A stretch of 64,000 bases of DNA from Pseudolabrys sp. (GTDB lineage Bacteria; Pseudomonadota; Alphaproteobacteria; Rhizobiales; Xanthobacteraceae). The notes under the pieces were generated by a model. It was not told the origin of the DNA. It saw only the letters and a list, made by a program, of their open reading frames with translations, and ran no database searches. Location: the NCBI GenBank assembly GCA_025929185.1, contig JAICMO010000001.1, forward strand, positions 1 through 64,000. Direction: 5' to 3'. Below are positions 1 through 64,000 of this stretch, piece after piece (within the stretch, counting starts at the first letter, position 1; each line of letters opens with the position of its first letter). A program made the translations under genes and the position numbers.

Positions 1-349
1 CAAATCAACCCGTGACTCTACCCATCCCTGGATGAAAGAAGGGGCTCAGGTCATGTTTATTCAGTCTCGTGCCTGCCAAAACATTCAAGTTTTTGAATTT
101 CTTTGTAAAATTTTCGGTTCACAGGGAATTGCGAACGGCGCCAACGGTTTCCAGATTCTGCCGGCAGTCTTTGGCGTTTTGCTAAGAAATTCCGCTTTTC
201 GAGTTGAGAAGAGCAGACTGGTTGGATTGAGCCCCGCGTGTCGAGTTGCAATCCGGTATCGGTCTGACTCATTACATAGACTGCGGACAGGCCGGCCTGG
301 TGTACGCGCAGCTGTTCTTCTGAAGATCCAGGCAAGATGGAGTTAGTTA

Positions 350-967
350 ATGCAAGTGGCAATTGTCGGTAAAGGAAATGTCGGAAAAGCGCTGGCGCCA
401 AATATAGCCGCAGTCGGGCATAGCGTCGTCTATGGCGTCCGAGAACCGCAAGACCCGAAATATGCGTCGGACGATGGCATCCCGCTCAAGACTGTCCGCG
501 AGGCAGTTTCGAACGCCGACATCATTATTCTCGCAATCAACTGGGCCGCGGTCGACAACGTGCTCGCCGAATGTGGCGACATGGCAGGCAAGGTGCTGAT
601 CGACTGCATCAATCCGTACGATTTCCGAAATAACCTCGCGCCGCTCGTGCTGGCCGATCAGTCGGCCGCGAAGATCATCGCCGGTAAAACGGCAGCTAAA
701 GTCGTGAAGGCGTTCAATCAGGTCGGCGCGGCGGTCATGGCGGACGCCCGCAATCGCAAATCCAGGCCGCTCCAATTCATTGCATCCGATGACGAAGATG
801 CGAAGAAAAGTATTATCAAATTGGCAAACGACATTGGTTTCGATGCGCGAGACGGTGGCAGCCTCGACTATGCGCGAGAGTTGGAAGGAATGGCGCGGCT
901 GTGGATCGCACAGGCCTTTTGGCGCGGGATGGCGCCTACGACAGGCTGGTTGCTGGTCGCGGACTAG
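350..967 (+). CDS. NAD(P)-binding Rossmann protein, F420-dependent NADP reductase-like
   Basis: N-terminal MQVAIVGKGNVGKALAPNIAAVGHSVVYGVREP dinucleotide-binding motif; KVVKAFNQVG segment typical of the NADP oxidoreductase coenzyme F420-dependent family. Confidence 0.8.
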   Translation: MQVAIVGKGNVGKALAPNIAAVGHSVVYGVREPQDPKYASDDGIPLKTVREAVSNADIIILAINWAAVDNVLAECGDMAGKVLIDCINPYDFRNNLAPLVLADQSAAKIIAGKTAAKVVKAFNQVGAAVMADARNRKSRPLQFIASDDEDAKKSIIKLANDIGFDARDGGSLDYARELEGMARLWIAQAFWRGMAPTTGWLLVAD

Positions 968-1148
968 GTCACTCTTTATCGTTCTCATGCGGAAACAGGC
1001 AGGCTAACCCGTCTCGTCGACCATGATTTTTGCAATGGCTCCGACATATTGCGAAAATTGCGTCAGTGCCGTGAACGCTTTGTAAACCAGGTTATTTAAC
1101 AGCAAATTCCGCCGTTGCCGGTAAGCTTCTGTAATCAAGGAGCGTCAA

Positions 1149-3632
1149 ATGCCGGTCACGCGCGGCCAAAGAATTCAACGAGAAGACGACGAGTTAGACA
1201 TACTTCTCTCGCTGCATGCCATTGCGCTGGACGGCATGACCGACGGAATTTGCGTGCTCGACAGCGAACTCAGAATCGTACTTTTTAATTCTCGGCTGCT
1301 CGAAATTACCGGCTCGCAACCGAATTCGGTTAAGACCGGAACCTCATTGCGTGGCATACTCGAAGAGCTGAGATCGGATCAATCTGATTCATTTTCTTCG
1401 GCCGCACAAATGTGGCGGCACCTGCAAGAGGCCCTTCGGCAAAGAAAAACCTTTGAAGTCGATCGACGCAACGCGACCGGCGCTATGATTCGCATCCAGT
1501 GGCGGCCGGTCGCCGGCGACGGTTGGGTATCAACCTGGCGCCCGATTTCGGGAGAGTATTTGCAACACGACTTGGAGGCACAATTCAGCCGTCTAAGGGA
1601 AGCGTTCGCAAACAGCACGCGCGGCGCCTGCCTCTATGATGCACAGAAACGCCTGGCTGCATACAACGATCAGTATCTCAAGATATACGGATTCGAACGA
1701 GGCGACGTCAAATTGGGTATGTCCTACAAGGATATCCTCGCCCTCGCGATAAGGCGCGGGATTTACGCGGATGTGACCCCAGAGGATCTGCTCCAAAGTC
1801 GCGACGCATTATTCACGACGGAGCCCGCGACGCGAAGCATCAACTTGACCGACGGCCGCGTTGTCCAACTCACGGTTCATCCAATCGGCGAGGACGGATG
1901 GGCGTGCGATTACGAGGACATCACAATACGCGTGCGTCACGAGCGGGAATTGCAGGAGCACAATCAACTGCTCGACGCGGTGCTGTCGCACATGACTCAC
2001 GGATTGTGCGCATATGATCAAAATCTCCGTGTTATCGCCGTTAATCGGCGTTACCTCGAAATTTATGGATTGACCGAGGCCGAAGCGCGTCCAGGCACCT
2101 CATTGCTCGATTTGATGGCGGGAAGCATTGCCCATGGAGTTCACCGCCCCGGCATAACCGCGGAAGAAATGTTCCTGGATTTCAAGGCTCGCTTAATCGA
2201 GAACAAGGAGCCGGTTCTTCACCGCACGTTGGCGAACGGCCGGATTATAGCCGTTCGCCATCAGCCCATGGCAAACGGGGGCTGGGTTGGCACGTATGAA
2301 GACGTTACCGAACGTGCGCAGGCTGAAGAAAACATTTCGCGTATGGCGCGGCATGACGCGCTGACCGGACTGCCAAATCGCGTTCTGTTCCGTGAGCAGA
2401 TGTCCGAGGGCTTGGCTCGGGTGGAAAGCTACAACGGCACGATGGCAGTCATGTACCTCGATCTCGACAATTTCAAGACGATCAACGATTCGCTGGGACA
2501 TCCGACGGGCGACAAGCTTTTGCAGGAGGTGGCGTCCCGACTCGGCGCCGCGGTTGGCAGGGGAGATACGATTGCGCGGCTCGGCGGCGATGAGTTCGCC
2601 ATTTTGCATCCTGTCGAGGATGACAACGATATCGATCTCCTCGCGCGGCGGCTGATCAATTCGGTTTCGGATCCCATTCTTGTTGACGATCACGAGCTGA
2701 ATACCAGCATCAGTATCGGGATTGCCATCGCCCCGGACCACGGGAATTCGAGCAATCAGCTGATGAAGTCCGCCGATCTCGCGCTCTATCGCGCGAAGGC
2801 GCAGGGTCGCAACAATTATAAATTCTTTGAGCCGGCCATGGACGTCCAATTACAAGCGCGTCGGGCCCTCGAAACCGATTTGCGCCGCGCTCTTTCTGCC
2901 GGAGAGTTTCATCTGGTCTATCAGCCGCAGATCAGCCTCGCTACAAACAAACCGGTCGCAATTGAGGCTCTGCTGCGTTGGAATCATCCCGAACGAGGAC
3001 TGGTGGAGCCTGCAGAATTTATTCCGGTGGCGGAAGAAACCGGCTTGATCGTGCCGCTCGGCCAGTGGGCGCTTCGGCAGGCTTGTTCTGACGCCGCGCG
3101 GTGGCCATCCGGCATCAGGGTAGCGGTCAATCTGTCGCCGGCGCAATTCCGCCCCCGTGGGCTCGTGTCGATGGTTACGCAAATCTTGGCGGCGACAGGC
3201 TTGCCGGCCCACCGGCTTGAATTGGAGATAACCGAAGCATTGCTCATGCAGCAGGACGAAAGCAGCGTGAACGCGCTGCATCAGCTTCGTGCGCTTGGTC
3301 TGCGGATTGCAATGGATGACTTCGGAACGGGCTATTCATCGCTGAGCTACTTGCGAAGCTTTCCCTTCGACAAGATCAAGATCGACCAATCATTTGTTGC
3401 CGGCGGCAGCAAGCGGCTGCAGAGCGAAGCAATTGTCCGCGCTGTCGCGGAGCTTGGGTTGAGCCTTGGAATTGAAACGACCGCTGAGGGAATCGAAACG
3501 GACGAGCAACTAGACCTCGTGCGTCGCGCAGGATGCGCCAACTGGCAGGGATATCTCGCGGGACAGCCCTGCGGAGAATCGGAGATTGTCAAAGTGATCA
3601 CGCGGTTGAGCCGGAATGCGGCCGCCGCCTAG
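1149..3632 (+). CDS. PAS-domain bifunctional diguanylate cyclase/phosphodiesterase (GGDEF-EAL)
   Basis: RLGGDEFAIL GGDEF motif, AIEALLRWNHPERG and DDFGTGYSSLSYLRSFPFDKIKIDQSF EAL motifs, three PAS-like repeats in the N-terminal half. Confidence 0.95.
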   Translation: MPVTRGQRIQREDDELDILLSLHAIALDGMTDGICVLDSELRIVLFNSRLLEITGSQPNSVKTGTSLRGILEELRSDQSDSFSSAAQMWRHLQEALRQRKTFEVDRRNATGAMIRIQWRPVAGDGWVSTWRPISGEYLQHDLEAQFSRLREAFANSTRGACLYDAQKRLAAYNDQYLKIYGFERGDVKLGMSYKDILALAIRRGIYADVTPEDLLQSRDALFTTEPATRSINLTDGRVVQLTVHPIGEDGWACDYEDITIRVRHERELQEHNQLLDAVLSHMTHGLCAYDQNLRVIAVNRRYLEIYGLTEAEARPGTSLLDLMAGSIAHGVHRPGITAEEMFLDFKARLIENKEPVLHRTLANGRIIAVRHQPMANGGWVGTYEDVTERAQAEENISRMARHDALTGLPNRVLFREQMSEGLARVESYNGTMAVMYLDLDNFKTINDSLGHPTGDKLLQEVASRLGAAVGRGDTIARLGGDEFAILHPVEDDNDIDLLARRLINSVSDPILVDDHELNTSISIGIAIAPDHGNSSNQLMKSADLALYRAKAQGRNNYKFFEPAMDVQLQARRALETDLRRALSAGEFHLVYQPQISLATNKPVAIEALLRWNHPERGLVEPAEFIPVAEETGLIVPLGQWALRQACSDAARWPSGIRVAVNLSPAQFRPRGLVSMVTQILAATGLPAHRLELEITEALLMQQDESSVNALHQLRALGLRIAMDDFGTGYSSLSYLRSFPFDKIKIDQSFVAGGSKRLQSEAIVRAVAELGLSLGIETTAEGIETDEQLDLVRRAGCANWQGYLAGQPCGESEIVKVITRLSRNAAAA

Positions 3633-3671
3633 GGCATGATTGCTTTGGATTGAATCGTCTCAATGTCTTCG

Positions 3672-3748
3672 GCGTCACCCGCGGGCTTGACCCGCGGATC
3701 CATCTCCTTCGTAAAGATGGATTGCCGGATCAAGTCCGGCAATGACGC
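3672..3748. repeat. Intergenic palindromic repeat element
   Basis: Nested inverted repeats: CCGCGGG-cttga-CCCGCGG, ATCCATCT-ccttcgtaa-AGATGGAT, ATTGCCGG-atcaagt-CCGGCAAT, bounded by GCGTCA/TGACGC. Confidence 0.8.
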
Positions 3749-3825
3749 TGCGGCGAGCGGCGCTTCCGTTGTAAGCGATCATGCTCTAGGGCAGTGTTTG
3801 CTTAAGCCGCAAGCAGAGCCTGCCG

Positions 3826-5736
3826 CTAATCTTCCAGATTGGGCTTGGCCATATCCTCAGCCAGAACCCGTCCCGCCTTTTTGCTTACGATATAATCTTC
3901 CAAGGCCAGCAGATCGATATTGGTTGAAAGAAAACATCGGATTGCATCCTCGGGGGTGCATACGATGGGCTCGCCGCGCACGTTGAATGACGTATTCAAC
4001 ACCACCGGAATTCCTGTCCGGCTGCCGAAAGCGGCAATGACCTTCCAGAACGAACCGTTGATGTGGCGTTCGACCGTCTGAATGCGCGCGGATCCATCGA
4101 AGTGAACGACGGCCTTGACCTTCTCGCGCCCGGCAGCACGAGCGGGCACGACAAATTCCATGAAATTCGAACGGCCGACGCCGTCCATATCGAAATATTC
4201 ATCCGCAATCTCGGCAAGCGCGGCGGGGGCGAATGGCCTGAACTCCTCGCGAAGCTTCACGCGCTGGTTGACGATCTCGCGCATGTCGGCGCTACGCGGA
4301 TCCGCCAGAATGCTGCGATTTCCGAGCGCTCGCGGCCCGAACTCCATTCGGCCGCGAAACCATCCAACGACCTTACCTTCGATCAATGCGTCTGCAACGA
4401 CTTCCTCGATATGATCCGCTCGATGGAAATTCAGCTTTTCCGCGTTCGTTTGAAGGGCTTCGAGGACCCGTTCATTGTCATAAGCGGGGCCCAAACTCAT
4501 CGACGCCACGGCTTTATGTAGCGGAGGGCGCTTCAAAACATGATGATACACATATTGCGCGGCGCCGACGCTCGCTCCGTCGTCGCCGGAGGCAGGAAAG
4601 ACGTACGTTTGCTTGAACATGCCGGAGCGGGCGAGCTTGCCCGTCATGACGACATTGAGGGCGACGCCTCCCGAGAGGCAAATTCGATCGACATCATGGT
4701 TTTTCTTTAGCTGTTCCAGCCTGCAAAAGACTGCTTCTTCAAGTCCGGCCTGCAACGCAGCTGCAATGTCCATTTCGCGCTGCGTAACGGCTTCGGCATA
4801 TCCTCGCGGCGGTCCGAACAAGCTTTTTACATGCTCGCCGAAATCGTCCCGTAACAAGACCGTCGTTCTGCACGATCCATCGGCTGCTGTTTCGAGCAAT
4901 CCGTCGATCTCTTTCCGGTAGGTCTTCGGATTGCCGTAAGACGCGAGCCCCATGACCTTGTACTCGCCGTCTAAGGGCCTGAAACCCAAAAAGGCGGTCA
5001 TCATCATGTACAACACGCCCAGCGAGCCCGGCAGCATGGTTTCTTCTACGAGCTCGATGCCGCCGGCCGTCCCAATCGCGAAAATCGAGCTCGACTTTTC
5101 GCCGAATCCGTCAATGGTGAAGATGCCGGCCTCCGGATATCCGGAAGAATAAAATGCTGAAGCGGCATGCGAGAGGTGATGCGGAACGAAATGGATCGTC
5201 GGCTTTTGCTTGCGCTCTCCGAACAGTTCATCGATTTCCGCTAAAATGCTCTCATTCGATACGGTGCCGTTGTAGACAGCGCGGTAGCCGGAAATCACCC
5301 GATCTTTGATTTTGCTCGACAGATAAGGCTCAACCGCTTGTATCCTTTGCGCCAGAGCCGCATCGTTGAAATCGCAATAAAAGGCGAGGTGATCGACATC
5401 CTCGATGCCGGCGCCGTTTTGCGAAAGACAAAATTCAACCGACCGGCGCGGAGGTAATATTTTGCCCCCCGCGGCCGTCGAATGCTTGAAACGGTTGAAA
5501 CGCTCCTCAGCAGCTGCCGCGGTTAATTGACCGTCGCGCAAGACGGCGGCCGCGCTATCGTGGCCGACCCCGTCAAGCGGGAAAAGGTTAAGCGGCAAGT
5601 CTTCGACATCCTCTCCAAACGAGGTAATCGAGTCGAAAATAAGGGGATGAGATTGTGAATGGCGGAGCCGCGACTGCAGTTTGTGGCCCGATTTCCATCC
5701 GTGCCTTTGGTGGCCAGCATAGCCTAGGATGAGCAT
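3826..5736 (-). CDS. Carbamoyltransferase, NodU/TobZ family
   Basis: HDSAAAVLRDGQLTAAAAEERFNRFKHS, VPHHLSHAASAFYSSGY, RGRMEFGPRALGNRSILADPR, VLNTSFNVRGEPIVCTPEDAIRCF motifs. Confidence 0.92.
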   Translation of the reverse strand: MLILGYAGHQRHGWKSGHKLQSRLRHSQSHPLIFDSITSFGEDVEDLPLNLFPLDGVGHDSAAAVLRDGQLTAAAAEERFNRFKHSTAAGGKILPPRRSVEFCLSQNGAGIEDVDHLAFYCDFNDAALAQRIQAVEPYLSSKIKDRVISGYRAVYNGTVSNESILAEIDELFGERKQKPTIHFVPHHLSHAASAFYSSGYPEAGIFTIDGFGEKSSSIFAIGTAGGIELVEETMLPGSLGVLYMMMTAFLGFRPLDGEYKVMGLASYGNPKTYRKEIDGLLETAADGSCRTTVLLRDDFGEHVKSLFGPPRGYAEAVTQREMDIAAALQAGLEEAVFCRLEQLKKNHDVDRICLSGGVALNVVMTGKLARSGMFKQTYVFPASGDDGASVGAAQYVYHHVLKRPPLHKAVASMSLGPAYDNERVLEALQTNAEKLNFHRADHIEEVVADALIEGKVVGWFRGRMEFGPRALGNRSILADPRSADMREIVNQRVKLREEFRPFAPAALAEIADEYFDMDGVGRSNFMEFVVPARAAGREKVKAVVHFDGSARIQTVERHINGSFWKVIAAFGSRTGIPVVLNTSFNVRGEPIVCTPEDAIRCFLSTNIDLLALEDYIVSKKAGRVLAEDMAKPNLED

Positions 5737-5922
5737 ATCACCTCAACAAGAGACGTTATTGCCGATTGCAAAATGTAATGCTGTTTACCAATCGGAGCAT
5801 TTTATCGACTTGTCATCTTTAATTCGGTACAGGGGATGGGTTAAAATTTTACATTAACGGATGGGGCCTGCCGGCCCTCTTAAGGTTTTCGGGCCGCCGA
5901 ACCGCAAGCGGGGATCCCATCT

Positions 5923-6897
5923 ATGGGTAATGGGGGCAGTAACGCCGGGGGGATGGACGGCGCAGAGAACAGTCTACTGCTGCCTATTCTGAGTTCGGCC
6001 ACGGCCAGCGTCATCACCGGCACCGCGCTAGCCACGACCCGGTACGTCGTATCGCAGACGGACGGCTTGTCGGTCGCGATGCTGCGCTATGCCTTGGCTG
6101 CCGCGTGCTTGTTGGCGTTGTCGCTGGCCTTTTACCGGGTTCATGTGGCGAAGAAAGATTTCGTTATCATCGCTATTTTCGGGGTGCTCTACTTTTGCAT
6201 TTTCCCATGGTGCATCAGCGTGGCAATGCAGTTTGTCACCGCATCCAGCGGCGCGATCGTGCTGACCTGTACACCGGCGATAACCCTCGTTCTAGCGACG
6301 CTGCAAGGCAGCGAGAATTGGTCGAAACGAAAGGTCCTCGGAGTTCTCTTGGCGATTTTCGGGGCCGCGGTTGCGGTCGGCCACGGGGCGGCCGATTTCA
6401 ATGGAGTCGGCTGGTTCGGCTACGCGCTGATGATCTTTGCGACACTCTGCGGCGCCGTCTATGCGGTATTCTCAAAGCCTTATCTCGCCAAATACCCGCC
6501 TGTTCTGGTCACCGCGATCGCGATGGTGGCGGGGGCGACGGCGCTTTTCGCGTCGTGGCTGGTCTTGGATTTTCCGACAGGGATGCCTCACTTGACGCCT
6601 CTAGGGTGGCTCGGGATTCTTTATATCGGCGTCGGGGGCGGTGCTTTGTCTTTCTTCCTTTACGCCTGGTCGCTCGGCCGCACCGCCCCGACCGCGACCA
6701 TGATATCTCTGCCGCTCAACCCGATTGCCGCAATTCTCGCCGGCGCAGTGGCTCTGAACGAGCATATTACGCCGGCGCTTTTCATCGGATTTTGCTTCGT
6801 CGTCTCGGGTATGTATCTCGTGGTCAGCCGCAAAGATGGCGGTGGAATGAAAGCCACCGAGGCTAAGGAGAGGATTCATGAAATTCCTCTTGCTTAG
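5923..6897 (+). CDS. DMT superfamily (EamA) transporter
   Basis: About ten hydrophobic helices in two repeated halves; PLNPIAAILAGAVALNEHITPALFIGFCFVVSGMYLV is a typical EamA C-terminus. Confidence 0.88.
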   Translation: MGNGGSNAGGMDGAENSLLLPILSSATASVITGTALATTRYVVSQTDGLSVAMLRYALAAACLLALSLAFYRVHVAKKDFVIIAIFGVLYFCIFPWCISVAMQFVTASSGAIVLTCTPAITLVLATLQGSENWSKRKVLGVLLAIFGAAVAVGHGAADFNGVGWFGYALMIFATLCGAVYAVFSKPYLAKYPPVLVTAIAMVAGATALFASWLVLDFPTGMPHLTPLGWLGILYIGVGGGALSFFLYAWSLGRTAPTATMISLPLNPIAAILAGAVALNEHITPALFIGFCFVVSGMYLVVSRKDGGGMKATEAKERIHEIPLA

Positions 6898-8488
6898 CAA
6901 CGTCAACGTACAACCGCTCGTGTCGGCGCTTAAGCCGTTCGAAGTTGTTCCGGGGGCTTACAACAGCATGCTCTCGGAGCTTTCGATTGCAAATTCGCGC
7001 GCCTCAGCAAGCGAGATCAGCCACGTTATCTCCGTCTTCGATAGCGATAGCCTGATGGGAGATGCTTTTTACGGCGGCGGGAAGCCAGGCCAGTGCGACA
7101 CGTTTCTCGACGCGCTTGAGCAATTTTGCTCCCGGCACCCCGAAAAGATCGTTGTCGCAAACTCGTTTTGCCTGAGTTCGTCTCGTTGGCTCAGCTTTGC
7201 GGATCTGACTCACGCCGATTCGATCAAGTGCCTCGAGGCATCGCTCAATCAGCGGCTGATCGCGATCGCAAAGGAGCATTCGAATCTGGTTGTTTTCGAC
7301 ATGGAGCTTCTGTTTCGCCGCCATGGCGAAGATGCGCTGATATCGAACGCGATGTGGTATGCAGGCCGCATAAGATACACCGCACGCATGTTCGAGTTGC
7401 TTTCCGCCTCGATTCGCGGCGCGCTTGCGGCGCACGCTCAACAGAGTCGAAAAGTGCTCATTCTCGACCTCGACAACACGTTGTGGGGTGGCGTCGTCGG
7501 AGAGCTTGGCTGCCACGGAATAGCGCTGGGCGAGGACGGCACGGCGCGCTGCTATCGCGATTTCCAGCGCTCGCTAAAAGCGCTTCAACGAACCGGCATC
7601 TTGCTTGTCATTGCGAGCAAGAACAACGAGTCCGACGTCGACGAGGTCTTTGAGCGCAACTCGTCGATGCTATTAAAGCGCGAGGACTTTGCCGCCGTTT
7701 GTGCGAATTGGCGTCCCAAAGTGGAGAACATTTCGGAAGTCGCCCAACTGCTAAATCTCGGAACCGAGAGCTTTGTTTTTATCGATGACAATCCGGTAGA
7801 ACGGGAAGCGATCCGCAAATTCATGCCCGAGATTGCGGTGCCCGAATTTCCCGATCGTGTCGAGAATTTGCAAACGTGGTTCGTGCGGGAGGTGGTGCCC
7901 GTCTATTTCGGGAAATATGCAATTACCACCGAGGACAGGGCGAAGACGGAGCAATACCGCGCCAACATGGCTCGGAAAAAACTGGCGCAGAGTTTCGACC
8001 TAGACGGCTATTTGGCCGAGCTCGGCATCGAGTGCGATATTCGCATCGATTCAGGAGCGGACTTGGTTCGCGCCGCTCAGATGACGCAAAAGACGAACCA
8101 GTTCAATCTCACGACGCGGCGCTACACGGTAGCCGACCTTGCGCGTTTTGTTGAAAGTGCCGAGCATGCGGTGTTGATGCTCGACTACCGGGATCGTTTC
8201 GGCGATGAGGGCTCCGTTGGACTTGCGATTCTTGATCTTGGCCAAGGGCAGATCGATACGTTTTTGGCGAGTTGCCGTGTGATTGGTCGCAAAGTTGAGG
8301 ATCACTTGCTGGATAAAGCTATCCAGCTTTGCCGCGGCCGAGGTTTCAGCAGAATTATCGGGGAATACATCCCCTCGCGAAAGAACGAGATTGCCGCCTC
8401 GTTTTATGAAGATCACGGATTCAAGCTGGTGACGAGACATCCGAACGGAAGCATTACGTACGAAAAGGCGATCGATGCAGAATACTAA
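6878..8488 (+). CDS. HAD-IIIC family phosphatase, FkbH-like (glyceryl-ACP forming type)
   Basis: KVLILDLDNTLWGGVVGELG, LLVIASKNNESDVDEVFE, FVFIDDNPVEREAIR HAD-IIIC motifs; C-terminal GNAT-like segment SFYEDHGFKLV. Confidence 0.93.
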   Translation: MKFLLLSNVNVQPLVSALKPFEVVPGAYNSMLSELSIANSRASASEISHVISVFDSDSLMGDAFYGGGKPGQCDTFLDALEQFCSRHPEKIVVANSFCLSSSRWLSFADLTHADSIKCLEASLNQRLIAIAKEHSNLVVFDMELLFRRHGEDALISNAMWYAGRIRYTARMFELLSASIRGALAAHAQQSRKVLILDLDNTLWGGVVGELGCHGIALGEDGTARCYRDFQRSLKALQRTGILLVIASKNNESDVDEVFERNSSMLLKREDFAAVCANWRPKVENISEVAQLLNLGTESFVFIDDNPVEREAIRKFMPEIAVPEFPDRVENLQTWFVREVVPVYFGKYAITTEDRAKTEQYRANMARKKLAQSFDLDGYLAELGIECDIRIDSGADLVRAAQMTQKTNQFNLTTRRYTVADLARFVESAEHAVLMLDYRDRFGDEGSVGLAILDLGQGQIDTFLASCRVIGRKVEDHLLDKAIQLCRGRGFSRIIGEYIPSRKNEIAASFYEDHGFKLVTRHPNGSITYEKAIDAEY

Positions 8489-8702
8489 GTTGCAGACGGC
8501 AATTGAGATTGTTGTAAAGGCGCTCGACGTTCCCCCAGATGATATCGGACCTGAGTCCTCGATCGAGAACACTCCGGCTTGGGATTCGATGGGGCACATG
8601 AGCGTGTGCCTGGAGTTTGAGCGGCGCTACGGGAAGGCACTCGCGCTCGAGAACATTATAGCGACGGCGAGCGTTCGCGACCTGGCGGCGATGATTCCTT
8701 GA
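8475..8702 (+). CDS. Acyl carrier protein (stand-alone)
   Basis: 75 aa; phosphopantetheine-site-like WDSMGHMSVCLEFERRYG; overlaps the FkbH-like gene by 14 nt. Confidence 0.9.
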   Translation: MQNTKLQTAIEIVVKALDVPPDDIGPESSIENTPAWDSMGHMSVCLEFERRYGKALALENIIATASVRDLAAMIP

Positions 8703-8728
8703 TGGGAGGCCCGCCGTCCGGGCGACGG

Positions 8729-9688
8729 TCAGAGGAGCGATTTCAGCCGCGCCATATCGATGTTGCCGCCGCTGACCACGCAGCAAACGGAGCTTCCTGC
8801 GGGCAAATTCAGGTTGCCATGGACAAGCGCGGCAACGGGAGCGGCCCCTGCGCCTTCGCTCAGGCATTTGCAGCGCATGAGCAGCAACCTCATTGCATCG
8901 ACGATTTGCTCGTCCGACACGAGAGCCACCGACGCGACGTAATCGCGCACGATCGGGAATGTTCGTTCGCCGGCAAACGGCGCACCCAACCCGTCGGCGA
9001 TGGTTTGCACCTTATCGATCTCGACCGGCTTTCCAGCTTCCAGGCTGCGCGTCATCGCCGCCGCGCCTGTAGGCTCGACGCCGATGACCTTGGCACGCCC
9101 GTTCAGAGCATTGCGCGCCAGCGCAATGCCGCCGATCAGGCCGCCGCCGCCGATACCGACAACAATCGCGTCGAGATTGGGCAGGTCGGCGAGAATCTCG
9201 AGGCCAAGCGATGCGTGACCCTGCATGAGATCGTCGTCGTCGAACGCGGAGACGAAAGTAAGGTTCTCCGCCTTCTGAATCGCCATGCAGCGTGCAACGG
9301 CTTCGGCGATGTCTCCATGCAGCACGACCTTCGCCCCATAGCCGCGGGTCGCTTCCGCTTTGCTGGCGCTCGCAGCCTCGGGCATCACGACGGTGACCGG
9401 CGTTTTGGTGATCAAACCGGCATAGGCGAGCCCCTGCGCGGCATTGCCTGCCGAAAACGTGATCGCGCCTCGCGCGCGTTCATCCGGCCTGAGCGTCAGC
9501 AGCTTTGCCAACATGCCGCGCGGCTTGAACGAGCCCGTCTTCTGGAACAGCTCGGCTTTCAGATAAACGTCGTAGCCGGTGAGCTTGCTCAGGAACTCGG
9601 AGTGAACGAGAGGGGTGCGATGGAGATAAGGTGCGATGCGGCGCGCAATGTCTTCAAGTTTTTCGAAGCTCGGTTCCGCCCGGGGCAT
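8729..9688 (-). CDS. Threonine/serine dehydratase-like PLP enzyme
   Basis: KTGSFKPRGML PLP-lysine motif, VGIGGGGLIGGIALA glycine-rich phosphate loop. Confidence 0.92.
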   Translation of the reverse strand: MPRAEPSFEKLEDIARRIAPYLHRTPLVHSEFLSKLTGYDVYLKAELFQKTGSFKPRGMLAKLLTLRPDERARGAITFSAGNAAQGLAYAGLITKTPVTVVMPEAASASKAEATRGYGAKVVLHGDIAEAVARCMAIQKAENLTFVSAFDDDDLMQGHASLGLEILADLPNLDAIVVGIGGGGLIGGIALARNALNGRAKVIGVEPTGAAAMTRSLEAGKPVEIDKVQTIADGLGAPFAGERTFPIVRDYVASVALVSDEQIVDAMRLLLMRCKCLSEGAGAAPVAALVHGNLNLPAGSSVCCVVSGGNIDMARLKSLL

Positions 9689-9700
9689 GACACAAAAGAC

Positions 9701-10585
9701 TTATCGCTCGCGCGGATCGAGCGCGTCGCGCAAACCGTCGCCGACAAGGTTGAACGACAGCACGCTCAGGAAGATCGCGAGGCCGGGCCACACGGCCATC
9801 CATGGGGCGCTGGTAAGGAACCGCTGCGCCGCATTGAGCATCGATCCCCAGGACGGATAAGGCGGCTGCTGGCCGAGGCCGAGATAGGAGAGGGCAGCCT
9901 CTGCGATAATTGCGGCTGCAACCGAGAGGGTCGCCTGCACCAATAGCGCGGGGAGTATGTTCGGCAATATGTGCACGATCGCAATGCGCCAGCGTGGATT
10001 GCCGACGGCACGCGCAGCCTCGATGTACTCCTCAACTTTAACCGACATCACTTGTCCGCGCGTCAGCCGAAGAAAGATCGGGGTCGTCGTGATGCCGATG
10101 GCGATCATCGCGTTGCCAAGGCTCGGACCGAGGAATGCCGCGAGCGCGATCGCCAAAATGATGAAGGGACAGGCCAGCATCGCATCGGTCATGCGTGAGA
10201 GCAGCGCGTCGATAAATCCGCCGCGATAACCGGCGAGAAGGCCGAGCGGCACGCCGACCGACAGCGCGATGCCGACCGAGATCACGCCCGCGAACAACGA
10301 GGCGCGGGCGCCATAAACGACGCGTGAGAACACGTCGCGGCCGACATCGTCGGTGCCGAAAAGGTGCGCCCAGGACGGAGCTTTGCGCACCGCCGACCAG
10401 CTTTGTTGGATCGGATCGTAGGGCACGATCAGCGGCGCCAGCAGCGCAGCGGAAATGAAGAGGATAATCACGAAAAGCCCGAGTAGCGCCCCTTTTCGCC
10501 GCAACAGCCGCCGCCAGGCGCGCGCGGCCGGGCTCTCAATCGTTGGCTCGGTAGCGAGCGGCGCACTCAAAATGGCGTCGGTCAC
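9701..10585 (-). CDS. Dipeptide/oligopeptide-type ABC transporter permease (DppC-like)
   Basis: GTDDVGRDVFSRVVYGARASL and EAALSYLGLGQQPPYPSWGSML motifs. Confidence 0.95.
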   Translation of the reverse strand: MTDAILSAPLATEPTIESPAARAWRRLLRRKGALLGLFVIILFISAALLAPLIVPYDPIQQSWSAVRKAPSWAHLFGTDDVGRDVFSRVVYGARASLFAGVISVGIALSVGVPLGLLAGYRGGFIDALLSRMTDAMLACPFIILAIALAAFLGPSLGNAMIAIGITTTPIFLRLTRGQVMSVKVEEYIEAARAVGNPRWRIAIVHILPNILPALLVQATLSVAAAIIAEAALSYLGLGQQPPYPSWGSMLNAAQRFLTSAPWMAVWPGLAIFLSVLSFNLVGDGLRDALDPRER

Positions 10586-11529
10586 AGCGTGGCTCGCAAG
10601 CGCGGGTTGACAAGATGATAGGCGACGTCGGCAAGCAGATTGAGGAAGATGAAGGCGGTCGCGGTCACCAACACGACGCCTTGCACAACCGCGTAATCGC
10701 GGTTGAAGACGGAATCGACGATGAGCTTTCCGAAGCCCGGAATGGTGAAAATCTGCTCAGTGAGCACGGCGCCCGACAAGAGCGTGCCGAATTCAAGCGC
10801 ACCCAAGGTGATGACCGGCGTGAGTGCATTGCGCAATGCGTGCTTGAGGATGATCCGCCGTTCGAGCAAGCCCTTCGCGCGCGCGGTGCGTATGTAGTCG
10901 CTTTCCAACACTTGCAGCATCGCGCTACGCGTGTGGCGCATCAGTATCGCGGCGATTGCATTGCCGAGGACGAATGCCGGCATAATGGTGGACGCGAGGC
11001 TTTCCTCCCAGTTTTCGCGCAACGGCACATAACCCGACGCCGGCAGCCAGCCGAGCTGTACGGAAAAAAAGAAAATCAGCATGATGCCGAGCCAGAAATT
11101 CGGCGTGGAGATGCCCCACAACGCGAAGACGTTGGCCGCATAATCCCACACCGTATTTTTCTTCACCGCCGAAATAACGCCGGCCGATATACCGATGGTC
11201 AAGGCGATGACGATCGCCATCGACGCAAGCTGCATAGTGACCGGCAGCTTCTCGAGGATGAGGCGAAGGACGGGCACCTTGATCCGCATCGATTCGCCGA
11301 GGTCGCCGGAAACGACGCCCTTCATCCAGTAGACGTATTGGACCACGATCGGTTGATCGAGGTGATACTGCTTGCGGATCTGCTCGATGGCGACCGGGTC
11401 GTTTTCCTCGCCCGCCATCACCGTCGCCGGATCGCCGGGAAGCAGATGCTGGAGCGAGAAGATCAACACCGACACAAAGAACAAGGTCGGAATGAGTTGC
11501 AGCAACCGCTTGCCGATGTATTTCAGCAT
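10582..11529 (-). CDS. Dipeptide/oligopeptide-type ABC transporter permease (DppB-like)
   Basis: MLKYIGKRLLQLIPTLFFVSVLIFSLQHLLPGDPA N-terminus; EQIFTIPGFGKLIVDSVFNRDYAVVQG motif. Confidence 0.95.
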   Translation of the reverse strand: MLKYIGKRLLQLIPTLFFVSVLIFSLQHLLPGDPATVMAGEENDPVAIEQIRKQYHLDQPIVVQYVYWMKGVVSGDLGESMRIKVPVLRLILEKLPVTMQLASMAIVIALTIGISAGVISAVKKNTVWDYAANVFALWGISTPNFWLGIMLIFFFSVQLGWLPASGYVPLRENWEESLASTIMPAFVLGNAIAAILMRHTRSAMLQVLESDYIRTARAKGLLERRIILKHALRNALTPVITLGALEFGTLLSGAVLTEQIFTIPGFGKLIVDSVFNRDYAVVQGVVLVTATAFIFLNLLADVAYHLVNPRLRATL

Positions 11530-11548
11530 CGGGAACCAGGATCATCCC

Positions 11549-13066
11549 TTACTTGAGCTTCAGTCCGACAACCCGCACCAGGCCATCCGGCATCTGCTTG
11601 TAGCCTTCGAGCTTGGCGGTATGCGCGATCAAGATGCGCCGGTGATAGAGGTAAAGGATCGGATGATCCGCCAGCAGCTTCTGTGCAATCTTTTCGTAGA
11701 TCGTCATTCGCGCCTTCGGGTCGGACGGGATACGCGATTCGTCCAGAAGCTTGTCGACGTCGGGATTGCAATAGCCGGCGTAGTTAAGGGGCGCCTTGCA
11801 TTTATAAAACGAGTAGAGGTTGCCGTCCGGGTCGGTGCGTCCGCTCCAGGCGAGCAGATAGGCCTGATATTCTCCGGCTTCCGCTTTTTTCAGCGAAGTG
11901 GCGAATTCCGTCACCCGGATTTTCATGTCAATGCCGATTTCCGCCGCCATCGCCTGGATGACCTCCGCGACAGCCTGCGTTTCGGCACCCTTAGGCACCA
12001 TGAAGTCGACCGAGACGCGCCCCTTAACCCCGGCCTCCTTCATCAACGCTTTCGCTTTGGTAACGTCGCGCCCAGGCACGGGAAATTTTTTCTGATAGTA
12101 AGGATGCTGCGAGCTGATCCACTGGTTGCCCGGCACAAACTCGCCGTTGAAGACAACCTGCGTCAGCGCCTTGCGGTCGATCGCCAGGTTGAGCGCTTGG
12201 CGCACCTTGGCAGATTGGCCCAGCGGGCCCTTGGATTCCTCACCTTTGCCGACATTGATGTCCATGCCCTGGTAACCGAGCTCGAGTGCCGTCGCGAGGC
12301 GGAGATTCTTGTCGGCGCGAACGGCCTTGATATCGGTTGCAAGCAGGCGCTCGATCAGATCGAGCCCGCCGGATTTCAGGTTGGCGAGGCGAACGGTGGC
12401 GTCGACGATCGGGAGATAAATGATCTTATCGATGAAGACATTCTTGGCATTCCAGTAACCGGCATATTTCTCGACCACGATCCGGTCCTGCGGCACGCGC
12501 TCGACGAATTTGTAAGGTCCCGCGCAGACCGGATGCAGGCCGAACTTGTCGCCTTCGGCTTTCGCCGCTTTCGGCGACACCATCATCCCTGAGCGGTCGG
12601 TAAGTTGCGCGATCAGCGGCGCGAACGGATGCTTCAAGACGATTTTGATGGTCAGCGGATCGACCACATCGATGTGGTCGACGGCGGCGAGCTCCGGCTT
12701 GCGGAACGACCCCGTCATCGTCATGTGGCGCTCAAGCGAGAATTTGGCTGCGGCGGCATCGAATTTTTCGCCGTCCTGGAAGGTCACGTTTGGGCGCAGC
12801 TTGATGGTGACTGTTTTCCCGTCCTGCGATGTTTCGTGCGACAGCGCGAGTTGCGGCACCACGTTGAGATGCTCGTCGATATCGAACAGCTTGTCGCAAA
12901 TCGATGCGAAGACAATGCGGCCGACGTAGGTACGCGCCAGTGTCGGGTCCAGAATATCCGGATCCTCGGCAAGGCCGATGCGCAGCACGCTCTCGGCCTG
13001 CGCGGCGGTAGCCGCAAGCGCGAGCAATGCTGCCGAAATGACGATTTTGAATGTTTTCATAACCAT
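11549..13066 (-). CDS. Dipeptide/oligopeptide ABC transporter substrate-binding protein (SBP_bac_5)
   Basis: Signal peptide ALLALAATAAQA; FKFVERVPQDRIVVEKYAGYW-type SBP5 motifs; operon context. Confidence 0.94.
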   Translation of the reverse strand: MVMKTFKIVISAALLALAATAAQAESVLRIGLAEDPDILDPTLARTYVGRIVFASICDKLFDIDEHLNVVPQLALSHETSQDGKTVTIKLRPNVTFQDGEKFDAAAAKFSLERHMTMTGSFRKPELAAVDHIDVVDPLTIKIVLKHPFAPLIAQLTDRSGMMVSPKAAKAEGDKFGLHPVCAGPYKFVERVPQDRIVVEKYAGYWNAKNVFIDKIIYLPIVDATVRLANLKSGGLDLIERLLATDIKAVRADKNLRLATALELGYQGMDINVGKGEESKGPLGQSAKVRQALNLAIDRKALTQVVFNGEFVPGNQWISSQHPYYQKKFPVPGRDVTKAKALMKEAGVKGRVSVDFMVPKGAETQAVAEVIQAMAAEIGIDMKIRVTEFATSLKKAEAGEYQAYLLAWSGRTDPDGNLYSFYKCKAPLNYAGYCNPDVDKLLDESRIPSDPKARMTIYEKIAQKLLADHPILYLYHRRILIAHTAKLEGYKQMPDGLVRVVGLKLK

Positions 13067-13098
13067 CCCCCTCGCGGCCCTCAGCCGCTTTGTCGGCT

Positions 13099-14190
13099 TT
13101 ACTTCGGTCCGATCATATCAACACCGGCGGCAGCCCGCCTATCCGATTTGCGGGCGAAAGCCGCCATTAAATGCTCCAGCGACCGCGACATGCGGGGACC
13201 GGCGACCGGCTCGGCAGGAGGCAGGTCGCCGGCCCGGTGACAGGCCACCGCCCGATCTTGCCGCTCAAATTCAAGCTTCGGCACTTCGGTCCGGCAGCGC
13301 TCGACCACGAACGGGCAACGGGTGTGAAACCGGCAGCCCGGGGGCGGAGCGATTGGGCTTGGCAATTCGCCATGGAGAATGATCCGTTCACGGCGCGCCT
13401 GCGGATTGGGCACCGGGATGGCCGCGAGCAAAGCGCGGCTATAAGGATGGCGCGGCGAGGAGAACAATTCGCGCGCCGGCGCGAGCTCGACGAACTGCCC
13501 CAGATTCATGACCGCGACCTTGTTGGCGATGTGCTTCACGACGGCGAGATCGTGCGAAATGAAAATGTAGGTGAGGCCGAAACGGCGTTGCAGGTCGCGC
13601 AGCAGATTAAGCACCTGCGAGCGGATCGAAACATCGAGCGCGGACACCGGCTCATCGCAGACGATGAGCTTCGGCTCGACCGCAAGCGCGCGCGCGATTG
13701 CGATGCGCTGCCGCTGGCCGCCTGAAAATTCGTGCGGATAGCGTTGCGCCGCGGACGGCGAGAGTCCGACGAGACGCAGCAACTCTGTCACACGCTGCGC
13801 GCGCTTCGGCGAGGGAACAACGTCGTGCAAAAACAAAGGCTCGAGCAGGATTTGCTCGACGGTCATGCGCGGATTGAGCGAGGCGTAAGGATCTTGGAAA
13901 ATAAGCTGCGCATTACGCCGGAACATGCGCAGATCGCTTTCACCGAGCGCCGTGATATTCTTGCCTTCGAAAAGAATTCGTCCCCGTTGAGGCTCGATCA
14001 GGCGCAGGATCAGCCGGCCGAGCGTTGACTTTCCGCAGCCCGACTCGCCGACGAGACCGAACGTATCGCCGGCCTCGATCGAAAAGCTGACGCCGTCGAC
14101 CGCCTTGACGGTTGCGAGCGGGCGCCCGAACAGCGTCCGCTGCACCACGAAATGACGTGCGAGATCCTCGACTTGAAGCAACGCGGTCAC
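13099..14190 (-). CDS. Peptide ABC transporter ATP-binding protein (DppF-like)
   Basis: Walker [10 protein letters not shown], signature [15 protein letters not shown], Walker [14 protein letters not shown]-terminal oligo_HPY domain; GTG start at 14190 preferred over the upstream ORF start. Confidence 0.93.
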
Positions 14191-15173
14191 GAGATGTTTT
14201 TTTCCAAAGGCGCATAGAAACAGCGTGACCACCGGCCGTTATCGAGTCCGATGATCGGCGGTCGTTCGCTGCGGCAGCGGTCGTCGGCGAAGGGGCAACG
14301 CGGCGAGAAGCGGCATCCGGCGGGTAAAGCCGACATTTCCGGCACCATGCCGTCGATCGCGGCCAGTTCTTCGGTTTGCTGATCGAGCCGGGGAATGGAG
14401 CCGAGAAGTCCTATCGTGTAGGGATGCTCCGGCCGGTCGAACAGCGCGGTGGCGGGCGCGCGCTCCACGATTTCGCCGGCGTACATTACCGCGACTTCAT
14501 CGCAGATTTCACCGATTACGCCGAGATCGTGCGAAATAAGAATGATCGCTGCGCCGGATTCGTTCTTCAAATCGCGCATCAAATCGAGAATTTGTGCCTG
14601 AATGGTCACATCGAGGGCGGTGGTCGGCTCATCTGCAATGAGCAGTTGCGGATCGCAGGCAAGCGCGATCGCGATCATCACGCGTTGCCGCATGCCGCCC
14701 GATAGGTTGTGCGGGTATTCATCGAGCCGCTTTTCCGCGGACGGAATCCTGACGCGCCTTAGGAGGTCGATCGTTTTGGCCCGTGCGTCATCCGGAGAAC
14801 AACCTCGGTGGCGAACGAGCACTTCAGCGATCTGGTCGCCGATGGTGAGGCTCGGGTTGAGCGAGGTCATCGGCTCCTGAAAAATCATGGCGAGCCGGTT
14901 GCCGCGCAGGTCGCGCATATCGCGATCGGAAACGTCGAGCAGGTTACGGCCGTCAAACTGCACCGACCCGCCGATCTCCGCATTCTCCGTCAGCAGCCTC
15001 ATGACCGCGAGCGCGGTGACGCTTTTGCCCGAACCGGATTCACCCACGATGCCCAGCGTTGCCCCGCGGGCGACGCTCAGATCGACCTGATCGACCGCGT
15101 ACGTGACGCGGCCACGGTCGCCGTGAAACGCGACTTTCAGTCCGCTGATTTCGATAAGCGGCGCCTCGGTCAT
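14187..15173 (-). CDS. Peptide ABC transporter ATP-binding protein (DppD-like)
   Basis: GESGSGKSVTALAVMRLL, LSGGMRQRVMIAIAL, LLIADEPTTALDVTIQAQIL. Confidence 0.95.
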   Translation of the reverse strand: MTEAPLIEISGLKVAFHGDRGRVTYAVDQVDLSVARGATLGIVGESGSGKSVTALAVMRLLTENAEIGGSVQFDGRNLLDVSDRDMRDLRGNRLAMIFQEPMTSLNPSLTIGDQIAEVLVRHRGCSPDDARAKTIDLLRRVRIPSAEKRLDEYPHNLSGGMRQRVMIAIALACDPQLLIADEPTTALDVTIQAQILDLMRDLKNESGAAIILISHDLGVIGEICDEVAVMYAGEIVERAPATALFDRPEHPYTIGLLGSIPRLDQQTEELAAIDGMVPEMSALPAGCRFSPRCPFADDRCRSERPPIIGLDNGRWSRCFYAPLEKNIS

Positions 15174-15886
15174 GATTGCGCCTGTGCCGCCAATGCTTTC
15201 TGCACTCCGGCTTCGATGATCGCCCGGTCGATGGTGCCCGCGGGATTGGCGCGGTTCGGCAGGAATTGCATGAAATGCACGAAGCGCTCGCGACTTACTT
15301 TCTCCAGGCGCTCCAGTTCGGCAAGCGGATCGATATGGTCGTCGACGCGCAGGTCGAGATCGGGCCAGTCCTCGTCGCCCTGAATGAGGAGCGCCGCCGA
15401 TTGCTTGCCGCGCTTGTCGCCGCCGGCAGCCTCTCCGGCCTTGAGCGCCGCAATCAGCCGTTGGGCGAAAGGCATCTTGGCGCCGGCGCGAAAGGCCGCG
15501 GCGGTATCTCCAATGACGTTCTCGTTCGCCAGCATATTGCCGGCTACCGACAAGTCAGGCTCGCAAATCGCGCCGCACCAGTCGATGCATTCCGCGCCGG
15601 TATGGGCCGCAGCCCGGCCGCTCCCATCGATCACGTGCAACTGGCGATGCGCTTGCCCTTCGTCAGCGGCGACAAGCTTTGCAACGGTCTCCGCGGCTGT
15701 AAGCCCCTCGCGCAGCAGCTTTAGCCCATTCACGCCGAAAAACGGATTGATCAAAGCCTGAGTGGCGATAGCTCCCGCGCCGGGTTGCGCATGCGGGACC
15801 AACGCGCCGACCGCGAAAAAACGGGTCGCTACCGCGACTCCGAATTTCCCGGTCTGCGCATCGCGCGCAATGATGGACCAGGTCAT
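15170..15886 (-). CDS. DUF1028 family protein (putative Ntn-hydrolase fold)
   Basis: MTWSIIARDAQTGKFGVAVATRFFAVGALVPHAQPGAGAIATQALINPFFG and VAGNMLANENVI are typical of DUF1028. Confidence 0.9.
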   Translation of the reverse strand: MTWSIIARDAQTGKFGVAVATRFFAVGALVPHAQPGAGAIATQALINPFFGVNGLKLLREGLTAAETVAKLVAADEGQAHRQLHVIDGSGRAAAHTGAECIDWCGAICEPDLSVAGNMLANENVIGDTAAAFRAGAKMPFAQRLIAALKAGEAAGGDKRGKQSAALLIQGDEDWPDLDLRVDDHIDPLAELERLEKVSRERFVHFMQFLPNRANPAGTIDRAIIEAGVQKALAAQAQS

Positions 15887-16024
15887 GCGGTGATTAAATC
15901 TCCCCCCGCTTTTATTGCACGGCCGTCAGCAAAAGTCTCCGTGGATTCGATGACAGCCCGGCCGGCCGCCGCTCGCGGGCGACGTGCTGTATGGAGGTAA
16001 ACAATCCGAAAAGCGCGGGGAACG

Positions 16025-18196
16025 CTAGCCAGGGCGCATCCGATGCCGCGGTTCTTTACCAAGCAGCGTTTCGAGCGCGGATATGTCGGACAGGAGAGCG
16101 AACGTTTCTTGCGTATCAAGGAGTGCAATGGCGTCTTCACGATCCTCCGCTTGTGCGATTTTCGCCAGCCCGACCACGAGATTCACATCCACCTCGCCTT
16201 TTGCCTTGGGTGCAGGCGGCTCTAGCATTTTCAAATGCGCACAGTAGAGGCTTGGATCGCCGATCAAAGATGCAAACGGCTCACGAATCGCGAGCGATTT
16301 ATACTCGTCGGCAAGCTCGTTGGCGCGCCGGAGAATTCTTGGCGCGGTGCGCTCCTCTGGCGTCAGTAGCAGCCCGGCGGCCCGCAAGCCGCGACCGACG
16401 GAAGGCAGCGCCGTCAGCCATCCGATCGGGATGGTCAGGATGAGACCGGCCACCACGGGCAGCATCCAAACGAGGAGCGGGGTCGAGACGGAGTACGCGC
16501 CCACGCCGAGCACGAAGCCCAAAACGGTCGGAGAGACATAACGACGGATGAACCTGGCGTGGCTGAAGCCGCTTTCCTCGCGTTGCTGGACCGACCAACC
16601 CGCGTCGCGGCCGAGCAGGATTTCGGCCACGGCGCGGCTTTGCATCAGCATCATCACCGGCGCGATCAGTGCGGAAATGACGATTTCTGTAATTGTGCTG
16701 CCGAGCGCGAACAGCGCTCCCCCGATCGCGCGCCGCTCGTTGCGGCGGACGATCACCGCGATCCACCCCAGGAACTTGGGCACAAGCAACATCGCCATTG
16801 TCCCGGCGAAGACGTAAGCCGACCGGATGGGGTCTTGCATCGGCCATTGAGGAAACAAAGACGCATGGTGGGGGAAGTAATCGGGCGGGATGAATCGCGC
16901 CTGTAAGGAAATCAAGATGCCCACGAGCAGAAAGATCAGCCATAGCGGAGCGGTGACGTAGGACCCGATCCCCGTAAGCAGATGCAGGCGCGACACCCAA
17001 TGCAGGCCGCGCGCCGGGAGAACGCCAATGTGTTGCAGGTTGCCTTGGCACCAACGGCGGTCGCGCGTGAGATAGTCGGCAAGCGTCGGCGGGCATTCTT
17101 CATACGAGCCGCCAAGCTCCGGCGCCAAATGGATGGCCCAGCCGGCGCGGCGCATTAACGCCGCCTCGACGAAGTCGTGGCTGAGGACATGACCGCCGAA
17201 AGGCTTTCGGCCGCGCAAGAGCGGCAACCCGGCCTCACTGGCGAATGCCTGAACGCGGATGATCGCATTGTGGCCCCAGTAATTGCTTTCGGCGCCATGC
17301 CACCATGCGATTCCATAGGCGATCAGCGGGCCATAAACGCGGCCTGCGAATTGTTGCAGCCGTGCGAAGAGCGTGTTGCCGTTGAGGAGCAATGGAAACG
17401 TCTGGATCAGGCCGATTTCCCGGTTTCGCTCCATCGTGGCAGCGAGGCGCACGATTGTTTCGCCGTCCATCAGGCTGTCGGCGTCAAGAACGATCATGTG
17501 ATCGTAGGCCCCGCCGAAGCGCGCGACCCATTCGCCGATATTGCCGGCCTTGCGACCCGTATTGTGGGTCCGATGCCGATAATAGAGCGGCTTATCGCCT
17601 GTCGTGCTGCGCAGACGTAAAAGCGCTGCCTCTTCCGCAATCCAGATGGCCGGATCGGTCGTGTCACTCAGGATGAAAAAATCAAAATTGGAAAGAAAGC
17701 CGGTCTCGCGAACGGATTCGTAGATTGCCTGTATTCGCGCCATTACCCGATGCGGGTTTTCGTTATAGGTCGGCAATAGCAGGGCAGTACGGGACCGGAG
17801 GTCGGTTCGCCCGGCGGAATCAATCCGGAATTTGCCGCCACGGCTGAATAATATGGTGACAAAGCCGATGATCGCGCTGACAAAGGACAAGGCAATCCAG
17901 GCAAACAGCAGAATAAAAAGGACAAGCACGAGTTGTTCGAGAACCGTCATGCCGCCGACCTGGAGCACCTCGTACATTTCGTAGGCAGCGATTCCAGTCA
18001 GAGAAATTGCCGAGACGAACACGAACAGCCGCCGCAACCGAATAAGCGGCGCGGTCGTTGCCGGCGTGCCCGCGCGTTCGCGGGCTACCCATAGTGATTG
18101 CTGCGGCATCGCAATCGGCGCTTCCCGTGGAAGCGTCTCGAGGTCGCGCGTCGTTTCGCTTGCAATCTGCGCTAGCGCGTCCATCGATAAAGCCAA
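16025..18196 (-). CDS. mdoH: Glucans biosynthesis glucosyltransferase, OpgH/MdoH family
   Basis: Multi-TM GT2; LPTYNENPHRVMARI, VLDADSLMDGETIVRL, RDRRWCQGNLQHIGVL motifs. Confidence 0.92.
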   Translation of the reverse strand: MALSMDALAQIASETTRDLETLPREAPIAMPQQSLWVARERAGTPATTAPLIRLRRLFVFVSAISLTGIAAYEMYEVLQVGGMTVLEQLVLVLFILLFAWIALSFVSAIIGFVTILFSRGGKFRIDSAGRTDLRSRTALLLPTYNENPHRVMARIQAIYESVRETGFLSNFDFFILSDTTDPAIWIAEEAALLRLRSTTGDKPLYYRHRTHNTGRKAGNIGEWVARFGGAYDHMIVLDADSLMDGETIVRLAATMERNREIGLIQTFPLLLNGNTLFARLQQFAGRVYGPLIAYGIAWWHGAESNYWGHNAIIRVQAFASEAGLPLLRGRKPFGGHVLSHDFVEAALMRRAGWAIHLAPELGGSYEECPPTLADYLTRDRRWCQGNLQHIGVLPARGLHWVSRLHLLTGIGSYVTAPLWLIFLLVGILISLQARFIPPDYFPHHASLFPQWPMQDPIRSAYVFAGTMAMLLVPKFLGWIAVIVRRNERRAIGGALFALGSTITEIVISALIAPVMMLMQSRAVAEILLGRDAGWSVQQREESGFSHARFIRRYVSPTVLGFVLGVGAYSVSTPLLVWMLPVVAGLILTIPIGWLTALPSVGRGLRAAGLLLTPEERTAPRILRRANELADEYKSLAIREPFASLIGDPSLYCAHLKMLEPPAPKAKGEVDVNLVVGLAKIAQAEDREDAIALLDTQETFALLSDISALETLLGKEPRHRMRPG

Positions 18197-19692
18197 GTTT
18201 CCGAAATTGGTTTCTTTTCGTTTTGCAGTTGTCCACGCAGTTCGACGATCGGCTCACCCTTCGTATCGAGGTCGAAACTCAGTCGTAGTCCGCCGGTTTC
18301 CGGATTTGGCTGAAGTACTAAATTTTTGATCTCGCCCTTATTGGCGCTGACGACCGGCTGGATCGCCTTGGTGTCGTTTGAAAGCGTTGTTCCGGTCATT
18401 TCGAGCACGAAACGGCGCGTGCCGTCCGGGCCGGCGCCGATGCGTGTTTTCGTGAAGTGTGCGGCATCTTTTATCCGCTTCGAAGGGCCGTTTCCCCAGT
18501 GCAGACGATAAGTGAAAATGTATTCTCCCTTCGCCTTGAGTGCGTCTTTTGGCCGCCAGAACGTCACGATATTGTCGTGGATTTCCTGCTTCGTCGGTAT
18601 TTCGAGCAGTTCCACGTTTCCTTCGCCCCAGTCGCCGATGGGCTCAACCCATAGGCTTGGCCGTTTTTCAAAATGCGACTCGAGATCGTCGTAGGCGAAG
18701 AAATCGCGCTCGCGTTGCATGAGCCCGAAGCCGCGCGGATTGATGTCGCCGAAATAGCTTAACTGGAGATCACGTGGATTGTTGAGCGGACGCCAGATTT
18801 CCTCGTTGCGACCGCTGTGGATGGCCAGTCCGTCCGAATCGTGCACGGCAGATCGAAAGTCGTCGACGCCCACTCGGTCGTTGGCATCGAACAAGAACAT
18901 GCTGGTGCCGGCGCCAATACCGGACTCCGCGATATCGGTGCGCGGATAAAGCGCCATCTCGGTATCGTAGATCGTCGTATCGCCCGGTCGAATCGTGAAA
19001 CGGAAGGCAGCCGCGGCGCTCGGACTGTCGAGGAGCGCGTGCACCACGAGAGAGGTACTGTGCTGTGCCGGCTTCTCGATCCAGAAGGTGGTAAACGCGG
19101 GGAATTCTTCTCCTTTGGGATCGCCAGTGCGAAGAGACAGTCCGCGCGCCGACATGCCATAGACTTGCCCCTTGGCGACCGCGCGAAAGTAGCTCGCGCC
19201 GAGAAAGACGCCGACCTCATCGTAATAATCCGGCCGATTTATTTTTGCGTGCATTCGGAAGCCGGCAAAACCGATATCGGTCCCTGCTGGCGGCGGCTTG
19301 ATTTTGCCGAAGTCGAACAGATCGGGAGAATAGGAGATGAGTTTCGCGCTGCCGTCGCTGACGACATAAATCGTGACGCGGCCCTTGAAGATCCATCCGC
19401 GGTGAAAAAATTGCACCTGGAACGGCAGGTTTTCATTGCGCCAAAGCGCCCGATCGGGATTAAAGCGAATGCTGCGGTAGGCATCGTAGTCGATATCCTT
19501 GAACGGCTCCGGCAGCGAGTTATCCGGCGCCTTGTAGGCCTTGCTTGCGAGCTCTTGCGCTTGCCTGCGCACCATATCGGCGCTGAAGACCCCGCCGCCG
19601 GCCGCTCTCGCTTTTCGAGTAGCTTTGAGAATCGAGATCGCCGCCGCCGATCCGGCAATAAATTGTCGTCGATCCAAGATGGACAACTCCAA
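18172..19692 (-). CDS. Periplasmic glucan biosynthesis protein, OpgG/OpgD family
   Basis: KAYKAPDNSLPEPFKDIDYDAYRSIRFNPDRALWR and PRGFGLMQRERDFFAYDDLESHFEKRPSLWVEP; twin-arginine-like N-terminus DRRQFIAGSAAAI. Confidence 0.93.
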   Translation of the reverse strand: MELSILDRRQFIAGSAAAISILKATRKARAAGGGVFSADMVRRQAQELASKAYKAPDNSLPEPFKDIDYDAYRSIRFNPDRALWRNENLPFQVQFFHRGWIFKGRVTIYVVSDGSAKLISYSPDLFDFGKIKPPPAGTDIGFAGFRMHAKINRPDYYDEVGVFLGASYFRAVAKGQVYGMSARGLSLRTGDPKGEEFPAFTTFWIEKPAQHSTSLVVHALLDSPSAAAAFRFTIRPGDTTIYDTEMALYPRTDIAESGIGAGTSMFLFDANDRVGVDDFRSAVHDSDGLAIHSGRNEEIWRPLNNPRDLQLSYFGDINPRGFGLMQRERDFFAYDDLESHFEKRPSLWVEPIGDWGEGNVELLEIPTKQEIHDNIVTFWRPKDALKAKGEYIFTYRLHWGNGPSKRIKDAAHFTKTRIGAGPDGTRRFVLEMTGTTLSNDTKAIQPVVSANKGEIKNLVLQPNPETGGLRLSFDLDTKGEPIVELRGQLQNEKKPISETWLYRWTR

Positions 19693-19847
19693 AGACCTAA
19701 TTGGCGTCGTTGCGGGCTGCGGGGCGCGTCAATAATAAGTCTCAGGAATGAAACGAGTTCCGTCGGAGCCGCGGTTGCGACATAAGAAGCAATGGGTGGA
19801 TAACGAGGCGCTTCGGGTCGCTAAGACCAGCTCATAGCGAGGATCAT

Positions 19848-21170
19848 GTGCCCGTCGCAGGTAAACGGTTTCCGGTTTGGTCGCGATTATCTTTCGCCGC
19901 GCAACGGAAGATCGCCGGGCAGGCTGCCGAACGAGCGCGGCGCCTTGACAGGCGCTTGCACGCGTTCGTGGCGGTCGAAGACACGGTCCTCTCTCTTGCG
20001 CCCACTGCCGCGCTTGCGCTTATGCCTTACGCCGCGAAGGACATGTTTGCAGCCCCAAATCGTCGTCCTCGGTGCGGGCTTGCCGCCGCCGAGAACATCG
20101 GCCTGCGTGGATACGCGGATGTGTTGCGGCGATTGGACGACGCAGGCGGTTGCCGCGGCGGCTTCACTGCGATGACGGCGCTCGCCTACGAGCCGTCCGG
20201 CTATAATGCTGTTGCCGATTACGCTCGCAACCCCTGGGACACCGATTTCATTCCGGGCGGTTCTTCGTCAGGTTCGGCGGTCGCGGTGGCGAGCGGGTCC
20301 GTTCTCTTCGCGCTGGGATCTGACACCGGCGGCTCGATTCGTATTCCCGCGCACTGCTGTGGCGTGACCGGCTGGAAACCGACATGGGGCAGCGTTAGCG
20401 CCGCCGGCGCCCTGCCGCTTGCGCCGTTTCTCGATTGCATCGGCCTTCTGGCGCGCGATGCGTCCGAGCTTGCACCCGCGGCGGCTGTGCTTTCGTCCCT
20501 TGCCGAACCGCGTATGCCGATCAAGCGCGTCGTGGTTCTCCGCGATGCCGTCGCGAACGCCGAGCCGAGCGTAAGGATTGCTTGCCGCAACGGGATCGAC
20601 GCCATCGAGGCAAGCGGCGTCGCGATGTCGAGCGTAGACGGGCTGGACGCAATCGAGGCAATCGATTTCCACGCTCTGCGGGTCATGCAGGGTGAGGCGG
20701 TGCGGATTCACCGCGACCGACTTGACGATCCGTCAATCGATGCGGTTCTGCGCGCGCGTCTGGCGAAGGGTCTCGAGATCGACGACTCGATGCTGTCGGC
20801 AAGTCGCTCGGCACGAGCGCGGTTGGCGAAGGATTTCGAGGAGAAGATTTTGGGCAAGGCCGACGCCGCGATATTGCCGGTGATGCCGATGCGTACGCCG
20901 CCTTTCAGCGAGGTCAATCCGTCTTCTCCCTTGTTCAGTGCCCGCCGACTCTATGCGCTCAGCAGCTATTGCCGCTTCGTCAACATGCTCGGCTTTCCCG
21001 CTGTCGCGTTTCCGGTCGGTTTTGACGATCGCGGGCTGCCGGTCGCCTTGCAAATGATCGCGCGCGCCGGCCTGGACGGCGACCTGATTGCGCTCACGGC
21101 GAGAATGCAGGAAAAGACCGATTGGCACGGCCGCGTCCCTACCGCCGTTCACGATCTCCTCGATGTTTGA
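19848..21170 (+). CDS. Amidase signature family protein
   Basis: AKDMF lysine region, GGSSSGSAVAVASGSVLFALGSDTGGSIRIPAHCCGVTGWKPTWG; GTG start. Confidence 0.92.
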   Translation: MPVAGKRFPVWSRLSFAAQRKIAGQAAERARRLDRRLHAFVAVEDTVLSLAPTAALALMPYAAKDMFAAPNRRPRCGLAAAENIGLRGYADVLRRLDDAGGCRGGFTAMTALAYEPSGYNAVADYARNPWDTDFIPGGSSSGSAVAVASGSVLFALGSDTGGSIRIPAHCCGVTGWKPTWGSVSAAGALPLAPFLDCIGLLARDASELAPAAAVLSSLAEPRMPIKRVVVLRDAVANAEPSVRIACRNGIDAIEASGVAMSSVDGLDAIEAIDFHALRVMQGEAVRIHRDRLDDPSIDAVLRARLAKGLEIDDSMLSASRSARARLAKDFEEKILGKADAAILPVMPMRTPPFSEVNPSSPLFSARRLYALSSYCRFVNMLGFPAVAFPVGFDDRGLPVALQMIARAGLDGDLIALTARMQEKTDWHGRVPTAVHDLLDV

Positions 21171-21250
21171 AAGGGATTTCCCTGCTGCACGAGTTGGGTC
21201 TTGCCGCGGATGAGAGAGTGGCTGCGCAGTTCGAAAGTGGTTTAGCCGTC

Positions 21251-22150
21251 ATGTCGAACGTACTGGTCACTGGAGCAAGCGGATTTTTAGGGGGCGCCGT
21301 CATCGAGCGCCTCATAGCGCAAAATCATCGAGCGATCGGACTCGATCCCACGCCGGCGAACATCGCGGGTCGGCACGTTCGGGACGATCTGTCTGATCGA
21401 AATCGGTTGGAGACGCTGTTAAGGGGCGAGAAGATTTCACACGTTCTGCATTGCGGCGGCATCTCAGGACCAATGGTCATGACCGACGATCCGGCACGCG
21501 TGATGGATATCAACGTTGGCGGCAGCCTCAACCTGCTGCAGGCATCGCTGGCGAGCGGCGTGAGAACTTTCGTCTATTGCTCTTCGGTCTCGGCGCTGGG
21601 TAACTTCTACGAAGAAAAGCCGGTCACCGACGATTATCCGCTGCGGCCGGCGAGTGCCTACGGAAGCTCAAAGGCGGCGATGGACATGGTGCTGCGCGGC
21701 CTCTGGCAGCGCGTGCCGCTCGATCTCTGCTCGTTGCGCTTCACCAGCATCTACGGTCCCGCGCGGCAAACACGTTTCGTCGTGGACGACATCGTGGCCG
21801 CGGCGGTTAGCGGCGAAGCGATTTCGGTCGAACCGACTTCAGACTGGCCTTACATTTATATCGACGACGCCGCGGATGCCGCCATTGCGGCATGTTTCTC
21901 GAGCAATCGCCGCCAGCTCCATTACTTCATTGCCTATCCTGAGCAGGTCTCCCTCGAAGACCTTGCGCGGGCGGCGGAGAAAAGCGGCGGCAAGCCGGTC
22001 CGGCTTATCATTGACGACGAAGCGCCATTGGCCAGACGGGGACCTCTCGACATCGCTCCGGCGCAGCGGGACTTCGGCTTCGCGCCGAAGATCGATCACC
22101 GAGAAGGCATTCGGCGCATGGTCGAAGCGCGGCGCGCAACGCAGACGTGA
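21251..22150 (+). CDS. NAD-dependent epimerase/dehydratase (extended SDR)
   Basis: NVLVTGASGFLGGAVIERL, YCSSVSALG, YGSSKAAMD; start moved to 21251 from the longer ORF. Confidence 0.9.
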   Translation: MSNVLVTGASGFLGGAVIERLIAQNHRAIGLDPTPANIAGRHVRDDLSDRNRLETLLRGEKISHVLHCGGISGPMVMTDDPARVMDINVGGSLNLLQASLASGVRTFVYCSSVSALGNFYEEKPVTDDYPLRPASAYGSSKAAMDMVLRGLWQRVPLDLCSLRFTSIYGPARQTRFVVDDIVAAAVSGEAISVEPTSDWPYIYIDDAADAAIAACFSSNRRQLHYFIAYPEQVSLEDLARAAEKSGGKPVRLIIDDEAPLARRGPLDIAPAQRDFGFAPKIDHREGIRRMVEARRATQT

Positions 22151-22251
22151 CTTGCGCCGATGCTCTTGTCCGGGTGCTGTCCGGCCGTCATAGTCGCTCG
22201 CCGCTTCCCCCGCCGCGGATGAGCCGCTTTCATCGCACCGGAGACCAGTCG

Positions 22252-23034
22252 ATGGACCTCAAGCTTGCTGGAAAATCTGCGCTGATTACCGGCGCCTCGA
22301 AAGGCATCGGACGCGCGACGGCGGAAAGCCTTGCTGCGGAGGGGTGCAACGTCATTCTGGTTTCGCGCACGGCGACCGATCTTGCCGCAGCGAAGGAGCG
22401 GATTGCGCGCAAATCGAACGTCCGCGTCGACACGGTTGCCGCCGACCTGTCGGACAGCAAATATGTCAATCAGCTCGCGGGAGATTTTCCAAATGTCGAT
22501 ATTCTGGTGAACAATGCCGGCGCCATTCCCGGCGGCAAGCTGCTCGATATCGACGAGAAGACCTGGCGCAAGTCCTGGGATCTGAAGGTGCTCGGCTATG
22601 TCAACATGTGCCGCGCCTTCTACGCATTGATGAAAGAACGCGGCTCCGGCGTGATCATCAATGTCACGGGCAATGCCGCTCAGACACACGACCCGGAATA
22701 TATCTGCGGCGTTGCGGGCAACGCAGCGCTGATGGCGTTCAGCCAGTCGCTTGGCAGCGTCAGTCCGCGGGACGGCATCCGCGTGATCTCAGTCAACCCC
22801 GGTCCCGTCGAAACAGAGCGGCTGGTTGGTCTTATGAAGAAGAAGGCGCTCGATCGCACCGGCAATGCCGATAATTGGCGCGATCTGTTCAAGCCGCTCC
22901 CGTTCGGCCGCGCGTGCGCACCGGAAGAGATCGGCGCCATGATCGCATTTCTTGCGTCCGACCGCTGCGGCTACAACAGCGGTTCGGTCGTGACGATCGA
23001 CGCCGGCCTATCGGCGCGGTCCATGAATTTTTGA
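22252..23034 (+). CDS. SDR family oxidoreductase
   Basis: ALITGASKGIGRATAESLAAEG, NNAG motif; catalytic Tyr context YICGVAGNAAL is atypical; start moved to 22252. Confidence 0.9.
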   Translation: MDLKLAGKSALITGASKGIGRATAESLAAEGCNVILVSRTATDLAAAKERIARKSNVRVDTVAADLSDSKYVNQLAGDFPNVDILVNNAGAIPGGKLLDIDEKTWRKSWDLKVLGYVNMCRAFYALMKERGSGVIINVTGNAAQTHDPEYICGVAGNAALMAFSQSLGSVSPRDGIRVISVNPGPVETERLVGLMKKKALDRTGNADNWRDLFKPLPFGRACAPEEIGAMIAFLASDRCGYNSGSVVTIDAGLSARSMNF

Positions 23035-23055
23035 CATCAGCGGGCGAGGACGATC

Positions 23056-23934
23056 ATGCCACATCTGACAACCGACGACGGCGTCAAGCTCTTTTACGAG
23101 GAAACCGGAAGCGGGATTCCAATCGTCTTCGTGCATGAATTCGCCGGCGATTACCGCTCGTATGAATTGCAAATGCGGTACTTCGGGCAACGCTATCGTT
23201 GCATCGCCTACAACGCGCGTGGCTACCCGCCATCGGATGTGCCGAAAGACGGAGAGCGCTATTCGCAAGAGCGCGCGCGCGATGACATCCGCGCGGTGCT
23301 CGACGCGCTGAAGATCGACAAGGCGCACGTCGTCGGCCTCTCGATGGGGGGCTTTGCCGCATTGCATTTCGGCTTCACGTATCCCGACCGTGCGCGTTCG
23401 ATCATCGTTGCCGGCTGCGGCTATGGCGCTGCGCTCGACAAGCGTGCGCAATTTGCAGAAGAGGCGGAAGCCGCCGCCCGGCAGTTCGAAGAGCAGACGA
23501 TGGCCAAGGCGGCGGAAGCCTACGGCCTTGGGCCCACCCGCGTGCAGTTCCAGAACAAGGATCCGCGCGGCTGGCGCGAGTTCGTCGCCCAGCTGAGAGA
23601 GCACTCGACTGAGGGCTCGGCGCTGACCATGCGGGGCGTGCAGAAGCGGCGGCCGTCATTGTTCGACCTCGTCGAGCAGATGAAGCGGATGACGGTGCCG
23701 GCGTTGATAATCACGGGCGACGAGGATTGGCCGTGCCTGGAGCCCGGCCTGCTGATGAAGAGGATGATCCCGACCGCGGCGCTGGTGGTGATGCCGAACG
23801 CAGGCCACACCATTAATCTCGAGGATCCGGCGGCGTTCAATCAGCACATCGCCGATTTCATCGGCACCGTCGACGTCGGGGCATGGCGCAAGCGCGATCC
23901 GCGCGCAATGGCGTCGTCGATTCTCGGCCGATGA
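23056..23934 (+). CDS. Alpha/beta hydrolase
   Basis: GIPIVFVHEFAGDYRS, nucleophile elbow VVGLSMGGFAALHFG, C-terminal PNAGHTINLEDPAAFN. Confidence 0.93.
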   Translation: MPHLTTDDGVKLFYEETGSGIPIVFVHEFAGDYRSYELQMRYFGQRYRCIAYNARGYPPSDVPKDGERYSQERARDDIRAVLDALKIDKAHVVGLSMGGFAALHFGFTYPDRARSIIVAGCGYGAALDKRAQFAEEAEAAARQFEEQTMAKAAEAYGLGPTRVQFQNKDPRGWREFVAQLREHSTEGSALTMRGVQKRRPSLFDLVEQMKRMTVPALIITGDEDWPCLEPGLLMKRMIPTAALVVMPNAGHTINLEDPAAFNQHIADFIGTVDVGAWRKRDPRAMASSILGR

Positions 23935-23946
23935 CGCTGCTCGGAG

Positions 23947-24705
23947 TCAGGTCGTCGTGTAGCCGCCGTCGACCAGCATGTCGGCGCCGGTCATGAAGCT
24001 CGCGGCGTCACTAGCGAGAAACAGGGCGGCTTGCGCGATTTCGTCCGGCTGCCCCAGCCGGTTCAGCAAATGCTTCGGCCCGGACTCGCGGCGCGCCGTC
24101 GCCATATCGCCGAAGCGCTTGACCAAACGCCGCGTTTCGACCGCGCCGGGTGAGAGCGCGTTGACGCGGATATTTTGGGCCGCGTGATCGGCGGCCATCG
24201 CCTTGGCGAGCTGGATGATCGCGCCCTTGGACGTGCAGTAGGCGGCGCGTGCAGGCGCGGCAACGCGTCCGAGTTGCGAGGCGATGTGAATGATGCTGCC
24301 GCCGCCCGCCGCCATCATCGAGGGCAGAACGGCGCGGCTCATGAGGTAAGCTCCCGTCACGTTGACCGAGAGCACACGATTCCAATCCGCCGGCGAAATA
24401 TTGAGCACGCTGCCGTTCGGGTCATCTGTCGCGGCCGCATTGACCAACACGTGGATATTGCCGAACGCTTTTTGCGCCGCTTCCGCCGCGGCATGCGTGT
24501 CGCTTTCCAGGCTGACATCGCAGCACCGCGCCAGAGCGCGTCCGGCGGCCTTTTCAATCCTGCGTGCGGTTTCTTCAGCCGCGCCAGCATCGAGATCGAG
24601 GCACATCACCGCGGCGCCTGCGGCAGCGAAGGTCGTGGCGATGGCGCGGCCGATGCCGTTGCCCGCGCCGGTAACGATGGCCGTCTTGCCGGTAAGCGTG
24701 GTCAT
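23947..24705 (-). CDS. SDR family oxidoreductase
   Basis: KTAIVTGAGNGIGRAIATTFAAAGA, YCTSKGAIIQLAKAMA, C-terminal DMLVDGGYTTT. Confidence 0.93.
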   Translation of the reverse strand: MTTLTGKTAIVTGAGNGIGRAIATTFAAAGAAVMCLDLDAGAAEETARRIEKAAGRALARCCDVSLESDTHAAAEAAQKAFGNIHVLVNAAATDDPNGSVLNISPADWNRVLSVNVTGAYLMSRAVLPSMMAAGGGSIIHIASQLGRVAAPARAAYCTSKGAIIQLAKAMAADHAAQNIRVNALSPGAVETRRLVKRFGDMATARRESGPKHLLNRLGQPDEIAQAALFLASDAASFMTGADMLVDGGYTTT

Positions 24706-25439
24706 TGCGCGGCAACCGCGGCGCTGCGGCCGAGATAGGCCTGCTGCACGCGCTCGTCCTGTTTCAACATACTGCATGCTCCGGAGACAATGATGGAGCC
24801 GGTCTGCAAGACGTAGCCGCGGCTCGCCGTCTCAAGCGCGTAGCGCGCGTTCTGCTCGACCAGAAGCACGCTGGTGCCGCCCTCGTTGATCGAGCGGATG
24901 GTGCGGAAGATGTCCTGCACAACGAGCGGCGCGAGCCCGAGCGAGGGCTCATCCAGACAAAGAAGGCGCGGCTCCGACATCATTGCGCGGCCGAGCACCA
25001 ACATCTGCTGCTCGCCTCCGCTGAGCGTGCCCGCGTTCTGCGAAGCCCTCGCTTTGAGCCGCGGAAACATGCCGAACATACGATCTATCAACGATCTGAT
25101 CTTGGCGGCATTCTTGCGGAATTTGAAGCCGCCGAGCTCCAGGTTCTCGCGTACCGTCAAGAACGGAAAAACATGGCGGCCTTCGGGCACGAGCGCAATG
25201 CCGAGCTTACTGCGCTCATGCGACGGCAGCCGCGTGATGTCGCGCCCCGCGAAGCGGATCGCGCCCGCGCGCGGAAACAGCGCGCCGGCGATCGCCCGTA
25301 ATGTCGTCGATTTGCCGGCGCCGTTCGCGCCGATGAGCGTGACGATTTCACCTTCATCGACGTGAAGCGTGATCTCACGGCAGGCCGGCACCTGGCCGTA
25401 GGCGAGTTCGAGTCTCTCGGCGGCGAGCAGGGCGCTCAT
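24702..25439 (-). CDS. Branched-chain amino acid-type ABC transporter ATP-binding protein (LivF-like)
   Basis: GANGAGKSTTLRAIAGAL, LSGGEQQMLVLGRAMM, LLCLDEPSLGLAP. Confidence 0.95.
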   Translation of the reverse strand: MSALLAAERLELAYGQVPACREITLHVDEGEIVTLIGANGAGKSTTLRAIAGALFPRAGAIRFAGRDITRLPSHERSKLGIALVPEGRHVFPFLTVRENLELGGFKFRKNAAKIRSLIDRMFGMFPRLKARASQNAGTLSGGEQQMLVLGRAMMSEPRLLCLDEPSLGLAPLVVQDIFRTIRSINEGGTSVLLVEQNARYALETASRGYVLQTGSIIVSGACSMLKQDERVQQAYLGRSAAVAAQ

Positions 25440-26215
25440 CGCACTTCGGCTCCCAGATAGGCCGCGATGACGCCGGGATGCGCCTGAACGTCGGCCGGCG
25501 TGCCCTCGAACAGGTGCTGTCCGTAATCCATCACGAGAATGCGGTCGGCGATCCGCATGACCAGGTCCATATTGTGCTCGACCATTACGACCGTCATGCC
25601 GCGCGCACGCAAGGCAACGATCCGCCCCAGCAGTGCTTCGACTTCGGCGGCATTCAGGCCGGCCGCCGGCTCATCGATCATCAAAAGGCGAGGCGCGGTG
25701 GCAAGCGCGCGCGCAACTTCCAGCATACGCTGCTCGCCGTAAGAGAGCGAACCGGCCGGCACGTGCGCGCGCGGCTTGAGACCAACGAAGGCGAGCAGGT
25801 TCGCCGCATCATCGCGGCAACGTTCGCGATCGCGGCGGAACGCCGCGCCATGCAGGATATACTGCCACGGCGGGATTTGATGATGCAGATGAAAGCCCGC
25901 GAGCACGTTTTCGAGCACGGAGAGCTGCTTGAACAATCGGATTTTCTGGAACGTGCGGGCAAGGCCGTGGCGCACGCGGCGATGCGACGGCATGCCGATC
26001 ATATCGACGCCGGAAAACGTCAGCTTGCCTGCGTCAGGTTGATAGATGCCGCTCATCAGATTGAGCAGGGTCGATTTGCCGGCTCCGTTTGGCCCGATTA
26101 CCGCGAATACAGTGCCGCCCGTGATGTCCAGCGATATGTCACGCACCGCTTGCACCCCGCCGAAGCTTTTACGCAAGCCCTCGGCACGCAGCAGAATTTC
26201 GCCGGCGCCGGTCAC
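25436..26215 (-). CDS. Branched-chain amino acid-type ABC transporter ATP-binding protein (LivG-like)
   Basis: GPNGAGKSTLLNLMSGIYQPDAG, LSYGEQRMLEVARALA, LLMIDEPAAGLN; GTG start at 26215. Confidence 0.94.
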   Translation of the reverse strand: MTGAGEILLRAEGLRKSFGGVQAVRDISLDITGGTVFAVIGPNGAGKSTLLNLMSGIYQPDAGKLTFSGVDMIGMPSHRRVRHGLARTFQKIRLFKQLSVLENVLAGFHLHHQIPPWQYILHGAAFRRDRERCRDDAANLLAFVGLKPRAHVPAGSLSYGEQRMLEVARALATAPRLLMIDEPAAGLNAAEVEALLGRIVALRARGMTVVMVEHNMDLVMRIADRILVMDYGQHLFEGTPADVQAHPGVIAAYLGAEVR

Positions 26216-27264
26216 GGGTCGCGCCCCACCTTCGCCGGGCGGCGCACGCGTGCCGCAACCAGGCGCGCGGCTTGTACCAGTCCGCCCGGCATAAACAGCA
26301 CGACCAGGGTGACGGAGACGCCGTACACGATCAGCCGCAGATCGCCAATGCCGCGCAACAGTTCGGGCAGCACCGTTAGCAAAATGGCCCCGAGCACGGG
26401 GCCGATCAGCGTGCCCATGCCGCCGACGATCACCATCGCGAGGATGCTGAATGACTCGGTGATAAAGAACGCGTCCGGTACGAGCGTTCCCACGAAGCTT
26501 GCGTAAAAGCAACCGCCGGCGCCGGCAACCGCAGAGCTCACTGCAAAAGCAAACACCTTCCACTTCTGGCCGTTCACGCCGAGTGATGCCGCCGAGACTT
26601 CATCCTCTCGGATTGCCGTTAGCGTCTCGCCCACGGGTGAGCGGACCAGTTGGTCGAGCAGGAGATAAACGAGAAATGCAAAGCCGGCAGTGAGATAGAA
26701 CAGACTGGCGAGATTGCTAAACTCGATGGGCGGCAATCCCGGAATGGCAAACGGTGGCGGCGGCGCGATGCCATAGATGCCGAGCGGACCTTGCGTGAGG
26801 CTGATCCAGTTGAGCAGCACCTGGTAAGTGATGACGGCAAAACCGAGCGAGGCGATGGCGAGATAGTGCCCGCGCAGGCGGACCGCGAACACCGAGAGAA
26901 ATACGCCGGCTACTCCGGCAAGCAGAACACCCGCGACGAACGCGACCCAGAAGGGCACGCCGACTTGCGTGATCAGCAGCGTGGAAGCGTAAGCGCCAAT
27001 GCCATAGAATGCGGACTGCCCGAGATTGAGCTGGCCGGCATAGCCCAGCACGAAATCGAGCCCGATCGCCAGCAGCACGTTGATCGCGCACACGATCAGG
27101 TTGGTGCGCCAGTAGGAATCCGTGAAGATGGCGGGCAATAGTCCGATGACAATCGCGGCCACCACCAGCCAAAACCGCCGCGATGTGACAATTGACATTG
27201 CCGACGCCGATGTCGCTGATTGAGCAGCCGCAGGGTTAGACATTTTCTTCGCGTCGTTCGGCAA
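26212..27264 (-). CDS. Branched-chain amino acid-type ABC permease (LivM-like)
   Basis: Multi-TM; GYAGQLNLGQSAFYGIGAYASTLL and IVGGMGTLIGPVLGAILLT. Confidence 0.94.
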   Translation of the reverse strand: MPNDAKKMSNPAAAQSATSASAMSIVTSRRFWLVVAAIVIGLLPAIFTDSYWRTNLIVCAINVLLAIGLDFVLGYAGQLNLGQSAFYGIGAYASTLLITQVGVPFWVAFVAGVLLAGVAGVFLSVFAVRLRGHYLAIASLGFAVITYQVLLNWISLTQGPLGIYGIAPPPPFAIPGLPPIEFSNLASLFYLTAGFAFLVYLLLDQLVRSPVGETLTAIREDEVSAASLGVNGQKWKVFAFAVSSAVAGAGGCFYASFVGTLVPDAFFITESFSILAMVIVGGMGTLIGPVLGAILLTVLPELLRGIGDLRLIVYGVSVTLVVLFMPGGLVQAARLVAARVRRPAKVGRDP

Positions 27265-28117
27265 CGAGCCCGGTTGGTCGCACCGCGAGCGTCAGCAAAA
27301 GCAGTGCAAAAACGACGATATCGATCCAGCCTGGGTCGAGAAATTGCGTCGTGTAGCTTTCGATGAGTCCAACGATCAATCCGGCGATGATTGTGCCTTC
27401 AACGTTGCCGAATCCGCCGATAATCACGATCGCGAACGCTTTGACGATGACCGAAGTGCCGGCAAACGGCGTGAGCACCAGCACCGGCCCAAGCATCGCG
27501 CCGCCCATGCCGGCCAGTGCCGACGCGATGACGAACGTCAGCATGATGACGTAGTTCGGGTTTATGCCCATGAGGCCGGCGGTCTCGCGATCCTGCGAGA
27601 CGGCGCGCAGCGCCTTGCCGAGAAAAGTGAATTTCATGAACGCGTAAAGCAGTACGATCGTGATCGTCGATACAATGATGATCAACGCGTTCTGCACGGT
27701 TAAAAAGGTGCCACCAAGACGGATTACCTCGTTGCTGTACGGCGTGTTGAACGCATAGGGGATGGGCCCAAGCAACACCAGCATGGCATTCTGCAGCATG
27801 ATCGAAACTCCGATCGTCGCAATCAAGGGCAGCAATTCGTTGCCACGATCGCGCAAGGGAGCAAAGATGGCTGCGTTCATCAGCCATCCGAACACCGCGC
27901 CGACGGCGAGTGCGGCGGCAATGCCGGCGAAGTAATTTCCGCTCAGCCAATGCGTGACGAAATAGGCGACAAAGGCACCGACCGTGACGATGTCGGCATG
28001 GGCGAAATTGATCTGAACCAGAACGCCATAGATGAGGGTAAGCCCCAGCGCGACCAGCACATAGAGGCTTCCCACAACAATGCCGTTTATTCCCTGCTGA
28101 AGGACGACCGTCAGCAT
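27236..28117 (-). CDS. Branched-chain amino acid-type ABC permease (LivH-like)
   Basis: LVALGLTLIYGVLVQINFAHADIVTVGAFVAY and VIIGGFGNVEGTIIAGLIVGLIES. Confidence 0.94.
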   Translation of the reverse strand: MLTVVLQQGINGIVVGSLYVLVALGLTLIYGVLVQINFAHADIVTVGAFVAYFVTHWLSGNYFAGIAAALAVGAVFGWLMNAAIFAPLRDRGNELLPLIATIGVSIMLQNAMLVLLGPIPYAFNTPYSNEVIRLGGTFLTVQNALIIIVSTITIVLLYAFMKFTFLGKALRAVSQDRETAGLMGINPNYVIMLTFVIASALAGMGGAMLGPVLVLTPFAGTSVIVKAFAIVIIGGFGNVEGTIIAGLIVGLIESYTTQFLDPGWIDIVVFALLLLTLAVRPTGLVAERREENV

Positions 28118-28127
28118 GCCGGCAGAG

Positions 28128-29288
28128 CTAGTTCCACTTCAACGCGGTCCAGGAGAGGTCTGGCTTCGTCTCCATGTAATGGACGGTGTCCATCTTTACG
28201 TTCTGATTGTGCTTGTCGAATTCCACGCTGCCGGTGACGCCAACGAAATTCTTTGTGGCGGCAAGGCCGTCCCGGATGGATTGAGCGTCCTTTCCGCCGC
28301 GCTTCACCACGTCCGCGATCAGCATGATCTGGTCATAGGCGTGGGCGTTAAGATGCGTCGGGCTCTGGTTGTATTTTGCCTTGAAGGCGTCGACGAACTT
28401 ACGCACCACCTCGCGCTGGTCCGTAGGATCGAACTGGACGATGCGGATGTAGCCCAGCGCGGCCTTGCCGGCCTTTTGCTCGAAGCCGAACGGCAGCCAG
28501 ATCGTGCCCAGCTGAATGGCATGGCCCCCGCCGCCTTTGACGACGCCGGCTTGGGCGAGCGCCTGCGTGATTTTGAGTCCCTGGCCCTCGAGCGTATACG
28601 TCGGAATAACGTCGATCTGTCCGAGTCCGGCGACGCGCGTTGCAATTGACGTGAAATCGTTGACGTCTCTGCCGAAACCGATGTCGGCAAGGATTTTTCC
28701 CCCGTCCTTCGTGAAGGTATCCGCGAACACCTTCGCATTGCCGATGCCGGCATTCGTGTTTTCGTGCAGGATGACGGCCGTCCGCGCGTTCAGCCGCTTG
28801 TAGGCATTATTGGCAATATCGATTCCCTGCATGACTTCGTTCGGCATGATGCGGAACGTCCAGGGGTTGCCCGGCTCGGTGATTTTGATCGAGGAGGAGC
28901 CGGCGTTCAGCAGGGGAATCTTGGCGCGCGCCATAATCGGCATGATGGCCAGCGTTGCATCCGAGCATTCCTCGCCTATGGCGACGTCGGGCTTGAACTG
29001 CTCGATCAAGCGCTTGGTCGCTTGCGTCGCGGGAAGCGGACTGCAAGCGGAATCCTCGTATTTGACTTCGAATTTGTATCCGTTCACGCCGGCCTTGTTG
29101 AGCTGTTCGAGCGCGAGCTCGACACCCTGCTTGTCTTGCGTGCCGAAATAGGAGCCCGGCCCGGAAATCGGAAAGAGCGCGCCGATCTTGATGGTCTTGT
29201 CCGCGGCAAACGCAGACGTCGTCGAGACTGCCGGTGCTCCGAAAATCGAGGCAACCATCAGCAGCGCGCAATACAGCCACTTTGTCAT
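28128..29288 (-). CDS. ABC transporter substrate-binding protein (LivJ/Peripla_BP_6 type)
   Basis: Signal peptide; KTIKIGALFPISGPGSYFGTQDKQGVELALEQLN. Confidence 0.94.
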   Translation of the reverse strand: MTKWLYCALLMVASIFGAPAVSTTSAFAADKTIKIGALFPISGPGSYFGTQDKQGVELALEQLNKAGVNGYKFEVKYEDSACSPLPATQATKRLIEQFKPDVAIGEECSDATLAIMPIMARAKIPLLNAGSSSIKITEPGNPWTFRIMPNEVMQGIDIANNAYKRLNARTAVILHENTNAGIGNAKVFADTFTKDGGKILADIGFGRDVNDFTSIATRVAGLGQIDVIPTYTLEGQGLKITQALAQAGVVKGGGGHAIQLGTIWLPFGFEQKAGKAALGYIRIVQFDPTDQREVVRKFVDAFKAKYNQSPTHLNAHAYDQIMLIADVVKRGGKDAQSIRDGLAATKNFVGVTGSVEFDKHNQNVKMDTVHYMETKPDLSWTALKWN

Positions 29289-29716
29289 TGTTGTCCTCCC
29301 ACGCTTGGCCCGGTATTAGACCTGTATTCGATCCAAATTGGCAATGGCCTAAGTGGGCGGAGCACGCGCCTCACGGACCCGAGCCGCAGGAGCCGATTGC
29401 CGTTCCGGCAGCGATATCACCTGAATTGAAGGCTCGGTTGCGAGCGGAAGCGATGCAACTTAGCGGCTGAAAACGGTCGCGAGTGGGTGGAGCTTGCGGT
29501 GCGCTTGAAAGAAAGGTCGAGGATCGGAGAGTTGAAGAGTTGAATTGATTAATTGAGCTATGCAATCCATCGCCAGGCCAATAAAGAATTCCTACAAGCT
29601 CACTGCGCGGCCTGGCTGTTTGCAATCCGAGATAGTTTCGTTTTTTTTAGAGGCATCATTTCATATGCGAAATTCTGGCCCGCCGGGCCGCGTGCCGATC
29701 GTGCGCTTGCGTCGGT

Positions 29717-29851
29717 GAAAGCGGCGAGTTCGGGCCGACGTGCGACGCTGATCACCGTGGCACGGGAAAGGCGGTTTAGAATGAGCCGCATCATGTCGGC
29801 TTGCGCCCGCACGTGGAGCGCAGAGGTCGCCTCATCGAGCACAACGATCTT
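29717..29851 (-). pseudogene. Remnant of an ABC transporter ATPase C-terminus (Walker B/D-loop/H-region only)
   Basis: KIVVLDEATSALHVRAQADMMRLILNRLSRATVISVARRPELAAF inside a 100-aa ORF with no Walker A or signature motif. Confidence 0.6.
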
Positions 29852-29925
29852 TCCGGCGGGATCGGAACCGTCTAACCCGGCATACATTATAGGTGGTGAC
29901 AATCTATTAGAGGCTCGTCATTTCG

Positions 29926-32900
29926 ATGGCCCAGATGTCCGGCCGAATTACGCTCGTTCAGGAGGGCAGATTCCTTCTAGAGAGCGACGGCGGCGGCCAT
30001 CGGCTTTTCGTTACCTCTGCTGAACTTGGTTTTAATCCCGAGGACCTGCGTTCGTTAAGCCGTGCGCAGCGGCGGATCACGGTCCACTATCACGAACCGG
30101 AGCACCTTATCGCCGGGGTGGCTGAGGCGATCGATATTGCCGACGGCGCAAACAATGGCCGACCCGCTGCGCATCACGGCCTTTCCGACACGGTTCGCGG
30201 TTTCCTGCGCGATTGGTCGCTGCCGCGGCAATTGGCCGGCCAAAGCAACCGATCAGATGCTGCAAAGAGCACGGAATCGCGACAGCTACGGGCGCGGCTG
30301 GCCGATGCAGACAACGTTGGTACGAGCATTTGCGGCTACTGCGCCGTCGGATGCGCCCAGTTGGTCTATACCAAGCAAGGCCGAGTCATTCACGTCGAAG
30401 GCGATCCGCGCAGCCCGATCAACCAGGGCACCCTTTGCCCAAAGGGCGCTGCAACGCTCGATTTGCTGAACAGTCCGCAACGGCTCAATGCCGTTCTCTA
30501 TCGTGCACCGGGTTCCGATCATTGGGAACGCAAACCGCTCGACTGGGCAATGGATCGCATCGCGCAGCTCATAAAGCGGACCCGAGACGAGACATTCGTC
30601 GAAAAGCTGCCAAACAGCACGACCGTCAATCACACCATCGGAATAGGATCGCTCGGCGGGGCGACCCTGGACAACGAAGAAAATTACTTGATCAAGAAGT
30701 TGTTCGGCGGGGGCCTCGGCATGGTGGGGATCGAGAACCAGGCACGCGTCTGCCATAGCGCGTCAGTGCCGAGCCTTGGCGCTACCTACGGTCGCGGCGC
30801 AGCGACCCTGCCGCAATGGGATCTGGCGAATTCGGATTGTATCGTGGTGATGGGCTCCAACATGGCGGAGAACCATCCGGTCGCTTTCCGCTTCGTTGTT
30901 CAGGCGAAAGAAAAGGGCGCGACGATCATTCATGTTGATCCGCGCTTCACGCGGACGTCTGCGCTTGCGGACATTTATGCGTCGATCCGCACCGGCTCGG
31001 ATATCGCTTTCCTCGGCGGCATCATCCATTACATCCTGGAAAACGATCTCTGGTTCAGGGAGTACGCGCTCAATTACACCAACATTGCCACCATCATCGA
31101 TGACCGCTTCAAGGATACCGACCAGCTCGACGGATTCTTCTCGGGTTGGAATCCGGAAAAGGATTGTTATCAGTACGAGTCGTGGCAGTACAAAGGGGAG
31201 GCGGTACCGTCCTCGTTATCCGACCATGCAGTTAACACGACGGAGTCATTCAGCGAAAAGACCAAACGGATGGAGAAAGGGCCGCCGCCTCAGGATCGCA
31301 CGCTTCAACATCCCAATTGCGTCTACCAGATCATGCGGCGGCATTATGCGAGGTATACGCCGGAAATGGTGGAGCGCATCACCGGCTGCCCGAAGGAGAC
31401 TTTCATCAAGATCGCCGAGGCGCTGGTGCGCAATTCAGGTCCCGAACGCACCGGCGCATTTTGCTATGCCGTTGCCTGGACCCACCACACCACTGGCGTT
31501 CAGATCATTCGCGCCGCTGCGATCATTCAGGGGCTGCTCGGCAATACCGGTCGGCCGGGGGGAGGCATTTTAGCGCTACGGGGACATTGCAGCATCCAGG
31601 GCAGCACCGACATTCCGACACTCTATAACATGCTGCCGACGTATTTGCCGCAGCCGCAGGCTTATAAAGCACACGCCAGCTTCTCAGAGTTCTTGAAATC
31701 CGAAACCACTCCGACGGGGTGGTGGCACAATTTTCCGAAATACGCGGTGAGTCTGCTGAAGGCTTGGTACGGCGAGCACGCCACGCGCGCAAACGACTGG
31801 GGCTACGAGTGGATTCCCAAGATCGTCGGCGATCACTCGCAGTTGCCGATGACGCTTGCCATGCGTGACGGGATCATCCGCGGCATGCTGTTTCTGGGCC
31901 AAAATCCGGTCATCGGCGGCAGCAATTCGCGGCTGATCGAGCGCGGCCTCGCAAGACTTGAATGGATGGTGGTGCGCGACATCACGGAGACGGAAACGGC
32001 CGGTTTCTGGCGCGCCGGCCAGCTTGTTCGCAGCGGAGAACTGCGCACCGAAGATATCAAGACAGAAGTATTTCTGATGCCCGCCTCACTCCCCGGCGAA
32101 AAGGGCGGCACCTTCACGAACACGCATCGATTGATTCAGTGGCACGACAAAGTCGCCGACGCTCCCGGCGATAATCGCTCGGAATTGTGGTTCATCTATC
32201 ACCTCGGCCGGAAGTTGCGCGAGCTTTACGCCGATAGCGATCAGAAAAAAGACATCCCACTGAAAAACCTTACGTGGAAATACCCGTTGGAGGACGAGCG
32301 GGGCGAGCCCAGCGCGGAAGCCGTGCTCAAGGAGATGAACGGGTACACCGTCACTGATCGCAAGCAGATTGAAAAATTCCAGTCGTTGAAGGACGACGGT
32401 TCGACCGCCTGCGGCGCCTGGCTTTACTGCGGGGTCTTTCCGGGGGCCAAAACAAACAAATCGCGGTCACGAATACCGGACGGACCCGACGGCCCCGGCA
32501 CCCATCTCGGCTGGGGATTTGCGTGGCCGGCCAATCGGCGAACGATGTACAACCGCGCTTCAGCCGACGCGCAAGGACGCCCGTGGTCCGAGCGCAAGAA
32601 AATGATGTGGTGGGATGCGGCCAAAGGAAAATGGGACGGAACGGACTCGCTCGATTTCGAGCCGACGAAGCCGCCTGATTTCGAGCCGGATTGGCAAAAA
32701 GAGCCGACGGGCATGGATGCGCTCGATGGCCGGGCGGCGTTCATTATGATTGCCGACGGCCGCGCTTCGCTTTTCGTGCCGACCGGTTTGAAGGATGGTC
32801 CGTTGCCCGCGCATTATGAGCCGGTCGAATCGCCGGTCCGAAATGCGCTTTACAAGCAGCAGGACAATCCGGTCGCGAAAAAATGGGAGCGCGAGGACAA

Positions 32901-33384
32901 TCGCTATCATGCGCCGGGGGACGAGCGCTATCCTTACTCGCTGACAACCTACCGGCTGACCGAGCACCATTCCGGCGCGATCCCAACGCGTGCGGTGCCG
33001 GTCACCGCCGAATTGCAGCCTGAAGGATTTGCGGAAATTCCGCCGGAACTCGCGCGCGAGCTTGGCATCGAGAATCTCGATTGGGTCGTTATCTCGACTG
33101 CGCGCGGAGAAATCGAAACGCGAGCGATGATTACGGAGCGGCTCAGGCCATTCATGATCGATGGCCGCAGAATCTATCAGATCGGCATGTTATGGCATTA
33201 CGGCTGGTCGGGATATGCGACAGGCGACATTGCCAATGCGCTCACCGCGGTCGTCGGCGAGCCGAATACCAGCATCCATGAGAATAAATCCTTGACCTGC
33301 AACCTGCGTAAGGGGCGGCTGAGCGGTCGCCGGCCAAATGCGCCGCAAGAGCACGCGCACGCCACCGACACGGTCATCGCATAG
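29926..33384 (+). CDS. Molybdopterin oxidoreductase, formate dehydrogenase-N-like catalytic subunit (Cys version)
   Basis: CGYCAVGCAQLVY...GTLCPKGA 4Fe-4S motif; NQARVCHSASVPSLGATYGRGAAT aligned by eye to the Sec/Cys site; C-terminal molydop_binding region. Confidence 0.92.
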   Translation: MAQMSGRITLVQEGRFLLESDGGGHRLFVTSAELGFNPEDLRSLSRAQRRITVHYHEPEHLIAGVAEAIDIADGANNGRPAAHHGLSDTVRGFLRDWSLPRQLAGQSNRSDAAKSTESRQLRARLADADNVGTSICGYCAVGCAQLVYTKQGRVIHVEGDPRSPINQGTLCPKGAATLDLLNSPQRLNAVLYRAPGSDHWERKPLDWAMDRIAQLIKRTRDETFVEKLPNSTTVNHTIGIGSLGGATLDNEENYLIKKLFGGGLGMVGIENQARVCHSASVPSLGATYGRGAATLPQWDLANSDCIVVMGSNMAENHPVAFRFVVQAKEKGATIIHVDPRFTRTSALADIYASIRTGSDIAFLGGIIHYILENDLWFREYALNYTNIATIIDDRFKDTDQLDGFFSGWNPEKDCYQYESWQYKGEAVPSSLSDHAVNTTESFSEKTKRMEKGPPPQDRTLQHPNCVYQIMRRHYARYTPEMVERITGCPKETFIKIAEALVRNSGPERTGAFCYAVAWTHHTTGVQIIRAAAIIQGLLGNTGRPGGGILALRGHCSIQGSTDIPTLYNMLPTYLPQPQAYKAHASFSEFLKSETTPTGWWHNFPKYAVSLLKAWYGEHATRANDWGYEWIPKIVGDHSQLPMTLAMRDGIIRGMLFLGQNPVIGGSNSRLIERGLARLEWMVVRDITETETAGFWRAGQLVRSGELRTEDIKTEVFLMPASLPGEKGGTFTNTHRLIQWHDKVADAPGDNRSELWFIYHLGRKLRELYADSDQKKDIPLKNLTWKYPLEDERGEPSAEAVLKEMNGYTVTDRKQIEKFQSLKDDGSTACGAWLYCGVFPGAKTNKSRSRIPDGPDGPGTHLGWGFAWPANRRTMYNRASADAQGRPWSERKKMMWWDAAKGKWDGTDSLDFEPTKPPDFEPDWQKEPTGMDALDGRAAFIMIADGRASLFVPTGLKDGPLPAHYEPVESPVRNALYKQQDNPVAKKWEREDNRYHAPGDERYPYSLTTYRLTEHHSGAIPTRAVPVTAELQPEGFAEIPPELARELGIENLDWVVISTARGEIETRAMITERLRPFMIDGRRIYQIGMLWHYGWSGYATGDIANALTAVVGEPNTSIHENKSLTCNLRKGRLSGRRPNAPQEHAHATDTVIA

Positions 33385-33393
33385 GAGCCGAGG

Positions 33394-34293
33394 ATGACCA
33401 TCCATCCGCGCGCACCAAAGGATCCGCGATCGATTCTGCCGGGCCTCATTCCGGACGAGTCGGAGTTGACCGCGGGGGTGAAAATCGAAGCCGGTCGTCA
33501 ATATGGTTTTTTCACCGATACGACTTTGTGCATCGGTTGCAAGGCCTGCGAAGTGGCTTGCAAGGAATGGAACGCGCTGCCCGCCGAAAATCTGACACTG
33601 ACGGGGATGAGCTACGATAACACAGGCGCGCTGTCGGCCAATACGTGGCGGCACGTGGCGTTCGTCGAGAAGGTGCGCGATGGCAAAGCCGACGGCACGA
33701 TGCTGATGCCGCCGTTCCAAAGTCATTGGAAAATGATGAGCGACGTCTGCAAGCATTGCGACAACGCGCCGTGCCAGGAGGCGTGCCCGACCGGCGCGCT
33801 TTTCCGCACCGAATTCGACACCGTCGTTGTTCAGCAGGATATCTGCAACGGCTGCGGCTATTGCGTGCCCGCGTGCCCGTTCGGCGTCATCGACCTTAGC
33901 CATTTCGACGGGAAGGCGCACAAGTGCACGCTCTGTTACGACCGATTGAAGGTGGGCCTGGAGCCGGCCTGCGCGAAATCCTGTCCGACTAACTCGATCC
34001 AGTTCGGCGAACTATCGGAACTGCATGAACGGGCCAACCGGAGGGTCGCTTCATTGCATGATCAGGGCGCGCACGACGCCTACCTTTACGGCGCGCCGGA
34101 GACGCCGGGTGCAACCGGTGGCCTCAACCATTTGCATGCATTCTTTCTGCTGACCGATCGGCCGGAAGTATACAATCTGCCGTCGCATCCCTCGCGCGGA
34201 GCCAATCGTGTGTTGCCGAGCCTCATCGCGGGCATCGCTACGGCCATCGTCCTGACCGGGGCCGCGTTCGGTTTTCTGCTAACGACGCTATAG
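33394..34293 (+). CDS. 4Fe-4S ferredoxin-type beta subunit with C-terminal TM helix (FdhB/FdoH-like)
   Basis: CIGCKACEVACKEWN, CKHCDNAPCQEACPTGALF, CNGCGYCVPACPFGV, CTLCYDRL cysteine clusters; C-terminal hydrophobic helix. Confidence 0.94.
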   Translation: MTIHPRAPKDPRSILPGLIPDESELTAGVKIEAGRQYGFFTDTTLCIGCKACEVACKEWNALPAENLTLTGMSYDNTGALSANTWRHVAFVEKVRDGKADGTMLMPPFQSHWKMMSDVCKHCDNAPCQEACPTGALFRTEFDTVVVQQDICNGCGYCVPACPFGVIDLSHFDGKAHKCTLCYDRLKVGLEPACAKSCPTNSIQFGELSELHERANRRVASLHDQGAHDAYLYGAPETPGATGGLNHLHAFFLLTDRPEVYNLPSHPSRGANRVLPSLIAGIATAIVLTGAAFGFLLTTL

Positions 34294-34300
34294 GATTTGT

Positions 34301-35251
34301 GTGATGGACGCGAGGACATCAGCGTTGGCAACGCCGGCCGGCAAAATTCCGACGTATTATGGCCGCCCGGCCATCAAGCCGAGCCTCTACGGTTGGATCG
34401 TTGCGCTTTACATTTTCGTCGGCGGTTTAGCTGCCGGCGTGCAGATCATGGTCACCGCCGCTGAGCTTCTCGCGATTCCCGGTAGTGGTAACGTCTCGTT
34501 CGTCGGGCGGGCCATTGCGCTTGCGCTCGCGATCTTCGGTGGAATCCTGTTGATCATCGATCTGCATACCAAGAGCCGATTTTACAACATGCTCCGGATT
34601 TTTCGGCCGACCTCGCCGATGTCGATCGGCACCTATGCGCTGATCGGCTTCGGATTCTGGAGCCTTGTCGCATTCATCGCACAGGCGGTGGGCGCGTCAT
34701 TGATTGGGCTCGTCTGCGGCTGTTTCGCCGCGGTGACCGGCTGGTGGATGGCGAGCTATACGGCCTCGCTGCTCGCGGCCACGGCAACCCCGCTGTGGGC
34801 GGCAGCGCCAAAGCTTCTTGCCGTGCGCTTCGCAGCCTCCGCGCTCGCGACAGGGGCTGCGGCGGCATGCCTCATTTCGCTCGGCGTCAGCGCGAATCCC
34901 GGTCTGCCGCGCGCATTCGGCAATCTCGGCGCGCTGGCGCTCTTCATTCAGCTTGTCGCCTCGATTGGATCGGCCGCAATCTATCGAAAGGTTGGCGTGA
35001 ACGATCCCTTGCAAGGTTGGCCGTGGGGTCCTCTCTACATCGCCGGTGTGCAGCTTGCCGGAATCCTGGCGCCGCTTGTGCTTTACGTGCTGGCTAATTT
35101 CTTTCACGGCGCGGGGACGACCTTTTGGCTTATCGCGTCGGGTTTGGCGCTGTGCGGCGGCTTGTTGATGCGCGCAGTCGTTCTGCTTGCCGGCAATGCA
35201 TCCGCTCGTCGTCCTGAGGACTATTTTAGCTTCGCTCAAGAGCGAGGATAG
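34301..35251 (+). CDS. NrfD/PsrC-type membrane anchor subunit
   Basis: Multiple hydrophobic helices; YGRPAIKPSLYGWIVALYIFVGGLAAGVQIM; operon context; GTG start. Confidence 0.88.
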   Translation: MMDARTSALATPAGKIPTYYGRPAIKPSLYGWIVALYIFVGGLAAGVQIMVTAAELLAIPGSGNVSFVGRAIALALAIFGGILLIIDLHTKSRFYNMLRIFRPTSPMSIGTYALIGFGFWSLVAFIAQAVGASLIGLVCGCFAAVTGWWMASYTASLLAATATPLWAAAPKLLAVRFAASALATGAAAACLISLGVSANPGLPRAFGNLGALALFIQLVASIGSAAIYRKVGVNDPLQGWPWGPLYIAGVQLAGILAPLVLYVLANFFHGAGTTFWLIASGLALCGGLLMRAVVLLAGNASARRPEDYFSFAQERG

Positions 35252-35259
35252 GAGGCAAC

Positions 35260-35565
35260 TTGAATCAACCGGAACCTCACATCCGCGCACATGGGGAAGA
35301 CGCGCTTAAAGAACTCGATCGATTGAAATCAGGTGGCGGGACGGAAATCAAAGAGCGGATTGCGCACGTCATTGATCAACTCGTCTTGATGCGCAACGAA
35401 CTAATCGCTGCGCAGCGCGGCGGCAAGCCGGTCGATGAATGGCTGGCGCGCACGAACGCGATCTTGAGCTCGATCTTCGGCACCGAATTTCCAAAAGGCG
35501 GCCTGCAATGGAAGCGCATCTGTGAATCAAGGGATGCACTCCGTAATCTCCTCGGCAACGCATGA
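35260..35565 (+). CDS. Small hypothetical protein of the formate dehydrogenase-like operon
   Basis: TTG start preceded by GGAGG; 101 aa, 8 nt after the NrfD-like gene, same strand. Confidence 0.65.
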   Translation: MNQPEPHIRAHGEDALKELDRLKSGGGTEIKERIAHVIDQLVLMRNELIAAQRGGKPVDEWLARTNAILSSIFGTEFPKGGLQWKRICESRDALRNLLGNA

Positions 35566-35991
35566 TTTAAGCTTCTTGAGAACGGCGCCTCCATCTAGAA
35601 TCACGCCGATGTGGCTGTGACATTCGGTTCTTTCATCGACGCCGGCTTTTGGCTCTCTGCGCCCGCTTGCCGCCGATCCCGATCCACGCGAGTTATCCGA
35701 AACGCTGCTGGGCCATTCAATGCGGTATGCCACGACGATCGGAGTGGCTGATTGTCGAGGGTTAGCCGTGCCTAGTTTATGCTGGTCAGTCTGGAACGCG
35801 CGGCCGAAGCCGCCGTGTTCTCGCCAACGTCGACGCGTTTATGATGCTCGAATTGCGTTATGACAAAGCCGCCGCGGTTCTCGGAGATGAGTGAGGCGGA
35901 GAACCGATCGAACCGGATGCTGAAGGTGATAAGCCGACCTTTGGTAGGCACGGGCTCATTCGATGGGCATCAGAGGAAAGCGAACTGCGGG

Positions 35992-36351
35992 ATGAAGGCG
36001 ACCAAGAACACTATCATTCATGTGGCACGAGTGTTCGGAATGGTCCTGCTCGGCCTTGTCGTCGTTTTGACATTAGCTCCGCCTCGGTTTCGCCCCTATA
36101 CGGCGGTGCCCCACATTCTCGAGCATGGGAGCATTTTTCTTCTCGTGGGACTGGCATTCGCTATGGGTTATCCCGAGCGGGTGCTGCGGGTCACGATTAG
36201 CCTGGTGTTATTTTGCGCCATACTGGAAGTAGCACAGGTTTTCGTTCCAGGCCGCCATGCTCGCTTGAGCGATTTCTTGGTCGACGCTGCTGCGGCTTGC
36301 GTTGGGACCGTTGTAGGGCGCCTATTGGCGCGGGCGATTCGTCTCGCGTAG
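35992..36351 (+). CDS. VanZ-like family membrane protein
   Basis: LAPPRFRPYTAVPHILEHGSIFLLVGLAFAMGYP and ILEVAQVFVPGRHARLSDFLVDAAAACVGTVVG. Confidence 0.85.
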   Translation: MKATKNTIIHVARVFGMVLLGLVVVLTLAPPRFRPYTAVPHILEHGSIFLLVGLAFAMGYPERVLRVTISLVLFCAILEVAQVFVPGRHARLSDFLVDAAAACVGTVVGRLLARAIRLA

Positions 36352-36575
36352 AGGATTGACCGAATTGCCGAGCACCGGCTGTGACATCCGAATGCGCCGG
36401 GCAGGCAGGGCGGCCTCTTGCCTGCAGCTTGGGACATAGCGTCAGCAGCTCTCTGGCACATGTGTCTGCGCACCGCCGATCTACCGAGGCGCTGATCAGA
36501 TTGGGGAAAATGGTCGAATGGAACATCGAAGCGTGGAGGTCGTTATAGGCGCGTACAACGCGTACAGGAGTAGCC

Positions 36576-37268
36576 ATGCAGCTCACGCCTGCTTCCGTCG
36601 CCCTTGTGCGGGGTGCAGCAGTCCAGCAGGTGCATCGCGCCGAAACGCACGAGATCGCTCCCGGGGCAGGGAGCGGCATGAATTCGCCGCCTACCATATT
36701 ACCGGCGGGACGCGTACTATTCTGGCAAGGCGACGACCAGCGGCAGCAGATCGAGATTTGTAAAGGCCTGGTACGCGCCGTACGGCTCTTCGGCAATGGA
36801 CGACGTCAGATTCTCGCATTCTACTGGCCAGGGGACATTATTCGGGCTATTCGCGGCTCATCCTACTCATATACGGCCGAAACGGTTAGCCAGTGCGAAT
36901 TGCGCTGGTGCAGCGAGGTGCACCTTGCTTGCGGCCCCACGAACCGATCCGGTGCGGATCAGATCCTCGGACAAGTCCTGCCGTTGCTCACGGCAATTGC
37001 CCAGAAAAGCACCGTCGCGCGTTTGGCGTGGTTTTTACTGCGGGTCCGGAATCATTTGCCCCCCGACCCCCGGATAGAAGGAGTGTTGAGGATCGTGTTT
37101 CCACGCGCCGATATCGCTGACTATCTGGGTATGTCAGTGGAAACTGTTTGTCGGACGTTGTCGGATTTCAAGACACGGCATCTGATCGATCTTCCAACCC
37201 GCAAAACTCTGCGGATTCGGGATGTCTCCCGCCTGCGAAAAATCGCGCAAGGGTGGTCGGCGTTCTGA
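36576..37268 (+). CDS. Crp/Fnr family transcriptional regulator
   Basis: cNMP-like N-domain and HTH IVFPRADIADYLGMSVETVCRTLSDFKTRHLI; no N-terminal Fnr cysteine cluster. Confidence 0.9.
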   Translation: MQLTPASVALVRGAAVQQVHRAETHEIAPGAGSGMNSPPTILPAGRVLFWQGDDQRQQIEICKGLVRAVRLFGNGRRQILAFYWPGDIIRAIRGSSYSYTAETVSQCELRWCSEVHLACGPTNRSGADQILGQVLPLLTAIAQKSTVARLAWFLLRVRNHLPPDPRIEGVLRIVFPRADIADYLGMSVETVCRTLSDFKTRHLIDLPTRKTLRIRDVSRLRKIAQGWSAF

Positions 37269-37336
37269 ACAAGACGTAAAAGGCGCCTAGCGCAGTATGC
37301 CTGCCTGACATTGTACGGCCCGCGGCATCGCTGAGC

Positions 37337-38533
37337 TCATCGAGCTGAGCGCGCGAGGCGCCTTGAAATCCGCCGCGAAACGAATCCAGCTCCCACCGCA
37401 AACCGCATCAGTGGACCGAAGCAATTGGCGGCGGCGGGACCGACGAAATAAAGTCCGGGAATTGACGATTCAAATTGCGAAGACAGAACGGGAGTCCATT
37501 CGACGTGTTGAAGACGGCCGCGGAGATCATCGTCGAGAAAGGTCAACGCACGCAAATCGACGCGATATCCAGTAGCTGCGATCACATGCTCCGTCGTAAG
37601 CCGCTTCTCGCCGCCACTAGCGGTTTGGAATCGCAGCTCCACATCAGAGTCGCGATGCGAGGCTTGCCGCAAGCGATGTCCTTCAATGATTTGAACGCGA
37701 CCCACCACCCGATCGTGCATGAACCAGCCGCCACCCGGCCCAAGATGATTCTTGACGATGCGCAAGCGGGTTTCGCGGGGAAGAAGATAGAATGCTAATG
37801 GTGCGTCGGTGTAGAATCGTGACCTCCACCCTGGTCCAATGCCGGACATTGGATTCCGTACTCGCTCGTGCAGCGGGCGCGGCAATTGCATTTTGGTCAT
37901 GAGAACGATGGCTCGGCGAGCGATGAGACGCACCTTGGCGCCTTGCTCGTGAACGAGTGCCGCCAAATCGATTGCCGATGCGCCTCCTCCGAGTACGATA
38001 ACGTCCTTGTTCTTCAGACCGGACAGATCTCCATAGTCGGCGCTGTGCGACCGGTGCTCCGGCGGAATTTTTTTGAGTTCGGCCGGCACGTTACGAAAGT
38101 AGGAAAGACCAACCGCTATCACGACATTTCGGGCCGCAAACGAGGTCCCATCATCAACGTCCAAATGGAACGCGGATGTGCCTGGATTGTGATGGATCGC
38201 GACGATATTTCTCTGCTCGAGATGAGGAACCAATCGTTCCTGAAATGCGCGACCGTAAGAGACAAAGACGTCGAGCGGAATAGGGTGACCCATATCGGCA
38301 TAGGGCAAAGCATTCTGCTTGCAGAAGTCCTGGAGGGTGAGTGTCGCTCCCGGATCAAAAAGGCTCGAAGCAAACCCTTCCGACTTGAGCAGCATTCCAC
38401 GCGGCATCTCCGTTTTCCAACTGTGCATGGCGTGGCCGAAAATTCGATGCTCGACACCTCGTTTCTGCAAAAAGGCGGAAATCGACAATCCGTATGGTCC
38501 AGCCCCTACGATGGCAGTACAAACTGATGGCAC
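37337..38533 (-). CDS. FAD/NAD(P)-binding oxidoreductase (flavin monooxygenase-like)
   Basis: TAIVGAGPYGLSISAFLQKRG and VIVLGGGASAIDLAALVHEQGAKV Rossmann motifs; EHVIAATGYRVDL. Confidence 0.9.
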   Translation of the reverse strand: MPSVCTAIVGAGPYGLSISAFLQKRGVEHRIFGHAMHSWKTEMPRGMLLKSEGFASSLFDPGATLTLQDFCKQNALPYADMGHPIPLDVFVSYGRAFQERLVPHLEQRNIVAIHHNPGTSAFHLDVDDGTSFAARNVVIAVGLSYFRNVPAELKKIPPEHRSHSADYGDLSGLKNKDVIVLGGGASAIDLAALVHEQGAKVRLIARRAIVLMTKMQLPRPLHERVRNPMSGIGPGWRSRFYTDAPLAFYLLPRETRLRIVKNHLGPGGGWFMHDRVVGRVQIIEGHRLRQASHRDSDVELRFQTASGGEKRLTTEHVIAATGYRVDLRALTFLDDDLRGRLQHVEWTPVLSSQFESSIPGLYFVGPAAANCFGPLMRFAVGAGFVSRRISRRLARSAR

Positions 38534-38534
38534 A

Positions 38535-39884
38535 CTATTCCTCCACGTTGCTAATCAACTCTAGCTGGTTGTGCGCTTGCTGCGCCGGGTCGCCCATGAG
38601 TTTCCGTGTATCCAGAGGGGCTGCACCGCGCTGGCGCAATTTTTTCCAAAACTGTCTCAGCAAGCCACCCTTGCTCGCCATCTTGAAGCAAGCGGCAATG
38701 AATTCTGGTTCTTCCCACGGGACGTCATGACGTCCTGACGTGAGGTGGGGGCTAAAGGGCGAGCGCAGCCACTCCTGCGGAAAGAGCGTAATGATTTCGT
38801 CGCTCGGATTCGCCGGTTTAGCCGCTGTCACGGCTCCGGTCAGATGCTGAAAAAGTTGAGCGGGCAGCGAAGTACCGTCGCGCAATTTCAAGTGACAAAT
38901 CGGTGTAACGCGTGGGTTCATCTCGAGAAGCCATGCCCGGCCTTCATCATCGATAATGAAGTCGAAGCCTACGAATCCCGACAACTTCAGGTGATCGACT
39001 AGCACGGCGGCAGCTCGCGTCATTTCAGGATGGTCAATGACACGAACCACTGTGGCAGGTCCAGTCTCATATAACGTTGCGAGTGCCTCGACACTGATAC
39101 CATTGAGAATTTGTCCATGCAGGCAAAACACCGCGCGATTCGCAGGCCGGCCAGCTATATATGGCTGCGTCGTAACGACACGCCGATAATGCGGAGGGAA
39201 GTAGCGCGCCAACGGCGTCTCGCGCGCCGCGACACGCGTGAATGCGTTACTCCACATGAGATCGTGAAACGATCTGCGCGCTTGCTGCTCATTGGATGCG
39301 ATGCGGACGCCATTGCCTCCCCATGACCCATCCGCCTTCAATACGATTGGAAAAGTGCTAGAGGCCAGTTGCCGAACGAGAGCCGCCTCATCGGGTATGA
39401 TTGTCGTCTCAGGACATCGAATCCCGCTCGCCCATGCCACTTGCATGAAGTTGCTTTTGGCCGCCGCGACTGCGAATGAACTCGGCTCGCCGAGCGAGAA
39501 TTCGATCAGCTTTTGAATTCGCTGCGAAACCGAATTAATGGAGAGCCGTTCGCGCCCATGCAACCGATGCAGATCGAGAATGGCTTGGTCATCGGAGCCG
39601 ACAACGATCGAAGGCGCCCAGGATACGATTGCATTTCGCAACGATATGAGCGGTGCGACGGCAAGATAGCGATAGTGACGAGCGATCGCCCGTGTTGTCC
39701 GAACGAGATCGCCCGTCGGGGAAAGTGCGGCGACGTCGAATCCGGCCGCCTTTAGTCCAAGGGCCACGCGAACCCCGAGCGGCCATGACTTTGTGGTTAT
39801 AATAAGCGCCCTGGGGGATGTTACCTCTTTGGCCATCGACGTGTATGCGTCCAGGGCGGAGGGTGGCCAAGAACCACCGTTCAA
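38535..39884 (-). CDS. ATP-grasp domain protein (carboxylate ligase-like)
   Basis: FPIVLKADGSWGGNGVRIASN, GFVGFDFIIDDEGRAWLLEMNPRVTPICHL. Confidence 0.88.
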   Translation of the reverse strand: MNGGSWPPSALDAYTSMAKEVTSPRALIITTKSWPLGVRVALGLKAAGFDVAALSPTGDLVRTTRAIARHYRYLAVAPLISLRNAIVSWAPSIVVGSDDQAILDLHRLHGRERLSINSVSQRIQKLIEFSLGEPSSFAVAAAKSNFMQVAWASGIRCPETTIIPDEAALVRQLASSTFPIVLKADGSWGGNGVRIASNEQQARRSFHDLMWSNAFTRVAARETPLARYFPPHYRRVVTTQPYIAGRPANRAVFCLHGQILNGISVEALATLYETGPATVVRVIDHPEMTRAAAVLVDHLKLSGFVGFDFIIDDEGRAWLLEMNPRVTPICHLKLRDGTSLPAQLFQHLTGAVTAAKPANPSDEIITLFPQEWLRSPFSPHLTSGRHDVPWEEPEFIAACFKMASKGGLLRQFWKKLRQRGAAPLDTRKLMGDPAQQAHNQLELISNVEE

Positions 39885-40096
39885 GTTTACGATTTTTGGG
39901 CCAAATTCCGGCTCCCGTCAATTCGGCCTCCTGCGATCTCGAGTTAAAACGAGACGAGCATTTCAACACGAGAAGAGGGAATATCGCCGACGCCGTTTGG
40001 GCAGAGTATAACTGGTCAAAACGCCGCAGCGCGGCCGCGGGCATGAGCCGCCGCCTGGACGGAACCTCGACCGGATTTCAGAGCGCGGAAGGAGCT

Positions 40097-40867
40097 ATGT
40101 CATTTTCGCCATTACACCGAAAATTAAAGGCGGTGACGCAAGAGAGTTCGTTGCGCGCAGCCCAAACCTATCTCACCGATCATTTCGGCGATTCATCCAT
40201 AATGGTCTATGAGGCGGGAGGTGGCTCCGACAGCTACCTTCCTCTCGACAGGCTGCAGGTCACCAATGTTCTGGTGGTAGATATCGATTTTGGTCAACTC
40301 AAACGAAATGAATATTCCAAATGGAAAGTAAAAGGCGACGTACAAAGCTGTGCGTTTAAGGAGGGGTCGTTCGACCTTATTGTCTGCTATAACGTCATCG
40401 AACACCTTGACGCGCCGGATGCAGCGATCCGTTTGTTTTATGAGGCGCTCGCTCCTGGTGGCTTGCTATTTATCGGAGCCCCCAACCCCAGTTCGCTCAC
40501 TGGACTCATTACAAAATACACCCCCCATCTCCTTCACGTCGCTTACTACAAGTATTTGAGGGGTTGGGAGGATGCCGGAAAGCCCGGCTTCGCTCCGTTC
40601 CCGACCGTCTACAGCCCAATTGTGAAGCCGGAGCGGCTTAAGAAATTCTGCGTCGAACTGGGATTCCACATCGAGTATTTCTGCGAATATCGCAGCTCCC
40701 ATTACGCGTCGATTGAAGAATCGAATCCTCTGCTTGGCCGGCTGCTCATCGGACTAACCGGAGTGCTCAATGCAATGACGTTTGGAACCCGCGACTTAAC
40801 AAATGGTGATTATCACCTGATTGCGCGGAAATCAGGCTCGACACTCTCGCGTCGCGCGCGCGTCTAA
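40097..40867 (+). CDS. Class I SAM-dependent methyltransferase
   Basis: FDLIVCYNVIEHLDAPDAAIRLFYEALAPGGLLFIGAPNP; start chosen at 40097 because GGAAGGAGCTATG places a strong SD there. Confidence 0.9.
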   Translation: MSFSPLHRKLKAVTQESSLRAAQTYLTDHFGDSSIMVYEAGGGSDSYLPLDRLQVTNVLVVDIDFGQLKRNEYSKWKVKGDVQSCAFKEGSFDLIVCYNVIEHLDAPDAAIRLFYEALAPGGLLFIGAPNPSSLTGLITKYTPHLLHVAYYKYLRGWEDAGKPGFAPFPTVYSPIVKPERLKKFCVELGFHIEYFCEYRSSHYASIEESNPLLGRLLIGLTGVLNAMTFGTRDLTNGDYHLIARKSGSTLSRRARV

Positions 40868-40892
40868 TCCGAACAAATCGATATAGCGGCGA

Positions 40893-42077
40893 TCACGATA
40901 ATTTAGCCAGTTTGGCATGACGTTGCTCCATGATGAGGGCCGCCAAAAGGCCCAAGCTGAAGCCGCCCACCAGGGAAAGGGCGATCGTGAAGAGTACCTT
41001 GGGTGAGCTCGGCGTAAGCGGCGGAAGCGCTTCGGTTACAATGCGGGCGTCCGTCACAGGAAAGGATTGTTGCTGAATGGTTTGAACGTAGCGGCTGAGA
41101 AATCCCTCGTATATCGATTTGTAGGTCTGTGCCTGAGCATCAAGTTCGCGCAGTCGAACTTGGCCTTCACGGGTAGCCGCAGCATTTTCCGATTTAAAAG
41201 TTTCGACAGTCCGGAATGCATTGCTCATCTGCCGTGACAGCTCTTGGATGCGGTCTTGAAGCCAAGCTCCGGCTTGTCGGCTCTGCTCGATCCGTGCGTC
41301 CAGCTGATCCTGAATATACGCCTTTGCCACCTCGTTAGCGATCTTAGCCGCCTTATTCGGATTGACCGACGTAAATGCAATTTCGACTACGTAGCTTTGA
41401 CCCAATCGGCGGACGCTCAAAACGCGTTTGAACTTTGCCAGCGCTCGCTGCAATTTTTCATTTTCGAGATTTTCTCGTGAGGAACGGCCCAACAGATCGA
41501 AGCTTAAGGCAGCTTTGAAGTCGCTCAGCAGGCGCCTGACGGTTGCTATGGTGGGGCGAGTGTTGTCATTTTGCAGGGCGTCAATGCTTGTACTCGCAGA
41601 TGTCAGGAACTGATTTCCCGTGAATTCCGGATCCTCTTCGAGTTTGAGTTTCTGTATTACCGAAAGTGCGATCCGCTCCGCCTTTATTGTCTCGACTTGG
41701 CTTTCCACAACGGCAATGTCGACGAGGGCATCTGGAGCCGTTTCACTTTGAAAGCCATGAGACCGCTTGGTATCCACGACGAGGGCTGCGATCGCCGTGT
41801 AGCGCGCCGGAGCGACCGCCAAATAGAGCAATCCCATACAAAGGAAAAAGCCAACGCACGCGGCAATAACCAATTTGTGCCGCTGCAACAGATTCCAGAT
41901 CAAGAGCAGCGGCCAGTTGTCACGTGGACGATGCTGTTGGACGAAAACGGGCGTCTCTCCCCGTTTCGCCGTCATCAGCATTGGGTCAACCTCGATCTGT
42001 TCACGTGCCGATGCAGCATCATTATTGGCTGTTCGAGTGCGTGTTGGCGCTGTCTTTTTGCTCGGCGTCGCCGACAT
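40893..42077 (-). CDS. Wzz/GumC-like polysaccharide co-polymerase without a tyrosine-kinase domain
   Basis: Two TM segments flanking a coiled-coil periplasmic region; YVVEIAFTSVNPNKAAKIANEVAKAYIQDQL; start uncertain. Confidence 0.88.
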   Translation of the reverse strand: MSATPSKKTAPTRTRTANNDAASAREQIEVDPMLMTAKRGETPVFVQQHRPRDNWPLLLIWNLLQRHKLVIAACVGFFLCMGLLYLAVAPARYTAIAALVVDTKRSHGFQSETAPDALVDIAVVESQVETIKAERIALSVIQKLKLEEDPEFTGNQFLTSASTSIDALQNDNTRPTIATVRRLLSDFKAALSFDLLGRSSRENLENEKLQRALAKFKRVLSVRRLGQSYVVEIAFTSVNPNKAAKIANEVAKAYIQDQLDARIEQSRQAGAWLQDRIQELSRQMSNAFRTVETFKSENAAATREGQVRLRELDAQAQTYKSIYEGFLSRYVQTIQQQSFPVTDARIVTEALPPLTPSSPKVLFTIALSLVGGFSLGLLAALIMEQRHAKLAKLS

Positions 42078-43368
42078 ACTCTGTCCTAATCGCCACTTCG
42101 ACAAGATCGCCGGGTTGAAGTTCGGTGTACTCCTCCGCATCGATGCGCTCACGATGCCCGCCGGCAGTTCGGAAGATCACGAGCTTTGGTCGCCCGCTTT
42201 CGCCATGAGCAAGCTGCGATCGAAGTATTCCGGTATATGCAAGCTTCTCTTTAACGCCTTGTATTTGAGAGCTCAGCTTCTCAAGGTTGACCTTCGCGTC
42301 CTCCAGTTCGCGCACCAGCGTCGATCGTCGCTCTTCAGGCAATTTCTGTAGTTTCCGATTGAGGTCCTGCCGCTCCCTGACAGCTTGGCCGAGCATCGAC
42401 CCGGTCTGCAGAGCGCTCGTGGAAGAAAGCAGCGCCATGCGACGAGCCTCGGTAACGCGTGTGAAGGGAAGCGTGCCTTTCTCCGACAGCGTCCGAATTC
42501 TCTTGAGTTCGTCAAGATCGGCACCAGCCCCGTCCTGCTCTTTTCGCTCTTGATCGGACAAGGTTGTGACGCGTTTGGCTACGGAGTTGATAGCGTTCTG
42601 AAGATATGATTTTTCATTTTCAAAATCGGTCGATCGAAGCCTAAGCTGCTCCGCCTCCGCCTTGGCGATGTCATTCAGGATAGAAAGCGGAACTTGTGGA
42701 ATATCGACCGCCTTATTTTGGTCCAGAGCGCTTTTGTTGTTCTGCAATTCTGCTTGCAATCGGAGCGTGATCGCGAATTGCTTCGCGTACTCCAACTGTA
42801 GCGAATGCAGCTGACTGTTGAAATCTGCGGCGTCCAGAAATGGATTATTCATGCGGAACCGCATGATCTCGTAGCCGCCGGCGAGCGCGATTGCCTGGTG
42901 AACCGTCATTCCCGGTCGATATTCCTGCTCTCCCGGCTTGCTGACGTCTCCATTGAGGTAAACCGGCCGATATTGCGCGACCTTCAAATTGATTTCGTCA
43001 GGTGCAATGACGATCGGATATTCTCGTCCCTCTGGTGAGCGGCGGCGAAACACCTTGGTTGGCAACAGCGCTTGGATTTTTGAGCGCAGATCGGCGAGCG
43101 TTAAACCCGCAGCCGGAAGCTGACCGAGAAGCGAAAACGAGACCTGGCCGTCGAGGCCGATCATGCTTTTTTGGCCAATATCGGGGACGCCGGCCGCCGA
43201 CAATTCGACCACGTCACCGCGTTGTAGATGATACTCCGCTTTGGCCGGCCAAAACGGTGTGAGTACGGCGAAGAATAGGACCAACCAAGCGGCCCTTGAC
43301 GGCACGGTCGGCGCTCGAAATGCGGGACGCGAAAAGCCGGTCATTGCGGCCACGATCCGATCCTCCAC
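42022..43368 (-). CDS. Polysaccharide biosynthesis/export protein (ExoF/Wza OPX-like)
   Basis: YHLQRGDVVELSAAGVPDIGQKSMIGLDGQVSFSLLGQLPAAGLTL and VYLNGDVSKPGEQEYRPGMTVHQAIALAGG SLBB-like segments. Confidence 0.9.
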   Translation of the reverse strand: MEDRIVAAMTGFSRPAFRAPTVPSRAAWLVLFFAVLTPFWPAKAEYHLQRGDVVELSAAGVPDIGQKSMIGLDGQVSFSLLGQLPAAGLTLADLRSKIQALLPTKVFRRRSPEGREYPIVIAPDEINLKVAQYRPVYLNGDVSKPGEQEYRPGMTVHQAIALAGGYEIMRFRMNNPFLDAADFNSQLHSLQLEYAKQFAITLRLQAELQNNKSALDQNKAVDIPQVPLSILNDIAKAEAEQLRLRSTDFENEKSYLQNAINSVAKRVTTLSDQERKEQDGAGADLDELKRIRTLSEKGTLPFTRVTEARRMALLSSTSALQTGSMLGQAVRERQDLNRKLQKLPEERRSTLVRELEDAKVNLEKLSSQIQGVKEKLAYTGILRSQLAHGESGRPKLVIFRTAGGHRERIDAEEYTELQPGDLVEVAIRTEYVGDAEQKDSANTHSNSQ

Positions 43369-43648
43369 GCGTCAGGGGAACTTAACGGCCGCCCGGATGC
43401 TTCCAGCATCCGAGCAATTTGCCGTTTTGTCGTGCGACTGGGCTGAATTGGATTCCCCATTAGCGTGAGGCTTAAAACGCGTATTGCGGTCCTCTGGTTC
43501 CATGATTCTCCGCTGTCAGGGTGCATTTGACCCCCGTTATAGGTGCGCCCGGGGCGGCGCGAATTGCGATCGGTCATAAACCTCGGCACACCCGTGTTGA
43601 ATAGTTCCCATCGTCTGGAAGGCCCCGTTTGCCGGGGCGGATGAGGAT

Positions 43649-44428
43649 ATGACGATGTCTGAAGAGCCGGTGCGCCGTGTGCCACGTGCATTGATCGGGG
43701 GCATCTCAATTGCCGCGCTAAGTCGCGCAGAAACCGCAGATTTGATCATCGCGACGGCGGGTAGGCGGACGCGCCGCCGCGGGCCGCCGCCGTTGTTTAC
43801 CTCGGCGAACGGGGAGGTTCTGTCTCGTTGCGCTCGTTCGACCGAGATTCGGAGACTGTTCTGTGACGCCGATCTCGTGAGCGCAGACGGACAGCCGCTC
43901 GTTTTTGCCTCTCGTTGGCTTTCACAGCGCCCATTGGTTGAGAGGGTTGCGACGACGGACTTGTTTCATGACGTTGCTATCCGTGCTGCCCGCCGGAAAA
44001 TGAGTTTTGCGTTCTACGGCGCAACCGAAGGGGAATGCCAGGCCGCGGTCGACAACGTCCAGCGTCATTACCCGGATGTCCGCATACTGATCCACTCGCA
44101 TGGTTTCCTGGATGATCGGCAGGAATTCGAATTTGTGAAAAAGGTTTCGAAGCTGAAACCGGATATTCTCTGGGTGTGTCTCGGCATTCCGCGCGAGCAA
44201 GCTTTCTACTACCGCAGACGACAGGTTCTGCGGGGTGTCGGCTTGATCAAAACCGGGGGTGGCCTGCTGAACTTCCTCTCAGGCACGGCCAGTCGTGCGC
44301 CGCTCATTTGGCAAGTTAGTGGCTTCGAGTGGCTTTATCGTCTCCTGCGTGAACCTCGTCGGCTTTTTTGGCGTTATGCGCTGACAAATCCACATTCGCT
44401 GATGTTGTTAATTACACAAACGCGATAG
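43649..44428 (+). CDS. WecG/TagA/CpsF family glycosyltransferase
   Basis: LFTSANGEVLSRC, DADLVSADGQPLVFASRW, DILWVCLGIPREQAF, GVGLIKTGGGLLNFLSGTASRAP. Confidence 0.92.
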   Translation: MTMSEEPVRRVPRALIGGISIAALSRAETADLIIATAGRRTRRRGPPPLFTSANGEVLSRCARSTEIRRLFCDADLVSADGQPLVFASRWLSQRPLVERVATTDLFHDVAIRAARRKMSFAFYGATEGECQAAVDNVQRHYPDVRILIHSHGFLDDRQEFEFVKKVSKLKPDILWVCLGIPREQAFYYRRRQVLRGVGLIKTGGGLLNFLSGTASRAPLIWQVSGFEWLYRLLREPRRLFWRYALTNPHSLMLLITQTR

Positions 44429-44448
44429 CGGCTATGGACAGATTCTGA

Positions 44449-45435
44449 ATGCTGAGCTCGAGCTTCGCGCAAACCGACCTCCCGATGGAACCTAGCGCTC
44501 AGATATCGAGCGTAATCTGTATTCCGACGTTTCGTCGCCCCGAGCTTCTTCGCCAAACGCTCCGATCCCTCGTAGCATTGTCCGAAACACCGCGATACGG
44601 ATGTGTTGTCGTCGATAACGATGTAATCGAGCGGGCTGGTGCTCGAGTGGTTGCCAAAATGACATTCGGCTCAATGCCGGTCATGTGCGCTGTCGAGCCG
44701 TCTCAGGGGAACTGCCAAGCAATTAATACCTGCTTTCGTCTCGCACTGTCGCGCTTTCCCCGGGCCGAATACATCCTGATGATCGATGACGACGAGTGGG
44801 CATCTGAGCGATGGCTATTTTGGATGATTACTGCGGCCGAGCTGTCGGGGGCCGACATCGTTGGCGGCCCCGTGTTTCCTGTTTTTTCAGACCCGAGCAA
44901 GCAACACCTAGCCCACCATCCCGTATTTCGTCCTGCATACGATTGCACCGGCGAGGTCCCTACGATCTATGGGACCGGAAATTGCCTCATCCGCAGAAGC
45001 GTGTTCGAAAAGATGGGTGATTCTCCCTTAGACGAGGCATTCACATTTCTTGGAGGCGGCGATACCGATTTCTTTTTGCGATGCGCGCGTGCAGGTTTGC
45101 GATTCTTTTGGGAGCAACGTGCCGAAATCTTCGAACATGTCTCACCCGAAAGGACTACCACACGATGGGTGCTGGCCCGCAGTTTGCGGATCGGAGCGAT
45201 CAACTATTGTGTCGATCGGAAGAAAGGAGGCTTGTACCGATATCGCACTTTCGTGACAATGAAATCAGTAGCGGTGTTGGCGAAATCGATCATTGAGTTC
45301 GTCCCCGCGTTGATCAGAAGCCGCAGCGTGATTATTGCGTCGCATGGCGCCTTTGTCGCGCTGGGACGTCTGCTTGCCGAGGTTGGTCTCGTTCCTCAGC
45401 AGTACAAGAGTCGAAAAGTGCCAACAGGACAATGA
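44449..45435 (+). CDS. Glycosyltransferase family 2
   Basis: VICIPTFRRPELLRQTLRSL, EYILMIDDDEWASERWL. Confidence 0.93.
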   Translation: MLSSSFAQTDLPMEPSAQISSVICIPTFRRPELLRQTLRSLVALSETPRYGCVVVDNDVIERAGARVVAKMTFGSMPVMCAVEPSQGNCQAINTCFRLALSRFPRAEYILMIDDDEWASERWLFWMITAAELSGADIVGGPVFPVFSDPSKQHLAHHPVFRPAYDCTGEVPTIYGTGNCLIRRSVFEKMGDSPLDEAFTFLGGGDTDFFLRCARAGLRFFWEQRAEIFEHVSPERTTTRWVLARSLRIGAINYCVDRKKGGLYRYRTFVTMKSVAVLAKSIIEFVPALIRSRSVIIASHGAFVALGRLLAEVGLVPQQYKSRKVPTGQ

Positions 45436-46727
45436 CCGCCACATCTGCCCAGGAATCATCATGGATCGCGGAAGACGCGGGCGTTCTGGTCCGATCTACG
45501 CTGTTCGTGACCGTCTTTTTGCTAGAGCTGTTGACGCTGCACCCGTTTCCAAGCCTTTCAAATATTGCACTGCTCGAGGCCTGGGAGGCGGGCGATACGC
45601 TCAATCAAATCGTGTACATCAGCCTTTTGGCGGCGGTGCTGATCGTTGCGAGCCGCATCTCGTCCTCAACCCTCTATAGCCTGTTCGGTCGAACCACCAT
45701 TGCGACGTGGATCTGGTTTGCTGCGACGGTGATTTGGTCGAATGATCCGGACCTTTCGGTAAGGCGGCTCGGGTTTGTGATCGTGGTGATGATTACGGCA
45801 GCCTGCGTCCTTCTGCTGCCGATCAGTCTTCGCCACCTCAGCATGCTGCTCGCGACCATAGCAGGAATAACCCTGATCCTCTGCTACTTCGGCGTGGCGC
45901 TCCTTCCCGACCGCTCGATTCACCAAGCCACCGACTATATCGAGCCTCAATTGCATGGAGATTGGCGCGGCTTTTTTGGGCACAAGAACGGAGCCGGCGC
46001 GGTCATGACCATCATGATATTCACCGGGCTCTTCGTGGCACGCACACTGTCAATTCCACTGGGAGTGAGTATTGCAACTGGGGCATTCGTGTTTCTAGTC
46101 TTCTCGCACGCAAAGTCCCCGTTACTGATCTTTCCTGTTGTGATGCTCGTGTCGCTGCTGTGCGGCTTCTGCCGGAGCGCAGCCTGCAAATTCGTGATTG
46201 CTGTCACTCCTTTCATCATCTTCAACGGAATTGGTGTTCTGGGGTCGTATACGGGGTTGCTCGGAGATATCGTTCCCTACGTTCTTAAGGACCCGTCCTT
46301 TACAGGCCGTACCGACGTCTGGAACTTCGCCATTGCACATCTGACCAGCCATCCTTTGACGGGAAGCGGCTTCTTCGCGTTTTGGCGAACGGATGACGTT
46401 TATTTGAGCAACGTCCACGGGATTTGGGCCAACCGAGCATCGAACAGCCATAACGGCATGTTGGACCTCACGTTGACCACGGGCATCGTAGGTCTTGCAC
46501 TGGTGATGATGCTTTTGGTCGTTAATCCGGTTCGGAATTTTCACAATTGCTTGCCGCTGGATGCAAACCGAGAATTGTCGACGTACTTGTTTAAAATTGC
46601 TATGTTCGGGCTTTATCTGAATTGCTTTGAAAGCGTTGCATTCGATCGCGGCAGCGTGGTGTGGTTCTTCTGGATTTTTGCCGTTTTTGGCCTGCGCCTG
46701 TCAGCTCGCGTTCCCCTCGCTATGTGA
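45432..46727 (+). CDS. O-antigen ligase/polymerase family protein (Wzy/ExoQ-like)
   Basis: Multi-TM; WRGFFGHKNGAGAVMTIM, GRTDVWNFAIAHLTSHPLTGSGFFAFW, SNSHNGMLDLTLTTGIVGL. Confidence 0.9.
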   Translation: MTATSAQESSWIAEDAGVLVRSTLFVTVFLLELLTLHPFPSLSNIALLEAWEAGDTLNQIVYISLLAAVLIVASRISSSTLYSLFGRTTIATWIWFAATVIWSNDPDLSVRRLGFVIVVMITAACVLLLPISLRHLSMLLATIAGITLILCYFGVALLPDRSIHQATDYIEPQLHGDWRGFFGHKNGAGAVMTIMIFTGLFVARTLSIPLGVSIATGAFVFLVFSHAKSPLLIFPVVMLVSLLCGFCRSAACKFVIAVTPFIIFNGIGVLGSYTGLLGDIVPYVLKDPSFTGRTDVWNFAIAHLTSHPLTGSGFFAFWRTDDVYLSNVHGIWANRASNSHNGMLDLTLTTGIVGLALVMMLLVVNPVRNFHNCLPLDANRELSTYLFKIAMFGLYLNCFESVAFDRGSVVWFFWIFAVFGLRLSARVPLAM

Positions 46728-47849
46728 CCTATCCTTTCCCAGGATGCGGCGGGCAAAGCGGTCGATGCTTTGATGCCGCCGGATCGTATCCTTCGCCCGA
46801 TCATATGCGACAAGAGGCCAGCCGCGCGACGAGAGCGCGCCAGTGAAGGCAAACAAGGGACTTGGCTTGGCGCCAAGACGGCGCTTGTAGGCTTGATCTC
46901 CGATGGAAAAATCAAAATGGCGGAATCCTTGAGATTGCAGCATTTGCATCGTTCTCACGATTACCAGCCGGCCAGGGGAGCAGTGTGCCCACTCTCGATC
47001 ACCGCTCGAGAGGCGAACCATGACAAAGCTCTTGTTGTGTTTTAGACCAAGGAGAGCCGAGACGATCTCTTCACCTTGCATAAGAGCAGTCAATACGACG
47101 CTATCCGCGGCGATGCCATCCGCGGCAAGGGTCCGGTAGAAGTTTGTGATGTGCGGCTGATCGAGGAGATAGCGACAACCTCGACCTGCAAAACGCGCGC
47201 GCTGATGTTGCTCGATTGCGGTCATAACGCGGTCGATTTCGACAGGATCGGTGATTTGCCGGAATGCCGCACCCTGGTGCCTTTCGAACAACCGCCAACT
47301 GCGGCGCAACTCCTTCCGAAACATCCGCTCCAGTGAACGGAGATAGGTGCTCCAGTCATCGATGACCACGGAATTGCCGCGAACGGCGCAGCTCAGTAGC
47401 GGGGAGACCAGACCGAAAGGATTTACATCTGCTTCGACCCGGTGTGGCATCTTTGTGAGTCGAATAACGTCGTCTTTGCTCAATGCCGAACGCAGCGCGG
47501 CCCAAAGCTCCTTTGCTTCGGCGGGAGTGGTGGGAGCGGCAGGCCCCAGCACCGGAAAATTGTAATCGCTCACGCCGCCGTCCGCGAACTCGACGACTCG
47601 CAGACCGGCAGTTCGGCGGCGGACAAGAGGCAATATTGCTGCGACCGAGCCGGTGCTCCGATGGGTGACCGTGGCAAGCAGCGGTTCGCCCAGTGCGGGG
47701 CCGATGGTTCGGTACCATGATTTTAGAAAAATGGCGCTTTGGAATGCCGTGGCATTGCCCGCCAATTCCGGCTCCGGCAAGCACTCTGCGATGCGGCCGG
47801 CATCCGTCTCGAGGCTTACATGGAAGCGAGAGGCCGCACCCGAAAGCAT
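46701..47849 (-). CDS. GNAT/FemAB-like acyl- or aminoacyl-transferase (CelD/BcsL-like)
   Basis: SAIFLKSWYRTIGPALGEPLLATV; RRSWRLFERHQGAAFRQITDP; GRLVIVRTMQMLQSQGFRHFDFSIGDQAYKRRLGA. Confidence 0.85.
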   Translation of the reverse strand: MLSGAASRFHVSLETDAGRIAECLPEPELAGNATAFQSAIFLKSWYRTIGPALGEPLLATVTHRSTGSVAAILPLVRRRTAGLRVVEFADGGVSDYNFPVLGPAAPTTPAEAKELWAALRSALSKDDVIRLTKMPHRVEADVNPFGLVSPLLSCAVRGNSVVIDDWSTYLRSLERMFRKELRRSWRLFERHQGAAFRQITDPVEIDRVMTAIEQHQRARFAGRGCRYLLDQPHITNFYRTLAADGIAADSVVLTALMQGEEIVSALLGLKHNKSFVMVRLSSGDREWAHCSPGRLVIVRTMQMLQSQGFRHFDFSIGDQAYKRRLGAKPSPLFAFTGALSSRGWPLVAYDRAKDTIRRHQSIDRFARRILGKDRSHSEGNAS

Positions 47850-47855
47850 CGCCGG

Positions 47856-48983
47856 TCACCGTCTGCCTCTATATCGAAAATATTCGATGACAGAGTACAG
47901 CGGCTTTGGACGCATATTTCTATCGAACGGAAGTGGACGGTTAGGCAGCTTATCCGCACGAGTGAAATATATGGGCACCCAAGTATACTTATCCGTGATC
48001 CCCCAGGTTAGAACAGCCGGTGGTGCCGCAACCCCACACACTACATCGAGAAACTCATATGCTTTTGCGGCGACCAGCGCATCTCGCAACTGAATATCGG
48101 CCGGCAGGCTGAAGTCGATCACGTCCAGTTCGGTAACGATGACCTCGAGGCCAAGGCTGCTGATCGCGTGCAGAAATTCCTGCAATCCAACGGAGTCGAT
48201 CTGCCGGTCTGCGTTGATATGTGCCTGAATGCCGACACCATGTATCGGCACTTTGTTATTGACGAGTTCTCGGACGAGGCCAAGGAGTGCGTCGCGCTTG
48301 GATTTAAATCGTGAACCGGCAAACGCAATATCGTACTCATTTATGAAAAGACGTGCGGCCGGATCGGTTTCATGCGCTATCCGAAAGGCAAGCGGGATGT
48401 ACTCTCGCCCGATCTGCTCAAGCCATACTGATTTGCGAAGATCATGGGAGGAGCGCGGATCGTCCGGGAAAGGTTCGTTGACCACATCCCATGAGCGGAT
48501 CGTGCCAGCGTATCGGCCAACGACAGTCCTGATGTGCTGCTCAAGCACCCGCTCAGCTTCTTGGCGCGACGCCATGTCTTTTGTCCAAGCAGGAAGGGCG
48601 GCGTACCAAGCCAGCGTGTGCCCACGCACCCCAATTCCGTGGCGCTTTGCAAAATCCACCACGGCATCCGCCTTATCGAAATTAAAAACGCCTCGCTTCG
48701 CTTGGATGCTTGCCCATTTAAGTTCGCCCTCTGGAACGACCAAGTCGCAATAGCGCGCCACCAGCTCCTGATACGGGTGATCGGTGATCAGCGCGGGAGT
48801 GCGCACGGCGGCGCCATAAAGGAAGTTCGACTGCGAGCTTGCAGGCATTCGTCTGGCAGGCGCCTCAGATTGTGCGAGTGCCATACGGCCTGAAGCCGAT
48901 GAAATGGAAAGCGTAGAGGCGGCCGTTCCAGCGGCGAGAGAACCAAATACAAACTGTCGTCGAGTGTTTGTCATCAGAAGCAA
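47856..48983 (-). CDS. Glycoside hydrolase family 10 (endo-1,4-beta-xylanase-like) with Tat-like signal
   Basis: RGHTLAWYAALPAWT, IRSWDVVNEPFPDD, VIVTELDVIDF catalytic motifs; NTRRQFVFGSLAAGTAAS leader. Confidence 0.92.
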   Translation of the reverse strand: MLLMTNTRRQFVFGSLAAGTAASTLSISSASGRMALAQSEAPARRMPASSQSNFLYGAAVRTPALITDHPYQELVARYCDLVVPEGELKWASIQAKRGVFNFDKADAVVDFAKRHGIGVRGHTLAWYAALPAWTKDMASRQEAERVLEQHIRTVVGRYAGTIRSWDVVNEPFPDDPRSSHDLRKSVWLEQIGREYIPLAFRIAHETDPAARLFINEYDIAFAGSRFKSKRDALLGLVRELVNNKVPIHGVGIQAHINADRQIDSVGLQEFLHAISSLGLEVIVTELDVIDFSLPADIQLRDALVAAKAYEFLDVVCGVAAPPAVLTWGITDKYTWVPIYFTRADKLPNRPLPFDRNMRPKPLYSVIEYFRYRGRR

Positions 48984-48992
48984 TCAATCACC

Positions 48993-49961
48993 TTAGATGT
49001 ACCCAATCGTTTTTCTCATGATGTCTTCGCCGACGGATCGCAATCGTTGTGCAGGCGTGATCGTTCGTTTGTGATCGACACGCAGCGCAGCGGGCAACAT
49101 GGCAATCAACTCGGTCGGGCAGATGCCAGCATGACTTTGAACGACCGCGAACAGACCGGGATCGTTGCATCCGAAGCACGACCCTGCATCCCAGTCATCG
49201 CCCGCAGCCCAAACGTTTGAAGCGCACAGTAAACGCGCGTGCCGAGCGGGCGGCACCGCATGCAGTTGATCGAGCAAACCGTAGTGCTCGGCTACGAGGT
49301 GATAAAGCGTGTATTCAGTCCAGTTAAGATTTATGTTCTTCAGTAGGGTAACTGCCCAGTCCGAGTGGTATAGAATCTGGACGTGATCGAATAATTGTTT
49401 GCAAACCCGGCGCGCCAGAATTGCGGGTGTCACGGACATCCCGGGCACTGTTAAATCAGCGTTCAGATGCAGTAGTTGAGCTGATCCACGCCACCACTCA
49501 GCGTGAACCGCCCTTGGTTCAGGTTCCAGAATCGCCTTACCATCGATTAGTATTTGCTCAGCAGATAGTGGTTTGCACAGAATGACGTCCGGGTCGAGCG
49601 TGAGATAGAACTCGGTATCAATAACATTGGCCGCATATAGTTTGATGAGTTGTTGTCGAAACCAGCCGCTGGTTCTTCTGTATTGATGGAATACAGGTAG
49701 AAATTCGTCCTCAGCCACAATGGTCAACGGCAGGTCGGACCAGCAAGAAAGCGACTTTTCGACGCGTTTCAGTTCGCGCGACGGCACCACGACTAAAATC
49801 GTGCTAAAAAGTCCGGGTGCCGCGTAGGTGCGCAGGGAAGCAAAAAGAATGTCGCAACGCGCTAGATTCGATAGATAATGTCTGCCGAAGGTTTTTAGCG
49901 GCAACACGGCGGCTAAACGCGCGACCACGGGTGTGCTCCCCGCCGTGACGATGAAGTCCAT
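48993..49961 (-). CDS. DUF6492-like protein (putative glycosyltransferase-like)
   Basis: SGWFRQQLIKLYAANVIDTEFYLTLDPDVILCKPL with a DxD-like DPDVI motif. Confidence 0.7.
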   Translation of the reverse strand: MDFIVTAGSTPVVARLAAVLPLKTFGRHYLSNLARCDILFASLRTYAAPGLFSTILVVVPSRELKRVEKSLSCWSDLPLTIVAEDEFLPVFHQYRRTSGWFRQQLIKLYAANVIDTEFYLTLDPDVILCKPLSAEQILIDGKAILEPEPRAVHAEWWRGSAQLLHLNADLTVPGMSVTPAILARRVCKQLFDHVQILYHSDWAVTLLKNINLNWTEYTLYHLVAEHYGLLDQLHAVPPARHARLLCASNVWAAGDDWDAGSCFGCNDPGLFAVVQSHAGICPTELIAMLPAALRVDHKRTITPAQRLRSVGEDIMRKTIGYI

Positions 49962-50888
49962 TCACATCTCAAGAATTGCGCCGGGCGTCGATTTGTCGAG
50001 GCGGAATTCGATTCGTCGATGAGAGGCTTTCTTGGCCTTTATCCAATCTGAGTTACGCAACATCTTCTGTAGAAGCGCTTTTGACCAGAAGAGCGGGCCA
50101 GTCGTAGCGTCGCTCTCGGGGTTGAGGCCAAAGCGGTAACGCAGGATTCCATTTGCTAGAGTGACCATTTGCTTGCGACGCACGGCCTCGGTCACAAAGT
50201 CAAGTGTCAGCGAAACATTAAGGCAATCGTAGTTGTCGATGCGATGCGGCGCCGTATGGGGCCAGTACAGCATCTGCCCCGGATCAAAGTCGAATACGCA
50301 GGCATATTCGTCATACCACCGCGAATAGGGGATATCGACTTCCAAGCCGTATATTGCGATGTGCTCCAGGTCCTCGGCCCGAATGAACGGCTCGTGCGGC
50401 GGATAAAAGTAGACGCGCTTGCGACCTATGAGCTGAAAGAGCGCATGAGCGGGAAGGTCCGCGTGGTAATAGACTTGTGCATTCGGAGAAGAGACCAGAA
50501 TTCCGCACCGATGATTCCACGTCGCAAGCCCTGGCACGAGTTTGTGCAGCTCGGAGAATATGGTTTCTGCCATTCTGCCGATTTCCGGAGCGACCTCGCC
50601 GACGTTACGTAGGTTGAGCCAAAGCCGGCCGTTGGCGATAGCCGATATAACGTCCTGCCCGTTCAGCCCGCCGAGATCGCCTTCCCGCCAGAACCGGCGG
50701 TCGGTCTCGCGATTGCCCATGTGAATGATGCTGTAATTCTCGCGCGGATAGCTCTCTATCAGACGTGCAAGCGCATCCAGCGTGAACTCGGGCAACTCGT
50801 GGAGCCGATGCCCGATGCAAATCGGAGCCTGATTCCACAGGGCAGCATGCTTGCTTTCCCAACCGCAGAGTAGCCGCTCGTCGTGCAT
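49962..50888 (-). CDS. JmjC/cupin-like putative Fe(II)/2-oxoglutarate oxygenase-fold protein
   Basis: VYYHADLPAHALFQLIGRKRVYFYPPHEPFI and GQMLYWPHTAPHRIDNYDCLNVSLTLDF resemble the HxD...H cupin_8/JmjC arrangement. Confidence 0.7.
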   Translation of the reverse strand: MHDERLLCGWESKHAALWNQAPICIGHRLHELPEFTLDALARLIESYPRENYSIIHMGNRETDRRFWREGDLGGLNGQDVISAIANGRLWLNLRNVGEVAPEIGRMAETIFSELHKLVPGLATWNHRCGILVSSPNAQVYYHADLPAHALFQLIGRKRVYFYPPHEPFIRAEDLEHIAIYGLEVDIPYSRWYDEYACVFDFDPGQMLYWPHTAPHRIDNYDCLNVSLTLDFVTEAVRRKQMVTLANGILRYRFGLNPESDATTGPLFWSKALLQKMLRNSDWIKAKKASHRRIEFRLDKSTPGAILEM

Positions 50889-50906
50889 GGCCGCCTCCCG
50901 TCGTCG

Positions 50907-52034
50907 CTACCTTAGATTGTGATCGGGTTCTATAACATCCGCATAAAGACTCGGACTGCTCTCATCGCAGTCAGCCGCGCCGGCACCGGTCCAAAAATCG
51001 GCGCTATAATCCATCCGAGGGAGCGCATGCAGCCGCACCGGGTCGCAATAGTAGTAGAATGGCCTACTTTCCGTCGTTGCAGCAGACAGAAACCCCAGTT
51101 GGCGTGCCATCGTGAATTCTCGGGGACCACAGGCGAGGGGCGTCCCATAGGGATACGCCAGGTGATCAACTGCCCGGTCGACCACTTGTTCCAAGAAATC
51201 GCGGCTCTGGGTCAACTCCTCGTGGACTGCGGCCGAAGGTAAATTCGCGAGCGCCTCATGTGAACTGCCGTGCCCACCTATGGTCACCAGCGGAGACTTG
51301 GCGAGGGCGCGTAGCTCAGCAACGGAGAGAAAATACCGGTTCACGATCTCGCTCATGCTGATCCGATATTTGGCGAAGGTCGGTTGCAGATCTGTCTTGA
51401 GCCGGAAATCGGTCGCGATCCAGTTGCAGACCTCACGTAACGCGGTTGATTTGGAGTCAAGCGTTGAGCACTCGAACCGGCGGTTCATAGCCTCGATTTC
51501 CACGGTGTCGTGTGCTTTGAAGATTTGCCGGAGCGCAAGCCACCACGCGTCCATAGTGCGGGTGAGGGCCTGAGTCGGAACGTAAACACAGAATGGAGCA
51601 TTCAGCTTTTCCAAGCAGGGAAGTGCTCTGCTTAATGTGTCCCGATAGCCATCATCAAAAGTGAGGACGATGAATTTCTTTTGCGATCGTTTCGCCAATA
51701 ACCCAATCGCATCGTCAATCGAGACAATGGCCGCGCCTCTCGATCGAACGTATTTGATCAGATGTTCCAGGTACTTCGGACTGCACCCGGTGCGTAATTG
51801 ACCGATGACATCATCCTGTATCTCGTGAAACATCATAATCGCCCCAATATTGGGGATGCCAATGCGCCACAGGTTGGAAAAAACACGACCGGCTAACAGC
51901 TGAGCCAGGCCCAGAGTTCGACGCGCAAGTGCCTTGGCTCCGGGACATACTCGCACCTGCGTATCCCTGGCATTATCAATGGGCAAAAACCGGGAAACGA
52001 CCTTCATAGGTGCACTTTTGGCGCACATCGCCAA
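50907..52034 (-). CDS. Polysaccharide deacetylase family protein (NodB homology)
   Basis: KKFIVLTFDDGYRDTLSRALPCLEKLNAPFCVYVPT, LVTIGGHGSSHEALANL, HLAYPYGTPL. Confidence 0.92.
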   Translation of the reverse strand: MAMCAKSAPMKVVSRFLPIDNARDTQVRVCPGAKALARRTLGLAQLLAGRVFSNLWRIGIPNIGAIMMFHEIQDDVIGQLRTGCSPKYLEHLIKYVRSRGAAIVSIDDAIGLLAKRSQKKFIVLTFDDGYRDTLSRALPCLEKLNAPFCVYVPTQALTRTMDAWWLALRQIFKAHDTVEIEAMNRRFECSTLDSKSTALREVCNWIATDFRLKTDLQPTFAKYRISMSEIVNRYFLSVAELRALAKSPLVTIGGHGSSHEALANLPSAAVHEELTQSRDFLEQVVDRAVDHLAYPYGTPLACGPREFTMARQLGFLSAATTESRPFYYYCDPVRLHALPRMDYSADFWTGAGAADCDESSPSLYADVIEPDHNLR

Positions 52035-52265
52035 AGACCAGTCTCGCTCTTCACTTGTATAACACTGATTGGACCACTATTGGAAGATTGAGGGATGGAG
52101 CGCCACGAATGCGAGACAAAAATCACCCAAACGCTTCAGTCGGAACGGGTGATCGGACAGGCAGCGCGTTTGCAGATGGTTCATTACGGTTGTCACGATG
52201 GTTGTCGCAAATTTTCTACATTCGAGTCAGAAGGTTGACCGAGCCCTCATCATTTAGGTCCGTCT

Positions 52266-53624
52266 GTGAGAATGCGTAGCGAAGCTCCAACTACGGCTGG
52301 GACGCCGAAATCGCCCGCCGGTGAGGACCTATCTTCGCAACAAGGCACAGAAAGAGCGCGTGGGTACATATCGCGCTACTTCTGGCCCTACCTCACGATC
52401 ATGAGTGGCTCGCTCGGCCGATTGGCAATGCAAGCGGTCTATTTTCTGCTTCTTGCCAACACGCTCTCGCTTTCCGAGTTTGGTATTTTCGCCGCCATTT
52501 CGGCTGCTGGAATTATGATCGGCAGCTTCGCCGGATTTGGATTCTCGGCTGCCGCATTCCGTGCCGCTGCGACCAGAAGATCGCTGCTCGGCGCCTACGC
52601 GACCGGTGTCTATTTCACGTTCGCAGTCTCTGCTCCCATTTGCATGGCAGCGGCGGTAATCCTTTATCTTTTTCTATTTGCGGGCCATCTCGATCCCTGG
52701 AGCTATGCTGCGATCACCGTCTCCGACATTCTTCTGTGGCGATTGTTAGAAATCGCAATGCAATTGAACAACGGGTTGGGTCTGTATGCGCGGGCATCTA
52801 CAGGCGCGATGCTCGGGTCGGGAGCGCGCCTGGTGGCAGCCGTTGGATTCCAACTTTCTGGTGCAGGCGGCCTTTCGAGGTGGGCCATTTGGTACCTGTG
52901 GTGCAATTTCGCGGCCACGGCAATCTACTGCATCTGGTTTCGACCGGACTGCCGATTGCGATGGCGCGGCGTAACCAAGCTCATCGTTTGTCGCTTTGGC
53001 GAGAGCGTCTTGTTTGCGATTTCGTTCTTCGTTTTTTATGCGCAATCCGAACTGGACAAGATCATCGTTTTGCTATTGGCGGATGCTCGCATTGCAGGAA
53101 TTTACTCGATTTCTATGCGCGTTGTCGATCTAACGGCAGTCCCTGTCCGCAGTTTTCTGCTTCTTCTTGTTCGGGAAATCATGATGGGCCGAGGGCTCGG
53201 CGCACGTTGGCGCGACAGCCTTGCGATTGAGGGATGGATCGGTTCAGTATCCACCTTGGGCTTTGCCGCGCTGCTGATCGTTCTTCATTTTTCGCCCAAT
53301 CTCCTTGGTCGCCAGATTTATCTCGCCGAGCAGCTCTTCTTGCTGATGCTGTTCGTTCCTGCGTTTAGAAACGTGCAGGAATACCACGCGGAGCTCTTCT
53401 TCGCGTGGAATCGAATGGGAATTAGAGCGACCTCTGTAATCGGGCTGACGGTGCTGAAAGCACTCCTTGTTTCCATCATTCTGATTTGGATGACCGATCT
53501 CGCTCAACTCGGTATGATGCTGAATGGCGTCTTCGCAACGACCTATGTGCTTTCCGAGGCTATCGTCTATTTGACCTTCTTCGCCCAGAATGCCCGTCCC
53601 GCTCGGAAAATCGAAGTCTCGTAA
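52266..53624 (+). CDS. Oligosaccharide flippase family protein (Wzx-like)
   Basis: About 12 hydrophobic segments; AMQAVYFLLLANTLSLSEFGIFAAISAAGIMIGSFAGFGFS. Confidence 0.87.
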   Translation: MRMRSEAPTTAGTPKSPAGEDLSSQQGTERARGYISRYFWPYLTIMSGSLGRLAMQAVYFLLLANTLSLSEFGIFAAISAAGIMIGSFAGFGFSAAAFRAAATRRSLLGAYATGVYFTFAVSAPICMAAAVILYLFLFAGHLDPWSYAAITVSDILLWRLLEIAMQLNNGLGLYARASTGAMLGSGARLVAAVGFQLSGAGGLSRWAIWYLWCNFAATAIYCIWFRPDCRLRWRGVTKLIVCRFGESVLFAISFFVFYAQSELDKIIVLLLADARIAGIYSISMRVVDLTAVPVRSFLLLLVREIMMGRGLGARWRDSLAIEGWIGSVSTLGFAALLIVLHFSPNLLGRQIYLAEQLFLLMLFVPAFRNVQEYHAELFFAWNRMGIRATSVIGLTVLKALLVSIILIWMTDLAQLGMMLNGVFATTYVLSEAIVYLTFFAQNARPARKIEVS

Positions 53625-53727
53625 GGACCTGCAGACGGCGGATCACACGTTCTGTCGTGCTACCGAATATCGCAACGGTGCCAAAGGACGGCGCATTGTG
53701 CTTCCCGTCTGGCGCAGAGGCGTGATT

Positions 53728-54849
53728 TCACCTGTGTGCCTGCCTGCTTGCTGAAAATCTACCGTCGATTTGCGCCGCGGCATGAGCCACAGCATTGGCC
53801 GTATCACGCCACCAGATTGGATAATTGATGACGTAGGGCTTCGCGTTTCGATTGGCATAACACTTCCGAACCAAGGCGCCGATGTCAGCTATGGATGCAG
53901 ACTGTGGAATGAAGCTCACGATCCCGCTTTCGATGAGGGCGGAATATCTTAAGTGGTGATAAAATTCAGCGGGGTCTTTCGGGGCGGAAACGAGAACCGG
54001 TCGGCCGGTTTGAACGCATGTGAGAATGCTGGCGCGCTTAGCGCTCAAGCCTTCTGGCAGCACGAACACGAATACGTCGATGTGCTCGAAGAAAGCAAAG
54101 AGCTCCTCTTCGTTCGCTACATATTCGGTAAGTGCTACACAATCCTTGAGGTTGCGCTTGGTGATCTCATGAGCAAATTGATCTTCGTAGCCAGCCGCCG
54201 ATCGGATCACGCTTCCAATGTAGATGACAGAGCATATCGTGCCTTCGTTGCGGAGCAATTGACAAACATCCAGCAGAATCTCCGGCCTCTTGCCGCTATA
54301 GATCGAACCGAAATAGCCAATCCTGATTTCGCTGTTCTTTGTAACGCGCTCGATTTGTCTAACCCTTTCAGTAACGACGAAATGATCTGGGCGGCAGATA
54401 TTGGGGGCAATCGGAATCAACGAACATTTAGCGGCCATTCGACCGAAAATGCTTTGCTGCAGCTCCTGCTTCACCGTGGGCGACATAAGGAGGATGGACC
54501 GGCTCGCCAATATGAACGGGCATGTCAGTAGGCGCCTCAGGGGATGCAGGGAACGCCACTCGTGAAGGATGAGAATAACAGGCCGCCTTGCCAGCATTGC
54601 AAAAGCAAGCGTGATCAATGGAGTACAGATCATCCGCTTCCAGGCAACGAGTGGCAGGTTGTAAATGATTTGATCTGCCTTCCAGAACGTTTTTGCGATG
54701 CTTTTCCAATTCGACGAGATGTCGCATGTTACGTAATGATTGCCGTCATTGAGATCGCTCGCCGCCGCTACGAGACGCCGAGAGAAATCTTCGACGCCGC
54801 ACGGCTCTTTGCTGATTGTGAGTGGAAATGCGACGAGACGGGGCGGCAC
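53728..54849 (-). CDS. Glycosyltransferase (GT4-like)
   Basis: GVEDFSRRLVAAASDLN, ILILHEWRSLHPLRR, IRIGYFGSIYSGKRPEILLDVCQLL; GTG start, in-frame stop just upstream at 54862-54864. Confidence 0.85.
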   Translation of the reverse strand: MPPRLVAFPLTISKEPCGVEDFSRRLVAAASDLNDGNHYVTCDISSNWKSIAKTFWKADQIIYNLPLVAWKRMICTPLITLAFAMLARRPVILILHEWRSLHPLRRLLTCPFILASRSILLMSPTVKQELQQSIFGRMAAKCSLIPIAPNICRPDHFVVTERVRQIERVTKNSEIRIGYFGSIYSGKRPEILLDVCQLLRNEGTICSVIYIGSVIRSAAGYEDQFAHEITKRNLKDCVALTEYVANEEELFAFFEHIDVFVFVLPEGLSAKRASILTCVQTGRPVLVSAPKDPAEFYHHLRYSALIESGIVSFIPQSASIADIGALVRKCYANRNAKPYVINYPIWWRDTANAVAHAAAQIDGRFSASRQAHR

Positions 54850-54874
54850 GGCCTGTTTCTCTCAACTGCATTTG

Positions 54875-54915
<41 letters not shown>

Positions 54916-55064
54916 GATGGTGATAGGAACGTTGGTGACAGGGATGAGTTCCCGTTGGGCCTATGCAAAACCATCGGCTTCGGCCAGCCTCGCTGGTAAT
55001 CTGGTGAAGGCGGGCGGTCGCGGAGTCCCGTTAGGGCGCGGCAGATCAGCCGTGGATGACGAAT

Positions 55065-56339
55065 TCAATCGAGGTACTGCGCCGGCTTCGTCTCCAGCTG
55101 AAACATCCAAAGCAGGGCCGTCGCCGCGCCTGCGATGGCGGCGATCAGGAAGAAGCCGACCGAGCGGCCGAACTCTTGATAAACAAAACCGGTCGCCAGC
55201 GTGCTGATCGATGCTGCGAGCCCCGACATCGCCCCGACCGCGCCGCGGGCGAAATTAAAGCGCCCGCTGCCGGTCGTCAGGTCGGTGATCACGAGCACGG
55301 TCAATACCGTCACGAACGCGCTGGTTATGCCGTCGAGCAATTGCGCGACAATGAGGAATGGATACGCCGTGGTAAAGGCAAGGAGCACCGCGCGTATCGG
55401 TTCGAGGCCGAAGCCGACGAGCAATAGAGGTCTGCGTCCTCTCGTTTCGGAATGGTAGCCGACCCATGGGGCAAGAATTGCGACGATGATCTGCGGCGCA
55501 ATAATCAACCCCGACATCAGAAGCGTCGGAACGCCTGCCTGCTTTGCGAGCCCTTCGCCGATGAGCGGCAACATCGAGGCATCGGCCAACTGAAAGAGCA
55601 CCACGCACCCTGTAAACAACAGGAGTCCGCGGTTCTTCGACAGATCGAGTATCTTCTCGACCTTGCCCGCTTTGTCGCCGGTCGCCGCATTGCGAGCGCG
55701 CGCATAGTCGATCTCTTCCGGACGGATGTAACTCAGGGCAACCAGCGCCGGGATGCACAGAATCGCGGCTGCAATAAAGATAGCGCTCTGAGACAAATAG
55801 GCGCCGGCGGCGCCCATGGAAACGGCGGTTAGTGCGTGACCGGCTGCGGCAAAACGATAGTTTCGCCCGGTCCGCGACGACATTGCGCGGCGGCCGACCA
55901 ATCCAAGACTGATGGCGCCGATTGCAGGCGTCAGGATTCCGGCGGTTATGCCGTGGAATAACTCGGCGACGAAGATCAGAACAGGAGACGGCGCAAACGC
56001 CAAGATGATTGCAGAGCCGCCGATCAAGAGAATGCCAAGCGCGACCAAAGCGCGCTTCCAGGAGGTCGCATCGGCTAGCGCGCCGCCCGGAATCTGTGAC
56101 AGAACGCCGGCGAGCCCGCCGACGGCAAGGATTTCGCCAATTTGACTTTGCGACCAGTCAAGGCCCGCCAGATAAAACGCCACGAAGCTGCCGAAGCCGG
56201 TCTGCACGTCGGCAATGAAAAAATTCATCCAGTCCAGGCCATGGCGGCTTTGCCCGGAGCCGGGAGTATTCAGCGCATTCTTCGCTTCACGGTAACGGGA
56301 GATCGCGCCGGCAAAATCCGCTCTCTCTGTAAAGCGCAT
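55065..56339 (-). CDS. MFS transporter
   Basis: About 12 TM helices; WSQSQIGEILAVGGLAGVLSQIPGGALAD, GYHSETRGRRPLLLVGFGLEPIRA. Confidence 0.92.
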   Translation of the reverse strand: MRFTERADFAGAISRYREAKNALNTPGSGQSRHGLDWMNFFIADVQTGFGSFVAFYLAGLDWSQSQIGEILAVGGLAGVLSQIPGGALADATSWKRALVALGILLIGGSAIILAFAPSPVLIFVAELFHGITAGILTPAIGAISLGLVGRRAMSSRTGRNYRFAAAGHALTAVSMGAAGAYLSQSAIFIAAAILCIPALVALSYIRPEEIDYARARNAATGDKAGKVEKILDLSKNRGLLLFTGCVVLFQLADASMLPLIGEGLAKQAGVPTLLMSGLIIAPQIIVAILAPWVGYHSETRGRRPLLLVGFGLEPIRAVLLAFTTAYPFLIVAQLLDGITSAFVTVLTVLVITDLTTGSGRFNFARGAVGAMSGLAASISTLATGFVYQEFGRSVGFFLIAAIAGAATALLWMFQLETKPAQYLD

Positions 56340-56436
56340 GCGAGGAGTCCCATTGAGCCGCGAGCTCAGCCATTCGCCGAGCGCTCAAAGCGGCTATCGC
56401 CTGCTGTCATTCCGACGGCCGATACCGCTTCTCATG

Positions 56437-57555
56437 TCACTCCCGCGCGCAAAGCGCGCGCAGGATAAGTCGGCCGGCTTCGGCGACGTTCTGATCGCCG
56501 CGATTGGTGAGGATCACCAGGCCTATTTTGCGCTCTGCGATGAGGCCGAGATAGGTCGATGAATTGTTCAGGCCACCGTTCTTTTCGACGATTGGGGGGC
56601 TATTGTTGTAGTTGACCTCCCATGCCAGCGCTTGGCCGTTTCGAGGGCTGATGGAGAACAGGTCTTGTCGGGCGTGCCGCATGCTCTTTGCCAGCGCCGG
56701 ATGAACTTGAAGGTCACCGAGATTTGCCGCGACAAACACCGAAAGGTCTCGCGCCGACGAGAACATCTGACCGGTGCCTGGAAAGTGATAGTAGGTTTGT
56801 TGGTCACCCGGATCGCCGACGCGTTCACCGGATTCAGAATAACCTTGCACCGCCTGTGCCATGAGGTTCGGCGGTAACTTCGCCCGTCCGTTTGCATCGC
56901 GCGGCGGGAGCAGCGTCTCGTGCAGACCGAGCGGCGCAATCACGCGCTCTTGCAGAAGCTCGGCGATCGGTTTGTTGAACCGGCGCTCAAGGACGAGCTG
57001 CAACAGCACATAACCTGCATGCGTATACATGTGCTGCTTGCCGGGCGCCTGCTCGGCGTCCTCCTGCCAGCGATTGAGCGTTTGAATAAATTCAGGGAGC
57101 GAATAGCCGCGGTCCGGCCAGGGTGGATGATCCTGTGGAAGCAAGAGGCCTGACGTATGCGTGGCCAATTGTCCAATTGTGACGCGGCGAATGTCCCGAC
57201 CTTGCTGAAGTTCGGTCACGTATTTGGAGGCAGGATCGTCGAGACTTAGCTCGTCGCGATCAACTGCTTCCGCCAGGAGAACGGCCTCAAATACCTTGCG
57301 GACTGACGCGAGATTAAAAAGAGAATCCGGTGTGATGCGGTGGCCATTCGCGTGGTCCGCCCAACCGTAGTTGAAAAAGAGCGTCTGCCCATCGATCCGG
57401 ACTGCGACGGCCGCGCCTGTATCGGCAGCCAGCAGCGGCTGAACCCATCTTGCAACAAGATGCTGTATGTTTTCTCGCTTCGGTACCGCAGCCGTCGCCG
57501 TCATTGTTGTCGCAACCGCGAGGATTGTTGGATACACCAGGCGCCACCGGCTCAT
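56437..57555 (-). CDS. Serine hydrolase, class C beta-lactamase family
   Basis: DSLFNLASVRKVFEAVLLAE (SxxK), YTHAGYVLLQLVLE (YxN-like), IGQLATHTSGLL. Confidence 0.92.
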   Translation of the reverse strand: MSRWRLVYPTILAVATTMTATAAVPKRENIQHLVARWVQPLLAADTGAAVAVRIDGQTLFFNYGWADHANGHRITPDSLFNLASVRKVFEAVLLAEAVDRDELSLDDPASKYVTELQQGRDIRRVTIGQLATHTSGLLLPQDHPPWPDRGYSLPEFIQTLNRWQEDAEQAPGKQHMYTHAGYVLLQLVLERRFNKPIAELLQERVIAPLGLHETLLPPRDANGRAKLPPNLMAQAVQGYSESGERVGDPGDQQTYYHFPGTGQMFSSARDLSVFVAANLGDLQVHPALAKSMRHARQDLFSISPRNGQALAWEVNYNNSPPIVEKNGGLNNSSTYLGLIAERKIGLVILTNRGDQNVAEAGRLILRALCARE

Positions 57556-57639
57556 ACCGGCTGCAACCCGCAGTGCGTCCGGCAGTTCCGCCCGTCACTC
57601 TGCGTGATAACTTGATTCAGAGTTGAGTCGATCCGTCAT

Positions 57640-57778
57640 CCGCTCATTCCCCGCGATCCGGCCTACGTTCGCTTCGCGAGCTTCGGCGGTTTGAGTCCGC
57701 CGAAGCGCGCAGTGAAGGCGGAAAGCGGGAGTCCAGACTTCATATTCGCTGGATTCCCGCTTACGCGGGAATGAGCGG
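57640..57778. repeat. Intergenic inverted-repeat element
   Basis: Terminal CCGCTCATTCCC / GGGAATGAGCGG plus internal GCTTCGGCGG-tttgagt-CCGCCGAAGC hairpin (57680-57706). Confidence 0.8.
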
Positions 57779-57813
57779 AGAAAACAGCCGTTTCAATCGC
57801 AGTTGATCGCACT

Positions 57814-58077
57814 CTAGTGCGCAGCGCCGCTGGGTTTGGGCGACGTGGTTCCGGATCCCGTCGTGGCCGGCGGCGTAGGCGCAGGCGTAGACGTTGATTT
57901 GCTCACTGCCGGGGTATTGTTCGACGCGGTCCCGGTGTTCCTGCCGCTATTCGCCCATGAAAAGATAACGATGATGGCTATCAGAATGAGCAATCCGACG
58001 ATCCATCCGGTGTAGGCGGTCCCGCCGGTCACCCGCCGGTTAGTGCGGTTCAAATTGGGGTCGTCAGGAAAGGTCAT
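57814..58077 (-). CDS. Small single-TM protein with Pro/Thr/Ser-rich tail, unknown function
   Basis: MTFPDDPNLNRTNRRVTGGTAYTGWIVGLLILIAIIVIFSWANS then a low-complexity tail; start at 58077 preferred. Confidence 0.7.
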   Translation of the reverse strand: MTFPDDPNLNRTNRRVTGGTAYTGWIVGLLILIAIIVIFSWANSGRNTGTASNNTPAVSKSTSTPAPTPPATTGSGTTSPKPSGAAH

Positions 58078-58240
58078 GGTCGCCTCCAGTGGTTTCAAGA
58101 CCAACGTGGCTGCGCGGGCGACGTTCCCGGCGAGCTTCCCGGCCGGATTGCCTCTTTTCGAAGGCAGGCCGCGCGGAACAGCCGCTAGCCCTTGTCGCGC
58201 CATGAAAAGTTATCGAAAATGAGGCGAGGGGAATTTGCTG

Positions 58241-58996
58241 ATGGCCGACGACATGATCCTCGAAACCGAGGATCTCACGAAAGATTTCGCGGGATTTGTC
58301 GCTGTTAATGGCGTCAGTTTGCATGTCTGTTCCGGTACCATTCACGCCCTTATTGGCCCGAATGGCGCCGGAAAAACGACCTGTTTCAATCTGCTGACGA
58401 AGTTCTTGAGGCCGACCCGGGGCCGCATTCTTTTCAAGGGCCGGGACATTACCGCAATGCAGCCGGCGGACGTCGCCCGGCTTGGCCTGGTCCGATCGTT
58501 TCAGATTTCGGCGATTTTTCCTCACATGAGCGTCCTTGATAACGTGCGCATCGCCTTGCAGCGCAAGCGCGGCACCTCGTTTGATTTTTGGCACGCCTCT
58601 TCGGTCCTCGACGTTTTCAGCGACCGCGCGATGGAGCTCATCACCGACGTTGGCTTATCGTCATATGCGAATTGGATCGCCGCCGAGTTGCCTTATGGCC
58701 GCAAGCGAGCATTGGAGATCGCGACCACGCTTGCGCTCGATCCGGAAATGATGCTCCTTGATGAGCCTACCGCGGGAATGGCTCACGAGGACATTGGCCG
58801 CATTTCACAGCTGATCAAGCGCGTTGCGGCCAATCGCACTGTGCTGATGGTCGAGCACAACTTGTCGGTCGTGGCCGACATTTCAGATCGCATCACGGTG
58901 CTGACGCGAGGGCGCATATTGGCCGAGGGCGATTACGAAGCAGTCTCCAATAATTCAGAGGTTCGCGGAGCTTACCTCGGAGTAGGGAATGCTTAA
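58241..58996 (+). CDS. Liv-type ABC transporter ATP-binding protein (LivG-like), second operon
   Basis: GPNGAGKTTCFNLLTKFL, LPYGRKRALEIATTLALDPEMMLLDEPTAGM. Confidence 0.94.
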   Translation: MADDMILETEDLTKDFAGFVAVNGVSLHVCSGTIHALIGPNGAGKTTCFNLLTKFLRPTRGRILFKGRDITAMQPADVARLGLVRSFQISAIFPHMSVLDNVRIALQRKRGTSFDFWHASSVLDVFSDRAMELITDVGLSSYANWIAAELPYGRKRALEIATTLALDPEMMLLDEPTAGMAHEDIGRISQLIKRVAANRTVLMVEHNLSVVADISDRITVLTRGRILAEGDYEAVSNNSEVRGAYLGVGNA

Positions 58997-59705
58997 CGTG
59001 CGCACGCCGCTACTCGCGGTCAACGGCCTGGAGGCTTGGTACGGTGAGTCGCACATTTTGCACGGCGCAAATTTCAACGTTCAAGAGGGAGAGGTCGTGA
59101 CCTTGCTCGGCCGCAACGGCGCCGGCAAGACCACGACACTGAAATCAATCATGGGCATCGTCGGCCGGCGCGCCGGCTCGGTCCGTCTCGAAGGCCGCGA
59201 GCTGATCAACTGCACATCGGATCAGATCGCGCGCGCGGGCATCGCATTTTGTCCCGAGGAACGGGGCATTTTTTCCAGTCTCAGTGTTCAGGAAAATCTG
59301 CTTCTGCCGCCGGCCGTCAAGCCGGGCGGCCTGCCGCTCGATCAGGTCTTCGAGCTGTTTCCCAATCTCAAGGATCGGCTCGCTGCCAGCCAAGGCACGA
59401 AGCTCTCCGGCGGCGAGCAGCAAATGTTGGCGATTGGGCGAATCCTGCGGACAGGCGCGCGCCTGCTGCTGCTCGACGAACCGACTGAAGGCCTTGCGCC
59501 CGTCATCATCCAGCAGATCGGCCGCACCATCGGTGCACTGAAGGATAAAGGCTTTACCATCCTCCTTGTGGAGCAGAATTTCCGTTTTGCCTCGACGGTC
59601 GCCGACCGCTACTACATCATGGAGCACGGCCGGATCGTTGATGATTTTACCAATTCGGAGTTGGAGGCAAATACCGATAAGCTCCATGCCTATCTCGGCG
59701 TGTGA
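58989..59705 (+). CDS. Liv-type ABC transporter ATP-binding protein (LivF-like), second operon
   Basis: GRNGAGKTTTLKSIMGIVGRRAG, LSGGEQQMLAIGRILRTGARLLLLDEPTEGLAP. Confidence 0.95.
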   Translation: MLNVRTPLLAVNGLEAWYGESHILHGANFNVQEGEVVTLLGRNGAGKTTTLKSIMGIVGRRAGSVRLEGRELINCTSDQIARAGIAFCPEERGIFSSLSVQENLLLPPAVKPGGLPLDQVFELFPNLKDRLAASQGTKLSGGEQQMLAIGRILRTGARLLLLDEPTEGLAPVIIQQIGRTIGALKDKGFTILLVEQNFRFASTVADRYYIMEHGRIVDDFTNSELEANTDKLHAYLGV

Positions 59706-59779
59706 ACGGCGGTGGGGCAGGACAGGTTATGAGGCAATCTGTACGACTTCAAAAAGCAAACAACATGGAGGAATAAAAA

Positions 59780-60988
59780 ATGAAACGTTTCTTTGCGCTC
59801 GCCGCGCTTGCCGTCGCATTGACGTGCGGCTCGGCGCAGGCCCAAAACAAGACGATCAAGATCGGCGTACTCAGCGACATGTCGAGTCTTTACGCCGCCA
59901 TTGGCGGACCGGGATCGGTCGTTGCGGCCAAGATGGCGGTGGAGGACTCCGGCGTCGAGAAGAAGGGCCTCAAAGTTGAAATCTTGAGCGCCGACCATCA
60001 GAACAAGCCTGACATCGGCGCCAGCATCGTGCGTCATTGGATCGACGTCGACCATGTTGACGCAGTTGCGGATACGCCGACTTCATCGGTGGCGCTCGCC
60101 GTCAATCAGGTCGTCAAAGAAAAGAATAAGGTCTTCCTGATCTCGGGTGCGGGCAGCTCCGACCTCACAGGCAAGGCCTGCTCGCCGAACAGCGTGCACT
60201 GGACGTATGACACCTGGGCATTGGCACACGGCACCGGCAAGGCCATCGTTGAAAGCGGCAAGAAGACCTGGTTCTTTCTGACTGCCGATTACGCCTTCGG
60301 CCATGCCTTGGAACGCGATACGGCTGCGGTTGTGAAAGCCAACGGCGGCAAGGTGCTTGGGACGGTGAACGTGCCGTTCCCGGCCACCGACTTCTCGTCA
60401 TTCCTGCTACAAGCGCAGGCGTCGAAGGCGCAGGTGATCGGCCTTGCCAACGCCGGCGGCGACACGATCAACGCGATCAAGCAGGCGCACGAATTCGGCA
60501 TTGTGAAGGGCGGCCAAAGTCTCGCCGGCCTTCTGGTCTTCGTCACCGATGTGCACTCGCTCGGACTTGAAACGTCGCAAGGTCTCCTTTTCACGACGGC
60601 CTATTACTGGGACCGCAATGACGCTAGCCGCAATTTCGGAAAGCGCTTTGCGAAGCAACACAATGGCGCGATGCCGACCATGGTGCAGGCCGGCGTGTAT
60701 TCATCGGTGCTTGCTTATCTCAAGACGGTCGCTGCCATGGGCGGCAAGGCCGACGATGGCAAAGCGGTGATGGACAAGATGAAGTCCAAGCCGATCGACG
60801 ACCCGCTGTTCGGGAAAGTGACGATCCGCCAGGACGGCCGCGCCATTCACGACATGTATCTCGTCGAGGTGAAGAAGCCTTCCGAGTCGAAGGGCGCGTG
60901 GGACTATCTGAACATTCGCGCCACCATTCCGGCCAAGGAAGCGTTCCGGCCTCTCAACGAGGGCGGCTGCCCGCTGGTGAAGGGTTGA
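59780..60988 (+). CDS. ABC transporter substrate-binding protein (Peripla_BP_6 type), second operon
   Basis: Signal peptide AALAVALTCGSAQA; KTIKIGVLSDMSSLYAAIGGPGSVVAAKMAVEDSG. Confidence 0.94.
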   Translation: MKRFFALAALAVALTCGSAQAQNKTIKIGVLSDMSSLYAAIGGPGSVVAAKMAVEDSGVEKKGLKVEILSADHQNKPDIGASIVRHWIDVDHVDAVADTPTSSVALAVNQVVKEKNKVFLISGAGSSDLTGKACSPNSVHWTYDTWALAHGTGKAIVESGKKTWFFLTADYAFGHALERDTAAVVKANGGKVLGTVNVPFPATDFSSFLLQAQASKAQVIGLANAGGDTINAIKQAHEFGIVKGGQSLAGLLVFVTDVHSLGLETSQGLLFTTAYYWDRNDASRNFGKRFAKQHNGAMPTMVQAGVYSSVLAYLKTVAAMGGKADDGKAVMDKMKSKPIDDPLFGKVTIRQDGRAIHDMYLVEVKKPSESKGAWDYLNIRATIPAKEAFRPLNEGGCPLVKG

Positions 60989-61130
60989 ACGTGCGAGTCC
61001 GCGTCCCGGATCCGATGCAGCACGGCGTGATGCGTCGCTGATTCGGGACCGCGGCTACCAGACTCGGGTGTCGGGCCGGCAGCGTCGTACGTCATACCAC
61101 GCTGCGCCCGCGGCATGCGGACGGATAAGC

Positions 61131-62018
61131 ATGTTCGAAATCTTCGGCATCCCTTCGACGGCGTTGTTCGGCCAGCTGCTTATCGGGCTGATCAACGGGT
61201 CTTTCTATGCTCTGCTGAGCTTGGGCCTCGCCGTCATTTTCGGCATGCTTAATATCATCAATTTCGCGCATGGCGCGCTGTACATGCTGGGCGCGTTCAC
61301 GGCTTTTCTGCTCCTTCATTATGCCGGCGTCGACTATTGGTGGGCGCTTGTGATCGTGCCGATCGTCGTAGGGATCGTCGGAGTCGTCATCGAGCGCCTG
61401 CTCCTGCAATGGCTCTACAAGCTGGATCACCTGTACGGGCTGTTGCTGACCTTTGGGCTCGCGCTAATCATCGAAGGCATGTTTCGCAATTTTTTTGGCG
61501 CGTCCGGCCGGCCATATCAAATCCCCGAGTTGCTGCGCGGCGGACAGAACCTCGGATTTATGTTTCTGCCGAACTACCGGGCGTGGGTCGTGTTCTTTTC
61601 GGCTGTTGTGTGCTTCTCGACATGGTTTTTGATCGAGCGGACATCTCTTGGCGCCACGTTGCGCGCTGCGACGGAAAATCCGACCCTTGTGCGCGCCTTC
61701 GGCATCAACGTGCCGCGCATGATCATGCTGACCTATGGATTTGGCGCTGCGCTCGCGGCATTAGCCGGGGTCATGGCGGCGCCGATCTATAACGTTTCCC
61801 CGCAGATGGGATCGGACATCATTATCGTGGTGTTTGCTGTCGTGGTGATCGGAGGCATGGGGTCGATTCTCGGCGCCGTCCTCACCGGATTCGGCCTCGG
61901 CATTATCGAGGGTCTTACCAAGGTATTTTTCCCCGAAGCCTCCAACACGGTCGTCTTCGTGATCATGGCGATCGTGCTTCTGGTGAAACCGGCCGGGCTA
62001 TTCGGGCGGAGAGGGTGA
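61131..62018 (+). CDS. Liv-type ABC permease (LivH-like), second operon
   Basis: LLSLGLAVIFGMLNIINFAHGALYMLGAFTAF, VVIGGMGSILGAVLTGFGLGIIEGL; start moved to ATG at 61131. Confidence 0.94.
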   Translation: MFEIFGIPSTALFGQLLIGLINGSFYALLSLGLAVIFGMLNIINFAHGALYMLGAFTAFLLLHYAGVDYWWALVIVPIVVGIVGVVIERLLLQWLYKLDHLYGLLLTFGLALIIEGMFRNFFGASGRPYQIPELLRGGQNLGFMFLPNYRAWVVFFSAVVCFSTWFLIERTSLGATLRAATENPTLVRAFGINVPRMIMLTYGFGAALAALAGVMAAPIYNVSPQMGSDIIIVVFAVVVIGGMGSILGAVLTGFGLGIIEGLTKVFFPEASNTVVFVIMAIVLLVKPAGLFGRRG

Positions 62019-62989
62019 TGGAGCGAGTCGTCGATCCGCTCACCGAAAGCGAATCCACCCTTCGCGCGCAGAGCGGGCGTATTGCCTTCGCTATCATGGT
62101 CGCGGCGTTGATCGTTGCGCCGTTCATGACTTATCCGCTTTTCCTGATGCAGGCGATGTGCTTTGCCCTGTTTGCCTGTGCATTCAACCTGCTGATCGGC
62201 TACGTCGGACTGTTGTCGTTTGGCCATGCGCTCTACTTCGGATGGGCGAGCTATCTTTCGGCCTATTCGGCCAAGGCGTGGGGCCTCCCGCCGGCGCTTG
62301 CGATCCTGACCGGGACGGCGACCGCGGCGGTCTGCGGCCTCGTTGCCGGCGCGCTGGCGATCCGCCGCCAAGGCATCTATTTCGCCATGATCACGCTTGC
62401 GCTGGCGCAGATGATGTATTTCTTCGCCGTGCAAGCGCAATTCACCGGAGGTGAAGACGGAATTCAAGCCGTTCCGCGCGGCAAGTTGTTTGGTTTCGTC
62501 AATCTGCAAAACGAAGCGGCAATGTATATTGTGGTGCTGGTGATTTTTCTCGCGGGATTTTTGCTGATCTATCGCATCATCCATTCACCCTTCGGCGAAG
62601 TTCTCAAGGCGATCCGGGAAAACGAGACTCGCGCGATTTCGCTCGGTTACAAGACCGAGCGCTACAAGCTGCTCGCGTTTGTCCTTTCCGCCACGCTCGC
62701 GGGTCTCGCCGGCGCCACCAAAGCCATTGTCCTCCAGCTGGCCTCGCTCACCGACGTCAATTGGCCGATGTCGGGCGAAGTCGTGTTAATGACGCTTGTC
62801 GGCGGGCTCGGCACGATTTTCGGGCCGGTGGTCGGCGCGTTCGTAATTCTGGTCATGCAATACAAGCTCGCGCCGCTCGGCGAATGGGTTTTGGTAATTC
62901 AAGGCGCGATCTTTGTCGCCTGCGTGTTGCTGTTCCGCCGCGGCATCATCGGTGAGCTTGCGAACCGGTTGCGCATTCGGGAACTATAG
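62015..62989 (+). CDS. Liv-type ABC permease (LivM-like), second operon
   Basis: GYVGLLSFGHALYFGWASYLSAY, LVGGLGTIFGPVVGAFVILVMQ. Confidence 0.94.
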   Translation: MMERVVDPLTESESTLRAQSGRIAFAIMVAALIVAPFMTYPLFLMQAMCFALFACAFNLLIGYVGLLSFGHALYFGWASYLSAYSAKAWGLPPALAILTGTATAAVCGLVAGALAIRRQGIYFAMITLALAQMMYFFAVQAQFTGGEDGIQAVPRGKLFGFVNLQNEAAMYIVVLVIFLAGFLLIYRIIHSPFGEVLKAIRENETRAISLGYKTERYKLLAFVLSATLAGLAGATKAIVLQLASLTDVNWPMSGEVVLMTLVGGLGTIFGPVVGAFVILVMQYKLAPLGEWVLVIQGAIFVACVLLFRRGIIGELANRLRIREL

Positions 62990-63104
62990 CCATCTCCGCC
63001 CGCGCGTCGGAACGAACCAGAACGGCTAACGTTAGCAGCCTGACCGCCGGTATCGATAAAGCTGCATCAGCCGGCTTGCCGAAAGCGCACGAAGCGGAGA
63101 GGCC

Positions 63105-63416
63105 ATGCTGAAAATTATGCTCATTCCTGCTGCCGTTGCGATCGCGACGCTTCCTGTCGTGACGTTGGCGCAGACGACAACCCCTTCACCCAATCTCGAG
63201 AATGGAAAGGTGATGCCGACCGCGCCGAATTCCGGCGCCGGAATTCCAGGGCAGCCGGGAAATAAAAATGGACCGCCGGCGAAGTCCGGCACCACGGGCG
63301 CGGCGAACTCTGCGACCACGCCGCTCTCGAAAGAAGACGCCGCCAAGGTTCCCGGAAAGCCCGGCGGCAAGAGCGGTCCGCCCGTGATGCCGCCTTCCGG
63401 CTCGACCGCGAAATAA
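63105..63416 (+). CDS. Small secreted Gly/Pro-rich hypothetical protein
   Basis: Signal peptide MLKIMLIPAAVAIATLPVVTLAQ; internal near-repeat GQPGNKNGPPAKSG / GKPGGKSGPPVMPPSG. Confidence 0.65.
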   Translation: MLKIMLIPAAVAIATLPVVTLAQTTTPSPNLENGKVMPTAPNSGAGIPGQPGNKNGPPAKSGTTGAANSATTPLSKEDAAKVPGKPGGKSGPPVMPPSGSTAK

Positions 63417-63433
63417 CGTACATCGCCGGCGGT

Positions 63434-64000
63434 TCAATCCAGTTTCTGCTGAATCGCGCGTGCAAGCGCGAAGAGCCGGCGTTCGATCGTCGATGGTACC
63501 TCGCACACGTAGCTGATGGTGTGCCTTCGTTCGTCGAAAATGCGGGTGTCCCAAGCCACCTGATTGCCGAGCTTGTCGATCGTTCCGGGCTCTTGCTTGG
63601 AGGCGTCTTCGTGCGCCCGTAATTCCGTTAGCTCGGTACTGATTTTCTGGCGCAATTGCTGTTGACGCTGTGAGAAGCGCTTGATCCCGTCCATAACCTG
63701 CGTGCGCTCGTTGTTGAGCGTCGCGAACAGCCCGGCAAACAGTAGCTTGGCTTTCTTCTCTTTTTCCGCCCTCCCACCGGCAATGAACTCGGCGGCCGCC
63801 TTTTCCGCGTCTTGGAGTGGCGTGCGCCGCGCCGCGAGACGCGCGACGAGGTCCTCGATCGTCGGGTCGTTCTTCCAGGCGTCACGCACGTCGTCGATGG
63901 CCGGTCCGTTCCAGAAAGCGGCAATCGACAGCTGCGGCACCTCGATCTGCTGGCAGGGCCAATCCGGATGGCGCGGGTCCATTGCATATGCAGCGCCCGA
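63434..64000 (-). CDS. Conserved-looking hypothetical exported protein, 5' end truncated by the window
   Basis: ORF stays open to the window edge; codons before the ATG at 63982 read SGAAYA, a signal-peptidase-like A-Y-A motif, so the true start lies outside. Confidence 0.65.
   Translation of the reverse strand, partial: SGAAYAMDPRHPDWPCQQIEVPQLSIAAFWNGPAIDDVRDAWKNDPTIEDLVARLAARRTPLQDAEKAAAEFIAGGRAEKEKKAKLLFAGLFATLNNERTQVMDGIKRFSQRQQQLRQKISTELTELRAHEDASKQEPGTIDKLGNQVAWDTRIFDERRHTISYVCEVPSTIERRLFALARAIQQKLD

Follow-up and report, generated by a model that had tools for sequence, protein, structure and literature searches.

What does an FkbH-acyl carrier protein (ACP) pair do when a carbamoyltransferase lies beside it? 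Most of what is known of such pairs concerns the supply of building blocks for polyketides. The locus analysed here presents one in a small, apparently transferable block, together with its own carbamoyltransferase, an exporter and a c-di-GMP enzyme. The block covers about 7.6 kb (1149-8702) of the window, which is the whole stretch of 64,000 nucleotides that was studied. Its features are displayed in Table 1.

Gene content and conserved residues of the block

The initial annotation described four genes, from the carbamoyltransferase to the ACP. The ORF calls placed all of them at the same coordinates, with both overlaps exact: 20 nt between EamA and FkbH (6878-6897) and 14 nt between FkbH and the ACP (8475-8488). 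Profile scores (Pfam and TIGR01686) and structure matches agreed with the four family assignments. The idea that these genes form a unit was also right, but its size was not, since the PAS-GGDEF-EAL gene (1149-3632), which had been missed, travels with the block and makes it one of five genes. This gene is read forwards, the carbamoyltransferase gene that follows is read in reverse, and EamA, FkbH and ACP continue on the forward strand. EamA could equally well begin at an in-frame ATG at 5953, and a strong ribosome-binding site (AAGGAGAGG) is found 5' of FkbH.

Table 1. Position of the block features and of the exopolysaccharide cluster in the window
Feature	Position	Strand	Remarks
PAS(x3)-GGDEF-EAL c-di-GMP turnover protein	1149..3632	+	827 aa; fifth block member
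O-carbamoyltransferase, NovN/GdmN/TobZ/NodU family	3826..5736	-	636 aa; PF02543 + PF16861
Divergent intergenic region, carbamoyltransferase / EamA operon	5737..5922	.	putative divergent promoters; weakly conserved, no motif claimed
EamA/DMT-superfamily exporter	5923..6897	+	324 aa; PF00892
FkbH glyceryl transferase/phosphatase (by homology)	6878..8488	+	536 aa; TIGR01686
HAD motif I (D197-L-D199) of FkbH	7466..7474	+	invariant, 26-sequence alignment
Codon of FkbH Cys466 (SCRVIGR), candidate acyl-thioester cysteine	8273..8275	+	invariant in alignment
Stand-alone acyl carrier protein	8475..8702	+	75 aa; PF00550
Codon of ACP Ser38 (WDSMG), expected phosphopantetheine attachment site	8586..8588	+	motif kept
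Exopolysaccharide (EPS) cluster of the window	42-55 kb		polysaccharide deacetylase 50910-52034, GNAT-type 46704-47849, flippase, glycosyltransferases

FkbH scored 289.3 bits against TIGR01686, above the curated cut-off of 146.65. Its domains are an N-terminal alpha/beta region (1-186), a HAD-IIIC domain (about 190-345) and a GNAT-like domain (about 356-530). The AlphaFold model (pLDDT 86.8) has 3slr (BF1531) as its best PDB match, and its C-terminal part matches GNAT folds. Besides the motif I aspartates and Cys466, S247, K281, D303 and D304 are invariant in the same 26-sequence alignment. The ACP reached 27.9 bits against the PP-binding profile (gathering threshold 20.8) and keeps the attachment serine. 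The arrangement with an ACP directly after FkbH is general, being shared by 74 of 80 related loci. Because the HAD residues and Cys466 of FkbH and Ser38 of the ACP are all kept, the formation of glyceryl-ACP by this pair is supported by homology, though not proven.

The carbamoyltransferase presents both domains of its family (Carbam_trans_N, 175 bits; Carbam_trans_C, 235 bits) and matches the structures of NovN (9s2t, E 3.9e-101) and GdmN (7vx0, 6.8e-98), aligned along residues 57-625. H186, H190, D209 and D385 are invariant in 33 sequences, and the C-terminal motifs are also kept; we take these four residues to be the metal-binding His/His/Asp/Asp, by their presumed correspondence to TobZ. 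Known members of this family act on sugars and macrolactams. An assignment as NodU was rejected (143 bits with the equivalog model versus a cut-off of 1000), and no nodABC-like genes are present in the block. Furthermore, an N-terminal insertion of about 48 residues (about residues 9-57) occurs only in the three block members, is conserved in the block genome L062 and is lacking in all other carbamoyltransferases of the comparison. With a pLDDT of only 31, the AlphaFold model, made with two sequences, does not show where the insertion lies. Concerning the exporter, EamA scored 112 bits with PF00892 over two repeats.

The PAS-GGDEF-EAL protein is a predicted c-di-GMP enzyme, with Pfam scores of 240 bits for EAL, 166 for GGDEF and 218 for PAS_7, and with intact GGDEF (residue 479), EAL (606) and DDFGTGYSS (723) motifs. 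Among the genomes searched, a full-length orthologue (961-990 bits) was found only in the two other block genomes, the best match elsewhere reaching 613 bits, and the gene adjoins the carbamoyltransferase gene in all three. Regulatory motifs shared upstream of this gene and of the EamA operon were sought by comparison, and nothing convincing was obtained.

Distribution and inheritance of the block

The five genes occur in the same order and orientation in three Xanthobacteraceae MAGs of two genera (3 of the 399 genomes of this family sampled), and the three copies all come from draft genomes. The two further carriers, L062 and L160, belong to a genus other than that of the window. The grouping of the four genes first noticed is not due to chance, since the same genes in the same orientation recur in these two genomes; in the neighbourhood comparison for joint conservation they stayed together in both, as the initial annotation would have it. 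The co-occurrence of the four families is real but not widespread, because the block was found only in these three MAGs.

In L062 and L160 the block is inserted between two genes that directly adjoin in three congeners, which thus show the empty site, and the window block lies at a different chromosomal site. For the window's own locus no empty site turned up, the downstream threonine dehydratase having no close orthologue in 19 congeners, and the window's first 12 kb hold no tRNA. Other congeners do have GGDEF-EAL genes beside the same flanks. The possibility that the GGDEF-EAL gene is a resident of the integration site was discarded, as the L062 copy is 40-44% identical over partial length to the flank GGDEF-EAL proteins versus 57% over full length to that of the window.

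Amino-acid identities of L062 and L160 to the window are about 70% for the carbamoyltransferase, 57-58% for EamA, 65-67% for FkbH and 41-47% for the ACP, which is orthologous in both. The dN/dS values of the block genes between genomes are about 0.08-0.28, with 0.09-0.28 for the four first-noticed genes of the window versus L062, and the genes are under purifying selection. The block behaves as a single inherited, transferable unit that was apparently gained whole. Its GC content is 56.4%, versus 60.7% on its right; equally low values occur elsewhere in the window over 7.5 kb, so that base composition by itself is no evidence of horizontal gain.

A possible pathway and its alternatives

It had been noticed at the outset that no PKS or KS, FkbI/J/K-like oxidation genes or O-methyltransferase adjoin the pair, and the homology search of the window and the gene content of the block bear this out. 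No homologue of the KAS III, KS, acyl-CoA dehydrogenase or phosphopantetheinyl transferase queries used was detected in the 64-kb window, L062, L160 or L064 (E<=1e-3), and the two dehydrogenases and the O-methyltransferase of the methoxymalonyl-ACP subcluster are missing inside the block. The missing ketosynthase, which the initial annotation stressed, is by itself nothing out of the ordinary, because FkbH-ACP pairs of Reyranella, Acidimicrobiia, Campylobacterota, Niveispirillum and S. meliloti also do without one. Both the extender-unit and the tetronate routes begin with FkbH and a stand-alone ACP (PMC7489565), which would favour a classical role, with the pair providing a PKS with a methoxymalonyl or hydroxymalonyl extender or with a tetronate precursor. 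This role was discarded for the missing partner genes, 3-hydroxyacyl-CoA dehydrogenase among them, and is highly improbable. What is unusual is the union of FkbH-ACP with a carbamoyltransferase bearing a private insertion, an exporter and a c-di-GMP enzyme, with no acyltransferase in the block.

The neighbours of the nearest FkbH-ACP relatives are polysaccharide deacetylases (Reyranella L063/L064, Acidimicrobiia L065, L066) or an AAC(3)-type N-acyltransferase (L067), and point to amine or hydroxyl acylation. The FkbH tree groups the window FkbH with those lineages, and glycan-type contexts house most FkbH-ACP pairs among the relatives surveyed. Moreover, the loading of carrier proteins with glycerate by FkbH is not confined to PKS, one example being an esterification in vioprolide (PMC8949500), and a dedicated ACP has been predicted to feed the N-acyltransferase of an O-polysaccharide sugar (PMC6519341). 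A literature search that covered mainly open-access papers returned neither FkbH alongside polysaccharide and carbamoyltransferase, nor an FkbH-like protein with O-antigen, nor FkbH with ACP and capsular polysaccharide.

Our preferred reading, to which we give an about even chance, is that the five genes form one pathway, tied to c-di-GMP, in which glyceryl-ACP acylates an acceptor and the product is carbamoylated and exported. FkbH would take a glyceryl unit from 1,3-bisphosphoglycerate, remove the phosphate and, via Cys466, pass the unit on to the ACP, whose phosphopantetheine arm would carry it. Instead of entering polyketide chemistry, this three-carbon hydroxyacyl unit may acylate an amine or hydroxyl of a sugar or other small acceptor, by means of an acyltransferase encoded elsewhere or the GNAT-like domain of FkbH. 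The carbamoyltransferase, whose enzyme class is clear, would then carbamoylate a hydroxyl of this same product with carbamoyl phosphate as donor, EamA could export or flip the product, and the co-inherited PAS-GGDEF-EAL protein may link production to c-di-GMP. We infer the substrates, the order of the steps, a single common product and the link between the glyceryl and carbamoyl steps. Several facts count against this pathway: the block holds no acyltransferase, glycosyltransferase or acceptor-making gene, it is rare, and ACP identity between genera is low. The closest FkbH outside the block (Reyranella, 61% identical) has neither carbamoyltransferase nor exporter, therefore the FkbH-ACP pair needs neither.

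Alternatively, the pair could supply glyceryl-ACP for a surface polysaccharide encoded elsewhere, such as the product of the window's EPS cluster, and the carbamoyltransferase could modify the same glycan in Nod-factor fashion. The deacetylases beside the sister pairs are in line with this, as are the deacetylase and GNAT genes of the EPS cluster, about 34 kb from the block, and an ACP-FkbH pair on S. meliloti pSymB that comes with an MBOAT acyltransferase and has capsule genes nearby. However, the window deacetylase (34-35%) and GNAT protein (24-25%) have no close orthologues in L062 and L160, congeners without the block being no worse, so that coupling to this cluster is unsupported by co-occurrence, and the block carries its own exporter of small-molecule type; we consider this reading rather doubtful. 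It is unlikely that the carbamoyltransferase acts directly on the free 2- or 3-hydroxyl of ACP-bound glyceryl, a small carbamoylated glycerate compound then being released and exported by EamA. Only a release step would be needed from outside the block, and the private insertion might serve to bind a substrate out of the ordinary, for instance a carrier protein, but there is no thioesterase, the family's usual acceptors are of another kind and the insertion could not be placed in the model. A little less likely still, the five genes may be co-inherited passengers whose glyceryl and carbamoyl steps never meet. The carbamoyltransferase and FkbH-ACP are each widespread without the other, and the exporter and GGDEF-EAL protein belong to generic families; against this, order and orientation are kept across two genera at two chromosomal sites, and EamA, FkbH and ACP overlap or nearly so.

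Returning to the single pathway, we tentatively suggest that the block could be a transferable cassette for an undescribed route, with glyceryl-ACP made from glycolytic 1,3-bisphosphoglycerate, an acceptor also carbamoylated by an enzyme with a new N-terminal element, and export under c-di-GMP control. If true, a small molecule or glycan mark derived from glycerate would be made without any ketosynthase, and if glyceryl-ACP widely acylates sugars, glycerate-derived surface chemistry would be commoner than annotated. With its five genes, the block is compact enough to lend itself to heterologous expression and metabolomics.

Comparison with known systems

The block resembles FK520 FkbH and the tetronate pair Mad7/Mad8 in an FkbH above the TIGR01686 cut-off, the HAD residues, the conserved cysteine and an overlapping stand-alone ACP. 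It differs from them in having no KAS III, dehydrogenases, O-methyltransferase or PKS, and in joining FkbH-ACP to a carbamoyltransferase, an exporter and a GGDEF-EAL protein. With the FkbH domains of vioprolide and cystomanamide and the BslA loading module of suomilide it would share a glycerate thioester used as acyl donor and not as extender. In those systems FkbH is an NRPS domain, whereas here FkbH and ACP stand alone with no assembly line. The Reyranella loci L063 and L064 have the closest outside FkbH and an overlapping ACP, but a deacetylase sits beside the pair and no carbamoyltransferase, EamA or GGDEF-EAL gene does. Finally, the carbamoyltransferase shares both domains and the presumed metal-binding residues with NovN, GdmN, TobZ and NodU, and differs from them by its N-terminal insertion.

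A five-gene block in three genomes

The initial annotation of a carbamoyltransferase, EamA exporter, FkbH and ACP set is confirmed and enlarged. All four genes are present at the positions and with the overlaps listed in the table, and Pfam and NCBIfam bore out their families (carbamoyltransferase with N and C domains, EamA, FkbH, phosphopantetheine-binding ACP). The set is a genuine unit, of five genes rather than four, with a PAS-GGDEF-EAL gene lying tail-to-tail with the carbamoyltransferase gene in the window (from a draft genome of 3.6 Mb in 281 contigs) and in two Xanthobacteraceae genomes of another genus, L062 and G636 (locus L160). Searching about 85,000 genomes of bacteria and archaea with FkbH as query gave 80 loci, and all four genes were found in one, L062 (FkbH identity 67%; found again as G641), whose record is named Xanthobacteraceae, the family of the window. 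The second carrier, G636, came from the family survey, its gene adjacency being read from two contigs whose overlap, of about 608 bases, falls within the carbamoyltransferase gene.

The block occurred in 3 of the 399 family genomes sampled. Within the two genera searched, full-length GGDEF-EAL orthologues (961-990 bits) were restricted to the block-carrying genomes, the best score in the 26 others being 613 bits, for a partial-length match. Furthermore, no carbamoyltransferase above 44% identity was found in other genomes of the window's genus (44 searched), and the FkbH orthologue was absent from 18 of 20 genomes of the second genus.

In the second genus the block is flanked by an indolepyruvate-oxidoreductase-like gene on one side and by a class II aldolase gene on the other (names read from sequence). 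These genes are adjacent, with no block between them, in three congeners (L227, L228 and L233), and homology to both flanks stops near the block ends (about 3624 and 11849 in L062). The window's block has different, unrelated neighbours. The block genes are under purifying selection, since dN/dS was 0.08-0.14 for L062 versus G636 (four genes) and 0.09-0.28 for the window versus L062 (five genes). The site itself is variable within the second genus, where six other genomes carry other, distantly related GGDEF-EAL genes. REP-like palindromic repeats were also seen by eye in the spacer between the convergent GGDEF-EAL and carbamoyltransferase genes.

Features of the block and of related loci
Locus	Position	Feature	Remark
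Window	1149-3632 (+)	PAS-GGDEF-EAL	
Window	3680-3760	Palindrome	by eye; differs from that of L062
Window	3826-5736 (-)	Carbamoyltransferase	
Window	5923-6897 (+)	EamA	
Window	6878-8488 (+)	FkbH	
Window	8475-8702 (+)	ACP	
Window	42025-54849	Exopolysaccharide cluster	polysaccharide export protein, glycosyltransferases, O-antigen ligase-like and flippase-like proteins
Window	46704-47849	GNAT	in exopolysaccharide cluster
Window	50910-52034	Polysaccharide deacetylase	in exopolysaccharide cluster
L062	6590-6720	Two palindrome copies	by eye
L229	771-3173	Distant GGDEF-EAL	at site
L230	4688-7387	Distant GGDEF-EAL	at site
L231	865-3564	Distant GGDEF-EAL	at site
L236	4776-7751	Distant GGDEF-EAL	at site
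L237	4776-7535	Distant GGDEF-EAL	at site
L238	817-3264	Distant GGDEF-EAL	at site
L042	6802-8745	Second FkbH of the window's genome	G000:C26
L239	10301-15335	MBOAT acyltransferase, ACP, FkbH	S. meliloti pSymB

Conserved residues and folds

All positions that do not vary across an alignment of 26 members are retained in the window FkbH, among them Cys466 within SCRVIGR and the HAD residues D197/D199/S247/K281/D303/D304, and the ACP retains its serine (Ser38). The AlphaFold model of FkbH (mean pLDDT 86.8) comprises three domains, an N-terminal alpha/beta, a HAD and a C-terminal GNAT-like one. Matches of the last in structure comparison were GNAT folds; the closest solved structure is BF1531 of Bacteroides fragilis (3slr).

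NovN and GdmN structures align to residues 57-625 of the carbamoyltransferase, which retains H186, H190, D209 and D385. An insertion of ~48 residues before the HDSAA motif, also conserved in L062 and L160, sets it apart from the other members compared. A plasmid-wide search with this N-terminal segment gave one weak match (85% of the segment, 33% identity), the remaining matches being partial and mainly to the ordinary core.

FkbH relatives and the proposed function

In a tree of 29 FkbH proteins, the window first joins the two remaining block carriers, next Reyranella and after that two actinobacterial MAGs (supports 100/97, 100/99 and 97/93). Neither a carbamoyltransferase nor an EamA gene was detected beside FkbH in these Reyranella and actinobacterial relatives. 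Polysaccharide deacetylases lie near FkbH in L064 (Reyranella) and L066, and in L065 (Acidimicrobiia) as the DUF3473 part; a weakly GNAT-like protein lies upstream in L065 and a marginal one in L066, and L067, one step further out, has an AAC(3)-type N-acyltransferase. The L066 record is titled as a Bifidobacterium breve MAG, a doubtful name because its FkbH groups with that of the Acidimicrobiia MAG and its gene content is un-Bifidobacterium-like. The window's genome has a second, distant FkbH (35% identity, L042); its neighbourhood resembles one of sulfotransferase, methyltransferase and VOC genes, and no adjacent ACP was detected.

FkbH enzymes form glyceryl-ACP from 1,3-bisphosphoglycerate and a carrier protein (PMC7489565, PMC3679948), and glyceryl thioesters also have uses outside polyketide synthesis, among them esterification in vioprolide (PMC8949500) and, as has been proposed, suomilide loading (PMC13122637). 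Because of such uses, and because relatives adjoin deacetylases, acyltransferases or capsule genes, the likeliest reading is that glyceryl-ACP would donate its acyl group to a sugar or comparable acceptor, the block's product being also carbamoylated and exported. Since the block has no acyltransferase gene, the transfer would fall to an enzyme encoded elsewhere or to FkbH's own GNAT-like domain. It is tempting to seek the acceptor in the window's own exopolysaccharide cluster (42-55 kb); however, neither the deacetylase nor the GNAT of that cluster has a close orthologue among the other block carriers or related genomes searched. Of the route to a decorated, carbamoylated and exported product suggested earlier, the first step, formation of glyceryl-ACP, is plausible, and the later steps are conjectural.

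On S. meliloti pSymB, MBOAT acyltransferase, ACP and FkbH genes share one stretch near capsular polysaccharide genes. In Bacteroidales the genes that accompany the FkbH-ACP pair are, as named from their sequences, KAS III, VOC, aminotransferase and PglD-like; among the 80 loci the neighbours were KAS III (54), VOC (52), DegT aminotransferase (47) and PglD-like acyltransferase (42). The glycan-type clusters of L068-L141, mostly from rumen Bacteroidales, are a widespread sugar-acylation setting, on which our literature search found no paper. The missing ketosynthase, noted earlier, is not what distinguishes the block; what is new is the combination of genes and the fact that they behave as one transferable unit.
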